Origin: Gammaproteobacteria bacterium | GTDB taxonomy: Bacteria; Pseudomonadota; Gammaproteobacteria; Pseudomonadales; Porticoccaceae | Length of the DNA stretch: 64,000 bases | Assembly: GCA_018069465.1 (NCBI GenBank) | Contig: JAGPUW010000010.1 | Coordinates: 62,001-126,000 of the forward strand | Direction of reading: 5' to 3' | Shown here: piece by piece, positions 1-64,000 of the stretch | How the letters are laid out: every line of letters begins with the position of its first letter | Numbering within the stretch: the first letter of the stretch is position 1 | The notes under the pieces: generated by a model | What the model saw: only the letters and a program-made list of their open reading frames with translations | Databases searched by the model: none | What the model was told of the DNA's origin: nothing | Program-made: the position numbers and the translations under genes

Positions 1-161
1 TGTTGCCAGCTGGGCTGCCCATCTCGGGCTTTAAGGACGGCTAGTGGCCGACCTGATGCGGTGAGTGTCTGGCCAACGGCGAGACCAATTTGGCGAGTGC
101 CAAAGTCAAAGGCCATGATACAGCGAGGTTTGATGGTGTTCAGCTTAGGCGTGCCCCGCAC
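1..161 (-). CDS. ruvX: RuvX/YqgF Holliday junction resolvase-like protein, 5' part only
   Basis: The minus strand encodes the N-terminus of a YqgF-family RNase H-fold nuclease, and the rest lies beyond the left edge. The visible protein contains AFDFGTRQIGLAVGQ, the family's first strand with its catalytic Asp, then TLTASGRPLAVLKA. In this family the protein is linked to 16S rRNA 5'-end processing and to Holliday junction resolution. I chose a GTG at 161, which overlaps the end of yqgE by 17 bases and gives a leader of about 15 residues before the DFG motif. An ATG at 116 is the alternative. The order yqgE-ruvX is conserved in gammaproteobacteria and suggests translational coupling. Confidence 0.85.
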   Translation of the reverse strand, partial: MRGTPKLNTIKPRCIMAFDFGTRQIGLAVGQTLTASGRPLAVLKARDGQPSWQ

Positions 162-759
162 TGTTGCTGAGCTGGCTGAGGCTAATGCCAATACTTGCGG
201 CAGCGACGTCAGCGCGCTGCTCCAGGGGGGTGTCAAAAAGTAGTTGTGGCACTAAATCTGCGCCTGGCGGAACGGTCAGCCAGGCGTTGTCGAGCAGTTC
301 TTGTTCCAGTTGGCCGCCAGTCCAGCCCGCGTAGCCAAGAGCGACCAAGCTGGCATCGGGGCCTTGGTCGCTGGCCATATCGTCGATAATATCTCTCGAT
401 GTCGTGAGGGAAATAGTGTCACTAATGGCAGCCGTTGCCTGCCATTGCTTCACGGCGGGTCGATGTAAAACAAAGCCTTGCTGCTCTTCGACAGGACCAC
501 CACAAAGCAGGGTTTGCGAGCCATTTGGTGGCGAGTAATCGAGATCGAGCTGTTCGAATACTTGACTCAGAGGCAGCCCGAGCGGGCGGTTTATGGTGAT
601 CCCCATGGCCCCCTCTACCGAGTGTTGGCAAATATAAATCACGGAATGAACAAAATTAGGGTCGAGCAAGCCCGGCATCGCAATTAACAGCTGGCCACGC
701 AAACTCGTCGCATCACTGGCTGTTGGGGGTTGAGGCTTGTCTGAGCTAGGAGTTTCCAT
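145..759 (-). CDS. yqgE: YqgE/AlgH family protein (UPF0301)
   Basis: A 204-residue protein with the UPF0301 signature: LIAMPGLLDPNF near residue 27, then VIYICQHSVEGAMGITINRPLG. The family folds as a compact alpha/beta domain, and its biochemical role is not firmly established. In Pseudomonas the homologue was named AlgH. The N-terminal 20 or so residues are polar and rich in Pro, Thr and Ser, so this copy is slightly longer than usual. It sits between tonB and ruvX on the same strand, as in Pseudomonas, and the 17-base overlap with ruvX points to co-expression. No strong ribosome binding site precedes the ATG. Confidence 0.9.
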   Translation of the reverse strand: METPSSDKPQPPTASDATSLRGQLLIAMPGLLDPNFVHSVIYICQHSVEGAMGITINRPLGLPLSQVFEQLDLDYSPPNGSQTLLCGGPVEEQQGFVLHRPAVKQWQATAAISDTISLTTSRDIIDDMASDQGPDASLVALGYAGWTGGQLEQELLDNAWLTVPPGADLVPQLLFDTPLEQRADVAAASIGISLSQLSNSAGHA

Positions 760-825
760 AGCTCTTAGTATTGGGCGAAAGGGCTAAAATTTCAAGTTGA
801 GTCCCTGGCCGGGTGCGGAGGGGTT

Positions 826-1710
826 TTAGTTGGCCGAGGTGATGACGCGGTTGCCGGGCATGTAGCGCCAGGTTCGGGTGATCTCCATTTTGCTCCACTG
901 AGACATTCGCTGAGGGAAGGCCGCAAAGGGGGCAGCCAATTTCACGGTGGTGATCGCTGCCTGGTCGAGCGTGGGGTGGCCTGAGCTCGAGACAATCTCG
1001 ACTTTATCCACAGAGCCATCGGGCAGCAGAGTGACAACCATCAGTATGTCGCCATAAAGCTTGCTCAGTCGCGCGCGCTCAGGGTAGTAAAGGTTACCCG
1101 TCTTTTCGACTTTTTCTATCCAGTAATTTAAATAAGCGGCGTGGTCGGCGGCTTTGGTGTTGGCGGAGGTTAATCGCAGGGTTTTCGGTATTTTGTTATA
1201 GGCCTGCTTTTGCTCGTCGAGTCGGGCGTGGAGGCTGCTGAGGGCATCCATAGGCATGACCTGTGGCGTGTCGCGATGACTGGTTTGCTCCTGCCCTTGC
1301 TCAGACAAACTATCGTCGATGGTTCGGCTGTCGCTGCGAGTGGTAATGAGGTTTTGCTGATTGCGCTTGCCCTGTTGCTGCAGTGGTTCGGGCTGAGGAG
1401 TGGGCTGGGTATCGCGCAGCACGCTATCATCGTAGGGCGATTGCTTATCGGTGGTGATATCTCGGCGCTCGAGCAATTCGCCACTGCCGAGCTGATTGGC
1501 CTGAGCCAGCAGCTCAGCGTCATTATTGTCCTGGTCTGTTGGTCGTTGGGCCAGGGTGACTTCAAGGCTGGGCGGGGCGGCTGAGCGCTGCATAAACGCG
1601 AAACCGATGCCGAAAATCACAATTGCGTGAATGGCGACGGCAAGAAAGAGGGCGAACCCCAAGCGGTCGCTGCCATCGTTGGGGTCGGCCAGTTGAAAAT
1701 GAGTATCCAT
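826..1710 (-). CDS. tonB: TonB energy transducer
   Basis: A 294-residue periplasmic-spanning protein. Residues about 18-40 form one membrane anchor (LGFALFLAVAIHAIVIFGIG). A long polar linker rich in Gln, Ser and Asp follows, then a TonB C-terminal domain from about residue 195 with NYWIEKVEKTGNLYYPERA and ILMVVTLLPDGSVDKVEIV. TonB couples the ExbB-ExbD proton motor to outer-membrane receptors, but no exbB or exbD is present here. The linker lacks the long Pro-Lys repeats of classic TonB. The position between gshB and yqgE is the same as in Pseudomonas, where this paralogue is chromosomally fixed. Whether it serves the receptor at 24.6-26.7 kb cannot be judged from the sequence. Confidence 0.85.
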   Translation of the reverse strand: MDTHFQLADPNDGSDRLGFALFLAVAIHAIVIFGIGFAFMQRSAAPPSLEVTLAQRPTDQDNNDAELLAQANQLGSGELLERRDITTDKQSPYDDSVLRDTQPTPQPEPLQQQGKRNQQNLITTRSDSRTIDDSLSEQGQEQTSHRDTPQVMPMDALSSLHARLDEQKQAYNKIPKTLRLTSANTKAADHAAYLNYWIEKVEKTGNLYYPERARLSKLYGDILMVVTLLPDGSVDKVEIVSSSGHPTLDQAAITTVKLAAPFAAFPQRMSQWSKMEITRTWRYMPGNRVITSAN

Positions 1711-1732
1711 TAATAACGAAACGTTTAGTTTC

Positions 1733-2683
1733 CTATTTGTTAAGCCGTTGGCTGATGGCCGCCATTAGGCGAGCGCCGATTTGCGTGTTTTGTTCGCGGT
1801 CAATCTCGCGGGCGCAAGTAGGGCTGGTGACATTAATCTCGGTTAAATAGTTACCGATAACATCGAGGCCTACAAATAAAAAGCCCTTTTCGCGCAGGGC
1901 GGGAGCGACCTGGGAAACGATCTCCAGATCACGCTCGCTTAAAGGTTGAACGATACCACGACCGCCGGCTGCAAGATTGCCACGTGTTTCACCTTTTGCG
2001 GGTACGCGAGCCAGACAGAAGGGCACCGGCTCGCCATCGATCACTAATATGCGCTTGTCGCCATCGACAATTTGGGGAATGTAGCGCTGCACCATAATAC
2101 TTCTATTGCCGTATTCGCTGAGGGTCTCGATAATGACACTGACATTGGGATCGTCTTCCCGTGCGCGAAAAATGCCGGTACCGCCCATGCCGTCGAGGGG
2201 CTTGTAAATAACATCGCCATGCTCCTGGTGAAAAGCTCTGAGCCGGGCGGGGTCGCGGCTCACCAGCACAGGCGGGGTGCATTGGGGGAATTGGGTGGCA
2301 AATATTTTTTCATTGCAGTCGCGTAGGCTCTGGGGCTTGTTGACCACCAGCGTTCCCTCCCTCTCGGCTGCTTCGAGAATATAAGTGGCGTAGATAAACT
2401 CACTGTCGAAGGGCGGGTCTTTGCGCATCAAAATACAGTCGAGCTCAGCCATGGGTCGGTCAACGGCTTCACCGAGATCAAACCAGTGCTCGGCATCATC
2501 GTAAACTTTGAGAGGCTGCTGTCTGGCCATGGCCGTGCCGTTAACGATGGCAAGGTCACTCATTTCCATATAAAAAAGTGACCAGCCCTTTTCTTGTGCC
2601 GCTAATAGTAGAGCCAGGGTTGTGTCTTTTTTGACATTAATGCGGTCAATGGGATCCATGACGACGCCAAGAGAAATATTCAT
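1733..2683 (-). CDS. gshB: Glutathione synthetase
   Basis: An ATP-grasp ligase that joins gamma-glutamylcysteine and glycine to make glutathione in the cytoplasm. Recognisable segments are LGVVMDPIDRINVKKDTTLAL at the N-terminus, the ATP-grasp loop YKPLDGMGGTGIFR in the middle, NLAAGGRGIVQPL, and the C-terminal NVTSPTCAREID. I start at the ATG at 2683 (MNISLGVV), because the 22 residues available upstream do not resemble the family, which begins almost directly with the first beta strand. This gives 316 residues, the normal size. The gene is divergent from pilG, as in Pseudomonas. The glutathione it makes is the cofactor of the formaldehyde dehydrogenase at 36.7 kb. Confidence 0.95.
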   Translation of the reverse strand: MNISLGVVMDPIDRINVKKDTTLALLLAAQEKGWSLFYMEMSDLAIVNGTAMARQQPLKVYDDAEHWFDLGEAVDRPMAELDCILMRKDPPFDSEFIYATYILEAAEREGTLVVNKPQSLRDCNEKIFATQFPQCTPPVLVSRDPARLRAFHQEHGDVIYKPLDGMGGTGIFRAREDDPNVSVIIETLSEYGNRSIMVQRYIPQIVDGDKRILVIDGEPVPFCLARVPAKGETRGNLAAGGRGIVQPLSERDLEIVSQVAPALREKGFLFVGLDVIGNYLTEINVTSPTCAREIDREQNTQIGARLMAAISQRLNK

Positions 2684-2889
2684 AGTGTTCGCTGCCAATT
2701 TGCGTTGTTGGGGGCATAGCTTATAAATGATGCTCGATGGTGCTGACAAGTAGTTTTATTTGCGAAGCTCGTCTAGCAAATAGCTTTAGAGCTTTGCTGT
2801 TGATGGCTAATAGGGCTTTATTGTGTTAAAAATTCGGCTTTAAATTACACCTATAAATTTGTTGTTATATAACAGGGGAAGGAGGAGGC

Positions 2890-3297
2890 ATGTCGGTCAA
2901 TTTTGAAGCGTTAAAAGTGATGATTGTAGACGACAGCAACACGATAAGACGCACGGCAGAGACGATACTATCCAAGGCTGGTTGCGAGGTGGTGACGGCT
3001 ATTGATGGGTTTGACTCGCTGGCGAAAATTGTCGACGTGGCGCCCGATGTTATTTTTGTCGATATTATGATGCCGCGCCTCGATGGTTATCAGACCTGTG
3101 CCCTGATCAAAAACAATAATGAATTTAAGCACACGCCGGTCATAATGCTGTCGAGTAAAGACGGTTTATTTGACAAAGCCAAGGGCCGCATTGTCGGCGC
3201 CGACGAATACCTAACTAAACCTTTCAGTAAGAATGAACTGTTTGAGGTACTCGAAAAGATAGTCGCAACGAAAGTAACGGAAGATACCCCCGTTTAG
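2890..3297 (+). CDS. pilG: Twitching motility response regulator PilG
   Basis: A stand-alone CheY-like receiver of 135 residues with the acidic pair in VDDSNTIRRTAE, phosphoacceptor Asp58 in VIFVDIMMPRLDG, the conserved Thr/Ser region VIMLSSKDG and the Lys in TKPFSKNELF. A strong purine-rich ribosome binding site (GGGGAAGGAGGAGG) precedes the ATG. It is the first gene of the Pil-Chp cluster. In Pseudomonas PilG is the ChpA-phosphorylated regulator that favours pilus extension and raises cAMP. Position and sequence both fit, and pilH follows with a short gap. Confidence 0.92.
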   Translation: MSVNFEALKVMIVDDSNTIRRTAETILSKAGCEVVTAIDGFDSLAKIVDVAPDVIFVDIMMPRLDGYQTCALIKNNNEFKHTPVIMLSSKDGLFDKAKGRIVGADEYLTKPFSKNELFEVLEKIVATKVTEDTPV

Positions 3298-3314
3298 GGA
3301 TAGTGGAAAAAATT

Positions 3315-3680
3315 ATGGCCAAAGTGCTTGTAGTCGATGATTCGCAGACTGAGATATTTAAGCTCAAAGAAATGCTCGAAAAAAATGGGCACTCCGTACT
3401 GACTGCCGAGTCGGGCGAGGACGGCGTCAAGGTGGCAACGGATGAGCAACCGGACGTGGTATTAATGGACATTGTTATGCCTGGCCTGAATGGCTTCCAG
3501 GCAACGCGCCAGCTGACTAAGGCGAGCGGCACTGCGCATATCCCCGTGATTATGGTGACGATGAAGAATCAGGAAACGGACCGCGTTTGGGGTTCGCGCC
3601 AAGGTGCGCGGGCCTATCTCACCAAGCCGGTGGTGGAGAAAGAGTTAGTTCAGGCAATAGAAGAATTTGTTCGCCACTGA
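3315..3680 (+). CDS. pilH: Twitching motility response regulator PilH
   Basis: A second single-domain receiver of 121 residues starting MAKVLVVDDSQTE, with phosphoacceptor Asp52 in VVLMDIVMPGLNG and the conserved Lys in LTKPVVEKEL. A GTG four codons upstream is also possible, but the ATG at 3315 gives the canonical receiver N-terminus. PilH is the counterpart of PilG in the Pil-Chp pathway and is thought to act as phosphate sink or retraction-side regulator. It carries VWGSRQGARAYL, which resembles Pseudomonas PilH and separates it from PilG. pilI follows after 13 bases. Confidence 0.9.
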   Translation: MAKVLVVDDSQTEIFKLKEMLEKNGHSVLTAESGEDGVKVATDEQPDVVLMDIVMPGLNGFQATRQLTKASGTAHIPVIMVTMKNQETDRVWGSRQGARAYLTKPVVEKELVQAIEEFVRH

Positions 3681-3693
3681 TCTGGGTCTGGCA

Positions 3694-4242
3694 ATGTCCG
3701 TTGAAAATATATTACATGTTATGAATAAACTGAATCAGTGCTTTGTCGCTGGTTCGCGGCCACTGCCTGCGCAGATGGATTACGTGCCGCTCACACCTGT
3801 TATTAGTTTTTCGGTGTTGGGTCACGATTGGGCGGTGCCGCTCGACCAGGTGGCCGAGTTGATTGAAATCCAGGATTGCACACCGTTGCCAGGGGTTAAG
3901 CCCTGGGTTATTGGTGTGTCGAATTTACGAGGCAAGTTATTACCCGTCGTTGATTTTGCACAGTTTCTCGGCGGGCAATTGTCGGTTGCCCACCGATTGC
4001 AGCGCATAGTGATACTGGACAGGCAAGATACTTTCGTCGGCCTTGTTGTCGATGCGATTAATGGTATGAGGCATTTCAGTGACGAGGCTCACGAGGCCGA
4101 CAACCAAGAGATTAGCGCAGCCCTAAGTCCGTTTGTGCAGGGTTTTTACCGAGCCGATGACGGTGCGCGCATTTTATTGCTAAACCCCGACGCTCTTATC
4201 GAAAACCCATTGTTTCAAGAGGTTGCGCTGTCATCGACGTAA
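3694..4242 (+). CDS. pilI: CheW-like coupling protein PilI
   Basis: A CheW-domain protein of 182 residues that links the receptor PilJ to the kinase ChpA. The CheW core covers about residues 30-165, with FSVLGHDWAVPLDQVAELIEI and the typical GVSNLRGKLLPVVDFAQFLGG. I start at the ATG at 3694 (MSVENILHVM), since the alternative at 3667 lies inside pilH. No clear ribosome binding site is visible for either, so the start is uncertain by a few codons. The gene lies between pilH and pilJ in the canonical order. Confidence 0.9.
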   Translation: MSVENILHVMNKLNQCFVAGSRPLPAQMDYVPLTPVISFSVLGHDWAVPLDQVAELIEIQDCTPLPGVKPWVIGVSNLRGKLLPVVDFAQFLGGQLSVAHRLQRIVILDRQDTFVGLVVDAINGMRHFSDEAHEADNQEISAALSPFVQGFYRADDGARILLLNPDALIENPLFQEVALSST

Positions 4243-4290
4243 CGCTTCAGTTAATAGCGAATAATTAAAGTTACCCAGGAGTTAGAAAAA

Positions 4291-6669
4291 ATGATTCATG
4301 GAAAGCCGAAAACCAGTCTGCCAGTTGTCGGGCTTGTTGTCGTCATGATAATGCTAGTCCTCTATTTGGGCTTCTTTTTTGTCAACTTGTCCTCTCGTGT
4401 TAGCAAGGAGAGCTCAGGTTTACAGGCGGCTGCAGAGGTTAGGGTACTGGCTTATCGCATTGCCGATTTGTCGGGTGAAGCGGCAGATGGTAACGCCGAA
4501 GCATTTACTCAATTGCGGATGGCAATCGATAGTGTGGTAGGCCTCCGTAAGTCGCTTAACCTTGAGGCTAATCAGGCGAGTAGCTTCAATGACGTTTGGA
4601 CAGGTATCGAAACCAGCGCCAACCTGGTTCTACAGCGTCAGGAAAGAAGTCTTTATCTCAATGATGTTGCCAGAGCCCTGGATGAAAACCTGCCTAAACT
4701 GCAAGACGATCTGACTAAAATAGTCGACGCCTTACTGCGTGCCGGTGCACCGGCTGATCAGGTTGCTGTTGTTCAGGCACAGAAATGGCGAGTGGAACGG
4801 ATCGGCAGGAATATCGATAAAATGCTCGCCGGTGACGCCAAAGAGGTGGCCGCTGCCGCTGAGCAGTTTAATACGGATGCGAGAAAATTCGGCGATGTCC
4901 TCACGGGCATGAAAAAGGGCGATGGCCGCATAGGAATTAGCAAAATAACCACGCAGCGCGCCCTGCCTCATGTCGGGGCAGCTGTTGAGCGCTTTGGTTT
5001 TGTCAGCAACTCGATTGAAGGTATTTATGCTGCGGCCCCGGCACTTGCCGAGGCGCGCCAGGCACTGATCGACATCCGCGAGAAAACACCTCTATTGGTT
5101 GAGCAAAGCGCCTTACTCGCCGAAGGGCTGGGTAGTGTCAGTCTTGGGGACAGTCGCTACGTCAATAACCAGGGGGCGGCGGTCGCGGGGGTCGTGCTCA
5201 TTCTTTGTATCGTGATGTTGGGCTTAATGTCTTTCTTCAGTACGAGGAGCCAGTTAAAAGAGACGGCTGGCGATAATCAGGACAATCAGGAGGCAATTTT
5301 ACGCCTTTTGAATGAGCTGGAAGGTTTGGGTGAGGGTGATCTACGTGCAGAAGTGACGGTAACGGAAGACTTTACCGGTGCTATTGCCGATGCGATTAAC
5401 TTCGCCATTATCCAGCTTCGCGAGCTAGTGGCACGCATCGTAGATACCGCTGAAAATGTTTCCTCCTCAGCCAATGACTCCCGTACTACGGTTGTTCAGT
5501 TGACCGACCTCTCCGAGCACCAGGCCCAGGAAATTGCGGCGGCATCGGCGGCCATTAACGAAATGGCAATTACCATTGATCAGGTCTCGGCCAATGCGGT
5601 GGAGTCAGCTGGCGTTGCCGATCGCTCAGTATCAATCGCTAGCAAGGGTGCGGAAGTGGTACGTAGCACCATTGGTGGCATGGATCGCATTCGCGAGCAG
5701 ATTCAGGATACGGCGAAGAGAATTAAGCGCCTCGGTGAAAGCTCCCAGGAGATTGGCGATATTGTTTCGCTGATTAACGACATTGCCGATCAAACGAATA
5801 TTCTTTCTCTAAATGCCGCTATTCAGGCCTCGATGGCGGGTGATGCGGGACGCGGCTTTGCCGTCGTAGCCGACGAAGTCCAGCGCCTTGCGGAACGCTC
5901 TGCCGGAGCGACCAAACAGATCGCTGCACTGGTGAAAACTATTCAGACGGATACCAACGAAGCGGTTTCCTCGATGGAGCAAACCACTGCAGAGGTCGTT
6001 TCCGGTGCATCGCTGACCCAGAATGCGGGCGTCGCACTGAGCGAGATTGAGACAGTATCGACCAGTCTTGCGGAGCTGATTCAGGATATTTCAACCGCGG
6101 CACGCCACCAGTCAACTACTGCGGGTCACGTTTCCAAAACCATGAACGTGATTCAGGACATTACAACGCAGACGCTTGATGGTACCAGTCGCACGGCGTC
6201 GTCGGTTGGCAAGTTGACCGATATGGCCGTTGAGTTGAGAGAGTCGGTTTCCGGCTTTAAATTACCCGTCGATTATCTGGTCAGTAATTATCAGGGTAGC
6301 AGCTCAAGTTTTGCTGATGAAAGCTTCACCGATGAGCACATTGCCTCTCTTGAGCCAGAGCTGGATGAGACCTTTGAAGCGGCCAGCAACGTTACAGCAA
6401 CAGCTGCGGTAGAGCCTGCTCGGCATAAAGCGCCGGCCCATGTTGAGAGCGTACTTGCCAGCAGTAGTGCGGCAATGGATGAAATAGATGCCTATTCAGA
6501 AAGCGCTACCGATGATATCGCCGATTTTTCTGCCACCGATGATTTTTCAGAGCTTGAAGGTGAGTCTGAAGTTCTGAAAAAGACCACGGTTTCCGACCTG
6601 GAGGCTGAGTTGGCGGGGATTGATCTAGGTGAGTTTGATATCGACTTCGAGGACGACGGCCGCATCTAA
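4291..6669 (+). CDS. pilJ: Type IV pilus chemoreceptor PilJ
   Basis: A 792-residue methyl-accepting chemotaxis protein. Domains: a membrane helix at about 11-31, a periplasmic PilJ-type sensory region to about 293, a second helix at about 296-316, HAMP-like sequence, then the cytoplasmic signalling helices. The hairpin tip near residues 497-535 reads IADQTNILSLNAAIQ and continues ASMAGDAGRGFAVVADEVQ. The protein ends in an acidic, Ala/Ser-rich tail from about residue 680, which makes it roughly 110 residues longer than Pseudomonas PilJ. PilJ senses surface contact through pilin and controls ChpA. A good ribosome binding site (CAGGAG) precedes the ATG. Confidence 0.95.
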   Translation: MIHGKPKTSLPVVGLVVVMIMLVLYLGFFFVNLSSRVSKESSGLQAAAEVRVLAYRIADLSGEAADGNAEAFTQLRMAIDSVVGLRKSLNLEANQASSFNDVWTGIETSANLVLQRQERSLYLNDVARALDENLPKLQDDLTKIVDALLRAGAPADQVAVVQAQKWRVERIGRNIDKMLAGDAKEVAAAAEQFNTDARKFGDVLTGMKKGDGRIGISKITTQRALPHVGAAVERFGFVSNSIEGIYAAAPALAEARQALIDIREKTPLLVEQSALLAEGLGSVSLGDSRYVNNQGAAVAGVVLILCIVMLGLMSFFSTRSQLKETAGDNQDNQEAILRLLNELEGLGEGDLRAEVTVTEDFTGAIADAINFAIIQLRELVARIVDTAENVSSSANDSRTTVVQLTDLSEHQAQEIAAASAAINEMAITIDQVSANAVESAGVADRSVSIASKGAEVVRSTIGGMDRIREQIQDTAKRIKRLGESSQEIGDIVSLINDIADQTNILSLNAAIQASMAGDAGRGFAVVADEVQRLAERSAGATKQIAALVKTIQTDTNEAVSSMEQTTAEVVSGASLTQNAGVALSEIETVSTSLAELIQDISTAARHQSTTAGHVSKTMNVIQDITTQTLDGTSRTASSVGKLTDMAVELRESVSGFKLPVDYLVSNYQGSSSSFADESFTDEHIASLEPELDETFEAASNVTATAAVEPARHKAPAHVESVLASSSAAMDEIDAYSESATDDIADFSATDDFSELEGESEVLKKTTVSDLEAELAGIDLGEFDIDFEDDGRI

Positions 6670-6683
6670 CACGGGTCAGTATC

Positions 6684-7604
6684 ATGATAAAAAACCCGAG
6701 AGGGCTCTCAAGCGCCAATATTGCCACCGGGCAAGATGAGGCTAGCGAGTTACAGTTGAGCGATAGACAGTATCGTCTCTGGGCAGAGATGCTCGAAAAT
6801 AAGACGGGGGTGCGTATAGCGGCCCACCGGGATGATTTTGTCCGACGGCAAATAGTGCGCAGGGTTAACGAGCTGGGCTTTAACGATGTCGAAGATTACT
6901 TTCGCGAAGTTGCCCAGCCAGGTGCCGGCAATCGGGAATGGGGCGTTTTACTCGATCGCTTGCTGGTCAAGGAAAGTCAGTTTTTCCGTCATCAAGCCTC
7001 CCACGATTTTTTTAAAAAGCGCTTGCTGTCCCACCTCCTGTCAGCGCAGCAAGGGCAGCGCTACAGTGTCTGCAGTATTGGTTGTTCCACCGGGGAGGAG
7101 GTTTATTCTCTTGCGATGGCGGCTTTTGATAGTTGCCGCGCCGTTGAGCAAACACCTGCGTTTAGTATTGTTGGTATTGATGTCAGCGCCGAAGCTATTC
7201 AGGCGGCCCGCCGGGGGATTTACCCCAATAGACATCTTCAGAGTGTGCCCGAGCCCTTGCGCGATAATTACTTTACTGTAGCGACCGACAGCTCAATGGA
7301 AGTTAAAGCCGAATTAAAAAAGAGGGTTGGGTTTTTCGTGAGTAACATGTTTGACCAAAACTGCCCGGGCCTCGCCAGTCCTTTGGATGTCATTTTTTGC
7401 CAGAACGTGTTGATCTATTTAAAAAACTGGCGCCGTCGGGACTTGTTAAATAGCTTTGTTGAAAAACTCAAGCCGGGGGGCTATTTAATAGTCGGCCCGG
7501 GGGAGCTCAATGACTGGCAGCCAGAGGGCTTAAGTCGAGTGGCTTATCCGGGCATTCAGGCCTTTGAGAAATTGTTGCCGATAGGGATGCCAGCTGGAAA
7601 GTAA
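6684..7604 (+). CDS. pilK: CheR-type methyltransferase PilK
   Basis: A 306-residue SAM-dependent glutamate methyltransferase expected to methylate PilJ. An N-terminal helical CheR domain (LWAEMLENKTGVRI, then LLVKESQFFRH, equivalent to the family TxFFR element) precedes the SAM-binding core, seen as VCSIGCSTGEEVYSLAM near residue 130 and DVIFCQNVLIYL near residue 238. The gene follows pilJ by 14 bases and its stop codon overlaps the chpA start (TAATG), so the two are translationally coupled. In Pseudomonas the pilK gene stands in the same place. Confidence 0.93.
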   Translation: MIKNPRGLSSANIATGQDEASELQLSDRQYRLWAEMLENKTGVRIAAHRDDFVRRQIVRRVNELGFNDVEDYFREVAQPGAGNREWGVLLDRLLVKESQFFRHQASHDFFKKRLLSHLLSAQQGQRYSVCSIGCSTGEEVYSLAMAAFDSCRAVEQTPAFSIVGIDVSAEAIQAARRGIYPNRHLQSVPEPLRDNYFTVATDSSMEVKAELKKRVGFFVSNMFDQNCPGLASPLDVIFCQNVLIYLKNWRRRDLLNSFVEKLKPGGYLIVGPGELNDWQPEGLSRVAYPGIQAFEKLLPIGMPAGK

Positions 7605-10600
7605 TGACCATGAAAATGACACATAGCCTCAGGGGTCTGGAGTGGTTAGTCGAGGAGCTTGAAACCAGCCTTGGCCTGGCGCGGGAGTCACTGTTCGCTT
7701 TTTTATCAGAGCCAGAGGATGCTTCGCAGTTGAGCTTTGCCCTTGGTTATCTGCACCAGGTCAGCGGCTCCCTGACCATGGCTGAATGCTACGGCGCAGT
7801 GCTGCTCGCCAATGAGATGGAAGCGGTGCTACAAATGTTGCTGCGCGAGCCAACGGTCGGTGTTGCCGATGCCTGTGAAGCGCTAGAACTAACCATGTTG
7901 GCCCTGCCAAATTATGTGCGTGATCTGCTCGATGGCAGCGACGATACACTGGCCCAGCTCATCGAACAGGTTAATGAATTACGTGCTGTCAGGGCAGAGC
8001 CGCTACTTTCTTCAACAGCCCTGTTTATGCCGAAAATGGTGCTGCTCGATCAGCTTGCACCCAGGGCAGAAGGTGGTGCGACTGCCGTCGATAATGAGAT
8101 GCTTGGCAAGCTACAGAAAGTCTATCAATATGCTTTGCTGGGTTATTTAAAGCAGCGCGATTTAGCCGCTAATCAGCAAAAAATTGTCGCTGTACTGCGG
8201 CGACTACAAGGTCTTTTTAAAGACGACTCTGTGGCGACTTTATGGCGCGTGGCCAGCGCATTCTTTACGGCTTTAGTCGACAATCATATTAGCCAAAGTG
8301 CCGCGACCCGATACCTGCTCTGGGAGTTGGATAAAGCCATGGGCTCCCTGCTTGGTGTTGCAGAGCCGGGTTTACAGCTCCAGGGTTTGCTGCGCAATCT
8401 TCTCTATTACATAGCGCTTGCACCGGATGACAGCGCTGCCCTGAAGGCCATCAAAGAAGAGTTTGCCCTCGATCTGGCCCTTCCCTCCCTGACCTTAGCT
8501 GAACTTGATGGCGCTTTACAGACACGGCTTGATGGCGCAGCTGTCACGGCCCTGTGTGACACATTGTCGACTGAAATTGCCTCATTAGTGGCTGCTGCCG
8601 ACTCTTTTGAGGGCGGCGACCGGGCTGAGCAACTCAGCCTTGGGGAAATAAAACTGGCGACTGAAAGGCTGGCGACGACCTTATTGGTCGTTGGCCAGAT
8701 CAAACTTTCACAAAGCCTGTTAGAGGTGGCGGAGGTGGTCGATAAGGCTATGTCCTGCGTTGCCGATCCCGCCTCTGATTTGTCCACGGTCAGCACGCGG
8801 CTGCAGAGCCTTCAGCAGAGTCTGCAGGACTGGGCTTTAAATTATGCCGATGTTCCCCTGGCTACTGACCTGCTAAGTGAAACCGCCTACGTTGTCGATG
8901 ATGCTCAGCGCTCACTGATTCGCGAAGTGCGCAACAACTTTGAAAGTATCAAAGAGTCCATCGTCGGTTACATTGCCTCGCAGTGGGATGGCCAGTTTTT
9001 GCTCGAAATTCCGCAGCAGTTTGAGCATATTTTTGGTGCTGTTGAAGTTATTGGCCTGAAGCGGGTGGCGCTTATTGTCGAGCAGTTAGGCCACTATATT
9101 ACTCGCCACCTACTGCATAGTGAGCAGCCCCCGGAGTGGTCTGATCTCGATGCCCTTGCCGACGCGATTACCGGCTTTGAATACTATCTTGAGGCTATTG
9201 ATAAAGGTCGTGAAGCTGAACAGCACGACATGTTGCAACGGACGGTTCAGGCGATGGAAAAGCTGGGTTTTGCCGTTGAACTCGAGACTGAAGAAAGCGC
9301 GCAACAAAGCGTCGAGCCATTGGCTGGCGATGATGCCAGTGGCGCAATAGAGCTTGACGCTGACACGCCACAACTTGCTGGTGAAGAACTTGATGGCGAA
9401 GAAGATGACGATGATATCGACCCCGAGATCAAAGAAATCTTTATCGAAGAGGCGCAGGAAGTACTGGCCGAACTTGAAACAAACTATCCCACCTGGCTGT
9501 TAGACCAGACTGACCACAAGGCTCTCAATGAACTGCGCAGAGGTTTTCATACTCTCAAGGGCAGTGGCCGGATGGTCAAGGCCAATGTCATTGGCGACCT
9601 GGCTTGGGCGATTGAGAGCATGCTCAATAAGATCCTTGATAACTCAGGTTCTACTGTGCCTGAAACCGCTGAGCTGCTCGATATATCACTGGCTTTGATC
9701 CCCTCCTTGGTCGAAGATTTTGAGCGTGACGCCCAACATTTGTCTGCCTATTGTGAAAATATTATTGCCGCGGCCGACGCTCTGACAAGGGGTGAGCCAG
9801 TCCTTATACCGCAATCAGAAGAGCAACTTGTTGAGCTGGAAAATCTTCAAGAGCTCGATGTTGACCTGCTGATTCCTGGCGCTGCAGATGAGGAGGAAGC
9901 CTTAGCAGAGCTTGAGGATAGCGCTGAAATAGAGCCCGTGGTGCAGATTTTCGTCGGAGAGGCGAGTGCTTATATCGATACTTTGGCCCACTTTCTGGAT
10001 GATTTTCAACAGCCACATGAAGGCTCCCGCTTAGCACCTGCGGACGTGCAACGCGCACTGCACACCTTGCAAGCCAGTGCCGGAATGGCCGGCGTTAACG
10101 TTGTCCCTGAACTGGTGAAAACTGTCGAGGACTTCCTCGCCGAATTGTTCGCGGAGGGTCAGAGTGTTAGTAGCAGCATTATTGCCTTATTGATGGTGGG
10201 TGTTGAGCAGCTGCGCAATACCCTGGCTCGACTTGAAGCTGGTGAGGGCGAAGATAGTACCGCTCTGAATGAATATCTGTCCCGTGTTGAGCAGGCTCGA
10301 ACTCAGTGGCAGGCGCACAAAGTAAGCCGTTCGACTCCCAGGGGTCTTGCCCGGGTACAGCAACTGATGGTTACGGGTTTAGATAATATCCTGCTTGCCG
10401 ATACCTTGTTGCAGCAGTGGGGTGCTCAGCCAAGCTTTAGCCGAGAGGATATAGCGCCCGTCGTGAGCGAGCTGGTGGAGCTGGGTTCAGCGGCCGAAGA
10501 TTCGGGTGTGTCCGCCCTGTCGATATTGTGTGATCAGCTTGCGCGCGGCTTGGGCGACTTTGCTGACACAGATCAGAGGCTGAATGAGGATGCTTTGGGT

Positions 10601-13345
10601 GTCTTTAAGGCGGCCCACGAATTACTACTCAATATGATGGATACCGTGGCCATCGGCCAGCCCGTTAGTCCGGCTTCGGAGGCCCTTCTCGCCCAACTAC
10701 AGGCGCAGGCCTCGTCAGCAATGCCAGCAGCCGCAAGCCAGGCAACTGATGTGCTGATAGATGCAACAGAGCCCGTACCGCAACAAGCCATGGCTGGTGA
10801 TGAGCTAGCCAGACGCATGGCGGGTGAAGTCCACGACCCAGAGGTGCTGCAATTTTTTCTTGAGGAGGCGGATGACTTACTTGAGAATATCGAGAATGCC
10901 ATGCAGGCCTGGCGCGATGAACCGGTTGATGTCACTCAGGGTGAGATCCTAAATCGGGTACTCCACACCTTAAAAGGTGGCGCCAGAGTGGCGGGCTTGA
11001 GCTTGTTGGGTGATTTGAGTCATGACCTGGAAGCACTCATTTTACAGCAGGAGAGTCAGCTCGCCAGCGGTGATGCCGGGATGTTTGACCAGTTGTTTGC
11101 CCGCTTTGACGAGCTAGTCAGTGTGCTGGACAGGGTTAAGTCCGGGGGCGCTATGCCCCCTGTTGACGCGCTGCCCCCCATCGCAGAGCCCTTAGTGGCT
11201 GAGTCCGTACCTGAAACTGCAACTGATCCCGTACCTGAACATGAGCCAGTACTTGAGCCTGTAGAGCCGCTGGCGTCCGTAGCCAGTATTGACGTATTTG
11301 AAGACGAGGTGCCAGAAGATGAAGTCCTTGAAAATGAGGTCGACAATACTACGGTCGCCGCAGCAGAATTGCCCGAGCTGGCAAAACCTGAACTAGAGTC
11401 AGAGCAGCCGCTCGAGTTGTCACCAGCGACTATTCCCGCGCCTGAACTAAAGGCTCAGCCAACACCGCGCGCTAAGCCTGCGGTAGTCGTGCAGGAATCG
11501 GTAAAAATTCCCGCTCAGGTGCTGGATGATCTAGTCAACCTGGCGGGCGAGGCGAGTATCGCTCGGGGGCGTGTTGAACAAGGGGTTGGCGAATCGGCCT
11601 CTGCCCTGGATGAAATGGAAGAGACGATTAGCCGTTTGCGTCACCAGGTGCGCCAGCTTGGTCGCCAAACGGAAGCGCAAATTCAGTTTCGGCGCGAGCA
11701 AATTGAATCTTCACAAAGTGCCGATTTTGACCCTTTAGAGCTGGATCGCTATTCGCAATTGCAGCAATTATCCCAGGGGCTGGAGGAGTCGGGCTCTGAT
11801 TTACAGGATTTAAAAGATACCTTATTAGAAAAATCCCAGGCCGTGGAAGGGCTGCTATTAATGCAGTCGCGCATTACCCAGGACTTGCAAGAAAATCTGA
11901 TGAAGACGCGGCTAGTGCCTTTTTCCCGCTTGGTGCCACGCCTGAGACGCATTGTGCGACAGGTTGGTCAGGAGCTGGGTAAACAGGTCAATCTAGGTCT
12001 GAATAACATTGAAGGCGAAATGGATCGCTCGGTGTTGGAAAAAATCATTACGCCCATCGAGCACATGCTGCGCAATGCGATTGATCACGGCATCGAAAGC
12101 ACCGAGCAGCGCCAGGCTGCGGGTAAGCCCGACGAGGGCAATATTTCACTGTCCTTCCAGCGCGAAGGTGGCGAAGTGGTGATTACCGTTGCCGACGACG
12201 GCAAAGGGCTCGATGTGGCGGCCATTCGCGAAAAGGCGATCAATAAAAGGATGATCGCTGCGGATACGCAAGCCAGTGATAGCGAGTTGTTGCGGTTAAT
12301 TTTTCAGCCGGGCTTTTCCACGGCGACTAGCGTCAGTCAGGTCTCGGGTCGAGGCGTGGGCATGGACGTGGTGAAAACAGAGGTTCACCAGCTGGGTGGT
12401 TCTATCTCTATCGAGTCAGCGCTTGGCCAGGGGGTGGAATTTACCATCCGACTGCCGTTTACGGTATCGGTTAATAAAGCCTTGCTGGTGAAAGAAAGCG
12501 CAAGTATCTATGCCCTGCCACTGAGTAGTATTGTTGGGGTAACTCAGTTGAGTGCTGAAGAAACCGATGCCCTTTATAGCGAGCCGGGCAAGCAGCTCGA
12601 ATATGCGGGTTTCGACTACCAGCTTTGCTCCCTTGGCAGTTTGTTATCTGGCGATCAAGAGCCCCCCGCTACGGTCAGCGGCAAGGCGGTGATGGTACTG
12701 GTGGATGTCGATCACTACCGTTATGCGGTTCATGTCGATGCCATTGAGGGCAATCAGGAAATTATTGTTAAAGGTCTGGGTGCCCAGTTTAGAAATGTGC
12801 CGGGGGTGGCAGGCGCGACTATTCTCGCCAGTGGCAAGGTTGTGGTTATTCTTGACCTACCCTCACTGCTCAGATCAAGGGGCGAGCGGTCTATTCTTGA
12901 AGGTCCAGAGCAGGCGGCTGATTTGCTGAGGGGGAGTTCTTTCGACAATGGGGCAAATGTCGATGCCACTGTAAAAACGATTATGGTGGTCGATGATTCT
13001 GTGACGGTTCGCAAAGTGACTTCGCGGGTTCTCGAGAGAGAGGGTTTTCACGTTGTCACCGCCAAAGATGGTGTCGAGGCGACGGATATGCTCGCCCAGA
13101 CGAAACCAGATTTGATGCTGCTCGATATAGAAATGCCGCGCATGGATGGCTTTGAGGTGGCGCGAGTGGTGCGTGATTCGGAGGCGTTTTCGCGCTTACC
13201 GATTATTATGATTAGCTCGCGCACCGGTGAAAAACATCAGCAGCGAGCGACGAGCCTCGGTGTTAACAAGTTTTTAGGCAAGCCCTACCAGGAAGATGAA
13301 TTGCTGGGCTTACTGGATGAGTTGCTCAATCTTGGCAAGGCCTAA
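7604..13345 (+). CDS. chpA: ChpA: multi-Hpt CheA-type histidine kinase with receiver
   Basis: A 1913-residue hybrid kinase at the centre of the Pil-Chp pathway. From the N-terminus it has a degenerate Hpt-like segment (His51 in LHQVSGSL, without the HxxKG lysine) and a long helical region. A canonical Hpt follows (His649, FHTLKGSG), then a degenerate Hpt (His820, HTLQASAG, Lys replaced) and a second canonical Hpt (His1121, HTLKGGAR). After an acidic Pro-rich linker (about 1190-1290) come CheA dimerisation, an ATPase domain (Asn1491 in NAIDHGIES), a CheW domain and a C-terminal receiver (DD at 1797-1798, phosphoacceptor Asp1841). Pseudomonas ChpA has more Hpt-type domains and is longer, so only two active phosphotransfer histidines are visible here. 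Partners are PilI/ChpC and PilG/PilH. Confidence 0.95.
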   Translation: MTMKMTHSLRGLEWLVEELETSLGLARESLFAFLSEPEDASQLSFALGYLHQVSGSLTMAECYGAVLLANEMEAVLQMLLREPTVGVADACEALELTMLALPNYVRDLLDGSDDTLAQLIEQVNELRAVRAEPLLSSTALFMPKMVLLDQLAPRAEGGATAVDNEMLGKLQKVYQYALLGYLKQRDLAANQQKIVAVLRRLQGLFKDDSVATLWRVASAFFTALVDNHISQSAATRYLLWELDKAMGSLLGVAEPGLQLQGLLRNLLYYIALAPDDSAALKAIKEEFALDLALPSLTLAELDGALQTRLDGAAVTALCDTLSTEIASLVAAADSFEGGDRAEQLSLGEIKLATERLATTLLVVGQIKLSQSLLEVAEVVDKAMSCVADPASDLSTVSTRLQSLQQSLQDWALNYADVPLATDLLSETAYVVDDAQRSLIREVRNNFESIKESIVGYIASQWDGQFLLEIPQQFEHIFGAVEVIGLKRVALIVEQLGHYITRHLLHSEQPPEWSDLDALADAITGFEYYLEAIDKGREAEQHDMLQRTVQAMEKLGFAVELETEESAQQSVEPLAGDDASGAIELDADTPQLAGEELDGEEDDDDIDPEIKEIFIEEAQEVLAELETNYPTWLLDQTDHKALNELRRGFHTLKGSGRMVKANVIGDLAWAIESMLNKILDNSGSTVPETAELLDISLALIPSLVEDFERDAQHLSAYCENIIAAADALTRGEPVLIPQSEEQLVELENLQELDVDLLIPGAADEEEALAELEDSAEIEPVVQIFVGEASAYIDTLAHFLDDFQQPHEGSRLAPADVQRALHTLQASAGMAGVNVVPELVKTVEDFLAELFAEGQSVSSSIIALLMVGVEQLRNTLARLEAGEGEDSTALNEYLSRVEQARTQWQAHKVSRSTPRGLARVQQLMVTGLDNILLADTLLQQWGAQPSFSREDIAPVVSELVELGSAAEDSGVSALSILCDQLARGLGDFADTDQRLNEDALGVFKAAHELLLNMMDTVAIGQPVSPASEALLAQLQAQASSAMPAAASQATDVLIDATEPVPQQAMAGDELARRMAGEVHDPEVLQFFLEEADDLLENIENAMQAWRDEPVDVTQGEILNRVLHTLKGGARVAGLSLLGDLSHDLEALILQQESQLASGDAGMFDQLFARFDELVSVLDRVKSGGAMPPVDALPPIAEPLVAESVPETATDPVPEHEPVLEPVEPLASVASIDVFEDEVPEDEVLENEVDNTTVAAAELPELAKPELESEQPLELSPATIPAPELKAQPTPRAKPAVVVQESVKIPAQVLDDLVNLAGEASIARGRVEQGVGESASALDEMEETISRLRHQVRQLGRQTEAQIQFRREQIESSQSADFDPLELDRYSQLQQLSQGLEESGSDLQDLKDTLLEKSQAVEGLLLMQSRITQDLQENLMKTRLVPFSRLVPRLRRIVRQVGQELGKQVNLGLNNIEGEMDRSVLEKIITPIEHMLRNAIDHGIESTEQRQAAGKPDEGNISLSFQREGGEVVITVADDGKGLDVAAIREKAINKRMIAADTQASDSELLRLIFQPGFSTATSVSQVSGRGVGMDVVKTEVHQLGGSISIESALGQGVEFTIRLPFTVSVNKALLVKESASIYALPLSSIVGVTQLSAEETDALYSEPGKQLEYAGFDYQLCSLGSLLSGDQEPPATVSGKAVMVLVDVDHYRYAVHVDAIEGNQEIIVKGLGAQFRNVPGVAGATILASGKVVVILDLPSLLRSRGERSILEGPEQAADLLRGSSFDNGANVDATVKTIMVVDDSVTVRKVTSRVLEREGFHVVTAKDGVEATDMLAQTKPDLMLLDIEMPRMDGFEVARVVRDSEAFSRLPIIMISSRTGEKHQQRATSLGVNKFLGKPYQEDELLGLLDELLNLGKA

Positions 13346-14306
13346 GCGCGATACCGCAAATTGCACAGCCTTACCGCGCATCGGCATTGCGCTGGCGGAT
13401 GGGGGGCAGTGTGCCGTGCTACGGGCAGTGGTTGAAGCTTGCGGGTTCAGTGTTACCCACTGTAGTGAGCTGGCCGGGGATTGTGCAGTGCGCACGGCGG
13501 GCACGGAAGTCGATGCCTGGTTGATGGATACAGGTGATTGCCCAGCCCCTTCGCCAGCAGCTGGCAGCCCGCTGCCGCTGGTTTGCAATGTGGGGTTTAT
13601 GGGTAAATTACCAGTCTTGCGCTGGCGTCCGACGGTGGAGCAAAAACTCAAGAATTTAGTGCGAGATTATCAACAAATATGCGAGGCCAGGCGCGCGCAA
13701 AATGTCTGGCTGCTAGCCGCTTCGGCCGGCGGTTTACAGGCAGTTCGGTCATTTTTAGAGGGCCTGCACTCCTTTCATGGTGTGGCTTTTGTGTACGCAC
13801 AACATATAGAGGCCGAACAGGCTGAACAGTTGGTTAAAATGATCACTCGCAATACCCCGTGGCGCGCGCAGATGGCCCTTGGGGGTAATCTTCTGACAAC
13901 AGGTAGCGTCACCGTGGTGCCGCCAGCGCAACGCATATCCCTGGGCAATGGCCTTATTACAACCCTGTCAGAGCCCTGGCCCGGGCCCTATGCGCCCAAT
14001 ATTGATGCCGTGGCAGCAGAGTTGGCGAGTGAATATGGCTCCGCCTGCGGCATGATTGTATTTAGCGGTATGGGTGACGATGGCGTTGCTGGCTCCCGCT
14101 CAATCCGTGAAAAAGGTGGCAGTGTACTGGTACAGTCCCCGGCTGATTGCACGGTACCAGCACTGTCTGAAGCCGTGCTTGAGCGCGGTGCGTTTAACCA
14201 GAGCGGCAATGTTGACGAATTGCGAGAGGCCTTTGTCAAATTGCTAAATGCCAGGTCGCAGCGTAGCGCTGTACTGTCGAGAGGAGTAGTTTGTGGTCGA
14301 GAATAA
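13317..14306 (+). CDS. chpB: CheB-type methylesterase ChpB
   Basis: The C-terminal two thirds form a CheB methylesterase domain that removes methyl groups from PilJ. The catalytic triad is visible as Ser136 in LLAASAGGLQAV, His in YAQHIE and Asp in SGMGDDGVAGS. The N-terminal about 110 residues (PRIGIALADGG, then DAWLMDTGD) look like a receiver remnant without the paired acidic residues and conserved Lys, so phosphorylation is unlikely. The start is unclear: ATG at 13317 overlaps chpA by 29 bases, and TTG at 13332 or ATG at 13296 are alternatives, none with a good ribosome binding site. The gene overlaps chpC at its end. Confidence 0.85.
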   Translation: MSCSILARPKRDTANCTALPRIGIALADGGQCAVLRAVVEACGFSVTHCSELAGDCAVRTAGTEVDAWLMDTGDCPAPSPAAGSPLPLVCNVGFMGKLPVLRWRPTVEQKLKNLVRDYQQICEARRAQNVWLLAASAGGLQAVRSFLEGLHSFHGVAFVYAQHIEAEQAEQLVKMITRNTPWRAQMALGGNLLTTGSVTVVPPAQRISLGNGLITTLSEPWPGPYAPNIDAVAAELASEYGSACGMIVFSGMGDDGVAGSRSIREKGGSVLVQSPADCTVPALSEAVLERGAFNQSGNVDELREAFVKLLNARSQRSAVLSRGVVCGRE

Positions 14307-14826
14307 GATGGTGTTGAAGGCGGCGGCTGCCGAAGCTGATGCATCTTTGTTACAGGTCAATAGTTTGTTGCTGCCGGTTGCGGACACTGCCTTATTGGTG
14401 CCCCAGGTTGCAGTGGCTGAGGTGTTGAGCTGGGGGGAACTGGGTGCAGATGATTTACGCCCGGAAAAGGCCGCTACCAGCCCGCACTGTTATGGCTGGG
14501 TTCGCTGGCGAGACCATGACATCCCCCTGTTGTCCTTCGATAGTGTTTACAACGGGCATCGCCCCCCGCTCGACAACAATTTGAAAATCGTCATTTGTAA
14601 TGCCGTGTTTACAGCCTCAGCAACGGGGTTTTATGCGCTGTTGGTCACTAATTTTCCTCGCGCCTTGCGTCTCAGCTTAGAGGCGGAGATGGCGCTTGAG
14701 GGTGGGCCGAGTGATAAGCCCGGTGTGCAAATGGAGGTGAGTCTTGATGGCGAAGAGGTATTAATTCCCGATTTCGAATACCTTGAACAAATCGTTTGCG
14801 AGATTGTCGAGCAAAACGCCAGCTAG
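14293..14826 (+). CDS. chpC: CheW-like protein ChpC
   Basis: A 177-residue CheW-domain protein, the second coupling protein of the Pil-Chp system. LLLPVADTALLVPQVAVAEVL matches the first CheW strands, and GWVRWRDHDIPLLSFDSVYNG corresponds to the conserved insertion and core. The GTG start at 14293 is supported by GAGGAG six bases upstream, inside the end of chpB. An ATG at 14308 is less likely. The cluster ends here, with no chpD or chpE homologue following. In Pseudomonas ChpC connects additional receptors to ChpA. Confidence 0.85.
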   Translation: MVENKMVLKAAAAEADASLLQVNSLLLPVADTALLVPQVAVAEVLSWGELGADDLRPEKAATSPHCYGWVRWRDHDIPLLSFDSVYNGHRPPLDNNLKIVICNAVFTASATGFYALLVTNFPRALRLSLEAEMALEGGPSDKPGVQMEVSLDGEEVLIPDFEYLEQIVCEIVEQNAS

Positions 14827-14896
14827 AATGAGAAAGCTCAGGTGCGGCAAAAACAGCTCGGGTAAAGCCGATAGCGCTAATAAAAACAGAATTGAA

Positions 14897-14933
14897 ATGC
14901 CTTAGCGGGGCATTAAAAGTACAGCTAAGGCAT
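14897..14933. terminator. Inverted repeat between chpC and the cytochrome gene
   Basis: A perfect 10-base inverted repeat, ATGCCTTAGC at 14897-14906 and GCTAAGGCAT at 14924-14933, with a 17-base loop. It sits between the convergent chpC and cytochrome c genes, where a shared terminator is expected. There is no T-run on either side, so factor-independent termination would be weak. It may only protect the transcript end. Confidence 0.4.
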
Positions 14934-14944
14934 TGCTGAGGTGC

Positions 14945-15256
14945 TTACTTTAGGCCGTTGTAATAGGCGGCGAGATTATCAATATCCGCATCAGACAAGC
15001 TTTTAGCCTGGCCATTCATGATGGCATCACTACGTGAGCCGTCGCGGAAGGCTTTCAACTGCTTGGCCAGATAAGCGGTGTTTTGGCCGGCAAGACTGGG
15101 CCACATATCATTGGCGCTGATGCCAGCGACACCGTGACAACCGGCACACATACCGGCCTTGGCCTTACCCGCATCAATATCCGCCGCCCCACTACTCAGG
15201 CTAAGCGCCAGTAGTGCGCTTGAAACAATAAGCTTTATTTTGACTGGTGTACTCAA
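14945..15256 (-). CDS. Small periplasmic c-type cytochrome
   Basis: A 103-residue class I cytochrome c. Residues about 6-24 form a signal peptide (LIVSSALLALSLSSGAA). The haem attachment site is CAGCH at residues 37-41, and Met80 in SDAIMNGQAK is the probable sixth ligand. It resembles one half of cytochrome c4 or a c553-type carrier (SLAGQNTAYLAKQLKAFRDG) and probably passes electrons to a terminal oxidase. The start is a TTG supported by GAGGA seven bases upstream. It is a single gene, convergent with chpC. Confidence 0.88.
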   Translation of the reverse strand: MSTPVKIKLIVSSALLALSLSSGAADIDAGKAKAGMCAGCHGVAGISANDMWPSLAGQNTAYLAKQLKAFRDGSRSDAIMNGQAKSLSDADIDNLAAYYNGLK

Positions 15257-15419
15257 GGCTATATCCTCGTTGGTTAGTTGCGGCAGGTTTGATGAAATAG
15301 AGTCACTGTTGATGACCTTCGCTGGTAACCCGCCGGTGCCAGCTGATGCAATGATACGCCATGCCCCGCTGGGCTGCCAAATGCTGAAATCACATTTTGA
15401 TGAAATGATAAGGCCGTTT

Positions 15420-15448
15420 TTGAAAGGGCTGAAAGACAGGGCTATGGT
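15420..15448 (+). promoter_or_regulatory. Candidate sigma-70 promoter of the acyl-CoA ligase gene
   Basis: TTGAAA at 15420-15425 and TATGGT at 15443-15448 are separated by 17 bases, close to the sigma-70 consensus. They lie about 50 bases upstream of the ligase start. This is by eye only, and the -10 box deviates from consensus at two positions. Confidence 0.35.
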
Positions 15449-15496
15449 AGACTTGCGGGCAGTTTAAAAAGATAAAATGACGCCAGGAGCAACGCT

Positions 15497-17116
15497 ATGT
15501 TAGGCCAAATGATGGATGACGACCTCACCATTACATCAATTATGAAGTTCGCTACCCGGGTCTTTCCCGGTACGGAAATTGTCTCAGTGACGGGTGATAA
15601 CCCGAGGCATCGTTGCACCTTTGGTGAGGCATTTACCCGTGTTCATCAGTTGGCGAATGCACTGGCAAAGCTTGGCTGTGCACCGGGCGATAGAATCGCA
15701 ACACTGGCCTGGAACGACTACCGCCACTTTGAACTGTACTACGCAATTAGCTGTTCCGGTTATGTTTGCCACACCATCAACCCGCGGCTGTTTCCGGAAC
15801 AGGTTTCCTATATAGCCAACCACGCAGAAGACCAGTGGGTTTTTGTCGACCCCGTGTTTGTGCCTATGCTGGAACAATTACAGGCTGAATTAAAAACCGT
15901 GCGCGGTTTTGTGGTGATGACCAGCAAGGCGGCGATGCCAGAAACGACATTGAAAAATGTGCATTGCTACGAGGAGCTTATAGAGGATGAGCCGCAAAAC
16001 TTTACCTGGCCGGCGCTCGATGAAAACAGTGCCAGCAGCCTTTGCTACACCTCGGGCACCACGGGCAACCCCAAAGGCGTGCTCTATTCCCACCGCAGCA
16101 CGGTGCTGCACTGTCTGGGAACAAACTCTAAGGCAACGTTAGGCCTCGCCCCCGACGAAACCATTATGCCAGTTGTGCCGATGTTTCATGTCAATGCCTG
16201 GGGCTGTGTTTACGGCGCCGCTATGGCTGGCACCAAACTGGTTTTCCCCGGGCCGAAAATGGGCGATGGTGAAACGCTGGCAGCATTGATCAATGAAGAG
16301 GGGGTGACTTTTGCCCTCGGTGTGCCAACCGTGTGGTTGGCTCTACTCAATTATTTGCAGGAGTCGGGGACTCAAGTTGAAACACTACAGCGCCTGGTGG
16401 TTGGTGGTGCGGCGTGTCCGAGATCGTTAATGGAGGCGATGGACGTCTACGGTGTCGCTATGCATGTTGGTTGGGGAATGACGGAAATGAGTCCCTTGGG
16501 CACCTACAATACTTTATTGCCGTGGATGAATGACTTGCCCGAAGAGGAAAAGTTTGCCTATCGTCTAAAAGCGGGCCGCTTGATTTATGGCGTTGAAATG
16601 CGCATCGTCGATGAAGATGCCAAGGAATTACCCTGGGATGGCACTGTTTCCGGCCGACTACAAGTGCGAGGGCCGTGGATCTGTAAAAGCTACTACAAAC
16701 TGGAAGAGTCCGATGCCCACCTGGCGGATGGCTGGTTTGATACGGGCGATGTAGCGACGATCGATCAGCATGGTTTTATGCAGATCACCGATCGTACCAA
16801 AGATGTCATTAAATCGGGTGGTGAATGGATTAGCTCCATTGATGTTGAAAATGCGGCCATGGGTCATGAGGACGTTGCCGAGGCCGCGGTAATTGGCGTA
16901 CCCCATCCGAAGTGGACAGAGCGCCCGCTGTTAATTGTGGTTGTGCGACCCGGTAGCGACCCTCAAAAAGGTGACTTGCTGGCCTACCTCGACGGCAAAA
17001 TTGCCAAGTGGTGGATTCCAGAAGACTGCGTGTTTGTCGATGAAATCCCCCACACAGCAACCGGCAAGGTCAGTAAAAAAGATTTGCGCCAAACGTTTAG
17101 TGATTACAGCTATTAG
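15497..17116 (+). CDS. Medium/long-chain acyl-CoA ligase (AMP-forming, AlkK-like)
   Basis: A 539-residue adenylate-forming enzyme that activates fatty acids to acyl-CoA using ATP. The P-loop-like motif [11 protein letters not shown] is at residues 184-194. Further motifs are [24 protein letters not shown], then [16 protein letters not shown] and the C-terminal catalytic Lys region [11 protein letters not shown]. The start [12 protein letters not shown] and overall length match the AlkK/medium-chain fatty acyl ligase group. A good ribosome binding site (CCAGGAGC) precedes the ATG. It is followed 100 bases later by an acyl-CoA dehydrogenase, so the two probably act in sequence in beta-oxidation. 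Chain-length preference cannot be read from the sequence. Confidence 0.88.
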
Positions 17117-17216
17117 CGAAACCACCTTGCGACGTACATAGGGCTTTGCGCTACATTTTGTTTTTCAATCTGCAAATTAAGTCAGAAAATTAAATAATTT
17201 CACAAACAGGTTAATT

Positions 17217-19019
17217 ATGTCAGTCCCTTTATTGAATGATCGCGATGTTGAGTTTTTACTTTATGAATTTCTCGATACGGAAAAATTACTTGAGCGACCG
17301 CGCTACAGTGAACACTCCCGTGAGATATTTGATGCCTCATTGCGCACTGCAAAAACCATTGCCGAAAAATACTTTGCCAATCATTTGGTAGAGGGCGACG
17401 AAAACGAACCGACTTTGGAAAATGGCATCGTGAAAATGATTCCCGAAACCAAAGTGGCCTGGGACGCATTTGCCAATGCCGGCTTTTTAGCAGCACATCA
17501 GGATTACGAAGAGGGCGGCATGCAAATGCCCGAAGTCATCTTTCGCATGGTGATGGCTTATGTCAACGCGGCGAATATAGGCACAGCAGCCTATCCTTTT
17601 GTGGCGACGGGCTCTGCTAATTTAATACGGGCCTTTGGCTCTGTGGAGCAAAAAGCCAAATTTTTAACGCTGATTATGGATGGCCGCAGCAATGGCACCA
17701 TGTGCCTCACAGAGCCGGGCCAGGGCTCGGCACTCGGCGATATTACCACCATGGCTGCGCCAGCTGATGACGGAACCTATCGAGTTTTTGGTCAAAAAAT
17801 GTTTATTTCCTGCGCCGACCACGATATCGCCGGTAATGTGATCCACATGGTGTTGGCAAAAATTAAGGGCGCTCCTCCCGGCGTTAAAGGCATTTCCCTA
17901 TTTATTGTGCCGAAGTTTTTGGTGAATGATGACGGCTCGCCCGGTGAGCGCAATGATGTCGTTGTCGCTGGCCTCAACCATAAAATGGGTTATCGCAATA
18001 CGACGAATGCCGCATTAAATTTTGGTGAAAAAGACGGCGCCATTGGCTACCTTGTTGGCGAGGCGAATAAAGGCCTTGGCTACATGTTTCAAATGATGAA
18101 TGAAGCGCGCATCGGGGTTGCCCTCGGCGCAGCGGCGATAGCCTATCAGGGCTTTAATCACTCGCTGGATTATGCGCGACAACGCCCACAGGGGCGTTTG
18201 GCCTCGTGCAAGGATCAACTGTCGCCACAGGTGATGCTAGTGGAACATGCCGATGTGCGGCGTTTACTGCTGGCACAAAAAGCCTATTCTGAAGGCTCTT
18301 TGGCCATGTGTCTGTTTGGTAGTAGCTTATTTGAAAACCAGAACAGCGCGCCAACCCAAGAGCTGCGAACGCGCAATACACAACTGTTAGATTTATTAAC
18401 CCCGGTGATTAAATCATGGCCATCAAAGTATGGCTGTATATCCAATGATATGGCGATACAGATACTGGGCGGTGCTGGTTACACCCGCGAATATCCGGTT
18501 GAGCAGCTCTATCGGGATCAGCGTTTAAATCCTATTCATGAAGGGGCTGAGGCCATTCATGGTCTCGATTTGCTGGGCCGTAAACTGAGTCTCTACGGTG
18601 GTGCTGGTTACCAATTCTTTAAAGAAGATGTGGCGCAAGATATTGCCAAGGCTAAAGATTTTGAGCCAATCAAAAACCTCGCAGGGAAGCTCGAAAATGC
18701 GATGGATGTATTGGAAAAAACAACACAATCATTGCAACAGCAAATGGGAGTAGATATAGACCGAGGCCTGGCGAACGCGACGGTCTACCTTGATATGTTT
18801 GGCCGTATTGTCGGCGCCTGGATATGGTTGAAGCAGGGAATAATTGCGGCAGAGGCCTTGAGCTCAAGCCTGCATGAAAGTGATGAACACTTTTATCGTG
18901 GCAAGTTGCAGGCGGCTAATTATTATATTGAATGGGAATTGCCAGCGATAGAGCAGTATGCCGAGTTATTGCAGGCGGGTAATAGCGTTCCCTTTGAAAT
19001 GCAAGATGAATGGTTTTAA
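17217..19019 (+). CDS. Acyl-CoA dehydrogenase, long (about 600-residue) type
   Basis: A 600-residue FAD enzyme that oxidises acyl-CoA to enoyl-CoA. The order is an N-terminal helical domain, the beta domain with MCLTEPGQGSALGDI, then the FAD/acyl-binding helices with NEARIGVALGAAAIAYQGFN and LGGAGYTREYPVEQLYRDQR. Glu442 in IHEGAEAIHGLDLLGRK is in the position of the catalytic base. A C-terminal extension of about 130 residues is typical of the 590-600-residue family that includes 3-methylmercaptopropionyl-CoA dehydrogenase (DmdC). A DmdC role is possible but not shown, since no DMSP genes are nearby. It pairs with the upstream ligase. Confidence 0.88.
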   Translation: MSVPLLNDRDVEFLLYEFLDTEKLLERPRYSEHSREIFDASLRTAKTIAEKYFANHLVEGDENEPTLENGIVKMIPETKVAWDAFANAGFLAAHQDYEEGGMQMPEVIFRMVMAYVNAANIGTAAYPFVATGSANLIRAFGSVEQKAKFLTLIMDGRSNGTMCLTEPGQGSALGDITTMAAPADDGTYRVFGQKMFISCADHDIAGNVIHMVLAKIKGAPPGVKGISLFIVPKFLVNDDGSPGERNDVVVAGLNHKMGYRNTTNAALNFGEKDGAIGYLVGEANKGLGYMFQMMNEARIGVALGAAAIAYQGFNHSLDYARQRPQGRLASCKDQLSPQVMLVEHADVRRLLLAQKAYSEGSLAMCLFGSSLFENQNSAPTQELRTRNTQLLDLLTPVIKSWPSKYGCISNDMAIQILGGAGYTREYPVEQLYRDQRLNPIHEGAEAIHGLDLLGRKLSLYGGAGYQFFKEDVAQDIAKAKDFEPIKNLAGKLENAMDVLEKTTQSLQQQMGVDIDRGLANATVYLDMFGRIVGAWIWLKQGIIAAEALSSSLHESDEHFYRGKLQAANYYIEWELPAIEQYAELLQAGNSVPFEMQDEWF

Positions 19020-19047
19020 ATAAGCTTAATTCGCCTCAGAACTAAGC

Positions 19048-19097
19048 CGATAATTCACGCCGCAAATAAAGACATTGATTAGCGGCGTGAATTATCG
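19048..19097. terminator. Perfect 16-bp inverted repeat between convergent genes
   Basis: CGATAATTCACGCCGC at 19048-19063 pairs exactly with the sequence at 19082-19097 across an 18-base loop. It lies between the acyl-CoA dehydrogenase end and the end of the kinase gene, and the right arm covers the last codons of the kinase. A stable hairpin forms on both strands, which fits a bidirectional terminator or transcript-end protector. There is no clear T-run. Confidence 0.55.
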
Positions 19098-22000
19098 GGA
19101 TCATTTGTTACGGGCTTGTCCCGTTGTTTTTTTCTGTGGGATTTCCCTCTGACCTTGAATTCATTCAAATAGCTTCGCTCGAACTCTTCTCTTGGCAGGG
19201 GGCGGCTGATGAAATAGCCCTGAATAGTATCGCAGCCCAGTTCATGAACAATGGTTTGCTGTTGTTCATTCTCTACACCCTCTGCGATCGTTTTCAGGCC
19301 AAGGCTATCAGCTAGCGCGATAATGCCTTTGACAATGGGTTTGTCATCGGGGTTGATTTCAATCTCTTTAATAAATGAGCGATCAATTTTTAATATATCG
19401 ACGGGCAGGTTTTTTAGATAATTAAGCGATGAATAGCCCGTGCCAAAATCATCAATGGCGAGTACAAAACCCATATCCTTAAGCGCGAGAAGCTCCTTTC
19501 TGCTTTTCTCGGGGTCATCCATTAGCATACTTTCAGTTAGCTCAAGCTCGATCAGTGCTGGTGAAACCCCGGTTTTTTCCAGCTGATAAGTGAGGAAATC
19601 AGATAAAGCGCCCGGTGTTTCGAGATCTTTGGCAGATAAATTGACAGATAATTTCACATCAAAGTGTTGTTTTTGCCATTCGGCGATTTGCTCGAAGGCG
19701 TGTCGAATCACCCAGAAAGTTAAATCTTTAATAAGTCCTGTTTCTTCCGCCAAAGGTATAAATTCCATCGGACTCATGAAGCCGTGTGTCGGGTGCTCCC
19801 AGCGGATGAGGGTTTCTGCGGCGGTAACCTTATTGGATTTCAGGTCGAACTGGGGTTGATAATAAAGCACCAGCTGTTCGTGGCTAATGGCATGGCGCAA
19901 TTCCTGCTCGAGCTCCAGACGTCGTGCAACTTTGTCTTCCATTCCCTGTTGGTAAAAGCTGTAATTATTGCGACTCTTTTTGGCACTGAACATGGCGAGA
20001 TCGGCGTGCTTGAGAAGAGCGTTAACATCGTCGCCATCATCGGGGTAAACGGATATGCCAACACTTGCCGTCACAAACATTTTTTGTTGAATAAAAACGA
20101 AGGGACTGCTTAGGGAGCTGCAAATATTTTGTGCAATGGTACTGATAGCCTCATCACCTTCAATATTTTCAAGAATAACTGTAAATTCATCTCCGCCCAG
20201 ACGGGCAACGAAATCGCTTTCTCGCACGGCACTTTGCAGGCGGTCAGCGACGGCCTTGAGTAATAAGTCGCCAATATTATGGCCAAGGGAATCATTAATA
20301 TTTTTAAAATGATCGAGGTCGAGAAATAATACGGCAAATTGCGAATTGTCGAGCTTTGCTCGGTTGAGGATTAAGCGCAGTTCCTGCATTAATTTACTAC
20401 GGTTTGGTAAGCCGGTGAGAGAGTCGTGATAGGCGAGTTCTTTGACGCGTTTTTCAACACGATTGGCTTGCAGCAGTCGAGAAACTCTTTCCTTCAGCAC
20501 GGTGAAATTTAAAGGCTTGGTGATGTAGTCGGTGGCACCAGCGGTAAAGGCTTTGTTAATCGCTTCGTTGTCCTCTAGAGAGGTGATCATCAAGATGGGT
20601 GTTTCACTAAAGCTTGGTAGGGCTCTGATGGTTTTACAGGCTTCGAAGCCATCCACCTCGGGCATGATGGCATCCATTAAAATAAGATCGGGGTTGTCCT
20701 GTTTACAGAAACTAATCGCTTGTTGGCCGTTGCGAGCCTCGAAAATAAGGAAGTTCTGCTCGGTAAAAATATTTTTTAAGGCGAGGCGGATAGTGCGATC
20801 GTCATCTACGATGAGTAATTTATGCTTGCGTTGGTGGATCTCTTCGGCGTTTGAAAGTGGGTTGAGGATCTTGTTTTCAATATCGCGCTTTAAAATGTCA
20901 AAATCATCGACGAGAGCTTCAATGTAAATGTCACATTGGTGTAATTGGTGATTGTTGGCAAGGTGTTCGATAATTCTCGCTGTTTCAAGAAAGTTGATAG
21001 CGCCAAAATTACTGGCACTACCTTTCAAGGTGTGGGCAAGTTCGCGAACATTTTTAGAGCTACCTCGTTGCAGCGCTTGTTTAAGAGAATCAATATAAAT
21101 GGGTGAGTCCTCTAGAAATGCTTCGAGCATTTTAATAACCACATCACCAATGCCTTCAAAGAGGTCTTCCATAACTTGGGGGTCGTAAGCTAAGACCTCG
21201 ATTTCTTCGGCTTTACGCACCTGTTCAGCAGCCGGTGCCTGCTCCTCTATTATGGCTTGGGAATCAGACATCCAGCTAATGAGTTCGTCGCGAAGTTTAT
21301 TGAGCCGTAAGGGTTTGCCAATGGTGCCATCCATACCAGCGAGCAGACATTTCTCTGCATCCTCGTCAGAAGTGTTTGCACTCATGGCAATTATCGGCAG
21401 ATATTTTTCACCCCCGCGCTTGCGAATTTCCCGCGTTGCCTCATAACCATCCATGACAGGCATATTGCAATCCATGAGAATAAGGTCGTAGTTTTTACGC
21501 AAGGACTTGCTCACGGCGTCCTGGCCGTTAATGGCTATATCCGATCGGTAGCCGAGTTTATTGAGCATTTCGCGTGCGACTTGCTGGTTAACTCTGTTGT
21601 CGTCAACAATGAGGACATATTGATTAATCTCTGTGCTTGATACCTTCTTTGTCGCACGTATTATCTGCTGCTGGGGACTGTCTGTTTGGGGATTGTTTTT
21701 TATATCAATAAGCTGCTCGAAAGAAGATCGCAGTAAGGGTTTTTCGATGCTTAAAAAACGGTGAGATTTTAGTTTAAGAGGCCTATAAGGGTTAATTAAA
21801 ATAGCAATAGTTGCACTTTGAGTGGCGGCGAGTTTTGATAGCAATGTGAGAAATTCATTTTCATGCAGGTAGTAAATCTCCTCGTCGACAACAATAAGTT
21901 CGAAATTTATGCCCGATTTCTCAAGGCGAGTAATTTCTAGTTGAGCGGCGCGTAGGCTTCCAGTAGTGATGCAAAGAAAATCATTTTTTTGTATAGCCAG

Positions 22001-23596
22001 TGTAGTAAAAAGCCTGACGATAACGCTGGAGGTGATGAGTAAGGCATGTCCTTGTTCATCGAGTGATAGCCCGGTATTGGCATCAGCTGCCGTCGTTATA
22101 TGTTCGACGGGAATGTTAAAGGTGAATGTTGAACCCTTTCCCGGCACGCTATGCAGGGCTATGGTGCCATTCATTAGTTCAATAATTTGTTTGCAAATTG
22201 TTAGCCCCAGGCCAGTGCCAGTGTAGGCTTTGGTGGTTGATGAGTCAGCCTGGGTAAAGGCATCAAAAATGCTCAGTTGGCTGTTTTCTTTAATACCAAT
22301 GCCGGTGTCGCGAATTTCAAATTCAATCTCTGGTTGGGGCCCGCGTTTGTAGCGTATGCGTAAAAACACTTCACCACTGTCGGTAAATTTAATCGCATTG
22401 CCAAGCAAGTTGATGAGCACCTGACGAACCTTGGTGGTATCGATGGATACAAGGTTTGATGCCGTATTGTCCTCTATGTCATAACCAAAATTGAGCTTTT
22501 TGCTCAGTGCCTGGGCAGAAAGGAGCTGAATAACTTCCTCAGCAAGATCGCGGATATCAACATCTTTCAGGTGGATGTCCATATTGCCCGATTCCATTTT
22601 TGAGAAATCGAGAATATCTTCAATCAATTCAAGCAGGTTTTCCCCCGAGTTTTTCGCAATGTCAATATACTCAGTCTGGCGAGTATTAAGGCGGGTTTCG
22701 CTGAGTAAATCCATCATGCCCAGGACTGCGTTGAGTGGGGTTCGCAATTCATGGGTGACGTTGGCGACAAATTCGCCTTTCACTCTGGCAGTTTCCAGGG
22801 CCTTGTCGTGTGCGCTTTGAAGTTCATCTTCTCTGCTCTCGATGCCATCCATCATCGCGTTGAAAGCGTGCTGCATTTTTGCAACATCGGGCTGGCCCTC
22901 GAGAGTGGCTCGAATAGCTGTATTGCCCTGTTCGGCCTGGCCCATTACCAGGGCGAGCTGTTCAACAGGCCTGGTAACGCGCCTGGATATGCGAAAGAGT
23001 GTAACGATAATTAAAATGGCAATCGCAAAAGTGACAATAAAGCTCGTTTGGTAAGTGCCCCGCTGCATTAAGTGTAAGGTTTTTTTACTCATCGACAGAG
23101 TAACGTAACCCAATAGTGTATCTACCTCTTGCGTGTCTTGATAAATATCGGTGAATTCTTCATCAAAACCGGCTTCTGAAAATACCGGTGCTGAAAAAAT
23201 CCATTCGCTTTCATCTTCGAAGACTTTAATCGCTGAACCGGTGTCGATGGTGGCTTCTGTAGTGTTCTTATGTATTTCTCGGGAGTTGTATAGCACTGTG
23301 CCATCGGCTGCTTGCAGCCGTATGACTTCTATGTCGGGAAAGCCCGCAATCGATTTGACGGCATCTTGAGCCGCGTATTCACTCATATACAGTAGGGCCA
23401 GTTTACTTTGGCTGGTAAATGTCTGGGTTATTTGCAGGCCCTGGGCGCGCATCTGTTGTTTTAAAATGTTGTTAGAGGTTCGACCTACGGCATAGGAGAC
23501 CAGAGTTGACATCAGGATGACTGCAATGGTGAAAATAATGATCAGCTGCTGACTGAACTGAAGGTTGAGGAGTTTTTTTCCAGTGTGCTTAAGCAT
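19079..23596 (-). CDS. Hybrid sensor kinase with receiver, Hpt, receiver, GGDEF and EAL domains
   Basis: A 1505-residue inner-membrane signalling protein. Domains in order: membrane helix (about 14-36); periplasmic sensor (about 37-180); second helix (about 183-203); HAMP; HisKA with His282 in NVTHELRTPLN; ATPase with Asn400 in GNAIKF; a degenerate receiver-like stretch (about 510-620); receiver with Asp709 (LILMDCNMP); Hpt with His855 (AHTLKGSASNF); receiver with Asp975 (LILMDAIMP); an intact GGDEF at 1134-1138; and an EAL-type domain with Glu1261 (ETLIRW) and DDFGTGYSS. It therefore joins a BarA-like phosphorelay to cyclic-di-GMP synthesis and breakdown in one chain. It ends the 11-kb minus-strand operon, 12 bases after the periplasmic binding protein that probably feeds its sensor. 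Confidence 0.93.
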   Translation of the reverse strand: MLKHTGKKLLNLQFSQQLIIIFTIAVILMSTLVSYAVGRTSNNILKQQMRAQGLQITQTFTSQSKLALLYMSEYAAQDAVKSIAGFPDIEVIRLQAADGTVLYNSREIHKNTTEATIDTGSAIKVFEDESEWIFSAPVFSEAGFDEEFTDIYQDTQEVDTLLGYVTLSMSKKTLHLMQRGTYQTSFIVTFAIAILIIVTLFRISRRVTRPVEQLALVMGQAEQGNTAIRATLEGQPDVAKMQHAFNAMMDGIESREDELQSAHDKALETARVKGEFVANVTHELRTPLNAVLGMMDLLSETRLNTRQTEYIDIAKNSGENLLELIEDILDFSKMESGNMDIHLKDVDIRDLAEEVIQLLSAQALSKKLNFGYDIEDNTASNLVSIDTTKVRQVLINLLGNAIKFTDSGEVFLRIRYKRGPQPEIEFEIRDTGIGIKENSQLSIFDAFTQADSSTTKAYTGTGLGLTICKQIIELMNGTIALHSVPGKGSTFTFNIPVEHITTAADANTGLSLDEQGHALLITSSVIVRLFTTLAIQKNDFLCITTGSLRAAQLEITRLEKSGINFELIVVDEEIYYLHENEFLTLLSKLAATQSATIAILINPYRPLKLKSHRFLSIEKPLLRSSFEQLIDIKNNPQTDSPQQQIIRATKKVSSTEINQYVLIVDDNRVNQQVAREMLNKLGYRSDIAINGQDAVSKSLRKNYDLILMDCNMPVMDGYEATREIRKRGGEKYLPIIAMSANTSDEDAEKCLLAGMDGTIGKPLRLNKLRDELISWMSDSQAIIEEQAPAAEQVRKAEEIEVLAYDPQVMEDLFEGIGDVVIKMLEAFLEDSPIYIDSLKQALQRGSSKNVRELAHTLKGSASNFGAINFLETARIIEHLANNHQLHQCDIYIEALVDDFDILKRDIENKILNPLSNAEEIHQRKHKLLIVDDDRTIRLALKNIFTEQNFLIFEARNGQQAISFCKQDNPDLILMDAIMPEVDGFEACKTIRALPSFSETPILMITSLEDNEAINKAFTAGATDYITKPLNFTVLKERVSRLLQANRVEKRVKELAYHDSLTGLPNRSKLMQELRLILNRAKLDNSQFAVLFLDLDHFKNINDSLGHNIGDLLLKAVADRLQSAVRESDFVARLGGDEFTVILENIEGDEAISTIAQNICSSLSSPFVFIQQKMFVTASVGISVYPDDGDDVNALLKHADLAMFSAKKSRNNYSFYQQGMEDKVARRLELEQELRHAISHEQLVLYYQPQFDLKSNKVTAAETLIRWEHPTHGFMSPMEFIPLAEETGLIKDLTFWVIRHAFEQIAEWQKQHFDVKLSVNLSAKDLETPGALSDFLTYQLEKTGVSPALIELELTESMLMDDPEKSRKELLALKDMGFVLAIDDFGTGYSSLNYLKNLPVDILKIDRSFIKEIEINPDDKPIVKGIIALADSLGLKTIAEGVENEQQQTIVHELGCDTIQGYFISRPLPREEFERSYLNEFKVRGKSHRKKQRDKPVTNDPDNSRR

Positions 23597-23608
23597 TTGT
23601 CACAAGCC

Positions 23609-24559
23609 CTACAGTAGCCGGTGGATTTTTAATCCACTGATATTATTGGGCATGATGCCGAGGTGTTTGCTGGTGCGCTTGTTGACAATAAGGTGAACAC
23701 TCCTGAGAGGTGTTAAGCCAGTATTGGGTGCAATTAGCTCTTGCCCCTGGGCAATTTTCGCTAAGGTGCGGCCCATTTTTTCATTATCGGGATAGAGGGA
23801 GAACAGCGCACCGCGTTTTACATGGCTGGGGTTGGAAGAAAAAACGACAATTTTTTTCTTCCAGGCAGCTTCCAGAATTAGCATGAGTATACTGGGATCA
23901 CTGAGGCTGGCGCCACGCTTCAGCCAAATCGCATCTTTGGCTGAAGCGCGATGGATTATTTTCAGGTATTTATTGGCCGCTTCCTGGACGGATGTAACTT
24001 CTTCGACCTCTAAGGCTTTGCCACGTTCGGACAGGTAGGTTTCAGCGCTATTGAGTTGTGCTAAGTGTTCAAGGTCGGTAACGACGAAAACACGTTGCAC
24101 GAAAGGAGCAATCGTTAGCAAGTGAGATAAAATAACTTCGGCGTCGGGAATCATTGACACTCCCGATACGGCATCTTTTGTTGTTGTTACGGCACCCGCT
24201 ACGATAGGAATAGAAGATTCTAGCTGACGAACTTTTTCAAGGGAGCGCTTGCCCAGTGTCAGCAGTACATCTGGCTGGTGTTGCTCGATTCTTTCTGCCA
24301 GCACATTGCGTTCACTATTTGTCAGCAGTTCTAGCTCCTGGCTTGTACCCGGATAGCTTTCATTTATGCCCTTAATAATATCCTGATATATTTTGTTATA
24401 GGGGGCTTTGACTTTAGGGTAGATAATAAGCAGCCCAGAGGACAAGGCATTGCAGGGCAAAAATAATTGCCCAAACAGCAATAGGGGCAGCAACAATAAG
24501 CGCACCCGCTGAAAGCTTGTTAATTTGCTTGTATACAAAAAATGCATAGGTATCCGCAT
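23609..24559 (-). CDS. Periplasmic ABC-type substrate-binding protein without transporter
   Basis: A 316-residue exported protein of the PF04392-type ABC substrate-binding family. An N-terminal signal peptide is clear (RLLLLPLLLFGQLFLPCNALS, residues about 20-40), although the true start could be the second Met (24547). The mature part shows alternating alpha/beta segments such as VLLTLGKRSLEKV, SIPIVAGAVTT and VVFSSNPSHVKRGALFSLYPD. No permease or ATPase gene is anywhere in the window. The gene lies 21 bases after the receptor gene and 12 before the hybrid kinase. The arrangement suggests a ligand-binding partner of the kinase rather than a transport component, which is inference from context. 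The ligand is unknown. Confidence 0.82.
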   Translation of the reverse strand: MRIPMHFLYTSKLTSFQRVRLLLLPLLLFGQLFLPCNALSSGLLIIYPKVKAPYNKIYQDIIKGINESYPGTSQELELLTNSERNVLAERIEQHQPDVLLTLGKRSLEKVRQLESSIPIVAGAVTTTKDAVSGVSMIPDAEVILSHLLTIAPFVQRVFVVTDLEHLAQLNSAETYLSERGKALEVEEVTSVQEAANKYLKIIHRASAKDAIWLKRGASLSDPSILMLILEAAWKKKIVVFSSNPSHVKRGALFSLYPDNEKMGRTLAKIAQGQELIAPNTGLTPLRSVHLIVNKRTSKHLGIMPNNISGLKIHRLL

Positions 24560-24580
24560 AAAATATTTAGGTTTTGTCTT

Positions 24581-26695
24581 TTAAAGCTTGTAGCGGATTT
24601 CGCCAAATATACGGCGCCGGTCCAGTGGTAAATCGTCGGTGATGGCGGGCACGGGTTGGCCATTGAGACTGGGTTCGCGAGCGTCATCATTAAAAAGATT
24701 TTTCGTGATGAGCGATAACTCTAGCTGATCGGTTAAAAATGACTTACGCAGGGTGAAATCGACAGTGGTGTAATCATCGATATCTTGGCGGGGGTCATCA
24801 AATGTACGGTTCCTGCTCATGACTCTATTGGCCTGCAGGCTTATATTCCAGCCCTGTGGCAGGGATGTATTGGCGCGGATATAAAATTGTTGCTCCGGTG
24901 CATTTGCGGCATCGGCATTCGTTAGCTCGTCCTCTGACTTTTGCCAGGAGTAGTTGCTCAGCACGGACAGGTAGTCATTCACCTGCCATGACGCTTCCAG
25001 CTCAAGGCCGTGCCCCTCTTGCTCGCCGGCATTCTGTGCTGTGTGGGTGCCGCTACCTCCGGTGGTGGGGATAAAGTGAATAATATCCTTCCAGTAATAT
25101 TGGAACAGGTTGAGGTCGATGGTCAGGTCGTAGGTGGGCTTGTAATTAAAAGCCAGCTCGTAACTTTTTAGAGTTTCTGGCTTCAGGTCAGGGTTGCCAA
25201 GAAATGCCGGGTTAGCCTGTTCTCCAGTTTCTGCAAATGAGGGTGCTCTAAAAGCTTCTCCGTACAGTGCTTTGACCGTTAGGTTGTGCCGTGCCGACCA
25301 GACGAGTGCTGCCCGAGGGTTGGCGGTGTCGCCAAAATCTGAATAGTGGTCAAAGCGTAGGCCTGCAGTAAATTCCCAGTCATCTGCAAGATGCCAGACA
25401 TCTTGAACGAAGGCATAGCTATTTTCGCGCTCGTTTTCATTGAGGAAAATAAAGGGCGTGTCGGAAACGTCGACTAGAGGACTACCGGGAAATATGGGGA
25501 GGCCGGTGGCTGGGTCAATTCCAAAATTCTTCTCTTCTTCTACCTTGTAGATTTCACCAAAATAATAGCCTACACCGGCCATGAGCTCATGTCGCTCAAT
25601 GCCGCGAAATGTACTTGTTAGACTAGCCCGATAGTGGTGTTCATAGATTTCAGGGTTGCCAATAATTCCATCGGGATAGGGAATGGGATTAAGGGGTGAG
25701 CCAGTGGTCCCAGGCGGAAGTAGTATGAAATCGTCGGCTACTTCCTGGCTGGTTTGCAAATAGCTGATGTTGGCTTTAATGCCTGTATTTGGGGTTAAAT
25801 TGATCTTCTCGTAGGTGATGTCGGCATTATAACGTTTGCTAGCGGCTTGCCCGCTGGGGTCCAGGGCTCGAGCAATGCCGGCACCGAGACCTTCGTTGTT
25901 TCTTATTTGACTACCGGCACGAAAGGTGAGGTCCTTATAAGTCAGCTCTAGTCTGGTATCGAAGGCCTCGCCTTCTTGATTAATACTGCCAGGTGCCAGT
26001 GATGCGTTTGTTCCAGAAAGAAAGTCCAACACTGATTGGGAATCTGAATTTATTTTTTCACTGCTACCGTCAGTTTTACGGCCTTCAATAATAGCCATAT
26101 AAGCAAGCTCACCGATTGCCCCTCCCGTTTGCAGCCAGAAGTTCTTGCTGTTTGAGGTTCCGTAACGCAGACCAACTGAGGTGCCGTTAACTTCTGACGA
26201 AGATTGGGTAATTATATTAATAACACCCGCGAAAGCATCGGCACCGTAGATAGCTGAACCTGGACCGCGAATAATTTCAATTCGAGAAATTGCTTCGACA
26301 GGCATGCCGCCCCAGACTAAGTTTCTGTCGCCATGAAAAAGGTTAGTCAGAGGAATACCGTTAATCAGCATTAGTACTTGTGGATTGGCGGTGGTATGAA
26401 TACCTCTAAAGCTGTAGATCGGGCTATAGCCTATATTTCTTGAAACGTGCAAACCGGGCACAGTTTCTAAAATCTCATCGATATCCGTTGCGCCGATTTG
26501 AGAAATTTCTTGTGCGGTAATGACGGACGCGACGGCAGGTGCTTTAGACAGGGGCTGGGTGAGGCCTGTTGCGATGCTGATAAATTCCTCATCACCAAAA
26601 AAATCGGCGAGCTCCCTTTCATCCTCGGCTTTTGCTATGAGAGGTTGTAGCAGAGAGAGTGATAGGAGAAAGGGTAAATAGTGTTTAGTAAGCAT
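24581..26695 (-). CDS. TonB-dependent outer-membrane receptor
   Basis: A 704-residue receptor with a signal peptide (residues 1-23, ending AKAED). The plug domain covers about 45-165, with SVITAQEISQIGATDIDEIL, VPGLHVSRNIGYSPIYSFRG, INGIPLT and IEIIRGPGSAIYGADAFAGV. A 22-strand-type barrel follows, ending RRRIFGEIRYKL with a terminal hydrophobic residue. It imports an unidentified ligand using TonB energy. The barrel resembles the vitamin B12/siderophore group only in general form. No Fur box or B12 riboswitch is visible upstream, because the gene starts 2 bases after the preceding enzyme gene. It is thus tied by operon structure to the upstream metabolic genes. Confidence 0.92.
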   Translation of the reverse strand: MLTKHYLPFLLSLSLLQPLIAKAEDERELADFFGDEEFISIATGLTQPLSKAPAVASVITAQEISQIGATDIDEILETVPGLHVSRNIGYSPIYSFRGIHTTANPQVLMLINGIPLTNLFHGDRNLVWGGMPVEAISRIEIIRGPGSAIYGADAFAGVINIITQSSSEVNGTSVGLRYGTSNSKNFWLQTGGAIGELAYMAIIEGRKTDGSSEKINSDSQSVLDFLSGTNASLAPGSINQEGEAFDTRLELTYKDLTFRAGSQIRNNEGLGAGIARALDPSGQAASKRYNADITYEKINLTPNTGIKANISYLQTSQEVADDFILLPPGTTGSPLNPIPYPDGIIGNPEIYEHHYRASLTSTFRGIERHELMAGVGYYFGEIYKVEEEKNFGIDPATGLPIFPGSPLVDVSDTPFIFLNENERENSYAFVQDVWHLADDWEFTAGLRFDHYSDFGDTANPRAALVWSARHNLTVKALYGEAFRAPSFAETGEQANPAFLGNPDLKPETLKSYELAFNYKPTYDLTIDLNLFQYYWKDIIHFIPTTGGSGTHTAQNAGEQEGHGLELEASWQVNDYLSVLSNYSWQKSEDELTNADAANAPEQQFYIRANTSLPQGWNISLQANRVMSRNRTFDDPRQDIDDYTTVDFTLRKSFLTDQLELSLITKNLFNDDAREPSLNGQPVPAITDDLPLDRRRIFGEIRYKL

Positions 26696-26697
26696 AT

Positions 26698-27528
26698 TTA
26701 GTTTGCCCAGGTTCGATTGGCAGTGGCCGTTGAGTTAATCCGATCAACAGCCAAAGGGTAGAACGTTCCTTCAGGTTTATTTTTTGCGTCTAAATGGCAG
26801 GGGAGTATCCCACCAATAAATGCCAGGGTATTTGTGTAATAGTATTCATCGACCGTCACGCCGAGATCTGCGGCGGTAGCTGCGGAGATAGCGGCAATAT
26901 TCATCCGGTATTTATAGCGTGAGCCCTTCAAATAATTTTCTATTTCAAAGGCCAGTTTTAGAAAGTCACCGTCGTCAGCTTCAATTGTAGACAAGAATCG
27001 TAAGGCGGGAGCTATACGTTCATCGACATTCGTTAAAGGCCTGCCATAACCACTGATACAGCGATTAGCTTTCAGCTCTTCTTTTACGATGGCTTCAATC
27101 GAAATACCGGTGCTCTTCTTTTCTACGGCGCGGTAGAGGAAGTCGAGAGCGCCTATGATCGGTTTTAGACCATAAATGGTCGCCTCTGAAGCGGCAATTC
27201 CGGCAGATAATGCCAGGGCCCCCGTCGATCGAGAGGTGCCCGCAAGGGCGGCGATGCGATTATTCCAAAGCCTTGGGTCGGGGTAGCTAGTGCTCAGCAG
27301 CGATAAGCCTTCAATAATTTTTGCCAGCTTGGGGTTCTTCTTCCCGGTTACGGCATAAACGATGTATTCCATCCAGCTGCAATCATTTAGCTCGGTAAAA
27401 ACATCCTTGCCCCGCAATACCACCCGCTCACCCGGAAACCAGGCACCCATTGCGGTTTGCCAGTTATCTTCGTAGGCCTTAAGTAGTTCGGGGCCTGTGA
27501 GGGTGTTTGTCTCTTGCTCAGTCATCAT
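26698..27528 (-). CDS. Degenerate citrate synthase/citryl-CoA lyase family protein (second of pair)
   Basis: A 276-residue protein with the citrate synthase/citryl-CoA lyase fold pattern, best seen by alignment with the neighbouring gene: SYPDPRLWNNR here against NPGPRDHSVR there. The Asp-His pair is replaced by Leu-Trp (88-89). The GxGHR catalytic motif appears as GYGRPL (160-165), with His changed to Arg. TVDEYYY near residue 226 may hold the third catalytic acid. It is much shorter than citrate synthase (370-430 residues). It overlaps the upstream paralogue by 11 bases, which suggests coupled synthesis of a two-subunit protein. The reaction is unknown: a Claisen-type lyase or synthase is possible, and a regulatory subunit cannot be excluded. 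Confidence 0.7.
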   Translation of the reverse strand: MMTEQETNTLTGPELLKAYEDNWQTAMGAWFPGERVVLRGKDVFTELNDCSWMEYIVYAVTGKKNPKLAKIIEGLSLLSTSYPDPRLWNNRIAALAGTSRSTGALALSAGIAASEATIYGLKPIIGALDFLYRAVEKKSTGISIEAIVKEELKANRCISGYGRPLTNVDERIAPALRFLSTIEADDGDFLKLAFEIENYLKGSRYKYRMNIAAISAATAADLGVTVDEYYYTNTLAFIGGILPCHLDAKNKPEGTFYPLAVDRINSTATANRTWAN

Positions 27529-28345
27529 TTTTTACCGGGCCGGGATCATCTGTCAGGGTAAGGCCATCGCCGAAAAAGGGGTAGCGATTCCATCCCATTT
27601 TCTCTTGCTCCAGAGCGTGAACAGCTGCACCGGGTAGTCGCAGTAACAGAAAAAGTATTTCAGCCTCTTCGGGTTGGAAGCCGAGGGCAAACAGGGTTGC
27701 CGCTGCGACGCCCGAAAATGCCAGAGGCGATGCGGCGTGATGTTCAAGTGTTTGGCGCTGTGCCTGTAACCAAACCAGTGTTTCGCTGTGTTCGATGGCG
27801 GTGAGGTGGTCGAGCACTTGCTTAACGGGAGTCGGGCAACTGGCGCCGTTGGGGTCGAAGCCGGGCGTATGTTCCATTTCTGGCCATACATCGGCGCGCT
27901 CTTCGCGGGGCGGGTTGTTGATGATGTCGATCCAGCTCTCGAGGTCGGTGCCGCATTGTTGCCAATACTGCATAGCGGTAAAGACTTCGCGGGCACCACC
28001 AAGGTTGCCGGCGCCAATGGAAATGGCGGCGATTAGGGCGGAGGCTCGGGTAGAGCCACCGACACCGGCATTCATAGCACCGCGAACACTGTGGTCTCTG
28101 GGGCCGGGATTGGCCAGAGCGACGGCCAATCCCTCTAACATACGGGCCTGTGCTTTGCTGGGTGGGTCGAGTTTAAATAGCAGCCATATATATTCGATCA
28201 GGCTGATTTTACCGAGTAAATCTCCGTAGACATCGAAGCCCGCGCAATAGCTTTTTGCCGCGGCAAAAGGGTTGTCGGGCTCTGCTTCTTCGCGCCATAT
28301 TTTGGTGGTGATTTGCTCGCGTTCTTTTTCACTGTTGTCTGTCAT
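27518..28345 (-). CDS. Citryl-CoA lyase-like protein (first of pair)
   Basis: A 275-residue member of the citrate synthase/citryl-CoA lyase family. PGPRDHSVRGAMNAGVGGSTR (82-100) matches the ADHG-type segment, with Asp84-His85 kept. IGAGNLGGAREVF (111-122) matches the FGGA segment of the citryl-CoA lyase part of ATP citrate lyase. The second catalytic motif (GxGHRV) is not found. The stretch around GFDPNG looks like a loose equivalent. FSGVAAATLFALGF follows the family's last conserved helix, but with Leu where the catalytic Asp is expected. The start overlaps the ThDP enzyme stop (ATGA). Together with the next gene it probably forms a heteromeric enzyme of unknown substrate. Confidence 0.72.
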   Translation of the reverse strand: MTDNSEKEREQITTKIWREEAEPDNPFAAAKSYCAGFDVYGDLLGKISLIEYIWLLFKLDPPSKAQARMLEGLAVALANPGPRDHSVRGAMNAGVGGSTRASALIAAISIGAGNLGGAREVFTAMQYWQQCGTDLESWIDIINNPPREERADVWPEMEHTPGFDPNGASCPTPVKQVLDHLTAIEHSETLVWLQAQRQTLEHHAASPLAFSGVAAATLFALGFQPEEAEILFLLLRLPGAAVHALEQEKMGWNRYPFFGDGLTLTDDPGPVKNDD

Positions 28346-30126
28346 GTGTTTTGTTTCAGTGCCTTGGTTCGCATACCGATGGGGGGGGCTTCACTCTGAT
28401 CGATGCGTACGTCGAGCAGGGTTGGCCCCCTTTTTTTGAAAAAGGCCTGACAGTCAAGTTTCAGTAACTCTTCGGCAGAATGAATAATGTGGCCTTCAAC
28501 GCCCATGGCTTCGGCGAAAGCCGCGAAGTTGGTCATTGGCAGACTAAAGGCAATTTCTTCGGCGCCGGTCATCCGCTGGCCGTGTTTGACCATGCCGTAG
28601 GCGCTGTCATTGAGCACTACAAACACCACGGGGAGCTTTTCTTCCACGGCGACCGTTATTTCCTGGCCGTTCATTAACAGGCTGCCGTCTCCGGTAATAC
28701 ACACCACGGGTTTGTCGGGGCGGGCCAGGGCCGTGCCAATGGCGCTGCCAATGGCCCAGCCCATGGCGGCAAAGTTGAGTGTGGCGCGAAACAGGCCGCC
28801 CTTGGCATCGCGACGCCCAGAGACGCGCCGGTCATGGGGGTGTAAATAGTGAGTTGCCCACGAAAAACTGGCGCCGACGTCGGCTAAGTAGTGGGTATTT
28901 GCAGGGAAGATATTGGCGAGTTCTCGCATCAGGCGTTGGGGCTTGATGGGGCTGGCGTCGCTGCGAAACTTATCTTCATCGTCCAGAGTAAACTGCCTTA
29001 GAGGTTCTTCGTTACTGGCTGCAGGTTCCTCAGAATCATTTGGCACAAAGGCTTTGTCAAAGCCCTGAGTGGCGAAGCGCTTGAGCACGGCTTCGAAAAT
29101 ACTCTCCAGGCGACCCCTGACATGGAGGGTTGCCATCAGGGTTTTGGTGAGGTTCGATTCGCTGGCCTCAATGTCGATAATGCGCTGTTGATGTTGCTCT
29201 GGCTCCCAGCCCTGGCTGGCCCATTCACTGAGCTGCGCACCGATAATAAAGATGCGGTCAATCTCGGGGTCGGTGAGCAGTTGTTGTGCACTTTGGTGTC
29301 CAGAGAAACCGATAACACCGCGAAATAAGGGGTGGTAGGGGCTAACTAAACCCTTGCCGTGGGGGGTGACGACCAGTTGTGCATTGAGGCCCAGGGCCAG
29401 GTTGAGGATCAGGCCGATAGCCTCCCCGGCACCATCGCCAATCACAAATAAGGGGTTTTTGGCGAGTTTGAGTTCGCTGTAGAGTCGCCCGACAGCGTCG
29501 CTGTCAAACAATGCCGGTTTACGCAGCAGGTCGGGTAAATCGACTCGGGGCAGCGGGTGGCTGGGGGTAGCGCGCATGACGTCGACGGGGATGCTCAAGT
29601 GCACCGGGCCCATGGGCTCGGCAAAGGCGGTCATAATCGCAGTGGTGAGTTTGTGTTCGAATTGGGCCGGGTGTGAAACCAGGGTGCTATAGCGACAGCA
29701 GTGGTTGAACAGTTCAACCGTATTCACGCCAGTACAGGAGGATTCCTGGAAAGCTCCCTTGCCAAAGCTCGACAGCGCTGTCTGGGCGGTAATCACCAGC
29801 ATAGGCACATTATTTTCGTAGGCCGAAGCGACGCCAGTGATCAGGTTAGTTGCCCCGGGACCGGTGGTGGCGCAGCAGACACCGAGCTTGCCGGAATTGC
29901 GCCAGTAACCATCGGCCATAAAGGCCGAGCCGGCCTCGTGGCGAGCGGTAATAGAGCGGGGTCCGCCGCGACGCTCGCTGCGGGCCAGAGCGTTGTAAAA
30001 CGGCTCAATAGCACCACCAGGGATGCCAAAAACATATTCCACGCCCAGTTGCTCCAGGTAGCTGAGCAGTAAATCTCCATATTCGTGTGGTGCAGTTCCC
30101 TCTGCCTGTACTTCATAGGCAGGCAT
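28342..30126 (-). CDS. ThDP-dependent acetolactate-synthase-like enzyme
   Basis: A 594-residue enzyme with the three-domain layout of the acetolactate synthase/benzoylformate decarboxylase group. Glu64 in TARHEAGSAFMADGY is the cofactor-activating acid. GDGSLLMNGQE at 479-489, with a later NDSAYG, is the ThDP-Mg motif. A central domain with VTPHGKGLVSPYHPLFRGV lies between. A catalytically competent ThDP enzyme is therefore likely, decarboxylating or ligating a 2-oxoacid. It is not clearly IlvB, since no small subunit gene (ilvN/ilvH) is nearby, and it does not resemble sulfoacetaldehyde acetyltransferase at its N-terminus. It is the first gene of the six-gene minus-strand operon, and AGGA lies upstream of the ATG. 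Confidence 0.85.
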   Translation of the reverse strand: MPAYEVQAEGTAPHEYGDLLLSYLEQLGVEYVFGIPGGAIEPFYNALARSERRGGPRSITARHEAGSAFMADGYWRNSGKLGVCCATTGPGATNLITGVASAYENNVPMLVITAQTALSSFGKGAFQESSCTGVNTVELFNHCCRYSTLVSHPAQFEHKLTTAIMTAFAEPMGPVHLSIPVDVMRATPSHPLPRVDLPDLLRKPALFDSDAVGRLYSELKLAKNPLFVIGDGAGEAIGLILNLALGLNAQLVVTPHGKGLVSPYHPLFRGVIGFSGHQSAQQLLTDPEIDRIFIIGAQLSEWASQGWEPEQHQQRIIDIEASESNLTKTLMATLHVRGRLESIFEAVLKRFATQGFDKAFVPNDSEEPAASNEEPLRQFTLDDEDKFRSDASPIKPQRLMRELANIFPANTHYLADVGASFSWATHYLHPHDRRVSGRRDAKGGLFRATLNFAAMGWAIGSAIGTALARPDKPVVCITGDGSLLMNGQEITVAVEEKLPVVFVVLNDSAYGMVKHGQRMTGAEEIAFSLPMTNFAAFAEAMGVEGHIIHSAEELLKLDCQAFFKKRGPTLLDVRIDQSEAPPIGMRTKALKQNT

Positions 30127-30180
30127 AAGTTAAATCCTATTGAATATCAATATGTTAAAGACTGTATTTAAATCGGAACG

Positions 30181-30210
30181 ATAGTATCGGCAGTTGCCAA
30201 TAAATTGCAA
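30181..30210 (-). promoter_or_regulatory. Candidate promoter of the ThDP enzyme operon
   Basis: Read on the minus strand, TTGCAA (30210-30205) and TACTAT (30186-30181) are separated by 18 bases, a fair sigma-70 match. Transcription would start near 30174 and leave a leader of about 48 bases before the ATG at 30126. The same divergent gap must hold the aminotransferase promoter. A short hairpin (CACGC-GCAA-GCGTG) at 30284-30297 lies in that gene's leader. Confidence 0.4.
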
Positions 30211-30325
30211 GATCAATAATGGGATGTATTCGGTAGAATGGCGGATTTTAAGCCTACCACTGGCGTGCTAGCGCTGGGGCCGACACGCGCAAGCGTGGAT
30301 CATGAACAACGTAGAGGAAGACAAT

Positions 30326-31651
30326 ATGACAGAGTCAGATATGAATTTAGAAAACTGGTGGCAGCCCTTTACCAACGTCAGAGGTTTTCGGGCCAATCCG
30401 CGCCTTATTGAGCGCGCAGAGGGTTGTTTTCTCTACACCGCCGATGGCCGCGATGTGCTCGATATCACCGCCGGTCTGTGGTGTGCCAACCTCGGCCACA
30501 GCCGCAAAGAAGTGGCCGATGCGGTGCATAAGCAGTTAATGGATATGGACTTTTGCCCGCCCTTCCAGTTTGGCTCGCCGGTAACCTTTCGCTTTGCCGA
30601 GAAATTGGTGGAATACGCACCAAAGGGTTTGAATCGAGTGTTCTTCACCAACTCGGGTTCCGAGTCGGTCGAGACCGCCATGAAAATTGCCCATCGCTAT
30701 CAACTGGCGCGTGGCAAGGCCAGTAAAACCCGCTTTATCTCCCGCGAGCGGGGCTATCACGGGATTAATATTGGCGGCACTTCTTTGCAGGGTATTCCCA
30801 ATAACCGCAAGGGCTTTCCGACGCTGGATAATGTCGATTTTCTGCCCGACTTACTCGATATCCCCAACAATGCCTTTAGCCGAGGCCTGCCCGAAAACGG
30901 CGTCGATAAGCTCGATGCCCTGGAAAAAATCATCGCCACTCGCGGTGCAGAGAACATCTGCGCGCTGATTATCGAGCCCATCGTCGGTGCCGGAGGCATG
31001 GTGCCACCGCCCAAAGGCTATCTCGAGCGCGCCCGACAGGTTTGTGATGACAATGACATTTTGCTGATTTTCGACGAAGTTGTTACCGGTTACGGCCGTA
31101 CTGGCTCCGCTTTTGCGGCTGTTGAGTTTGGCGTAACACCGGATTTGATGACCACCGCAAAAGCGATTAATGGTGGCACGGTGCCCATGGGCGGAGTGTT
31201 TATTAAAGAAGAAATCCAGCAGACAATTTTTGATGCCGCGCCAACCGGCATGCCGGAAATCTTCCACGGCAATACCTATGCGGGTTCACCCGTGGCCGCA
31301 GCGGCGGGTCTGGCAGCCTTTGAAATTTACGAGCGTGAAGGCCTGCTAACCCGCGCCTCCGGGCCTATCGGCCAGTACTGGGAAGATGCCCTGCACAGCC
31401 TGCGGGACATTCCCCATATTATTGATATCCGCAATTACGGTTTGCTGGGTGCCATCACCTTTGCGCCGAATGCGGCTAAATACCCCACGGGTGTCGGCGT
31501 GCCTGTGCACAATAAGTGCTTTGAAAATGGCCTCTTGTGCCGCGCTGTCGCCGACAACATGGTGATGTCCCCACCGCTGACGATTAGCGAAGCGGAAATT
31601 GATCTGTTTATCGAGCGCCTGCGTCAATCCATTGCCGATGTGCTGGGCTGA
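30326..31651 (+). CDS. Class III (omega-amino acid:pyruvate type) aminotransferase
   Basis: A 441-residue PLP enzyme of the beta-alanine/omega-amino acid:pyruvate transaminase group. The N-terminus WWQPFTNVRGFRANPRLIE, then FFTNSGSESVETAMKIA (PLP phosphate site), LLIFDEVVTGYGRTG and the cofactor Lys279 in TTAKAINGGTVPMGG are all family landmarks. I start at the ATG at 30326, because GAGGA lies seven bases upstream. The ATG at 30302 has none. It is divergent from the ThDP/citryl-lyase operon and separated by a 200-base gap. It may supply or remove a 2-oxoacid or semialdehyde for that pathway, which is inference. The amino donor cannot be told from the sequence. Confidence 0.87.
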   Translation: MTESDMNLENWWQPFTNVRGFRANPRLIERAEGCFLYTADGRDVLDITAGLWCANLGHSRKEVADAVHKQLMDMDFCPPFQFGSPVTFRFAEKLVEYAPKGLNRVFFTNSGSESVETAMKIAHRYQLARGKASKTRFISRERGYHGINIGGTSLQGIPNNRKGFPTLDNVDFLPDLLDIPNNAFSRGLPENGVDKLDALEKIIATRGAENICALIIEPIVGAGGMVPPPKGYLERARQVCDDNDILLIFDEVVTGYGRTGSAFAAVEFGVTPDLMTTAKAINGGTVPMGGVFIKEEIQQTIFDAAPTGMPEIFHGNTYAGSPVAAAAGLAAFEIYEREGLLTRASGPIGQYWEDALHSLRDIPHIIDIRNYGLLGAITFAPNAAKYPTGVGVPVHNKCFENGLLCRAVADNMVMSPPLTISEAEIDLFIERLRQSIADVLG

Positions 31652-31706
31652 TTGAGCTTCACTTTGAGGGCGGCAGCTTATTGTTTCGCTCTCATACAAC
31701 TTGAGG

Positions 31707-31860
31707 CTTTTGCACGGGAGATGATTTTGATTTCAGGCACCAAAAGTAGGCGCTCTTAGGCGAGGCAAAAAAGCGCGCAGAGAGGGAATTTACAGGTGTA
31801 AATGACCGATTGAGCACTTTTTTAACGCAGCATGGGAGCAAAATGGCTCTCGTGCAAAGG
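31707..31860. repeat. Intergenic repeat, long copy, with imperfect terminal inverted repeats
   Basis: Positions 31738-31859 share two blocks with 40242-40300: CACCAAAAGTAGGCGCT (exact) and a 35-base block at 31825-31859 (34 of 35 identical). Here the blocks are separated by about 60 extra bases. The copy is bounded by CTTTTGCACGGGAG (31707) and the complement of CTCTCGTGCAAAGG (ending 31860), which match at 12 of 14 positions. It fills the gap between the aminotransferase and E2 genes. No protein is encoded. A small non-autonomous mobile element or REP-like sequence is possible. Confidence 0.65.
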
Positions 31861-31867
31861 TCTCTAC

Positions 31868-32989
31868 TTAGCCCTCAAGGCTGTCTTTTAAGGCCGCCAT
31901 AAAGCGTGCCGCTTCACCGCCAGTAATCAGGCGGTGGTCAAAACTCAGCGACAGCGGCATTACCGGCACTACTTTGGCCTTGCCGTCGACGGCGCAGACC
32001 TCGTCGCGAATCGCACCGGCGGCGAGGATGGCCACGGTGGGCAGGACGATCACCGGGTTGGCATAGCGCCCGGCAATAGTGCCGAAATTACTTAATGAGA
32101 TGGTTGGTTTCTGCATTTCGCTGATGGGAATACGGCGTTTTAGTGCGTCTTTTTTTAGGCGGTTGAGGCCGGTGCGCAGGTTTTTGTCGCTGCGATTGGC
32201 GACGTCGCGCAACACTGGCACAAACAACCCGCCGGGAGTATCGACGGCGATGCCGATGTCGATGGTCTCCATCGTACGGTAGGTCATCGCCTCGGCGTCG
32301 AACCAGCTATTGAGCAGGGGTTCGGCCTGGCAGGCGGCGACCATAGCGTGCAATAGCCGCACGGTGGCATCTTCCTTTTTCGACCACTTTGTTAAGCGCG
32401 CATCGTCATTGATGGTGACCGGCACCACCTGCGCGTGGGACTGAGACATCGCCAGCGACATAAAGCGGCGCACCCCCTTGAGCGGTGTCGAGGGACCTTT
32501 TTCACTCTCAAGCCGGGCGACCCGTTCGACATCTTCGACTTTAATCAGCCCCTGTTTGCCGCTGCCAGTGACTTTGCCAATATCGACCTGCAAGCGTTCG
32601 GCGAGGGCGCGAATCCCCGGTGTCGCCCGAATAGCCTGGCGTTGGCCGGGAGCGGCGGGCGAGCCAATAAAAAAATCCTGGTCTGCTTGTTGATCTTTCT
32701 GCTGGCCATCGCTGGTGGTTTTTAGTTCGCCGACCACGGTGGCGCTATCACTTTCATCGCTGACAAATTCCAGCAGGGGCTCGCCGAGATGGACGATATC
32801 GCCCGCTGCGCCAAAGGTCGCGACAATCACGCCGGTCTGGGGGGAGGGGATTTCCACCACCGCTTTGGCGGTTTCCACGGTGACCAGCAATTGATCGATA
32901 TTGACTGTATCGCCAGCTTTGATGCTCCACTCGACAATTTCGGCCTCTTGTAAACCCTCGCCGAGATCGGGCAGCTTAAAGAACTTCAT
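31868..32989 (-). CDS. bkdB: Branched-chain 2-oxoacid dehydrogenase E2 (dihydrolipoamide acyltransferase)
   Basis: A 373-residue E2 core enzyme. The lipoyl domain covers about 1-78, with the lipoylated Lys42 in VTVETAKAVVEIPSPQ. A linker follows, then the peripheral subunit-binding domain (about 120-160, RATPGIRALAERLQVDIGKVTGSG). The acyltransferase domain has SLSNFGTIAGRYANPVI and the catalytic His in LSFDHRLITGGEAARFM. It transfers the acyl group from E1 to CoA. It is the last gene of a four-gene operon with E1 beta, E1 alpha and an amino acid dehydrogenase, and no E3 gene is present here. Specificity for branched-chain acids is inferred from the dehydrogenase partner. Confidence 0.88.
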   Translation of the reverse strand: MKFFKLPDLGEGLQEAEIVEWSIKAGDTVNIDQLLVTVETAKAVVEIPSPQTGVIVATFGAAGDIVHLGEPLLEFVSDESDSATVVGELKTTSDGQQKDQQADQDFFIGSPAAPGQRQAIRATPGIRALAERLQVDIGKVTGSGKQGLIKVEDVERVARLESEKGPSTPLKGVRRFMSLAMSQSHAQVVPVTINDDARLTKWSKKEDATVRLLHAMVAACQAEPLLNSWFDAEAMTYRTMETIDIGIAVDTPGGLFVPVLRDVANRSDKNLRTGLNRLKKDALKRRIPISEMQKPTISLSNFGTIAGRYANPVIVLPTVAILAAGAIRDEVCAVDGKAKVVPVMPLSLSFDHRLITGGEAARFMAALKDSLEG

Positions 32990-33018
32990 GGGGCATCCTT
33001 TGGTTGATGTGCACAGGC

Positions 33019-34146
33019 TTAGCCGAAGGCGAGCACTTGTTCGATCGCGCTTTTTATTGCTGTTACGCCAGGTAAATACAGAGCCTCTTTTTTGGCATAG
33101 GGCATGACTGTGTCAAAACCGCCGACGCGTAACACCGGTGCCTTGAGGTCGAGCAGTGCGTGCTCGGCCAGTTGCGCGGCGATTTCTCCACCCACACCGC
33201 CGGTTTTGGGGGCTTCGTGGGCGATTACACAGCGCCCGGTTTTGGCGACGGATTGGAGGATGGTGGCCATGTCGAGGGGTTTTAGGGTGGCGACGTCAAT
33301 CAGCTCTACCGACAGCCCCTGCTCGGCGCATTGGTCGACGACTTGCAGGCACTCCTGAATCAAGGCGCCCCAGCTAAGCAGCGTAATATCCTCGCCCTCG
33401 CGCAGGGTAAAACAGGTGTCCAGCGGCAGGGCTGTGCCATCGTTGCAAATCTGCTGTGTCTGGGCGCGATAAATGCGCTTGGGCTCAAGAAAAATCACCG
33501 GGTCTGGGTCGCGAATGGCGGCCAGTAACAAGCCGTAGGCGCGGCTCGCCGAGGAGGGGATAACCACCCGCAGGCCGGGAATATGGGCCAGCAGTGCCTC
33601 GGTGCTCTCGGAGTGATGCTCGGGGGCGTGAATGCCGCCACCAAAGGGCATGCGTACCACCATGGGACAGGTGAGGCGGCCGCGCGTGCGATTTCGCATC
33701 CGTGCCGCGTGGCAAATAATCTGCTCCAGCGCGGCAAACATAAAACCCATAAACTGAATTTCGGCAACGGGCTTCAAACCCTGGGTGGCCATGCCGACTG
33801 ACAGCCCGGCGATCAATCCCTCGGCCAGTGGTGTATCGAGCACGCGCTCGGCACCAAATTGTTGTTTCAAGTCGAGGGTGGCGCGAAACACTCCGCCATT
33901 GGTGGCGACATCCTCGCCGAGCACCACCACGCTGGCGTCGTGGGCCATTTCATAGTGCAAGGCCAGGTTGATGGCCTCCACCAGTAGGCATTCCGTGGTT
34001 TCGGCATGAGTATCGGCATGAGAGTCGATTTGAGCTTCAATATGAGTGTCGGTACTGGCTTTAACCCTGTCGCCAGTGGGGCCGCTATCGGCTGCTGTGA
34101 CGGCGTTTTTAATAGAGCGCTTTGTCGATGATAAGTTGGCGTTCAC
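33019..34146 (-). CDS. bkdA2: 2-oxoacid dehydrogenase E1 component, beta subunit
   Basis: A 375-residue transketolase-like beta subunit. LVEAINLALHYEMAHDASVVV, LGEDVATNGGVFRAT, RVLDTPLAEGLIAGLSVGMA and RMPFGGGIHAPEHHSES are characteristic. The C-terminal domain includes VELIDVATLKPLD and VIAHEAPKTGGVGGEIAA. The start is a GTG with AAGGAGAG just upstream. The first about 50 residues are a low-complexity extension with repeated Asp-Thr/Ser-His triplets (DTHIEAQIDSHADTHAE), which the family normally lacks. The true start could be internal, but no better site is seen. It pairs with E1 alpha, 23 bases upstream. Confidence 0.88.
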   Translation of the reverse strand: MNANLSSTKRSIKNAVTAADSGPTGDRVKASTDTHIEAQIDSHADTHAETTECLLVEAINLALHYEMAHDASVVVLGEDVATNGGVFRATLDLKQQFGAERVLDTPLAEGLIAGLSVGMATQGLKPVAEIQFMGFMFAALEQIICHAARMRNRTRGRLTCPMVVRMPFGGGIHAPEHHSESTEALLAHIPGLRVVIPSSASRAYGLLLAAIRDPDPVIFLEPKRIYRAQTQQICNDGTALPLDTCFTLREGEDITLLSWGALIQECLQVVDQCAEQGLSVELIDVATLKPLDMATILQSVAKTGRCVIAHEAPKTGGVGGEIAAQLAEHALLDLKAPVLRVGGFDTVMPYAKKEALYLPGVTAIKSAIEQVLAFG

Positions 34147-34169
34147 TTTTCTCTCCTTGGGGAGTCTCC

Positions 34170-35249
34170 TTAGCTATTTTCCTCGCTAGCCCGCTGCTGA
34201 ATTGCGCTGCGCTGGCTTTCCATGGCGTAGGGCAGAAAGGCGTGGAGGTAGTCAACAATGGCGCTGTCGGGCTCATCTTCCATGGCCAGATATTCATCGA
34301 GCGCTGCGTCTATCACCTGCTGGCATTGCTGCTGTAGCGTCTTCTCCCGGTCGGCGTCCCACAGTCCCTGCTGGTGTAAAAACTCCTGGAAACGGCGGAT
34401 GGGCTCCTCTTTCCAGTGGGCTTTTAACTCCTCGCCATCGCGGTAGCGGGAGGCATCGTCGGCGGTGGTGTGGTCGCATAAGCGATAGCTCAGGGCCTCG
34501 ATCAAAGTCGGCTGGTGACTTTCTCGGGCGCGTTGAATCGCCTTGCTGATGGCTTCATAAACGGCGATGGGGTCATTGCCATCAACCTGTATGCCGTCGA
34601 TACCGGCGGCGATGGCCTTCTGTGCCAGTGTCGCTGCGCGGGTTTGCTGTGCCAGGGGCATGGAAATTGCCCAGCGGTTGTTGTTAATAATAAACACTAT
34701 GGGCAGATCCCAGACCCCGGCCACGTTCAGGGCCTCCATAAAATCGCCCTTCGAGGTGGCACCATCGCCACAGCTGGTGACCACGACAGCCTCTTCACCT
34801 TTGATTTTTAGCGCTGTTGCCACACCCGCAGCTTGGGTTAGCTGGGTGCCGATGGGGACGCAAATCGGTAGATCCCTCGATGCCCGATTGAGGTTGCCAC
34901 CGCGCTCATCGCCGCCCCAGTACATAAAGATTTCCGCCGGCGAGGTGCCGCGAATAATTTGTGTTGGCGCATCGCGATAATAGGGCACCAGCACGTCGTG
35001 TTCCGCCATCGCCAGGCCGGTGCAAACACTAATGGCCTCCTGTCCGAGAATAGATGGATAGGTGCCCATTTGGCCGGTGCGTTGCAGGGCCACGGCCTTT
35101 TGGTCGAGCAGGCGCGCCAGCACCATGTTTTCGTAGATGGCGTGCAATAGGGGGGTGTTATCCGTCCACGCGGGCAGGGGCAGGTCGAGATTGCCCTCGG
35201 GGTCGAGATACTGCAAAAATTGAATGGAGAACTGTTGGCGTCCGCGCAT
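34170..35249 (-). CDS. bkdA1: 2-oxoacid dehydrogenase E1 component, alpha subunit
   Basis: A 359-residue ThDP-binding subunit. The cofactor motif is visible as VTSCGDGATSKGDFMEAL followed by FIINNNRWAIS. GTYPSILGQEAISVCTGLAM and the serine-containing loop YRLCDHTTADDASRYR are further family marks. With E1 beta it decarboxylates a branched-chain 2-oxoacid and acylates the lipoyl group of E2. A CGGAG ribosome binding site precedes the ATG. The gene lies 25 bases after the amino acid dehydrogenase gene, so the operon runs deamination first and then oxidative decarboxylation. Confidence 0.9.
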   Translation of the reverse strand: MRGRQQFSIQFLQYLDPEGNLDLPLPAWTDNTPLLHAIYENMVLARLLDQKAVALQRTGQMGTYPSILGQEAISVCTGLAMAEHDVLVPYYRDAPTQIIRGTSPAEIFMYWGGDERGGNLNRASRDLPICVPIGTQLTQAAGVATALKIKGEEAVVVTSCGDGATSKGDFMEALNVAGVWDLPIVFIINNNRWAISMPLAQQTRAATLAQKAIAAGIDGIQVDGNDPIAVYEAISKAIQRARESHQPTLIEALSYRLCDHTTADDASRYRDGEELKAHWKEEPIRRFQEFLHQQGLWDADREKTLQQQCQQVIDAALDEYLAMEDEPDSAIVDYLHAFLPYAMESQRSAIQQRASEENS

Positions 35250-35274
35250 GCTTTAGCTCCGTTAAATGAGGGAC

Positions 35275-36369
35275 TTAGGCTCTAAGGCTGCTTTGCTGGC
35301 CGGGGCTTGAAGCCGGATTCAGCTCAGCGCTAGCCGCTATTTTGCGGTGCCCGGCCGCGATGCGCTGTTGGGCCATCAACAGCGCTGTCTGCATGGGTGT
35401 TTGCGCTTTGCCCCTGCCACCGCTGAGCAGTTCGCGGATGGTGGCGGGTATGCACAGTAGTTTTTCATCGATGCGAGCCTGCGGTTTACCGGCGAAGCGC
35501 ATGGAGGCGTAGATCAAGCCGCCGGCATTGATGGCAAAGTCGGGCACGTAGAGAATGCCCCGCTCGCGCAGGCTTTGATCATCTCCCTCTGCGGCGAGCT
35601 GATTATTGGCGGCACCGGCAATAATGGCGCAGCGCAGCTGGGGGATGCTACTGGCATTGATAATGCCGCCCAGCCCACAGGGCGAGAAAACGTCACAGTC
35701 TTGCTGGCAGATGGCGTCACTGGCAACCACTCGGGCCTTAAAGTGCTGGCGGGCACACGCGGTTTTGCTGGGGTCGAGATCGCTGACAATCAAGCTGGCA
35801 CCCGCTCGGTGGAGCCGTTTCGCCAGCGCCATACCGACGTGTCCCAAACCCTGAATGGCGATGCGGGCCTGTTGTAGGGAGTCGCTGGCAAAGCGAATTT
35901 TGAAGGCTTCTATGATGCCGCTGTATAAACCCTCGGCGGTGTACAGACTGCAGTCACCGATCGCGCTACTGGAGCTGACGAAGGGGGTGCGAGCAGCCAT
36001 TATGTCCATATCCTGCAGGGTCGATCCGCTGTCCAGAGCGGTGATATAGCGGCCATTCAGTGAGGCAATAAAGTCACCCATGGTGGCGAAAAGTCGCTCG
36101 CGATGATTCTCAGTGGCGGGCTTGATAATCACCGCTTTGCCGCCGCCGAAGGGCAGGCCCGCGAGAGCCGCTTTGTAACTCATACCCTGGGCCAGGCGGG
36201 CGGCATCTTCGACGGCAGCTTGTTCGCAGGGATAATGCAGGTAGCGGCAGCCGCCGATAGCCGGGCCGAGGGTGGTGTCGTGAATGGCGATAATGGCTTG
36301 CAGTCCGCTAGTCTCGTCGCTCATCAAATGAATGTCAGACAGGCCGTATTGACTCAATGTCTCGAACAT
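35275..36369 (-). CDS. Leucine/valine/phenylalanine dehydrogenase family protein
   Basis: An NAD-dependent amino acid dehydrogenase of 364 residues. IIAIHDTTLGPAIGGCRYL, GMSYKAALAGLPFGGGKAV (Lys66 and Lys78, substrate and catalytic lysines) and the Rossmann motif IAIQGLGHVGMALAKRL are typical of leucine dehydrogenase. I start at MFETLSQYGL (36369), the normal family N-terminus. The frame stays open for 43 more residues upstream, but these look unrelated, and AAGGA is close to this ATG. It makes 2-oxoacids from branched-chain amino acids for the dehydrogenase complex encoded downstream. Which amino acid is preferred is not visible. Confidence 0.88.
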   Translation of the reverse strand: MFETLSQYGLSDIHLMSDETSGLQAIIAIHDTTLGPAIGGCRYLHYPCEQAAVEDAARLAQGMSYKAALAGLPFGGGKAVIIKPATENHRERLFATMGDFIASLNGRYITALDSGSTLQDMDIMAARTPFVSSSSAIGDCSLYTAEGLYSGIIEAFKIRFASDSLQQARIAIQGLGHVGMALAKRLHRAGASLIVSDLDPSKTACARQHFKARVVASDAICQQDCDVFSPCGLGGIINASSIPQLRCAIIAGAANNQLAAEGDDQSLRERGILYVPDFAINAGGLIYASMRFAGKPQARIDEKLLCIPATIRELLSGGRGKAQTPMQTALLMAQQRIAAGHRKIAASAELNPASSPGQQSSLRA

Positions 36370-36684
36370 TTCCTTGTCCCCATGGCATAAAAAGAGGTGC
36401 GAATGCTTATTGGCAGGAAAAGCTGGGGTTTGATAACCCGCTACCAACACAGCGCTTAATAAACCTATAGACCATCTGGCCAGTAAAATGCTCCGCAAAT
36501 GGCAATTGCGCGCTTTGTCGGTCGTCGGTTGGGTCGGCGTGTGTTTTCGGATGTGCTTTAAAAGTCGATAAAATGCAGTTAATGTCCTTTAAAAGGCAGG
36601 AATATGCCCTCATTTACAGAAAGGCCGCTTGCGTGCAGACGGACATGGAGGTACTCACGATTTTCTTTTGGCTTTGGGGTATTC

Positions 36685-36704
36685 ACGTATACTCTCGTAT
36701 CCGT
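36685..36704 (+). promoter_or_regulatory. Dyad upstream of adhC, possible operator
   Basis: ACGTATAC at 36685-36692 and GTATCCGT at 36697-36704 form an inverted repeat with one mismatch around TCTC, a 20-bp dyad 45 bases upstream of adhC. The size suits a MerR-type or other dimeric regulator. The left arm contains TATACT, which could itself be a -10 box. The rest of the 380-base gap back to 36370 shows nothing else recognisable apart from the open extension of the dehydrogenase frame. Confidence 0.35.
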
Positions 36705-36748
36705 AAGGGTCACGTCAGAATAAAAAAGACAACAAGGAGAGACAGGGC

Positions 36749-37855
36749 ATGAAAAGCCAGGCTGCGGTGGCATTTAAAGCGGGTCAAGCATTGGAAATTC
36801 ACGAGGTGGATTTAGAGGGGCCTCGCGCCGGGGAAGTGCTGGTTGAAATCAAGGCCACGGGGGTGTGCCACACCGACGCTTTTACCCTGTCGGGGGATGA
36901 CCCCGAGGGCGCTTTTCCGGCCATCCTCGGTCATGAGGGCGCGGGCATTGTTCGCGAAGTCGGTGCTGGGGTGACATCCCTAAAACCGGGTGATCATGTG
37001 ATTCCCCTGTATACCCCCGAGTGTCGTGAGTGCAATTTCTGCCTGCATCCAAAAACCAATCTCTGCCAGGCGATTCGCGAAACCCAGGGCCGGGGGGTGA
37101 TGCCCGATGGCAAGAGCCGCTTTTCCCTCGATGGCGAGCCTATACTGCACTATATGGGTTGTTCATCCTTCTCCAATTACACCGTGTTGCCCGAAATCGC
37201 CCTGGCGAAAATCCGCGAAGACGCGCCCTTTGATAAGGTTTGCTACATCGGCTGCGGTGTCACCACCGGTGTTGGTGCCGTGGTCTTTAAAGCGCAGGTC
37301 AAGCCCGGCTCCACGGTGGTGGTGTTTGGCCTCGGCGGTATTGGCCTGAACGTGGTGCAGGGTGCACGCATGGTCGGTGCGAGCAGGATCATTGGCGTCG
37401 ACACCAACCCCGCGAAAGTCGAGCTGGCGAAGAAATTTGGCATGACGGACTTTATTAATCCCCAACAAACGCCACAGGTGGTGGAGGCGATACTCGACCT
37501 CACTGGCGGTGGTGCCGACTACAGTTTTGAATGCATCGGCAATGTCGATGTCATGCGTCAGGCACTGGAGTGCTGCCACAAGGGTTGGGGCGAGTCCTAT
37601 GTGATCGGTGTCGCCGGTGCCGGGCAGGAAATTGCCACCCGGCCCTTTCAGCTGGTCACCGGGCGCTCCTGGCACGGTGTTGCCTTCGGCGGCGCGCGCG
37701 GGCGCACGGACGTACCGACCATTGTCGATTGGTACATGGAAGGCAAAATCAATATTGATGATTTGATCACCCACACCATGCCCCTGAGTGATATTAATCG
37801 GGCCTTTGATTTGATGCATCAGGGCGAGAGTATTCGCTCGGTGGTGGTGTACTAG
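36749..37855 (+). CDS. adhC: S-(hydroxymethyl)glutathione dehydrogenase (class III alcohol dehydrogenase)
   Basis: A 368-residue zinc enzyme that oxidises the glutathione adduct of formaldehyde and also reduces S-nitrosoglutathione. The catalytic zinc ligands appear in GVCHTDAF and GHEGAG. The structural zinc cysteines are in [15 protein letters not shown], and the coenzyme motif is [32 protein letters not shown] is specific to the class III family. A strong ribosome binding site (AAGGAGAGA) precedes the ATG. S-formylglutathione hydrolase, its usual partner, is not adjacent. Glutathione comes from gshB at 1.7 kb. Confidence 0.95.
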
Positions 37856-37896
37856 GGTGGTGTGTACTAGGGTGGTGGTGTACTAGAGTGTACTGG
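37847..37896 (+). repeat. Short tandem repeat across the adhC stop codon
   Basis: GTGTACTAG occurs at 37847, 37862 and 37878, with a variant GTGTACTGG at 37888. The copies are 15, 16 and 10 bases apart, separated by GGTGGT-type sequence. The first copy contains the last codons and stop of adhC, so the array duplicates the gene's 3' end. It looks like replication slippage. Confidence 0.7.
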
Positions 37897-37939
37897 GGTT
37901 TACAGGCCCAGCTCGAACGTTACAAAAAGGAGAATCAGC

Positions 37940-39010
37940 ATGTGTGATAACACAGAGATAAGTGGTAAAAAGTATCAAAACATCCTTGAAACTGTCGGCA
38001 ATACGCCGCTGGTGAAGATCAACAAACTGGGGCCTGCAGGCGTCAATATCTACGCCAAAATAGAAGCCTTCAACCCTATGGGCTCAGTGAAAGACCGGCT
38101 GGCGCTGGCGGTGATCGAACACGCCGAGCAGAGTGGTGCTCTGCAGCCGGGCCAAACGGTGATTGAAGCCACCAGTGGCAATACCGGTATTGGTCTGGCG
38201 ATGGTGTGCGCGCAAAAGGGTTATCCGCTAGTGGTCACCATGGCCGAGAGCTTTAGTGTTGAGCGGCGTAAAATGATGCGCTTTCTCGGCGCTAAAGTGG
38301 TGCTCACCCCGGCGGCGGAAAAGGGCAGCGGCATGCTGAAGAAAGCCGTCGAACTGGCCGAGGCCCACGACTGGTTTCTGTGTCGTCAGTTTGAAAACGA
38401 AGCCAATGCCGATATGCACTCACGCACGACCGCGCCGGAAATTCTCGCCTGTTTTGCGGATGAGCAACTCGATTACTGGGTTTCTGGCTATGGCACCGGC
38501 GGCACCTTAAAAGGCGTTGCTCGCGTGTTGCGGGAAAAAAGCCCACAGACAAAAGTCGTGGTTTGCGAGCCCGAAAGTGCAGCCCTGCTGAGCAGCCATG
38601 TGCCCCAGGAAGCGGGGGAGAGTGCATCGACTTACAAAAGCCACGGTAGTTTCAGCCCCCATCCCATGCAGGGCTGGACACCCGATTTTATTTCCCAGTT
38701 AACGCAGGACGCCGTCGCCAATGCACTGGTCGACGAGGTGCTCACCATTCCCGGGCCAGAGGCTTTGCGACTCTCAAGAGAGCTGGCCCAGCGAGAGGGC
38801 ATCTTCGTTGGTATCTCCGCCGGGGCGACCATGGCCGGCGCACTGAAAATCGCCGAATCTGCAGCACCCGGTAGCAATATTGTCTGCATGCTGCCCGATA
38901 CGGGTGAACGCTATTTGTCGACGCCATTGTTTGCGGATATTGGCGCTGAAATGGATAGCGAAGAACAGCTGTTGGCGGCCTCGACACCCTCTGCACAATT
39001 GGGTGCCTAG
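37940..39010 (+). CDS. cysK: Cysteine synthase (O-acetylserine sulfhydrylase)
   Basis: A 356-residue fold-type II PLP enzyme. The cofactor Lys51 is in NPMGSVKDRLAL. EATSGNTGIGLAMVCAQKGY binds the substrate carboxylate, GYGTGGTLKGVARVL binds the PLP phosphate, and GIFVGISAGATMAGAL lies near the C-terminus. It makes cysteine from O-acetylserine and sulfide. It is about 35 residues longer than E. coli CysK, with the extra length at the C-terminus. AAAAGGAG precedes the ATG. The cysK versus cysM assignment rests on overall resemblance to CysK. Confidence 0.87.
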   Translation: MCDNTEISGKKYQNILETVGNTPLVKINKLGPAGVNIYAKIEAFNPMGSVKDRLALAVIEHAEQSGALQPGQTVIEATSGNTGIGLAMVCAQKGYPLVVTMAESFSVERRKMMRFLGAKVVLTPAAEKGSGMLKKAVELAEAHDWFLCRQFENEANADMHSRTTAPEILACFADEQLDYWVSGYGTGGTLKGVARVLREKSPQTKVVVCEPESAALLSSHVPQEAGESASTYKSHGSFSPHPMQGWTPDFISQLTQDAVANALVDEVLTIPGPEALRLSRELAQREGIFVGISAGATMAGALKIAESAAPGSNIVCMLPDTGERYLSTPLFADIGAEMDSEEQLLAASTPSAQLGA

Positions 39011-39042
39011 CTTGAGGAACGATTTTGCACTGAGGTTCGACC

Positions 39043-40068
39043 TTGAATAAGTGGGAAGATGAGGCTCCCCAGAGCGCTGACGAAGAGGTGATATCCCACC
39101 CCTTTGAAACGCTGACGCCCAGTTTTTTGATCGATGCGGTCGAAAGCCTCGGCTTTTATTGCGATGGGCGTTTATTTCCTCTCAACAGCTATGAAAACCG
39201 TGTCTATCAGGTGGGCATCGAAGACGCGCTGCCGATGATCGCCAAGTTCTATCGCCCCCAGCGCTGGAGTGAAGCGCAAATTCGAGAAGAGCACGAATTC
39301 TGCTTTGAGCTGGTCGAGCAAGAGCTGCCCGTGGTGCCGCCCTGGCGCAATGAAGCGGGGGAAAGCCTGTTCGTTTATGGCGACTTCTTTTTTGCCCTGT
39401 TTGAGCGTCGCGGCGGTCACGCCCCGGAGCTGGATGACCTCGACAACCTCTTTACTCTGGGTCGTTTAATGGGGCGCATTCACGCCGTGGGTGCGGTTAA
39501 ACCCTTTCAGTATCGACCGGCGATCACTATTGAAGATTACGGTCACACCAGCGTCGCGTTAATTGGCGAGCAGTTTATTCCCTCCTCGTTGAAGGATTCT
39601 TACCTTTCGCTGACGGCTGATCTACTGCAGACGATAGAGGCGCAATTTGCCCAGGTCAGTGACTTGAGCTTAATTCGCAGCCACGGTGATTGCCACGGTG
39701 GCAATATCCTCTGGCGCGATGACACCGCGAACTTTGTCGACTTCGATGATGCGCGCATGGCCCCGGCGATCCAGGATTTGTGGATGTTGCTCTGCGGTGA
39801 GCGTGCCCGCCAGACCGCCCAGCTATCGGAAGTGGTTGAAGGCTATAACGAATTCTTTACCTTCCACCCCAAAGAGCTGCGTTTAATTGAGCCCCTGCGC
39901 ACTTTGCGCATGCTGCACTATGCCGCCTGGCTGGCTCGACGCTGGACTGACCCAGCCTTTCCTCGCGCTTTCCCCTGGTTCAATACCGAGCGTTACTGGG
40001 GTGAGCATATTCTTGAACTGCGTGAGCAATACGCCGCTCTGCAAGAGTCGCCACTGGCATTGTTTTAA
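39043..40068 (+). CDS. srkA: SrkA (YihE) stress response kinase
   Basis: A 341-residue protein of the YihE/SrkA family of aminoglycoside-phosphotransferase-fold Ser/Thr kinases, which limits stress-induced death in E. coli. PLNSYENRVYQVGIED, MIAKFYRPQRWSEAQIREEH and the catalytic loop IRSHGDCHGGNILWRDD with VDFDDARMAPAIQDLWML are all well conserved. The start is a TTG with GAGGT seven bases upstream. A GTG at 39088 would give a length closer to E. coli. Nothing in the neighbourhood explains a specific role. Confidence 0.9.
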   Translation: MNKWEDEAPQSADEEVISHPFETLTPSFLIDAVESLGFYCDGRLFPLNSYENRVYQVGIEDALPMIAKFYRPQRWSEAQIREEHEFCFELVEQELPVVPPWRNEAGESLFVYGDFFFALFERRGGHAPELDDLDNLFTLGRLMGRIHAVGAVKPFQYRPAITIEDYGHTSVALIGEQFIPSSLKDSYLSLTADLLQTIEAQFAQVSDLSLIRSHGDCHGGNILWRDDTANFVDFDDARMAPAIQDLWMLLCGERARQTAQLSEVVEGYNEFFTFHPKELRLIEPLRTLRMLHYAAWLARRWTDPAFPRAFPWFNTERYWGEHILELREQYAALQESPLALF

Positions 40069-40164
40069 GCGTTTATTGGCGCGGGTGCGCGGCGAGCAAG
40101 TCGCTGGGGGCTGTGGATAAAGTCGGGAAAAGCTGTGTGGGCACTGTGTGAATACGGTGGAAAA

Positions 40165-40215
40165 GCGGGCAAAAAAATACCCGCGAGGGCGCGCAATGCG
40201 CCACAAGCCGGGTAT
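40165..40215 (+). terminator. Nested, mutually exclusive hairpins after srkA
   Basis: ATACCCG (40177-40183) pairs with CGGGTAT (40209-40215), enclosing a second hairpin GGCGC-GCAAT-GCGCC (40188-40202). The left arm can instead pair with an upstream GCGGG (40165-40169 with CCCGC 40180-40184). The structure sits 100 bases after srkA and is a likely transcript end or REP-like element. There is no downstream T-run. Confidence 0.45.
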
Positions 40216-40241
40216 ATAGGGTATTACTTTGCGCGCTTTTT

Positions 40242-40300
40242 CACCAAAAGTAGGCGCTTTAGGCGACGCAGCATGGGAGCAAAAAGGCTCTCGTGCAAAG
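40242..40300. repeat. Intergenic repeat, short copy
   Basis: This is the shorter partner of the repeat at 31738-31859. It keeps the left block CACCAAAAGTAGGCGCT and the 35-base right block (40266-40300, one mismatch), joined directly at TTAGGCGACGC. It lacks the central 60 or so bases. It ends just before the ferredoxin stop codon, as the long copy ends just before the E2 stop codon. Confidence 0.65.
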
Positions 40301-40307
40301 TGCGCAA

Positions 40308-40622
40308 TTAGCCCATAGGTGGCAAGGTCATTACCATGCCATCGACCTCGTCGCTGACTTTCATCTGGCAGCACAGGCGCGAAGTGTTGGTCAGGCCGTG
40401 AGCGGTGTCGAGCAGGTCTTCTTCCGCTTCGACGATTTCTCCTGATTTTTCGTACCAGGCTTCATCAACAATCACGTGGCAGGTGGCACAGGCCAGAGAC
40501 CCGCCACAGGCGGCCAGCATGGGCATGTCATTTTCTTTGGCGACTTCCATAACGGTGGCACCGTTGGTGGCCTGGACTTCGACGCGTTCGCCATCGGGTT
40601 TGATAAAAGTAAGTGTCGTCAT
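40308..40622 (-). CDS. Adrenodoxin-type 2Fe-2S ferredoxin
   Basis: A 104-residue ferredoxin with cluster ligands Cys39, Cys45, Cys48 and Cys84 in ACGGSLACATCHV and RLCCQM. Spacing and the acidic segment EIVEAEEDLLDTA identify the vertebrate/ISC-type group, which serves monooxygenases and related enzymes rather than photosynthesis. Cys85 next to the last ligand is unusual but not unique. It is directly upstream of a ferredoxin reductase gene on the same strand in genomic order 41678 to 40308, so the two likely form an electron-transfer pair. Confidence 0.9.
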   Translation of the reverse strand: MTTLTFIKPDGERVEVQATNGATVMEVAKENDMPMLAACGGSLACATCHVIVDEAWYEKSGEIVEAEEDLLDTAHGLTNTSRLCCQMKVSDEVDGMVMTLPPMG

Positions 40623-40664
40623 TAGTGAGCTCTCCTTTAAAGGTTAATGTGGAAAATAGACCGG

Positions 40665-41678
40665 CTATAAAGCGGGAACGCCGGATGTGGTTGAGTGTTC
40701 AAAATTGAGTGCCTGACCCGGATTAACAATGAGATAAGCCGCATGCGCTGCTTGAGCGGCTTCGGAAAAACCACTGAGAATCAGCTTCAGTTTATGGGGG
40801 TAGTCGGCAATATCGCCGACGGCAAAAATACCCTCGACATTGGTCGCGCAGGTGGTCGGTTCGACCTTAATCACGCCATTGAGAATATCCAGCCCCCAGT
40901 CATTGATGGGCCCCAGTTTGCTGGCCAGACCAAAAAACGATAGCAGGTGGTCGGCTTCGATACGCCGCTCCTCGCCATCCAGGGTTTTGACCACCACGGT
41001 GTTGAGCTGGTCTCCCTCACCTTCGAGCGAGGCCAGTTGATAGGGGATCACCAGCTCAATTTTGCCCTGCTCGGCGAGTGCTTTCATTTGTGCCACCGAT
41101 TCGGGAATAGCACGGAAGCGGTCGCGGCGGTGGATGACGTAAACCTCGGCGGCGACGTCGGCCAGTGACAGCGCCCAGTCGACGGCGGAATCGCCACCGC
41201 CAGCAATGACGATGCGCTGATCGCGAAAGTTTTCGCGCTTTTGCACCATGTAGTGCACTGAGCTGCCTTCAAATTGCTCAATATTTTCCAGCGGTGGTTT
41301 GTTGGGGCCGAAGGCACCGGCACCGGCGGCGATGATCACCGCGCGGGCTTGAATTTTAAGGCCGGTCGATGTGATCAGTTGCCACAGGTCGCCCACTTTT
41401 ACTAACTCACAAACCTGCTGGTTGAGGTGGATGGTCGGTTTAAAAGGCTCGATTTGCTGTTCCAGACGCTCAATCAAATCGACGGCATTAATGTTGGGTG
41501 CGGCGGGGATGTCAAACAGCGGCTTTTCGGGATACAGAGCGGTGCACTGGCCGCCAGTGGCCGGCAGGGCATCGATAACATGGCAGGACATTTTCAACAT
41601 GCCGCATTGGAAAACACTGAACAAACCGATCGGTCCGGCGCCAATGATAGCGACGTCGGTAGTATGTATTTCGCTCAA
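40665..41678 (-). CDS. Ferredoxin/flavodoxin-NADP+ reductase, TrxB-like type
   Basis: A 337-residue FAD protein with the thioredoxin-reductase-like fold. IGAGPIGLFSVFQCGML binds FAD, GGQCTALYPEKPLFDIPA follows, and VIAGGGDSAVDWALSLADV is the NADP site. It lacks the redox CxxC of thioredoxin reductase, which places it with the ferredoxin-NADP+ reductases of the Bacillus YumC type. GIFAVGDIADYPHKLKLILSG is the C-terminal FAD motif. It precedes the ferredoxin gene, separated by 42 bases, and presumably reduces that ferredoxin. The terminal acceptor is not in the window. Confidence 0.87.
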   Translation of the reverse strand: MSEIHTTDVAIIGAGPIGLFSVFQCGMLKMSCHVIDALPATGGQCTALYPEKPLFDIPAAPNINAVDLIERLEQQIEPFKPTIHLNQQVCELVKVGDLWQLITSTGLKIQARAVIIAAGAGAFGPNKPPLENIEQFEGSSVHYMVQKRENFRDQRIVIAGGGDSAVDWALSLADVAAEVYVIHRRDRFRAIPESVAQMKALAEQGKIELVIPYQLASLEGEGDQLNTVVVKTLDGEERRIEADHLLSFFGLASKLGPINDWGLDILNGVIKVEPTTCATNVEGIFAVGDIADYPHKLKLILSGFSEAAQAAHAAYLIVNPGQALNFEHSTTSGVPAL

Positions 41679-41789
41679 AATAAATTCCTGTGTTGATCGT
41701 TTTGGGGCTCAGTTATTGGCGCAGAAAAAGCTTGCGCAGTCATTCACCGGAGCCGCTGTTAAGCCGCGACGGCCCTGGCGACGCTCAAC

Positions 41790-42647
41790 TTATTCAAAAA
41801 CGATGGTTTTATTTTCGTGCACCAGTACGCGGTCTTCGAGGTGGTAGCGCAAACCTCTGGCCAGTACTGTTTTTTCAACATCTTTACCAATGCGCACCAT
41901 GTCGTCGATGCTGTCGTGATGACTAATGCGGGCAACGTCCTGGTCGATAATGGGCCCGGCATCGAGTTCGTCGGTAACGTAGTGGCAGGTGGCACCGATC
42001 AGTTTGACCCCTCTCTCAGCAGCCTGATGGTAGGGCCGGGCACCGACGAAAGCCGGTAAAAAGCTGTGGTGAATATTGATAATTTGTCCCGCGTACAGCG
42101 AGCATATTTCTGGCGGCAATATCTGCATATAGCGCGCGAGGACGATCACATCGGGCTTCATTGCCTCTAGCAGGGCGATGATTCTGGCGAAGTGTTCGGC
42201 CTTAGTATCGGCATTAACCGGCTCGTAGTGATAGGGCAGTTGGTGCCATTCGACATAACTGCGCAGGTCGTCGTGGTTCGATATTACCCCGGGGATATCA
42301 AAGTCCAATTCTTTGCTGCGCCAGCGATAGAGTAAATCTGACAGGCAGTGGGCCTGCTTGCTGGCTAGCAGGGCGACGCGCTTGGGCTTGGCGGTTTCGG
42401 TCAGCCGCCACTCCATCGCAAAACTCGCGGCAATGGGGGCAAAGCGGGCGCGCAATTCATCGGCACCGTAGGGCAGGGAGTCGGCGGCAATCACCTGTCG
42501 GGTAAAAAACCAGCTGGAGTCGGGGTCGAGATAGTGATTGGCCTCGGTAATCAGGCCGCCCTCATTGGCGAGGAAGGTACTGACGGCCGCCACAATGCCG
42601 ACTTTGTCGGGGCAGGCAAGGATCAGGCGATAACTATCTTGGGACAT
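41790..42647 (-). CDS. purU: Formyltetrahydrofolate deformylase
   Basis: A 285-residue enzyme that hydrolyses 10-formyltetrahydrofolate to formate and tetrahydrofolate. An ACT domain occupies about residues 1-85 (LILACPDKVGIVAAVSTFLANEGG is its start). The formyltransferase-like catalytic domain contains VLARYMQILPPEICSLYAG, NIHHSFLPAFVGARPYHQA and CHYVTDELDAGPIIDQD. The His of NIHHSFLP and the Asp of LDAGPII are the expected active-site residues. It balances one-carbon pools and fits with gcvT, gcvH and fau elsewhere in the window. Confidence 0.93.
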   Translation of the reverse strand: MSQDSYRLILACPDKVGIVAAVSTFLANEGGLITEANHYLDPDSSWFFTRQVIAADSLPYGADELRARFAPIAASFAMEWRLTETAKPKRVALLASKQAHCLSDLLYRWRSKELDFDIPGVISNHDDLRSYVEWHQLPYHYEPVNADTKAEHFARIIALLEAMKPDVIVLARYMQILPPEICSLYAGQIINIHHSFLPAFVGARPYHQAAERGVKLIGATCHYVTDELDAGPIIDQDVARISHHDSIDDMVRIGKDVEKTVLARGLRYHLEDRVLVHENKTIVFE

Positions 42648-42737
42648 GGAATTCTCTTAAAAATTGCGGGGTTATTGTAGCCTTGTTGTTCAGGCTCGTC
42701 ATGCCTGGCCGGGCGATTAAAGCCCGCGTGGCGGCGA

Positions 42738-43418
42738 TTACTCGTCGAAACCGGCGAACTGGCAAAACGCATCGACCTCTTCGCGGCCGCTGACCAGGCT
42801 GTTGGCGGGGTGCTCCGGGTCGATATGCCCGAGGGCCATGCCGTTAAAAATAAAGTAGTCTTCGGGAATATCGAGCACCCGGTGCAGGGCTGGCTGCACG
42901 TCCTGCCAGAATCCCTGGGCGCAGGTGTGCAGGTCAAACTGACGGGCGGCGAGCATTACATTGCCCATGAAAATACCCAGGTCGCCGAGCTGTCCCGGCA
43001 TCAGCGTGCGGTGAATGGAAAAAAACAGTCCGACGGGTGCGCCGAAGAAATAAAAATTCTGCATCAACTGCTCGTTGCGCCTGACCTTGTCTTTGCGCTC
43101 GATGCCGAGGGCATCATAGAGCCCCATGCCGACCTCGTAGCGTCGCGATTTATAGGGCTGAATAAAATTTTCGGCAGGTGTTTGAAATTCTTTTTCCTGG
43201 CTGCCAATGGGGTGTTCTTCGGCAAAGGCGAGGGATTCTTCAACAATGCGATCGAGCTGCTTGCCGCTCACTGCGTGGACATGCCAGGGCTGCATATTGC
43301 TGCCGGAGGGGGCGTGGCGAGCGAGGTCGAGTATCTGGCGCACAGTCTCCTGTGGCACGGGCTGGTCGAGAAAGGCGCGGGCGGAAATGCGGCTGTGTAT
43401 GGCGTCGGCTAGTAGCAT
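42738..43418 (-). CDS. Nitroreductase family FMN protein
   Basis: A 226-residue FMN oxidoreductase. SRISARAFLDQPVP is the N-terminal FMN phosphate site, ARHAPSGSNMQPWHVHAVSG is the conserved flavin-binding segment, and FNGMALGHIDPEHPAN lies near the C-terminus. Such enzymes reduce nitroaromatics or quinones with NAD(P)H. The natural substrate is unknown. It is 29 bases downstream of rpiA and probably co-transcribed with it. Confidence 0.87.
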   Translation of the reverse strand: MLLADAIHSRISARAFLDQPVPQETVRQILDLARHAPSGSNMQPWHVHAVSGKQLDRIVEESLAFAEEHPIGSQEKEFQTPAENFIQPYKSRRYEVGMGLYDALGIERKDKVRRNEQLMQNFYFFGAPVGLFFSIHRTLMPGQLGDLGIFMGNVMLAARQFDLHTCAQGFWQDVQPALHRVLDIPEDYFIFNGMALGHIDPEHPANSLVSGREEVDAFCQFAGFDE

Positions 43419-43447
43419 TATTGTTATTTATCCTGATCGGTGGGCAT

Positions 43448-44152
43448 TTAATGAGAGGGCTTAAGTGTTTGCACGCCGTCGATGGTGCTCAAAAACAATA
43501 GATCGGCGGGACGCAGGGCAAACAAGCCGTTGGTCACCACGCCGGTAATGTTATTGAGTTTTTCTTCCAGCGCTTTGGGCGTGGCGATGGGATGCAGGCG
43601 TTGAATATCGAGAATAACATTGCCGTTATCGGTGACTACGCCCTGACGATAGACCGCTTCGCCGCCGAGTTTGAAAATCTCCCGCGCCACATAGCTGCGC
43701 GCCATGGGGATGACTTCCACGGGTACGGCAAAGTCGCCGAGGTGGTCGACAAGTTTGCTTTGGTCGGCGATGCAGACAAATTCTTCTGCGGCAGCGGCAA
43801 TAATTTTCTCTCGGGTCAATGCCCCGCCGCCGCCTTTAATGAGCTCTAGTGCCGGGTTGGCTTCATCGGCCCCATCGACATAAATTTGCACACCACCGGT
43901 ATTATTTAGCTCAAATACCGAGATGCCGTGGTCGCGCAGGCGCTGGGCGCTGGCCTCTGAACTGGCGACCGTGCCTTTTAGCCGGCCTTTGTGCTGGGCT
44001 AATAGGTCGATAAAACAGTTGGCCGTTGAGCCAGTGCCAATGCCGAGGTAGCTGTCGTCTTCGAGATTTTTTAGTACGTAGTCGATGGCGGCCTGGGCGG
44101 CGGCTTGTTTCAACTGGTCTTGCTTGCTGACTTGTGACCGTTTTAGTGACAT
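43448..44152 (-). CDS. rpiA: Ribose-5-phosphate isomerase A
   Basis: A 234-residue pentose phosphate pathway enzyme. [38 protein letters not shown] (shown in parts: DGADEANP and [12 protein letters not shown]) and the C-terminal [16 protein letters not shown] are diagnostic. I start at the ATG at 44152, which has GGAG seven bases upstream. The frame is open for 22 more residues that do not match the family. It is divergent from ilvA, the usual gammaproteobacterial arrangement. Confidence 0.95.
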
Positions 44153-44325
44153 GGCAATCTCCGACAGTGGGTGGCCATTATATCCGAGCCGGGAATGGCT
44201 GAGTGCGGGCAATTGCATTGATTTATCGGCTAACGCTGGTGTTCATGCCTACGAAAAATTACGATTGCGCCTGAGCACTCCCGCAGCGCAAACAATCATC
44301 GGCAACTATTAGTGGAAACAAAGGC

Positions 44326-45846
44326 ATGCCCAAAAGCTATGTGAAAAGAATTCTCGATGCGCGCATTTACGATCTGGCCGTAGAAACGCCGATCGATGAA
44401 GCGCCATTGATTTCGGCACGCCTCGATAACCGGGTACTGTTAAAGCGTGAAGATTTACAGCCGGTGTTTTCCTTCAAACTGCGCGGTGCCTACAACAAAA
44501 TGCTCAAGCTCAGTGACAGCGAGCGGGCAGCGGGGGTGATTGCGGCCTCGGCGGGCAATCACGCACAGGGCCTGGCGATGGCGGCGAAAAAAATGGGTGT
44601 CAAAGCGACCATCGTCATGCCTCGCACTACGCCACAAATTAAAATCGATGCGGTGCGCTCACGGGGTGCGAAGGTGGTGTTGCAGGGCGATACCTACGAT
44701 GCGGCTGCTGAGCATGCACAGAAACTGGTGGCCGAAAAAGGTCTGGTCTATATCCACCCCTTTGATGACCCCGATGTTATTGCCGGGCAGGGCACGGTGG
44801 CGGTGGAAATTCTTCGCCAGCACACCGGGCCGCTGAACGCGATCTTTGTGCCGGTCGGTGGCGGCGGACTCTGTGCGGGCATCGTCGCCTACGTTAAATA
44901 TGTGCGCCCGGATATTAAAGTGATCGCGGTGGAATCTGCAGATGCCGCGTGTCTGGCGGCGGCGATGGAAAAAGGCCGCCGGGTGAGGCTGAAAGATGTC
45001 GGGCTTTTTGCCGATGGCACCGCCGTGGCGCAAATCGGCAAGGAGACGTTTCGAATACTGCGCGATAGTATCGATGGGGTGATTACCGTGTCGACCGACG
45101 AAATATGCGCGGCGATTAAAGATATTTTTGATGACACCCGTTCGATCTGCGAGCCCTCCGGTGCTCTCGGTCTGGCCGGGCTAAAAAAATATGTGCAGCA
45201 AAGCGGCTGTACGGGTGAAACATTACTGGCGATAGACAGCGGCGCCAATATGAATTTTGATCGCCTGCGCTATATTTCTGAGCGCACCGAAATTGGTGAA
45301 AAGCGCGAAGCGGTTTTGGCGGTGACCATTCCCGAAAAGCCCGGCAGCTTTAAGCGCTTCTGTCAGGCGCTGAGCCAACGCATGGTCACCGAGTTTAATT
45401 ATCGCTACGCGGATGCGGGTGATGCGCATATTTTTGTCGGCATTCAGGTCACCTCCGATGCCGACCGCCAGTCTTTGGTCGATGACCTGCTAGCCAAAGA
45501 TTATGCCGTGGTGGATATGACCGAAAATGAAATAGCGAAATTGCACATCCGCTACATGGTTGGTGGTCGCGCCCCGGAAATTGCCGACGAGGTGGTTTAC
45601 CGCTTTGAGTTCCCCGAGCGCCCGGGTGCCCTGTCAAACTTCTTGGGCAAGCTCGGTGGGCGCTGGAATATTTCGATGTTCCACTACCGCAACCATGGTT
45701 CTGCCTACGGACGAGTGCTGGTTGGCCTGCAGGTGCCGGTCAAAGAGCGCGCTGATGTCGGCGCTTTCCTCGATGCCCTGCAATACCCCTATCACGAAGA
45801 GACAGATAACGACGCCTACCGCTTTTTCCTCGGGCAATCACAATAG
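44326..45846 (+). CDS. ilvA: Threonine ammonia-lyase, biosynthetic
   Basis: A 506-residue PLP enzyme that converts threonine to 2-oxobutyrate for isoleucine synthesis. The PLP Lys is in FSFKLRGAYNKM. AASAGNHAQGLAMAAKKMG and VPVGGGGLCAGIVAYVK complete the catalytic domain (about 1-325). Two ACT-like regulatory repeats follow (EAVLAVTIPEKPGSFKRFCQ and YRFEFPERPGALSNFLGKL), which give isoleucine/valine feedback in this family. It ends 14 bases from pyk, with which it is convergent. Confidence 0.96.
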   Translation: MPKSYVKRILDARIYDLAVETPIDEAPLISARLDNRVLLKREDLQPVFSFKLRGAYNKMLKLSDSERAAGVIAASAGNHAQGLAMAAKKMGVKATIVMPRTTPQIKIDAVRSRGAKVVLQGDTYDAAAEHAQKLVAEKGLVYIHPFDDPDVIAGQGTVAVEILRQHTGPLNAIFVPVGGGGLCAGIVAYVKYVRPDIKVIAVESADAACLAAAMEKGRRVRLKDVGLFADGTAVAQIGKETFRILRDSIDGVITVSTDEICAAIKDIFDDTRSICEPSGALGLAGLKKYVQQSGCTGETLLAIDSGANMNFDRLRYISERTEIGEKREAVLAVTIPEKPGSFKRFCQALSQRMVTEFNYRYADAGDAHIFVGIQVTSDADRQSLVDDLLAKDYAVVDMTENEIAKLHIRYMVGGRAPEIADEVVYRFEFPERPGALSNFLGKLGGRWNISMFHYRNHGSAYGRVLVGLQVPVKERADVGAFLDALQYPYHEETDNDAYRFFLGQSQ

Positions 45847-45859
45847 CGTTGAGTCCAAT

Positions 45860-47290
45860 TTAGGCTTTAGATGGAGCGTCTATTTTAAGGCTGCCGAGGC
45901 TGCGAATTTGAATCGCGTCGATATTGGCGCGACTTAACGTGTCGGAAATAACCACCACCTTGTCGTCGCTGGAGAAGTCGTCCCGTTGCAATAATATTTC
46001 CGCTGCCGCTGCGAGCATGATTTCGGGGTTGTCATTAAAGTCGATGCGATAGCTGCGCACGTTGCGATTTAGCACCAGCTGGCGGTGGGTGTGCTCATCG
46101 AATGAAAAGGCGCAGATGACCGGTGTTTGCGGGTGGCAGTTGGTTACGTAGTTGGCCATGCGACCGGTCTTAGTCGGCACTATCATGCCCTTAGCGCCAA
46201 TCGATTCAGCCAGGCGCACGGCGGCGGCGGAGATCTGCTGCTTGTCGTTGTCGAGAATCAGATCGTCGCTGAATAATAAACCCCGACTTTTTTCGATGGA
46301 GCGGGCGATGCGGTCGAGGGTTTCAACGCAGCGCACCGGGTATTTGCCGATGGTGGTCTCGCCCGACAACATGATGGCATCGGCCTCTTCGTAAACAGCA
46401 TTGGCTACGTCGGTGACTTCCGCTCGGGTTGGCGTGGGGTTGTCGATCATGGATTCAAGCATGTGCGTTGCGACAATAACGCGTTTACCGTGGATGGCAC
46501 ATTGGCGAATGATCCGTCGCTGCACCCGAGGCAAAATTTCGAGGGGGATTTCAACACCGAGGTCGCCACGCGCCACCATGATGCCGTCACTGGCGGCGAT
46601 AATATCCTCTAAGTTTTCAAGCCCTTCCTGATCTTCAATCTTGGCTATAATTTTGATCTTTTTAATATCATCGCCGAGTAATTGCTGCAGCTCGGCGATG
46701 TCGCTGGCGCGGCGCACGAAGGACAGCGCGATGAAGTCGACCTGCTGGGCCCTGGCAAAGGCGATATCCTTTTTATCTTTTTCTGTAATGGCGGGCAACT
46801 TGACGCGAACGCCCGGTAAATTAACGTGCTTTTTACTTTTTAATACGCCGCCGTCGATAACCTGGCATTTCATTCGTTGTTCATTTTTTTCCAGTACTTG
46901 AAGGTTAATCAAACCATTGTCGAGGATGATTTTGTCCCCGACATTGACGTCATCAATCAGCTCTTTGTAGTTGATAAGAATAGTGTTTTCGTCAATTTTA
47001 TTCTCGCTATCGGTCACCACAGAAACAATACTGCCCTCGACCAGTGGGTGCTCACCCTCGATGTCGCTAGTGCGGATTTCAGGCCCCTGAGTGTCGAGTA
47101 ATATCGCGATCGTTTGTGTGCGTGTTTTGTTGAGCTGCTGAATATGGGCAATAACTTCAGCGGTGGAGTTGTGCTCGCCATGGGACATATTTAGGCGGGC
47201 CACATTCATACCGGCGTCTGCTAATCCTGTAAGCATTTCCAGCGAACTCGTCGCCGGGCCAATGGTGCAAATGATTTTGGTCTTTCTCAT
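45860..47290 (-). CDS. pyk: Pyruvate kinase
   Basis: A 476-residue glycolytic enzyme that makes pyruvate and ATP. It starts RKTKIICTIGPATSS and has NVARLNMSHGEH, the catalytic segment IKIIAKIEDQEGLENL, ARGDLGVEIPLE and VIVATHMLESMIDNPTPTRAE. The C-terminal allosteric domain covers about 345-470 without an added PEP-utiliser domain. It follows fau by 33 bases on the same strand. There is no visible terminator between pyk and the convergent ilvA. Confidence 0.96.
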   Translation of the reverse strand: MRKTKIICTIGPATSSLEMLTGLADAGMNVARLNMSHGEHNSTAEVIAHIQQLNKTRTQTIAILLDTQGPEIRTSDIEGEHPLVEGSIVSVVTDSENKIDENTILINYKELIDDVNVGDKIILDNGLINLQVLEKNEQRMKCQVIDGGVLKSKKHVNLPGVRVKLPAITEKDKKDIAFARAQQVDFIALSFVRRASDIAELQQLLGDDIKKIKIIAKIEDQEGLENLEDIIAASDGIMVARGDLGVEIPLEILPRVQRRIIRQCAIHGKRVIVATHMLESMIDNPTPTRAEVTDVANAVYEEADAIMLSGETTIGKYPVRCVETLDRIARSIEKSRGLLFSDDLILDNDKQQISAAAVRLAESIGAKGMIVPTKTGRMANYVTNCHPQTPVICAFSFDEHTHRQLVLNRNVRSYRIDFNDNPEIMLAAAAEILLQRDDFSSDDKVVVISDTLSRANIDAIQIRSLGSLKIDAPSKA

Positions 47291-47323
47291 CGTCTATCCT
47301 TGCGTGGCGTAAGTGCTGTTGAG

Positions 47324-47947
47324 TTAGGTCGAAGGTCGGTTCTTGATATTGTTTTTAATGCAAATCAGCTCGCGATCGGTGGCGATAATATCGAGGGGGA
47401 TATCCCAGTTTTGCGCCTGCAGTTGCTCGACTTCCTGGCAGTGGTGGGCGAGGCCGATTAACAGTGGCCGCTTCAGGTCGCTATTGTTGAGCCGGGCGAG
47501 AGTGCGGTCGTAGAAGCCACCGCCCATGCCCATGCGATTGCCGTAGCGGTCAAAGCCGACCAGCGGTAATAAAATAATATCTAGTGTCCAGACAGGGGCC
47601 ACGGGGTTGCGCTTGAGTCGGGGTTCGGCAATGCCAAAACGATTGGTACACAGCTCGGGCTGATTGCGATGGCTGGTGAAGTACAGGCGATTGTGTTTCA
47701 AGGGGTGCAGCACCGGCAGGTAAATATGCTGACCGCGCTTTTCAGCCCTGTCGATGGCAATGTGGGGGGATATTTCACCGTCATTGGCCAAATAATAGGC
47801 GATGCGCTGGGCGCGTTGGAATGCTTGAAGTTGGCGGAGATGGCGGCTGATAGCGGTGGCGGCGTGGCGCTGTTGCCGGGCAGAGAGGGAGCGTCGTCGT
47901 TGGCGTAAGGCGCTGCGATTGTCGAGGCTTTTACTGGCGATGCTCAA
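47324..47947 (-). CDS. fau: 5-formyltetrahydrofolate cyclo-ligase
   Basis: A protein of about 207 residues. RQRRRSLSARQQ is the N-terminal basic helix, VWTLDIILLPLVGFDRYGNRMGMGGGFYDRTL is the ATP and folate-binding centre (seen as LLPLVGFDRYGNRMGMGGG), and GLAHHCQEVEQLQAQNWDIPLD is the C-terminus. It converts 5-formyl- to 5,10-methenyltetrahydrofolate. The frame is open back to 48037, but that part lies inside the 6S RNA. The likely start is therefore the TTG at 47947 with AGAGG nearby, although the spacing is tight. The ssrS-fau pairing is the same as in E. coli. Confidence 0.88.
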   Translation of the reverse strand: MSIASKSLDNRSALRQRRRSLSARQQRHAATAISRHLRQLQAFQRAQRIAYYLANDGEISPHIAIDRAEKRGQHIYLPVLHPLKHNRLYFTSHRNQPELCTNRFGIAEPRLKRNPVAPVWTLDIILLPLVGFDRYGNRMGMGGGFYDRTLARLNNSDLKRPLLIGLAHHCQEVEQLQAQNWDIPLDIIATDRELICIKNNIKNRPST

Positions 47948-47991
47948 TACCTCTGGCCATCGTTTGGTAACTGGCGAGGGTGAAATAAAAG

Positions 47992-48160
47992 GCCCGGGAG
48001 TGCCGCTGTCAATGTGGCCCTGAACCCGACGGTTCAAGGTGGGGGACGCTGTAAAACATTAGGCTCTCCGTCAAGCGGATATGCACACCAGTAGTACAGG
48101 TAATCCTCCTAGGTGTAAAAATCGGCTCAAGAACTTCTTGACTGGCAAACACCCCAGGTC
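47992..48160 (-). ncRNA. ssrS: 6S RNA
   Basis: The minus strand between zapA and fau shows 6S RNA landmarks: a GAGCCGAT segment after the first stem, and near the 3' end ACCTTGAACC facing GGGTTCAGGG, then GGCGGCACTCCC-like sequence. The ends pair (CCTGGGGTG with CACTCCCGGG, one bulge), forming the closing stem. A TATAAT box (48171-48166) places the start near 48159. The RNA binds sigma-70 RNA polymerase in stationary phase. The ends are estimates to within a few bases. A covariance-model search was not possible. Confidence 0.88.
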
Positions 48161-48241
48161 GCTGCATTATAGCCTAGCGCGCAGAGATGGGAATGTCTTA
48201 AGTCAGTGCGAGTGTGTCTTTGTTATCAGTTGGTGCGCTAA

Positions 48242-48547
48242 TCAGCTCGATGATGAGAGCGCTTGAAGTGCCTGAAAGACTTTATTGTCGAGGCGTTCGA
48301 GATCTTCGCTATTGGCCTCGTTTTTGGTGGCCCGGTGTTGAGTTTCCAGCAAGTCATAGGACAGGTTGAGTGCGGCCATAATGGCAATGCGCTCCAGGCC
48401 AATAACGCTACCACCCTGGCGAATAGTGCGCATGCGTTGATCGAGTTCAAGGGCGGCGCGCAGCAGGGCGTCGCGTTGGTCGGGGGGGCATTGCACCTGG
48501 TACTCTTTGTCGAGCACCAGAATAGTGACGGTTTCGCTTGTGCTCAT
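48242..48547 (-). CDS. zapA: Cell division protein ZapA
   Basis: A 101-residue FtsZ-ring stabilising protein. VTILVLDKEYQVQCPPDQRD is the N-terminal globular part, with MRTIRQGGSVIGLERIAIMAALNLSYDLL following, and the C-terminus is a coiled coil (ATKNEANSEDLERLDNKVFQ). Length and the position next to 6S RNA match the family. It follows a short coiled-coil gene by 20 bases on the same strand, a common arrangement in Pseudomonas relatives. Confidence 0.93.
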   Translation of the reverse strand: MSTSETVTILVLDKEYQVQCPPDQRDALLRAALELDQRMRTIRQGGSVIGLERIAIMAALNLSYDLLETQHRATKNEANSEDLERLDNKVFQALQALSSSS

Positions 48548-48567
48548 TAGTCTTTACTCACAGGCGA

Positions 48568-48777
48568 TTAAGCTTCGGTATTGAGGGCTTTGAGACGGCT
48601 AATCATGCTTTCGACACGCGATCGCGCCTGTTCGGTTTTTTCCATGAGCTGACCCTTTTCTCGCAATAAAGTCGACTCGCGCTGACGCAGCCCGGTGTTT
48701 TCTTTTTGCAGGCGCTCACTCAGTTCGACGAGCTGATCGATTTTGTTTTCCAGGTCGGATAGTGGGTCACTACTCAT
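48568..48777 (-). CDS. Small ZapB-like coiled-coil protein (TIGR02449 type)
   Basis: A 69-residue, almost entirely coiled-coil protein. SDLENKIDQLVELSERLQKE and LLREKGQLMEKTEQARSRVE show heptad spacing of Leu, Ile and Val. The MISRLKAL end is typical of the TIGR02449 group found beside zapA in Pseudomonas-like genomes. A role in Z-ring organisation is inferred from similarity to ZapB and from the neighbouring zapA. Confidence 0.82.
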   Translation of the reverse strand: MSSDPLSDLENKIDQLVELSERLQKENTGLRQRESTLLREKGQLMEKTEQARSRVESMISRLKALNTEA

Positions 48778-48967
48778 AGCTGTATTTTGAAATTACCAGG
48801 TCATCGAGGATATCTGGCTAACTATAGAGGCGATCACGCGTACGGGTCAATAATCTTCATGTCGATTCGAGCATTAATCGCTTACTTCGCCAGTGAGGGA
48901 TATTGCATGGGCCGCTGTTTACAGCAAAGGCAGTGCTAGAATGCGACTTTTTAAGGGAAGCTTAGCG

Positions 48968-49546
48968 ATGGATTTTGAACACTACTGCCGTGCTTTTAGC
49001 GTGGCTGGATTAACCACGAACCCGGCTGAACTACAGGCTGTACTCTGTGGTCGACTCAGTGGTGGGCAGCGTTTGGCGGACACTAAAGTGCTGGAGGTCG
49101 CCGCTGACCTGCTCGATGCGAGTGCCAGCAGCATGGCCGCCATACGAGGCGATGTGCTTGGACTCTATAAAAAAACCGCCGAGCAGCTGGAAGATGGCAG
49201 CGGGGTGTTTGAATTGCTATTGCCCGATGATGACGACTCGCTGCACGAGCGTATTGAAACCTTGAGCCAATGGTGCCAGAACTATCTCTCCGGCCTCGGC
49301 CAGTCGGGTCTATCGGGCGACGCACCACTGGCCGCTGATGTGTCGGAAGCGATGCGGGATCTCGCGGCCATTGCCATGGCCGATAGTGGTAATAGTGACG
49401 ATGAGCTGGACCCCTATGCCAGCTCCATTGATGAGCAGGATGAAGCCAGCTTTTTTGAGCTGGTTGAGTATGTTCGCGTCGCGGTGACTTTGATATATGC
49501 CGAAATTAAGGATATGAGTAAGCCCAAAGGTAAAACCTTGCATTGA
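48968..49546 (+). CDS. ygfB: YgfB/YecA family protein (UPF0149)
   Basis: A 192-residue protein of the UPF0149 family. It starts MDFEHYCRAF, and LQAVLCGRLSGGQ, ELLLPDDDDSLHERIETL with WCQNYLSGL, and DEASFFELVEYVRVAVTLIYAEI are family-typical. I use the ATG at 48968 with AAGGGAAG upstream, not the upstream open frame at 48893. In Pseudomonas the homologue modulates AlpA-dependent antitermination. Its usual next gene is pepP, but here chemoreceptor genes intervene. The C-terminus lacks the metal-binding SEC-C motif of longer YecA proteins. Confidence 0.87.
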   Translation: MDFEHYCRAFSVAGLTTNPAELQAVLCGRLSGGQRLADTKVLEVAADLLDASASSMAAIRGDVLGLYKKTAEQLEDGSGVFELLLPDDDDSLHERIETLSQWCQNYLSGLGQSGLSGDAPLAADVSEAMRDLAAIAMADSGNSDDELDPYASSIDEQDEASFFELVEYVRVAVTLIYAEIKDMSKPKGKTLH

Positions 49547-49716
49547 GCCTGGGTTTGTTTCTCGGCGGGCAAACATTGCGCTTGTTCGCATTATCCGCTT
49601 CCGCCTCTGGCTGGGTGCATAAGCGATAGATGCAGATCAAGTGCCGTGAAGAATAAAAACCAATAATAAGGCCGTTCAAAAGCGTGCTCATAATGGGTAA
49701 ACGGGGAATGTAGAAA

Positions 49717-50253
49717 ATGACAGAGCCTTCACTGAACCTTGTCGATGAAGAGTTAAACTTTAATATCGATGAGGTTATCGTCTCTAAAACCGATCTGACA
49801 GGCAAGATAACTTACGCCAACGATGTTTTTTGTCGGATGGCAGAAATGACGACAGATGAGATTATCGGTAAACCCCACAATATTATCCGTCATCCCGATA
49901 TGCCGAGGGTCATCTTTAAAGTGCTGTGGGATACTTTGCAGCAAGAGGAGGAAATATTTGCCTACGTGAAAAATCGCTCGAAGACAGGCCGATATTATTG
50001 GGTGCTGGCCCACGTCACACCCAGTTATGATCAAAATCACCAGCTAAACGGTTACCACTCTAACCGTCGATGCCCTGACCGCACTTCGCTTGAAGAAATT
50101 GCAGAGCTTTACCAGAGCCTGCTGAAAGAAGAGGGCAAGCATCAAAACCCGGAGCTGGGGATGAAAGCCAGTGCCAGCTTGCTCGCCAGTATCCTGGATG
50201 AAGAGGGACAGTCTTACCCAGAGTTTGTTTGGTCTACGATGAGGGCGCTATGA
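49717..50253 (+). CDS. Aer-like PAS domain protein, soluble
   Basis: A 178-residue protein with a single PAS domain (about 20-125). Its sequence matches the redox/aerotaxis Aer group: [20 protein letters not shown], the signature [17 protein letters not shown] and [19 protein letters not shown]. In that group the pocket binds FAD. No membrane helix or signalling domain is present. The last codons overlap the following chemoreceptor start (ATGA at 50250-50253), so the two proteins are made together and may act as a split Aer receptor. There is no obvious ribosome binding site before the ATG. Confidence 0.85.
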
Positions 50254-51497
50254 TTAAGTTTTTTTCAAAGTCAAAAACGGTGCTTTCAAAAGCAGAGGCT
50301 TCATGCGATGAAACCGATCAACTGCGCAAAGAACTTTTGCGTTATAAAGCGGCCTTCGCACAGATTGATGAGGTGACCGCAAGAGCGGGTCGGGGCGATT
50401 TAAGTGCGCGGGTTACCCATTGGGATAAGTTTGACGAGCTGAGCCCGACCATGGCCCATCTCAATAAAATGCTCGATCTGGCCGACTCCTTTGTTCGGGA
50501 GTCGGATGCCACCCTAGCCCACGCCGCCAGGGGACTGTTTTACCGAAGCTATGTTGAACGTGGTGTGCTGGGCGACTATCGCCGAGCAGCGGTGAGTATT
50601 AATGCCACCCAAAAGCACATGGCCGAGTTTGAAGCTGGGCGTAAAGACGAGATGTCACAGCTCGCCGACAACCTTGAATCTGAGGTTAAAACAGCGGTTG
50701 ATCATGTTCAGCTCAGCAGTAAAACCATGCTGGTCAAAACAGAAGATATGTCGATAAACTTGGAAGACGTCGGGCAACAGGCAAATGCGGTTGTTGATTT
50801 ATCGGATAATGCGACTCGCAATGTTGAGTCTTGCGCCTCGGCGGTAGAGGGTATGTCGGCCTCTGCCCAGGAAATTTCCCGGCAGTCTCAAAACTCCCTG
50901 AAGGCGGCCGTTGGGGCCGAGGGTGAGGTTGAAAAAACCACGTTTATTGTCAATGAGCTGGCGAGGGCGGTGGAGGAAATTAGTGGTATTGCCAATGTCA
51001 TTAAAGAGATTGCCGCGCAAACCAACTTGTTAGCACTGAATGCAACTATTGAAGCTGCCCGTGCTGGAGAAGCCGGTAAAGGCTTTGCTGTCGTTGCTTC
51101 AGAAGTAAAAGACCTTGCCAGCCAGACGGCCGATGCAACGGGGCGCGTCGATACGCAAATTACCAGTATTCAGCAGATGGCGGCAGAAACAACGAAGGCC
51201 ATAGGAAAAATCGGCCAGTCTATCCATGAGTCGAGTGAGATAAGCAAGGTCGTTGCCAGTGCCGCTGAAAAGCAGCTGACGGCGACTCGAGAAATTAACC
51301 ATAATATTCTCGAAGCGGCCCAGGCGACGAAAACATCATCTGGCAATGTTGCGGACGTGGCGCAAAAAACCAACGATTGCCGTCTTTTGGTCGACGCTGT
51401 CACCGGTGAGTCTAATGGTGTTGCAGAAGCTACCCGGTCGCTGTCGGACAAGGTGGCCGCAATTTTAACCAATCTCAGAAATTATAGAAGCATTTAA
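50250..51497 (+). CDS. Cytosolic methyl-accepting chemotaxis protein, partner of the PAS protein
   Basis: A 415-residue receptor without membrane helices. The first 60 residues are a coiled coil, followed by a helical region with [20 protein letters not shown] that resembles HAMP-adjacent sequence of Aer-type receptors. The signalling domain has its tip at [20 protein letters not shown] and [22 protein letters not shown]. The ATG at 50250 overlaps the PAS gene stop. The C-terminus has no CheR-binding pentapeptide (it ends [10 protein letters not shown]). It probably receives the redox signal from the PAS protein and passes it to a CheA elsewhere in the genome. Confidence 0.88.
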
Positions 51498-51767
51498 CCG
51501 TCGAGAAAATACGCGCCATGACGCGATATCTCCAGTGGCCTACAAGATAGACAGGGGCACTGCTCTTCGCAATGTGCAAGGTATCAGCCGTACGGATCCG
51601 CAATAGCCTTTCGCTAGTCATTGTTACCGGCAATGATGAATGGCATTGTCCGTATCAAATTTGCCGACCGGAAAAGCGCAGCGAGTTGCTACGTGAGAAA
51701 TTCCAGAATTCTTGAGTCTACAATTAGCCTATAGGGTGTTGCCCCTACTCCCTCTGCGAGGTGATTT
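51498..51767. other. Non-coding gap after the PAS/receptor pair
   Basis: I find no gene, tRNA or convincing terminator in these 270 bases. A weak imperfect inverted repeat (GGCAATG, then CATTGTCC) lies near 51632-51653. Open frames are short and lack ribosome binding sites. Confidence 0.5.
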
Positions 51768-51974
51768 CTAGCTAGGGGGAGGGCAGACAAACTCGAATTC
51801 ATCTTCATGAACAATGAGTTCGCAACGGTTTCTTTTGGCGATTTGTCGCGCAATATGCAAGTAGATAAACTTGTCATCCTCATCGCAGCGCTGGCGAAAC
51901 TCATCGCGGGGCATGGTGAGTATTTCTCCGCGCACCATTTGTTCTAACTCGTTATAAAGATCGGTGGTCGACAT
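51768..51974 (-). CDS. Small hypothetical protein, 68 residues
   Basis: I do not recognise this protein. It is acidic and soluble (LYNELEQMVRGEIL, then DEDDKFIYLHIARQIAKRN), with predicted helix and then strand, ending ELIVHEDEFEFVCPPPS. The start has only a weak CGGA ahead of it. Codon use is like that of neighbouring genes, and the frame is more protein-like than the overlapping alternatives. It is oriented against its plus-strand neighbours. It could be a small regulator or part of the inserted receptor segment. Confidence 0.5.
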   Translation of the reverse strand: MSTTDLYNELEQMVRGEILTMPRDEFRQRCDEDDKFIYLHIARQIAKRNRCELIVHEDEFEFVCPPPS

Positions 51975-52229
51975 CGTTTTTTTCCGTCGTTGTAATTTGC
52001 TGTCAGCGTAGCAGAAAGTTTATCTGTCGGTGAAGTCAGCCGCCTGGGTCTTGGGCGAGGAGCTTTTCCATGAGAAGATCGGCCCCTGTAATAGCGGCAC
52101 TAACGTTTACTTTGACCTTGTGCAGAACATGGATATTGTCGTGGTGCCAATGTCACAGGCGCGTGTTGAGTCGCCAGGCTATCCAGTAACCAAGCTATCC
52201 AGTAGCGAAAACCAGTTGAAGAGGAAGCG

Positions 52230-53540
52230 ATGATTAGCAGCAATGAATTTGCCCGTCGGCGTAAAGAATTAATGGCGATGATTGGCAAGGAGTCCATCGC
52301 CATTGTCCCTGCGGCCCCGGAACGGACACGCAGCCGCGATACCCTCTACCCCTATCGCCAGGACAGTGATTTCCATTACCTGTGTGGTTTTCCCGAGCCG
52401 GAGGCAGTACTGGTATTGATCCCCGGGCGTGCACAGGGGCAGTTTATTGTGTTCTGCCGCGAGCGCGATAGAGAGCGCGAGACCTGGGATGGTTATCGGG
52501 CTGGGCCGGAGGGTGCCTGCGAGCAATACGGGGCTGATGATGCTTTCCCCATTAGCGATATCGACGATATTTTGCCCGGCCTGCTGGAGGGTAAAACCAA
52601 AGTGTATTCGGCGATTGGCAAAGACAAAGACTTCGACCAGCACCTTATGGAGTGGGTCAACAGTATCCGTGCCAAGGCGCGCACAGGTGCCGTGCCCCCC
52701 GGGGAGTTTGTCGACCTCGACCACTTGCTCCATGAAAACCGTCTCTTTAAAAAGCCCGCCGAACTGAAGTTAATGCGCAAGGCGGCGAAGATCTCCGCCG
52801 AGGCCCACTGTCGCGCCATGCGCGCCTCCAAACCGGGGCTCAATGAGTATCAGTTACAGGCTGAAATTGAGCACACCTTCGCCATGGAGGGGGCCAGCTT
52901 CCCCGCCTATACTTCGATAGTCGGTGGTGGCGACAACGCCTGCATCCTGCATTACGTGGAAAATAATCGGCCCCTGAACGATGGCGATTTGGTGTTGATT
53001 GATGCCGGTTGTGAATACCAGCACTACGCGGCAGACATCACTCGCACTTTCCCGGTCAATGGGCGCTTTAGCCCCGAACAAAAGGCGATTTATGAGCTGG
53101 TGTTAAAAGCGCAGTTGGCGGGTATTGAGGCAGCACAGGCGGGCAATCACTGGGATGCTCCCCATCAAGCGACCGTGGCGGTGATTACTGCAGGCCTCGT
53201 TAAACTGGGTCTGCTCAAAGGCAGTGTCAAAAAGCTCATTGCCGCCGGCGCTTACAGTGAATTTTATATGCATCGTGCCGGCCATTGGCTGGGTATGGAT
53301 GTTCACGATGTGGGTGACTACAAAGTTGATGGCGAGTGGCGCTTGCTCGAACCGGGCATGGTGATGACCATCGAGCCCGGCATTTATATCGCCCCAGACC
53401 ATAAAAAAGTGGCCAAAAAATGGCGCGGCATCGGCGTGCGCATTGAAGACGACGTGGCGATTACCCGCAAGGGCACCGAAGTGTTGACCAGCGATGTGCC
53501 TAAAACCGTGGCAGAAATTGAAGCGTTGATGGCGGCTTAA
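52230..53540 (+). CDS. pepP: Xaa-Pro aminopeptidase (aminopeptidase P)
   Basis: A 436-residue metallopeptidase that removes N-terminal residues preceding proline. The N-terminal domain starts ISSNEFARRRKELMAMIGK and has TLYPYRQDSDFHYLCGFPEP. The pita-bread catalytic domain holds the dinuclear metal ligands in IDAGCEYQHYAADITRTFP, HRAGHWLGMDVHDVGDY, MTIEPGIYI and GVRIEDDVAIT. AGAGGAAG precedes the ATG. It stands before ubiH as in other gammaproteobacteria, but a receptor gene lies between them. Confidence 0.95.
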   Translation: MISSNEFARRRKELMAMIGKESIAIVPAAPERTRSRDTLYPYRQDSDFHYLCGFPEPEAVLVLIPGRAQGQFIVFCRERDRERETWDGYRAGPEGACEQYGADDAFPISDIDDILPGLLEGKTKVYSAIGKDKDFDQHLMEWVNSIRAKARTGAVPPGEFVDLDHLLHENRLFKKPAELKLMRKAAKISAEAHCRAMRASKPGLNEYQLQAEIEHTFAMEGASFPAYTSIVGGGDNACILHYVENNRPLNDGDLVLIDAGCEYQHYAADITRTFPVNGRFSPEQKAIYELVLKAQLAGIEAAQAGNHWDAPHQATVAVITAGLVKLGLLKGSVKKLIAAGAYSEFYMHRAGHWLGMDVHDVGDYKVDGEWRLLEPGMVMTIEPGIYIAPDHKKVAKKWRGIGVRIEDDVAITRKGTEVLTSDVPKTVAEIEALMAA

Positions 53541-53615
53541 GCTTTCTGGGCTATTCTCTGTGAGTCAATTCACAATTGCTCGCTCTCGGTTAGAGGAACG
53601 GGCTGGGAAGGAGTA

Positions 53616-53678
53616 ATGTCTTGGCCTTGGTGTTTCTCGCCCCATGTCATTGGCAAATATAGTCGCTTAGTTAGATAA
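53616..53678 (+). CDS. Possible 20-residue leader peptide before the soluble receptor
   Basis: A 20-codon frame, MSWPWCFSPHVIGKYSRLVR, begins right after GGGAAGGAGTA, one of the better ribosome binding sequences in the region, although only two bases separate it from the ATG. It is rich in Trp and aromatic residues. It lies in the 200-base gap between pepP and the receptor gene. It may be chance. No homology can be claimed. Confidence 0.2.
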   Translation: MSWPWCFSPHVIGKYSRLVR

Positions 53679-53743
53679 CAAACGACCAGCGATACTGCCA
53701 GCTTAGAGAATAATAAACTGTAATCCCCGGAGATTAGACAACT

Positions 53744-54925
53744 ATGGCCCTGTTCAGTAAAAAGAGTGATTCAGCCAGTAAAACCGATAGCAAGTCTGCA
53801 CAGGGTGTCAATCAAGTTGCCGAATCAGCTATCGCCAATGTGCCACCAGTTGTAAACAATGAGCCAGATCCGGCAGCCATGGCCGTATTGCGCAAATTAG
53901 CGGCGGGTGATTTTTCTGCCTCTTCCGGGGCTGGCGATTCAGAACTTGGCGCGCTGGTCGAAAAAGTTCGATTAAAGTTTGGCGAGGCGAGCAGTAATAC
54001 CTCGGCCCTGGTCGAAACCTTACAAGATGACCTAAGTGCGGCTCAGGATCAGGGTAAGGAATTAGTTAAGGCCTTTAAGAATGAAGGCGAGGACGAGATA
54101 AAAAGTGCCCGAGCCTTGAATAAAAGACTCGGCGCGATGTCCAGTGCGATGGAGGAGCTCTCCTCCCAGGTTATCGACATTACCCAGCACGCCGATAGCT
54201 CTCAGGACAATGTCAATTCCGTATCGCAAACGGCCAACGACCTTTCTGTGGCCGCCAGCGAGATAGCCTCCAAAACCCAGGTGGCCTGCGATATCACCGC
54301 GCGTGCAGTGACTAACGTTGAAAAGGCTTCAGGGCTGTTTGCCGGCCTCGAGTCAGCGGCGGCAGAAATCATGAAAGTCACCAATACGATTACCGAAGTG
54401 TCCGATCAAACGAAACTCCTGGCGCTCAACGCTACCATTGAGGCGGCGCGGGCCGGCGATGCAGGTCAGGGTTTTGCCGTCGTTGCCAGTGAAGTAAAAG
54501 AGCTGGCAGCGCAGACCAATGTCGCCAATACCGATATCAAGCAAAAGATTGACATTATTCACGAGGCCATACAAAGCAGCGTGGTGTCGATGGACGAGGT
54601 CAGCGCGGTCATCAGTCAGGTTAATGAAATTGTTAGCGGTATCGCCGAGGCGGCCCAGCAGCAGTCCATGAGCACCGGCGACATCTCACAAAGAATGAAT
54701 GAGGCGAGCCAGGGAATCATTAGTGTTGTCAGTAAAGTGGGCGACACGGCGGTGGCGATTGAAGAAATGAACGGCACCGCGTCAGAAACCTCAGAACAGT
54801 TAAATACGGCGGTTGAAGGTTTGAGCGGCTTGATCGAGACCGGTAGGCACCTGGCCTCAGATACGCTTACCCGCCTTGAGCAGGCGCAAAACGGGGCGAC
54901 AAATATCGCTGATCAAAATCGCTGA
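53744..54925 (+). CDS. Cytosolic methyl-accepting chemotaxis protein
   Basis: A 393-residue soluble chemoreceptor without membrane helices or a recognisable ligand domain. The first 60 residues are polar and Ser/Lys-rich, followed by [20 protein letters not shown], a helical region and the signalling domain. The hairpin tip covers [20 protein letters not shown] with [26 protein letters not shown] precedes the ATG. It separates pepP from ubiH and differs from the receptor at 50.2 kb, so it is not a recent duplicate. Its signal is unknown. It may sense through partner proteins. Confidence 0.88.
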
Positions 54926-55085
54926 TCGCCCTGTAGCTCTCGGCTAAGGGCAACTTGCTGCCGAGGGTTAGCTTTACAAGTTCTAGACGAAAAAATAGCG
55001 GATTTAGGCGACGCGAGGGCGCTCGCCGAGTATAGTTTCAAGCATCACCTCAATCCTCTATTGATCAACCCTTCGAGCTACTTCC

Positions 55086-56297
55086 ATGAGTGGAGTTATC
55101 AATCAACATTGGCACTTTGCCATTGTCGGCGCCGGCCTAAGTGGTGCCTGTCTGGCCCTGTTGCTGGCGCGCGAGCAGAGCCAGTGGAATATCCTGCTAA
55201 TCGATACCCAAAGCCCGGCAGCTGAGCGGGATCACCGCGCTTCGGCCCTTTCTGCCAGCACGGTCGATGTGCTGCAAACCATGGGCCTATGGCCATCGCT
55301 CAAAGACAAAACTGCCGCTATTACTGCCATCGACGTTTCGGATCGAGGCCACCTCGGTTCAGCCAGCCTCAACGCAACTGAGCAAAACCTGAGTGCTTAC
55401 GGCCACGTCGTCGAAAATGCGCAGTTGGCCAGTGTGTTTCAACAAGCCCTCCCGGCCTTTGCCAATATTACTTATATCAAGGCTCCCGCCCCGACGGCGC
55501 TTAAGCCGCGACAGGGTGGCATGTCTCTGATTCTGGAGCAGGGCGATTGCACGGCCGATCTGGTGGTTCTCGCCGGTGGCGAGCATCGCCCCCTGGCGGA
55601 ACAGCTGGGCATTAGCTTTCGTACCGATGACTATCAACGAGTGGCACTGGTTGCCAATTTAACCATGGCCGAGGCCCACGATGGCCTGGCCCATGAGCGC
55701 TTTACAGGCGATGGTGCTATTGCGTTACTGCCTTTGCCGGGAGAGTCGGGCAAACGGGTTTCGCTAGTGTGGACGCTAGCGGCAGAGTCGGCTGAAGACA
55801 TGCAGAAGGTCGCCGCCGAAGACTTTATTGTCAGCCTCAACCGGCAGTTGGGCAGTCGTGCAGGGACGGCGCTTGAGGTCGATTATCGCCAGTGTTTCCC
55901 GGTGAAAAAAATCATTGCCGCAGAACAGGTGCGCAGCCATTTACTCTTGCTGGGCAATGCTGCGCACAGCATGCACCCGGTGGCTGGGCAGGGTTTTAAC
56001 TTGAGTGTTCGAGACATGGCGACGCTGACCGAATTGCTATCCGGCGCCTATAATGAGGGCATAGCTGCGGGTGATTTAGGGCTTCTGCAGCGCTATGTAA
56101 AGCTGCGAAAAGACGATCAGGGTCGCACCGTCGCCCTTAGCGACAAACTGCCAAAGTTGTTTGGCATGGATGAGACGCTGGCGATGGCGGCACGCAATCT
56201 CGGTTTGGTGACTCTCGATTTACTGCCCCCGCTACGGCAGGGTTTCGCTCGTTTTGGTGCCGGTTTAATGGCGCGGAGGGCACATTTACGTGAGTGA
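55086..56297 (+). CDS. ubiH: Ubiquinone biosynthesis FAD monooxygenase UbiH
   Basis: A 403-residue flavoprotein monooxygenase. The FAD motif is FAIVGAGLSGACLALLLA, followed by RASALSASTVDVLQTMGLW. The second FAD site is LLGNAAHSMHPVAGQGFNLSVRD. It hydroxylates the ubiquinone ring, by homology at C6 of 2-octaprenyl-6-methoxyphenol. It is the first of a two-gene operon: its stop overlaps the ubiI start by 8 bases. No strong ribosome binding site is visible. The UbiH versus UbiF assignment rests on position after pepP and on pairing with ubiI. Confidence 0.88.
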   Translation: MSGVINQHWHFAIVGAGLSGACLALLLAREQSQWNILLIDTQSPAAERDHRASALSASTVDVLQTMGLWPSLKDKTAAITAIDVSDRGHLGSASLNATEQNLSAYGHVVENAQLASVFQQALPAFANITYIKAPAPTALKPRQGGMSLILEQGDCTADLVVLAGGEHRPLAEQLGISFRTDDYQRVALVANLTMAEAHDGLAHERFTGDGAIALLPLPGESGKRVSLVWTLAAESAEDMQKVAAEDFIVSLNRQLGSRAGTALEVDYRQCFPVKKIIAAEQVRSHLLLLGNAAHSMHPVAGQGFNLSVRDMATLTELLSGAYNEGIAAGDLGLLQRYVKLRKDDQGRTVALSDKLPKLFGMDETLAMAARNLGLVTLDLLPPLRQGFARFGAGLMARRAHLRE

Positions 56298-57585
56298 TGA
56301 CAGTGTGAGCAAACTGCAGCAAGCGGCCACAGAGCAAACGGAGAGTCTCCAAGAATACGACATTGTTGTGGTTGGGGCCGGGCTGGTAGGTGCCGCTTTT
56401 GCGCTACAGATGGCGCGTAACTTCACGGCCCGTGTTGATAGCGATGTCAGGGTGGGAAAAATCGCCCTGCTCGAAGCTCGGCCCATGGCTGAGCAGGCCG
56501 AGTTGTTTGCTACTGTTTTTGATCCTCAGGTAGTCGCCGTCACTGCGGGCTCCCAACAGTGGCTCGATACTTTGGGGGTTTGGCAGGCGAGTGCCGATAG
56601 AGCCTGCCCCTATCATCGTATGCAGGTGCGCGATGGCGAAGGTACCGGCTGCATAGAATTTGATGCAGCTGAAGTACAGCGCGCCAACCTCGGCCACATT
56701 GTTGAAAACAGTGTGCTGCGCGCCAGCTTGATGGCCGCCATTAGCGCACAGGCCAATATTGATTTGTACTGCCCGGACGTCGTTGCATCGCTGCAGAAAG
56801 ATGGCGCGATCATCACTGTCAATCTACAAAATGGCGAGCAGCTCAACACGCCTCTTGTCGTTGCCGCCGATGGCGCCAATTCGCAAATCAGAGAACAAAT
56901 GGGTTTTGAGCTGCGCACCTGGGGCTACGAGCACACCGCCATCACGGCCACTTTAAAAACGCAAAAACCCCACGGCTTTACCGCTCGGCAATGGTTTGCA
57001 CCCAGTGGCCCATTGGCTTTTTTACCCCTGCGAGCCACGCCGCAGGAAGATTCTGCCGGCGGCCATTACGTCTCCATCGTCTGGTCGCAAACACCACAGC
57101 AAGCGGCGCGGCTAATGGCCCTCGATGAAATAGCATTCTGCCGTGAACTGACATTAACCAGCGAAGGCGCGTTGGGTGCTATTGAGTCGGTTTCCGAGCG
57201 TTTGCAATTCCCTCTGACTCAGCGCCACGGGGTGGACTATGTGCAGGCTGGAGTGGCCCTGATTGGCGATGCCGCCCACACCATACACCCGCTGGCCGGG
57301 CAGGGCGTTAACCTCGGTTTTAGTGATGCGCGAGTACTGGCCGAGGAGCTTGAGCGAGCCCTTGAGCAGGGCGCAGGCCTCGGTGGCCTGGCAACACTCA
57401 AACGCTATCAGCGTCGCCGCAAGCCCGATAATCTGGCAATGATGGCAACCATGGAAGGTTTCAAACGCTTGTTCGAGCGTGAAGAATTACCCCTGCGCTT
57501 GCTGCGTAATATTGGCATGAGTGGTCTCAATCGCCTGGCACCCCTGAAGAACAGCCTTATTCGTCAGGCCATGGGCATGCTGTAA
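56290..57585 (+). CDS. ubiI: Ubiquinone biosynthesis FAD monooxygenase UbiI (VisC)
   Basis: A 431-residue paralogue of UbiH. FAD binding is seen as IVVVGAGLVGAAFALQMA near residue 25 and LIGDAAHTIHPLAGQGVNLGFSD near residue 325. In between is DGANSQIREQMGF. UbiI hydroxylates C5 of the ring precursor in E. coli. The GTG start lies within the last codons of ubiH, indicating translational coupling. The first 25 residues before the FAD strand are longer than usual. A terminator follows at 57649. Confidence 0.9.
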   Translation: MSDDSVSKLQQAATEQTESLQEYDIVVVGAGLVGAAFALQMARNFTARVDSDVRVGKIALLEARPMAEQAELFATVFDPQVVAVTAGSQQWLDTLGVWQASADRACPYHRMQVRDGEGTGCIEFDAAEVQRANLGHIVENSVLRASLMAAISAQANIDLYCPDVVASLQKDGAIITVNLQNGEQLNTPLVVAADGANSQIREQMGFELRTWGYEHTAITATLKTQKPHGFTARQWFAPSGPLAFLPLRATPQEDSAGGHYVSIVWSQTPQQAARLMALDEIAFCRELTLTSEGALGAIESVSERLQFPLTQRHGVDYVQAGVALIGDAAHTIHPLAGQGVNLGFSDARVLAEELERALEQGAGLGGLATLKRYQRRRKPDNLAMMATMEGFKRLFEREELPLRLLRNIGMSGLNRLAPLKNSLIRQAMGML

Positions 57586-57648
57586 CTGCCTAAACAGTCA
57601 CCAAGTTATAAGCAGTCAAAGTAGGCAGATTTGTGAAGCCGGTGTTTG

Positions 57649-57681
57649 AGGCGTTGTGAGGGAAACCTCCGGCGCCTTTTT
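57649..57681 (+). terminator. Rho-independent terminator after ubiI
   Basis: AGGCG (57649-57653) pairs with CGCCT (57673-57677), enclosing an inner stem GAGG-GAAA-CCTC, and a T-run follows at 57677-57681. It ends the ubiH-ubiI transcript shortly before the convergent potassium channel gene. Confidence 0.75.
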
Positions 57682-57709
57682 CAGACCAGTAGCTAAGGCT
57701 TCAAGCGCA

Positions 57710-58627
57710 TTAATCCACATCCTCAACGTCATAAAACCGTGTGTAGTCAATCATGCGGCTGCCATCTTTATGGCGGCTGAGAATGTCGGCAAAGCGCTTG
57801 TTGAAAAGAAAATGCCCGGCTTCGTAAATGTGGTTGGTGTGCGCGGTCTGGGCAAAAACATCTTCAATGCCGTCGAGGGTGATAATTAAAATCGTGCCAT
57901 AACTTTCGATAGCGGCTTTGTCGAGGCCATAGAGCGGGCTCTGTTCGTCAATGGTGTGCACCAATGTCCAGGTTAGGGTGAAGATGGGAATATGATCGCG
58001 CTCCAGTTTAAGGTCGAGAAAGCGGCGCTCAAAAATACTGTCGGGATTGCGGTCTTCCATCATCAATACAGCACTTACGCGGCAGTTAACAATGGACGAG
58101 CGTTGGCGGCCGTTGGCCAGACGTACTAGCAGGGTGGGTTGGCCGCAGTGCTGGGTGATCAACACTTGCTTGCCAAATAGCACGCTGGCTCGAGGTTTGG
58201 CAAAGCGTGCGAAAACCAGGCCGGTGAGAACCGCGACAAATAATAAGCCGGAGAAAACGTCGACCATAACAATGGCGTGGGTGATGCCGTTTTTCGGCAG
58301 TAAATAACCGTAGCCAATGGTGGTGCTGGTTTGAAAACTGAAAATATAGGCGTCGATAAAGGAGTTGGGTCGGGCGTTGAGGATCATGTCTCCGCCGAGA
58401 AAATAGATCAAAGCAAAGCCAGCGTTGATGCACAGGTAAACCAAAACCGCTCCGATGAAAAACTGCGGCCAGGTGGCGAGCATCACTCGGTAGTAAAAAT
58501 CGCTGAGTAATGAGTTGTTCAAACCCTTGGTGTGAACATGAAAGGTGCGACTGTTTTTGACGGTGGGTGGCGGCATCTGGGTGCGCTCGGTGGTCGGTGC
58601 TGCCGTCTTGTCAGGTGGTGTTGCCAT
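57710..58627 (-). CDS. Inward-rectifier-type potassium channel (KirBac family)
   Basis: A 305-residue inner-membrane channel. Helix one is at about 53-76 (FFIGAVLVYLCINAGFALIYFL), the pore loop carries the selectivity filter TIGYG at 103-107 (FSFQTSTTIGYGYLLP), and helix two is at about 114-138. A C-terminal cytoplasmic beta-rich domain (about 145-290, RLANGRQRSSIVNCRVSAVL, then FTLTWTLVHTIDEQSPLYG) identifies the Kir fold. The filter is intact, so it should conduct K+. It sits alone between ubiI and gcvT, convergent with ubiI and divergent from gcvT. Confidence 0.9.
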   Translation of the reverse strand: MATPPDKTAAPTTERTQMPPPTVKNSRTFHVHTKGLNNSLLSDFYYRVMLATWPQFFIGAVLVYLCINAGFALIYFLGGDMILNARPNSFIDAYIFSFQTSTTIGYGYLLPKNGITHAIVMVDVFSGLLFVAVLTGLVFARFAKPRASVLFGKQVLITQHCGQPTLLVRLANGRQRSSIVNCRVSAVLMMEDRNPDSIFERRFLDLKLERDHIPIFTLTWTLVHTIDEQSPLYGLDKAAIESYGTILIITLDGIEDVFAQTAHTNHIYEAGHFLFNKRFADILSRHKDGSRMIDYTRFYDVEDVD

Positions 58628-58762
58628 ACTTGGGCCTTATTGCGTTATATTTATACGACAGGTTAATAGTAATCAAAGCTGCCAGCGAGGGGGATAAGTT
58701 TAGTTGCCAATTTATCGCGCCGTCAGCCAGTCTGCAATCAATCATGGGGTGAACCACCATTG

Positions 58763-59881
58763 ATGAATTCTCGCACCAGCTTGTATGCCGCTCACGAAAA
58801 GATGGGCGCCAGGATTGTCGACTTCAGTGGTTGGGATATGCCGCTGCACTACGGCTCGCAAATTAAAGAGCACCACTGCGTGCGCCGCGACTGCGGGATG
58901 TTTGACGTGAGCCACATGACAGTGGTCGATATCGACGGCAGTGATACGCGGGATTATCTGCGTTATTTGCTCGCCAATGATGTGGCCAAAATTACCGCGC
59001 CCGGCCAGGGCTTGTACAGCGCCATGCTCAACGACCGTGGCGGCGTGGTTGACGACCTGATTGTCTACGCTCTACCCCGTGGTTTTCGCCTGGTGGTCAA
59101 CTGCGCAACCGGCGATAAAGACCTGGCCTGGATGAATGAATACGCCCAGGGTTTTCAGGTGGCCCTGCAGCAGCGGGATGACCTGGCCATTATTGCCGTG
59201 CAGGGGCCGCAGGCGATAGCGCGAGTCAGTTCGGTCGTCGAACAAACCATTGGCGATAGAATTAGTGCACTAAAACCCTTTGCCAGTATTTTTGCCGCGT
59301 CATCGCCAGGGGGTGATGACTGGCAATACGCTCGCACCGGCTACACCGGCGAAGATGGGCTGGAAATTATTTTGCCCAGTCGCGAGGCCGAAGCCTTCTG
59401 GTGGCAATTGCACGATGCCGGTGTACCGCCTGTGGGGCTTGCTGCCCGCGATACCCTGCGCTTAGAAGCGGGCCTCAACCTCTACGGCCATGAAATGGAT
59501 GAGAGCATTTCACCTCTGCAGGCGAACATGGCGTGGACCATTGCGTGGCAAGATGCTGAGCGGGATTTTGTCGGCCGCAGTGCCTTGCTGGCCGCCCGCG
59601 ATGAAGGCCCGCAAGACAAATTGGTGGGTTTGATATTGACTGAACGCGGTGTATTGCGCGATGGTCAGGCCGTTTATATTGAGGGCTGTGAACGACCGGG
59701 GGTGATCACCAGTGGTAGCTTTTCTCCGACACTGGGGTATTCTATCGCGCTGGCTCGAGTACCGCTGCAAGCTGGCGACTGGGCCGAGGTTAAAATGCGC
59801 AAAAAGAGCGAGACCGTGAGGCTGATTGAGCCCGGTTTTGTGAGCCGGGGGCAGCAGGTCTTTGCAGCTATGGCCGAGTAG
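58763..59881 (+). CDS. gcvT: Glycine cleavage system T protein (aminomethyltransferase)
   Basis: A 372-residue folate enzyme that releases ammonia from aminomethylated H protein and transfers the one-carbon unit to tetrahydrofolate. VDFSGWDMPLHYGSQIKEHH, CGMFDVSHMT, DDLIVYALPRGFRLVVN and YTGEDGLEIILPS are diagnostic. I start at the ATG at 58763, and a TTG one codon earlier is equivalent. No glycine riboswitch is visible in the 130 bases upstream. It is followed by gcvH after 45 bases, but gcvP is not adjacent. Confidence 0.95.
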   Translation: MNSRTSLYAAHEKMGARIVDFSGWDMPLHYGSQIKEHHCVRRDCGMFDVSHMTVVDIDGSDTRDYLRYLLANDVAKITAPGQGLYSAMLNDRGGVVDDLIVYALPRGFRLVVNCATGDKDLAWMNEYAQGFQVALQQRDDLAIIAVQGPQAIARVSSVVEQTIGDRISALKPFASIFAASSPGGDDWQYARTGYTGEDGLEIILPSREAEAFWWQLHDAGVPPVGLAARDTLRLEAGLNLYGHEMDESISPLQANMAWTIAWQDAERDFVGRSALLAARDEGPQDKLVGLILTERGVLRDGQAVYIEGCERPGVITSGSFSPTLGYSIALARVPLQAGDWAEVKMRKKSETVRLIEPGFVSRGQQVFAAMAE

Positions 59882-59926
59882 CGAGTCGTCGAGTTAACAA
59901 ATAACAGTAGTGAGTGGAGAAAGGTA

Positions 59927-60316
59927 ATGAGTGACACACCAAAAGAACTAAAGTACGCCCTAACCCACGAGTGGGCGCTCAATGAGGGCGACGGTGTCGT
60001 CAGCGTCGGTATTACCGACTTCGCCCAGGAAAGCCTCGGTGATGTGGTTTATATAGAGCTGCCAGAAGTGGGCGATAAAGTATCGGCTGCCGACGAAGCG
60101 GGCGCGGTTGAGTCGGTGAAAGCGGCCTCGGATATTTTTGCACCGGTCTCCGGTGAGGTGATTGCCATTAATGAAGACCTGGAAGACTCGCCCGAAACGA
60201 TTAACGACTCCCCCTACGGTGACGGCTGGTTCTTTAAATTGAAAATGTCCGACCCATCCGAGCTGGAGCACCTGCTCAGTGCCGATGAATACATCGAAAG
60301 CGCCGCAGAGGAATAG
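59927..60316 (+). CDS. gcvH: Glycine cleavage system H protein
   Basis: A 129-residue lipoyl carrier. The lipoylated Lys65 is in [18 protein letters not shown]. The ends [21 protein letters not shown] and [21 protein letters not shown] match the family over the whole length. GTGGAGAAAGG precedes the ATG. It shuttles the aminomethyl group between the P, T and L proteins. The P protein must be encoded elsewhere, because rlmI follows directly. Confidence 0.96.
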
Positions 60317-60411
60317 CCCTCTCCAGCGCCACCAAAAATTTTGCGCGCTTTGCACAGAGCGCGACTACCTGCGTGTTCACACCCACCGTTTTACACACCA
60401 AGAGTTAACTC

Positions 60412-61602
60412 ATGCCAGAAGCCGTATTACGCCTGAAAAAAGGCACCGACCGCCGTTTGCGTGGTGGTCATTTGTGGATCTATAGCAACGAGGTCGACAT
60501 TGCTGCGACCCCGTTAAAAGGCATGGTGCCCGGCAGCTCCGTGGTGGTTGAAGATGCCCGAGGCAAGCCCCTGGGTGCGGCAACGGTAAATCCGGCCAGC
60601 TTGATTTGTGCTCGCCTGTACAGTCGTCAGTCCAATAGAGAGCTCGATACCAGTCTGCTGGTCGACCGACTCAAAACGGCTTTAATCCAGCGTGAGCAAC
60701 TCTATCCCGAGCATTGCTACCGCCTGGCCTATGGCGAGGCCGACTTACTGCCGGGCTTGATTGTCGATCGCTACGGTGATTATTTTGCTCTGCAAACCAC
60801 TACGGTGGGTATGGATTGCCGCATGGCCATGGTGCTCGAAGCGCTGGAGGAGGTGCTCAAACCGAAGGGCATTATCAGCAAAAATCGCGGTGCTTTTCGT
60901 AGCGCCGAGCAATTGCCCGAAGAGCAAAGCGTTTTATTTGGCGAGGTGCCAGAGCAGGTTGAGCTGATCGAAAACGGCTGCCGCTTTTTAGCGCCACTGG
61001 TCGACGGCCAAAAGACCGGCTGGTTTTATGACCACCGAGAAAACCGCGCCTTTATGCAGCGTTTCTGCGCCGCTAAAAGTGTGCTCGACGTCTTCAGTTA
61101 CGTCGGTGGTTGGGGTGTGCAGGCCGCTGCGGCGGGTGCATCATCGGTGGTGTGCGTCGACTCGTCCGCCACTGCCCTCGACCTGGTGCAACACAATGCC
61201 GAGCTGAATGGCGTCGCTGACCGGGTGAGCAGCCTGCAGGGCAAGGCCGCCGATGTGTTGAAGGCACTGAATAAAGAGCAGCGCCGCTTTGAGGTGATTG
61301 TGCTCGACCCCCCGGCTTTTATTAAGCGTAAAAAGGATCAGAAACAGGGTGAAAAGGCCTATCATCAAATGAATGAGCTGGCACTGAAGCTGCTCGCCCC
61401 CGGCGGCCTGCTGGTGTCGGCCTCTTGCTCCATGCACTTGCCGGCCGAGAGGCTACTGAATATTGTTCGAAGTGCCGGCGGTACGCGCAGTCGTCGCTTG
61501 CAGGTACTCGCCTCGCTGGGCCAGGGGCCGGATCACCCCATCCACCCCATGATTGGGGAAACCGCTTATTTAAAGGCAATTTTCGCGCGGGATCTGGGTT
61601 GA
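60412..61602 (+). CDS. rlmI: 23S rRNA m5C1962 methyltransferase RlmI
   Basis: A 396-residue class I SAM methyltransferase. An N-terminal PUA domain (RLKKGTDRRLRGGHLWIYSNE) precedes the linker YGEADLLPGLIVDRYGDYFA. The catalytic core has VLDVFSYVGGWGVQAAAAGA (SAM site), VLDPPAFIKRKKDQ and the catalytic Cys region VSASCSMHLP. The family methylates C1962 of 23S rRNA. The gene stands 96 bases after gcvH and before the TANGO2-like gene. Confidence 0.9.
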   Translation: MPEAVLRLKKGTDRRLRGGHLWIYSNEVDIAATPLKGMVPGSSVVVEDARGKPLGAATVNPASLICARLYSRQSNRELDTSLLVDRLKTALIQREQLYPEHCYRLAYGEADLLPGLIVDRYGDYFALQTTTVGMDCRMAMVLEALEEVLKPKGIISKNRGAFRSAEQLPEEQSVLFGEVPEQVELIENGCRFLAPLVDGQKTGWFYDHRENRAFMQRFCAAKSVLDVFSYVGGWGVQAAAAGASSVVCVDSSATALDLVQHNAELNGVADRVSSLQGKAADVLKALNKEQRRFEVIVLDPPAFIKRKKDQKQGEKAYHQMNELALKLLAPGGLLVSASCSMHLPAERLLNIVRSAGGTRSRRLQVLASLGQGPDHPIHPMIGETAYLKAIFARDLG

Positions 61603-61654
61603 ACTCGCCCCGATGATCGCCATTCAATAACTCAGAAATTATTACCTAATCCCT

Positions 61655-62413
61655 ATGTGCCTGGTTACCCTAGCCTTTCAACACCATCCCCGTTATCCAC
61701 TCATCGTGGTGGCGAACCGGGATGAGTTTTATGATCGTCCGACCCAGCCCGCCGAATTTTGGGCCGATAGCCCGAGCATTCTCGCCGGGCGCGATCTCGA
61801 GGCGGGCGGCACCTGGTTTGGCGTCGATCGCAATGGCAATTGGGCAACGGTGACCAATACCCGTGGCGGTGGCTACTACGCGGATAAATCTCGGGGCGGA
61901 TTGCCCACCGGCTTTCTACTCAGCGACGGTGGCAGCAAGGATTACTTCGATGAGGTGCTGGATGATGGCGAGCTGTACAGCGGCTTTAATCTGCTTGCGG
62001 GTTCGGCCCACGAATTGCTGTACTGCACCAATGCCCGTGGCCGCACCCAGCACTTGAATCCGGGTATTTATACCCTCAGTAATGACGCTCTCGATACGCC
62101 CTGGCCGAAGTCAGAACTGGCGCGGGCCAGGCTCGGCATGGCTATTGAAGGTGATGTGCTGGATCGCGAGGCTTTATTGGCGGTGCTCGGTTCCCGGCAA
62201 ACGTTTCCCGACCACCTGTTACCGGATACGGGACTGGGTATTGAGATGGAGCGCAGCCTGTCATCACCGTTTATTGACGGCCCCAGCTATGGCACACGCT
62301 GCACCACGGTGCTGCTGATTGATAATAAAGGCCGGGTTGAGTTCGCCGAGCAGAATTTTAAGCGAGGCAAACCTCTCGGCGAGTTGCGCCAATATCAATT
62401 TAGCGTGGCTTAA
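61655..62413 (+). CDS. NRDE/TANGO2 family protein
   Basis: A 252-residue protein with the NRDE signature directly near the N-terminus: MCLVTLAFQHHPRYPLIVVA, then ANRDEFYDRPTQPAEFW, AGRDLEAGGTWFGVDRNG and GNWATVTNTR. Cys2 follows the initiator Met as in N-terminal nucleophile hydrolases, to which the fold is related. Human TANGO2 is linked to lipid and haem handling. The bacterial role is unsettled. It is convergent with ptsP, whose stop is 18 bases away. Confidence 0.88.
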   Translation: MCLVTLAFQHHPRYPLIVVANRDEFYDRPTQPAEFWADSPSILAGRDLEAGGTWFGVDRNGNWATVTNTRGGGYYADKSRGGLPTGFLLSDGGSKDYFDEVLDDGELYSGFNLLAGSAHELLYCTNARGRTQHLNPGIYTLSNDALDTPWPKSELARARLGMAIEGDVLDREALLAVLGSRQTFPDHLLPDTGLGIEMERSLSSPFIDGPSYGTRCTTVLLIDNKGRVEFAEQNFKRGKPLGELRQYQFSVA

Positions 62414-62431
62414 GCTTGGGTTTTTAGCCTT

Positions 62432-64000
62432 TTATAAGAGGCTGGGGCTTGAGGCGGGCCGTATCAGGCGGACAATTTCTGGTTGCTTGAGGACGCCATT
62501 CAGATAATCTTCAATGGCGAAAGTATCGGTGAGCAGGCTGGCCTGTTCGGCAAATTCGCGCATGTCACTCAGTTTCAACTGCCGCAGTATGGCTTTGACC
62601 CGCAGCAAGCTGGCGGCGCTCATCGACAGAAATTCATAACCCATGCCCACCAGTAAAATAGCGCCGAGGGGTTCGCCCGCTAGCTCGCCGCAAACACTCA
62701 CGGGGCAGTGATGTTTTTTTGCATCGTCGAGAATGATGCGCAGGGCCTTGAGCAAGCTGGGGTGAAAGGTGTGGTAGAGCTCGGCGACCCGCGGGTTGTT
62801 GCGGTCGACAGCCAGCAGGTACTGAGTGAGATCGTTGGTGCCAACGGAAATAAAATCGACACGCTTGGCGATTTCGCCAATTTGATAAACCGCCGCGGGG
62901 ACTTCAATCATCGCGCCAATGGCCGGCATATCAAAGCGGTAACCCTCTTCGAGCGTCAGTTCCTGATATACCCGCTTGATTAAGACCAGGGCGCTGTCCA
63001 GCTCCTCGGTATTGGAAATCATTGGCAGTAAAATACGCAGATTATTGAGACCAATACTGGCGCGCATCATGGCGCGCAGTTGCACCAGAAAAATCTCCGG
63101 GTGGTCGAGGGTGACGCGGATGCCGCGCCAGCCGAGGAAGGGGTTTTCCTCTTCGATGGGGAAATAGGGCAGGGACTTGTCGCCGCCAATATCGAGGGTG
63201 CGCATGGTCACCGGGCGGGGGCTGAACATCTCCAGCTGCTCGCGGTAGAGCTGGCGTTGCTCCTCTTCGGAAGGGAAGCGCTCGCGCATAAAAAAGGGTA
63301 TTTCGGTGCGGTACAGGCCGACGCCCTCGGCACCTCGGTCGAGGGAGAGCATGGAGTCGATGCGCAGCCCGGTATTGACCCACAGAGAGATGTGTTGGCC
63401 GTCGAGGGTGGTGCTGGGCTCGTCCTTTGTGGCCTCCAGGTCGGCGGCAAAGATTTTTTCCTCGGCGTAGACTTTTTCGTAGGCCTCCAGATGCTGATCG
63501 GTGGGTGATTTAATCACCAGGCCCTGGTGGGCATCGACGATCAGCTCGCAGCCGTCAAGCTCGGCCCAGGGTAGGTCGATGGCTCCCATAATCGTGGGTA
63601 TGCCCATGGCTCTGCCGAGAATGGCCATGTGGGAGTTGTACGAACCCTTGGCAGAGACCATGGCGCGAATGTTTTCAAAGGGCACATCGGCGAGGTTGGG
63701 TGCCGCCAGTTCTTCGCCCACCAAAATGGTATTTTCTGGGTAGTGCTTTTCTTCGTGTTGCTGTTGTTGCAGGTAGCCCAGTACCCGGCGGCCGAGATCG
63801 CGCACATCGGTGGCGCGCTCGCGCAGGTAGGGGTTTTCCATGGCGCTGAAAGTGCGGATGTGTTCGAGGATCACCCGACTCCAGGCGTATTGGGCCGAGA
63901 GCCCCGTTTTTATCCGCTCGCTGACTTCGCCGCCCAGTGAATTGTCATCGAGCATGCTGACGTAAACCTCGAAGAGGGCGATTTCTTCGGGGTTTAGCTT
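62432..64000 (-). CDS. ptsP: PtsP (nitrogen-type PTS enzyme I), C-terminal part
   Basis: The window holds about 522 C-terminal residues and the gene continues past the right edge (the frame stays open to base 64000, reading KLNPEEIALFEVYVS upstream of MLDDNS). The phosphohistidine domain is seen as SYNSHMAILGRAMGIPTIMG. The PEP-binding barrel has GLYRTEIPFFMRERFPSEEE, FLGWRGIRVTLDHPEIF, GAMIEVPAAVYQI and the C-terminal catalytic Cys in PVSVCGELAGEPLGA. PtsP phosphorylates NPr in the PTS-Ntr relay. The N-terminal GAF domain expected for PtsP is outside the window, so enzyme I of another type is not formally excluded. Confidence 0.92.
   Translation of the reverse strand, partial: KLNPEEIALFEVYVSMLDDNSLGGEVSERIKTGLSAQYAWSRVILEHIRTFSAMENPYLRERATDVRDLGRRVLGYLQQQQHEEKHYPENTILVGEELAAPNLADVPFENIRAMVSAKGSYNSHMAILGRAMGIPTIMGAIDLPWAELDGCELIVDAHQGLVIKSPTDQHLEAYEKVYAEEKIFAADLEATKDEPSTTLDGQHISLWVNTGLRIDSMLSLDRGAEGVGLYRTEIPFFMRERFPSEEEQRQLYREQLEMFSPRPVTMRTLDIGGDKSLPYFPIEEENPFLGWRGIRVTLDHPEIFLVQLRAMMRASIGLNNLRILLPMISNTEELDSALVLIKRVYQELTLEEGYRFDMPAIGAMIEVPAAVYQIGEIAKRVDFISVGTNDLTQYLLAVDRNNPRVAELYHTFHPSLLKALRIILDDAKKHHCPVSVCGELAGEPLGAILLVGMGYEFLSMSAASLLRVKAILRQLKLSDMREFAEQASLLTDTFAIEDYLNGVLKQPEIVRLIRPASSPSLL

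Follow-up and report, generated by a model that had tools for sequence, protein, structure and literature searches.

Three enzyme genes and three genes for reception lie on one strand of the DNA analyzed here, a stretch of 64,000 nucleotides (the window), and raise the question of whether the enzymes degrade what the receptor imports or make what the receptor and kinase perceive. An earlier note had described six overlapping or closely spaced minus-strand genes, and an ORF check of the 64-kb window bore out both coordinates and junctions (Table 1): from the ThDP gene to the kinase gene, the ORFs are joined by overlaps of 4 and 11 bases and separated by gaps of 2, 21, and 12 bases. A promoter scan found no excess of promoter-like sites (18 vs 13.8 in shuffles, sd 4.1), and a known riboswitch leader was ruled out, as Rfam matches were absent in 18000-37000. 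The best Fur-box-like match in the upstream intergenic region, 13/19, is a weak site, as good a match occurring in 23 of 500 shuffles. The flanks of the window hold catabolic genes (an aminotransferase, an amino-acid dehydrogenase, and E1/E2 subunits), of which the aminotransferase and dehydrogenase are retained mainly among the nearest relatives. A TonB gene is located at 826-1710.

Table 1. Features of the six-gene operon and its upstream region, with positions in the window
Feature	Position	Strand	Basis
ThDP-dependent carboligase, 594 aa, probably catalyzing the first step of synthesis	28342..30126	-	Pfam TPP_enzyme N/M/C
CCL1, citrate-synthase/citryl-CoA-lyase fold, 275 aa, canonical catalytic residues absent; putative subunit of a heteromer that would condense acyl thioesters	27518..28345	-	6hxp profile match
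CCL2, 276 aa, likewise of citrate-synthase fold, with GxGR in place of GxGH; other putative subunit of the heteromer	26698..27528	-	6hxp profile match
TonB-dependent outer-membrane receptor (TBDR), 704 aa	24581..26695	-	PF00593 (barrel) and PF07715 (plug)
Periplasmic type-I binding protein (SBP), 316 aa, hydrophobic stretch at N-terminus	23609..24559	-	PF04392 (ABC_sub_bind)
Hybrid histidine kinase, 1505 aa	19079..23596	-	Pfam sCache_4-HAMP-HisKA-HATPase-REC-Hpt-REC-GGDEF-EAL
Presumed promoter: upstream intergenic stretch between the operon and the divergent aminotransferase gene	30127..30301	.	coordinates

The six-gene block is a real, evolutionary unit. Using six-frame searches with profiles built from the loci of this study, we located the six families around 64 loci that remained after dereplication at 70% CCL2 identity and had at least 7.5 kb on either side (L046, which lacks CCL2, was excluded; the set of 80 named loci consists of the top 80 among 362 matches). 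The complete set was present in 52 of the 64, so the enzyme and sensing genes are not regularly apart in homologous genomes, the outcome that the earlier note had named as refuting its functional unit. An evenly drawn class and phylum sample is less biased than those top 80 matches; there, all six were found at 22 of 31 loci with full context. Gene order is variable, with the order of the window in 22 of the 64 loci and 31 distinct gene strings overall. Under a single BLAST clustering rule, each of the six families occurred in 52–64 of the 64 loci, and no other neighbor family in more than 8. The receptor was present in 59 loci; the binding protein, in 52, was the least constant family.

At the genome level, CCL2 was detected in 43 of 369 sampled genomes of the window's class: 40 had both CCL2 and the ThDP enzyme, 3 CCL2 only, 8 the ThDP enzyme only, and 318 neither (Fisher p 7e-42; G073 and G742, in which CCL2 matched weakly, were left out). 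Together with the neighbor-family control, this co-occurrence rules out chance adjacency. Exceptions were found in both directions. Three loci (L209, L213, L222) have no adjacent ThDP gene and carry one elsewhere in their genomes, and in five further genomes where ThDP matched but CCL2 did not (G463, G590, G591, G592, and G593, the last at a contig edge) the cassette was absent from the neighbors. Four loci (L198, L223, L233, L234) lack the receptor and the binding protein; thus, TonB-dependent reception does not extend to all loci.

The ThDP enzyme has the three TPP domains, catalytic Glu, and GDG...N motif of ThDP carboligases of the acetolactate synthase fold; its RHE motif, with the catalytic Glu, and its cofactor motif GDG...ND are at least 90% conserved among 134 aligned sequences. 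The closest solved chains are BbmA (8x3x, 2e-88) and CsmA (8x3z, 3e-78), which we take to be alpha-hydroxy-beta-keto acid synthases, followed by acetolactate synthase (6lpi, 1e-58). Alpha-hydroxy-beta-keto acid synthases of the CqsB3/NzsH type are defined by their action on two 2-oxo acids. An exact-word search of open-access PMC papers, including the PDB codes, returned nothing on the function of BbmA and CsmA. Against TIGR00118, the model of biosynthetic acetolactate synthase, the enzyme scored 297 bits, below the curated 538. Outside the operon, the genome encodes two citrate synthases and a separate, clear acetolactate synthase scoring 830 bits; because of the latter, a role in acetolactate or branched-chain amino acid synthesis was rejected.

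CCL1 and CCL2 have the citrate-synthase fold, CCL2 by profile and model and CCL1 by profile. Neither has a Pfam match; profile searches matched both to the citryl-CoA lyase 6hxp (CCL2 7e-17, CCL1 8e-25), and this was also the best PDB match of the CCL2 AlphaFold model (mean pLDDT 73.6, E 2.4e-07). The label “citryl-CoA-lyase-like” in the earlier note holds for the fold, and fails for the catalytic residues and for the NCBIfam citryl-CoA lyase models (PRK06224), against which the pair scored 52 and 32 bits, far below the cut-offs of 261 and 245. The GxGH His, HGG His, and NxD Asp are kept in 0, 0, and 0 of 161 CCL2 rows, the GxGH His being Arg in all 161, and in 1, 16, and 0 of 156 CCL1 rows (rows not dereplicated). 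Eight control homologs keep these positions in 8, 4, and 4 cases, so the catalytic loss is firm only for GxGH. On this residue test, a citryl-CoA lyase function was rejected.

In several lineages the place of the CCL pair is taken by other enzymes. A single KASIII-type condensing enzyme stands there in two separate lineages and a methyltransferase in a third. L245, in a single-contig genome, reads ThDP-KASIII-receptor-SBP-kinase, and its ThDP enzyme is sister to that of the CCL-bearing L040 (support 100/96). The same string recurs at L267, from another family, where the KASIII is 32% identical to that of L245 with Cys, His, and Asn aligned; L266 reads ThDP-methyltransferase-receptor-SBP-kinase. 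Within the block or at its margin, genes were found for SDRs (L044, L106, L144, L213, L214), O-methyltransferases (L132, L133, L216), sulfotransferases (L065, L066), and carbamoyltransferases (L106, L045/L131). Only a minority of loci carry such tailoring genes: a similarity scan gave 14 among 194 census loci, a count that includes the L245 KASIII, an opposite-strand SDR beside L123, and both L045 and L131, apparently one contig twice. KASIII and SDR matches at L274 appear to be part of a housekeeping gene run, presumably plsX-fabH-fabD-fabG, and were set aside.

The remaining three genes support the import and sensing chain with cyclic-di-GMP output that had been suggested for them. The model of the binding protein (mean pLDDT 88.8) has 3lkv, 3lft (L-Trp bound), and 6hni as best PDB matches; its nearest structures are aromatic amino acid binders, and LuxP-LuxQ appears at rank 48 of the fold-match list. 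Among 64 full-length kinase sequences, the HisKA His is present in 64, the first REC Asp in 64, the second in 61, GGDEF in 62, and DDFG in 64. Instead of “cyclic-di-GMP kinase”, the protein is better named a hybrid histidine kinase whose output domains are GGDEF and EAL.

In 61 of the 64 loci a signaling gene is found no farther than 1.5 kb away, vs 7 of 64 at 1.5–3 kb; of the 12 loci missing at least one of the six families, 9 have one within 1.5 kb. Its type varies, PF04392 with a hybrid kinase being one among others: a Ser/Thr kinase-AAA-GAF-HisKA_3 protein with a LuxR-type regulator (L233), a PAS/GAF kinase (L223), YfiR with GGDEF-EAL (L209), or an MCP (L195). None was found within 1.5 kb at L044, at L198, or at L227, whose operon is split. 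Hence, the enzymes stay with sensing genes although the sensor type changes. A neighbor protein of 1726 aa at L044 had no Pfam match. CCL2 and the binding protein diverge fast, and enzyme and sensor alleles are inherited as a mosaic among near relatives.

Gene-level evidence for a cassette of biosynthesis plus reception is strong. We consider it probable that the operon makes and senses a small molecule that most likely acts as a signal between cells; we infer its identity as product and ligand, and its secretion. This reading builds on the conserved gene set, the intact ThDP, relay, and GGDEF motifs, the lost catalytic residues of the CCL pair, the non-homologous enzymes in its place, the tailoring genes at some loci, and the near-constant signaling neighbors. 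Beyond the observed motif states, the course of events would be as follows. The ThDP enzyme may couple a 2-oxo acid either to a second one or to an acyl donor, giving an acyloin or alpha-hydroxy-beta-keto acid. A putative CCL1/CCL2 heteromer, its general acid/base residues lost, could condense this with a thioester of CoA or ACP; the condensation would need no base because the nucleophile is proposed to arise by decarboxylation. In some lineages the product may be decorated by reduction, O-methylation, sulfation, or carbamoylation. It would leave the cell, return via the TonB receptor, and be captured by the periplasmic PF04392 protein, the liganded complex acting on the sCache-HAMP kinase, where the HisKA-REC-Hpt-REC relay would set the GGDEF and EAL domains and thereby c-di-GMP. 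No exporter was identified.

How far do other explanations account for the same genes? The earlier note had assumed that an outside nutrient is imported, sensed, and degraded by the enzyme trio, and that c-di-GMP control is attached to this. Such an uptake and sensing chain could consist of receptor, binding protein, and kinase, and the catabolic genes in the flanks would fit, but the aminotransferase and dehydrogenase are mainly a feature of the nearest relatives. The lyase pair has lost its catalytic residues, its replacement by KASIII or methyltransferase and the tailoring genes indicate synthesis, and no seventh family recurs often enough to serve regularly in catabolism or transport. Moreover, Methylococcaceae, Gallionella, Thiogranum, Cycloclasticus, and Porticoccus all occur among the best 80 of 362 matches and presumably have no diet in common. 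We therefore regard degradation of an imported compound as very unlikely, and the direction from enzymes to product to receptor as more likely.

Synthesis need not mean signaling. TonB receptors are unusual for signals and normally import metal chelates, and hydroxy-keto acids can chelate; the enzymes could thus make a secreted chelator, recovered with its metal via the receptor, its return being reported by the periplasmic protein and kinase. Such a metallophore would account for the TonB receptor, and the TonB gene and the weak Fur-like site would agree with it. Against a metallophore, the six genes include no ABC permease, which siderophore uptake systems have in the inner membrane in addition to receptor and periplasmic protein; no other family exceeds 8 of the 64 loci, none of the ten recurrent neighbor families that were annotated is a metal permease or reductase, the binding protein is nearest to aromatic amino acid binders, and the enzymes are also accompanied by sensors where the receptor is absent, so we judge a metallophore unlikely. 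A secreted natural product, e.g., an inhibitor or redox mediator, that is self-sensed for feedback and not for communication between cells would yield identical gene content, and the tailoring gene kinds are typical of natural products. However, the scarcity of further families leaves it no regular resistance or export partner, and the cassette is compact and widespread across lineages; its probability appears low to us.

For the signal reading in its wider form, we see the chances as evenly balanced: an undescribed class of chemical signaling, in the window's class and some sister classes, in which a ThDP enzyme, together with a citrate-synthase-fold pair put to new use (or KASIII), would build a hydroxyketone-type signal, decorated by lineage in some, that a TonB receptor and a periplasmic protein would deliver to a hybrid kinase setting c-di-GMP. 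If so, about one tenth of the sampled class genomes (by CCL2) would carry an unread chemical language, which would extend, as we understand the lifestyles of the hosts, to methanotrophs, iron and sulfur oxidizers, and hydrocarbon degraders, with c-di-GMP output in most lineages. ThDP chemistry would be added to signal synthesis, TonB receptors would become part of signal reception, and the citrate-synthase fold would gain a new reaction, the pair representing a novel kind of condensing enzyme, decarboxylative and without the classical residues. The fast divergence of CCL2 and binding protein and the mosaic alleles would then mark private dialects. The cassette is compact, and three genes suffice for an expression test.

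In agreement with the earlier note, which knew of no named pathway with this gene combination, an exact-word search of open-access PMC papers found none, nor a report of ThDP-made hydroxyketone signals. For the single enzymes, BbmA and CsmA (8x3x, 8x3z) are the nearest solved relatives of the ThDP enzyme, while citryl-CoA lyase and citrate synthase share their fold with CCL1 and CCL2, in which the GxGH His is missing in 155/156 and 161/161 rows, respectively. As in autoinducer systems, putative synthase genes are linked to a sensor (all six genes in 52/64 loci; a signaling gene within 1.5 kb in 61/64). The DSF/Rpf system (RpfF-RpfC-RpfG) has its synthase gene beside an Hpt hybrid kinase, a crotonase as synthase, HD-GYP, and c-di-GMP output. 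The operon resembles it in the putative synthase genes adjoining an Hpt-bearing hybrid kinase and in the output, and differs in the ThDP enzyme with the citrate-synthase-fold pair, the periplasmic binding protein, the TonB receptor, and GGDEF-EAL. In the alpha-hydroxyketone signaling of CqsA/CqsS and LqsA/LqsS, a PLP-dependent synthase is linked to a kinase; the proposed product, of acyloin type, would resemble those signals chemically and the synthase-kinase linkage is alike, whereas here the synthase would be ThDP-dependent and reception would proceed via outer membrane and periplasm. Tundrenone was considered as a possible relative and dismissed, as the single paper searched by words (PMC6977074) lacks the terms acetolactate, citrate synthase, TonB, and thiamine. 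In the biosynthesis of carbazole, an actinomycete natural product, the ThDP carboligase CqsB3 is followed by a KASIII-type condensation by CqsB1 (PMC7466098); the ThDP and KASIII gene pairing at L245 and L267 is identical, whereas the operon adds receptor and kinase and usually has the citrate-synthase-fold pair in the KASIII place. The AI-2 system (LuxP-LuxQ) likewise combines a type-I periplasmic binding protein with a hybrid histidine kinase, as judged here from fold and Pfam. Unlike it, the operon has a ThDP enzyme and a citrate-synthase-fold pair as putative synthase, uses a PF04392 binding protein, adds a TonB receptor, and carries GGDEF-EAL on the kinase itself.

The earlier note had read six closely spaced minus-strand genes in the window, and their coordinates proved to match exactly. 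Along the cassette, overlaps of 4 and 11 bases are followed by gaps of 2, 21 and 12 bases; the source genome is a 3.6 Mb draft in 49 contigs.

Features of the window, with decorating genes that lie inside the block or border it at related loci (L numbers)
Feature	Position or locus	Strand	Remark
TonB-family protein gene	826-1710	minus	adjoins glutathione synthetase; about 23 kb from receptor gene
CheW, MCP, CheR, 1913-aa CheA hybrid, CheB	3667-14306	plus	chemosensory cluster
CoA ligase, 600-aa acyl-CoA dehydrogenase	15497-19019	plus	
Six-gene cassette	19079-30126	minus	
ThDP enzyme		minus	domain searches
CCL1, CCL2		minus	citryl-CoA-lyase-like; without Pfam hits
TonB receptor		minus	domain searches
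Periplasmic binding protein		minus	PF04392
Kinase		minus	sCache_4-HAMP-HisKA-HATPase-REC-Hpt-REC-GGDEF-EAL
Omega-aminotransferase AptA-like gene, E1/E2 oxo-acid dehydrogenase subunits, ScyB-like amino-acid dehydrogenase	30302-36498		
SDR	L044, L106, L144, L213, L214		
O-methyltransferase	L132, L133, L216		L216 by similarity, on kinase strand
Sulfotransferase	L066, L065		L065 by similarity
Carbamoyltransferase	L106; L131 and L045		L131 and L045 apparently one contig

The six genes are one unit. Of 390 genomes in the order, 60 have relatives of CCL1 (E up to 0.001), the weak end of these matches taking in ordinary citrate-synthase relatives (e.g., L068, L069). A CCL2 alignment recovered 362 relatives in GTDB genomes, from which the best 80 were kept, and evenly drawn samples (E up to 1e-10) gave matches, a few weak ones included, in 45/369 class and 16/299 phylum genomes. 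Sequence of up to 20 kb was taken around each of 38 places in the order and 56 in the class and phylum, and a locus entered the counts only if its CCL match was strong and the sequence extended at least 7.5 kb to either side. The six families occurred together at 43 of the 44 GTDB loci drawn from the best 80 of 362 relatives; for the order this was so at 17 of 23 loci, for the class and phylum at 22 of 31. These overlapping sets comprise 98 loci; L046, which lacks CCL2, was left out and the remaining 97 were dereplicated at 70% CCL2 identity to 64 loci. The co-occurrence check suggested in the earlier note came out in favor of linkage, with the complete set at 52/64 loci (ThDP 61, CCL1 63, CCL2 64, receptor 59, binding protein 52, kinase 57). 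The window's gene order was kept at 22 loci, and 31 different gene strings were found, some due to extra or split hits; a constant gene set with shuffled order is stronger evidence for a shared function than conserved order. No BLAST family among the 567 flanking ORFs of the same loci occurred in more than 8 of them, vs 52 to 64 for the cassette families under the same clustering rule. SDR enzymes were the most frequent flanking family; the other annotated ones were CheR, E2 subunit, cyclophilin, SpoU, PdxJ, ABC-F-like ATPase and DUF1249. At the genome level, CCL2 and the ThDP enzyme occurred together in 40/369 class genomes, CCL2 alone in 3 and ThDP alone in 8.

Around the cassette, MCP and CheR families recur at 7/64 loci (L106, L121, L124, L189, L192, L195, L204). 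The CoA ligase scored 783 bits against the 3-(methylthio)propionyl-CoA ligase model, slightly below the cut-off of 822, and it and the 600-aa acyl-CoA dehydrogenase are possibly the DMSP demethylation genes dmdB/dmdC. The genes at 30302-36498, a possible source of 2-oxo acids, keep their place next to the cassette chiefly among the closest relatives.

A sensing function accompanies the cassette almost invariably. Measured from the enzyme/receptor block, the nearest edge of a signalling gene was no more than 1.5 kb away at 61/64 loci, none being found within this distance at L044, L198 and the split L227, and a signalling gene lay at 1.5-3 kb at 7/64. Nine of the 12 loci short of one or more families still had a signalling gene within 1.5 kb. 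The prevailing type, at most loci, is the hybrid kinase with a PF04392 protein; elsewhere we found kinase and GGDEF-EAL as two separate genes (L057, L059), YfiR with CHASE8-GGDEF-EAL (L209), a PAS/GAF kinase (L223), a chemoreceptor (L195) and, in another class, a Ser/Thr kinase-AAA-GAF-HisKA_3 protein with a LuxR-type response regulator (L233). At L247 a receptor, a binding protein and a kinase are present, the enzymes being absent within its 20 kb. In a set of 64 full-length kinases, made up of the window's and its relatives, the HisKA His, the first REC Asp and DDFG were present in all, the second REC Asp in 61 and GGDEF in 62 (GGDEY in the other two); ETL replaces EAL in eight, including the window's kinase. 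The binding-protein model (mean pLDDT 88.8) was nearest to 3lkv, tryptophan-bound 3lft and 6hni, with LuxP-LuxQ at rank 48. At L060 and L062, with neither kinase nor binding protein near, a gene like the window's chemoreceptor (29% and 28% over 235 residues) is convergent with CCL2 and ends about 10 bases from it. L129 carries extra kinase, binding-protein and receptor genes beside the cassette on the opposite strand.

The name "citryl-CoA-lyase-like", used in the earlier note, proved right for the citrate synthase/citryl-CoA lyase fold, to which profiles assign CCL1 and CCL2 and the predicted structure (mean pLDDT 73.6) CCL2 as well, and failed for the catalytic residues. In an alignment of 156 CCL1 and 161 CCL2 rows (not dereplicated) with 8 control homologues, the GxGH histidine was retained in 1, 0 and 8 rows, respectively, being arginine in 161/161 CCL2 rows; the HGG histidine in 16, 0 and 4; and the catalytic aspartate in 0, 0 and 4. 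Judged from these residues, the lyase site appears to be lost in the pair. A citryl-CoA lyase system was rejected as the class of the cassette, as the residue test failed. Unlike the pair, the ThDP enzyme has intact cofactor and catalytic motifs; its nearest solved chains are BbmA and CsmA.

Searches for the receptor across the order and the ThDP enzyme across the class, with inspection of genomes without CCL hits, returned three informative loci. L245 comes from a single-contig genome in the same family as the window; there a 316-aa KASIII-type enzyme replaces the pair between the ThDP enzyme and the receptor, followed by binding protein and kinase. Because its ThDP enzyme is nested within a CCL-bearing clade, as sister to that of pair-bearing L040 (support 100/96), the KASIII state there is probably derived. 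L267, from a different family, has the same arrangement, its KASIII just 32% identical to that of L245; its ThDP enzyme forms a long branch in a different part of the tree. Cys, His and Asn are aligned in both KASIII enzymes, positions we take to be the catalytic triad. L266 (single contig) has a methyltransferase at the pair's position. The cassette was not seen at the ThDP loci without CCL2, L268-L272. The CCL pair may perform the job of KASIII on a nucleophile made by decarboxylation, in which case loss of the classical base residues would be expected. Carbazole biosynthesis is a published precedent for ThDP enzyme followed by KASIII, the ThDP product undergoing decarboxylative condensation with an acyl-ACP (PMC7466098).

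Among the window and six near relatives, identities are 78-90% for ThDP and 75-89% for CCL1, reaching down to 53-79% for CCL2 and 60-82% for the binding protein, and in some pairs (e.g., L072-L073, L071-L081) the kinases are close (89%) yet the enzymes more distant. These differences and mismatches suggest that alleles recombine within the cassette and that its potentially specificity-setting parts (CCL2, binding protein) evolve rapidly. In L074 and L081, CCL2 is 57-59% identical to the window's, vs 86-89% for ThDP and CCL1; in the L074 receptor, the largest differences are at the N-terminus and around alignment columns 160-280. At L046 (9494-10399) the CCL1 open frame continues into an EAL-domain tail, CCL2 through most of the kinase missing as if by one deletion, or as an assembly artefact. 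L229, in a single-contig 3.4 Mb genome, is decaying, with receptor, CCL2 and ThDP each fragmented and CCL1 and binding protein still one open frame each. In another single-contig genome, CCL1 with the CCL2 start (L227) and the CCL2 remainder (L278) lie about 0.5 Mb apart; the operon seems to have been split by a rearrangement inside CCL2.

The genes most likely form a cassette that makes and senses a small diffusible molecule; the absence of receptor and binding protein from some loci counts against this reading. A metallophore is a possible product. Decorating enzymes, a minority (14/194 census loci in one similarity scan), modify hydroxyl or keto groups and would fit a biosynthetic product; they do not fit a degradation route.

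In kind, the cassette would be a signal-synthase/sensor operon. Word matches in open-access PMC text found no description of it, and to our knowledge the synthase, the route through the receptor and the family of the binding protein are unlike those of known systems of this kind. We place it in neither LuxPQ nor Rpf, which it resembles in linking a synthase, a kinase and, at most loci here, c-di-GMP domains.
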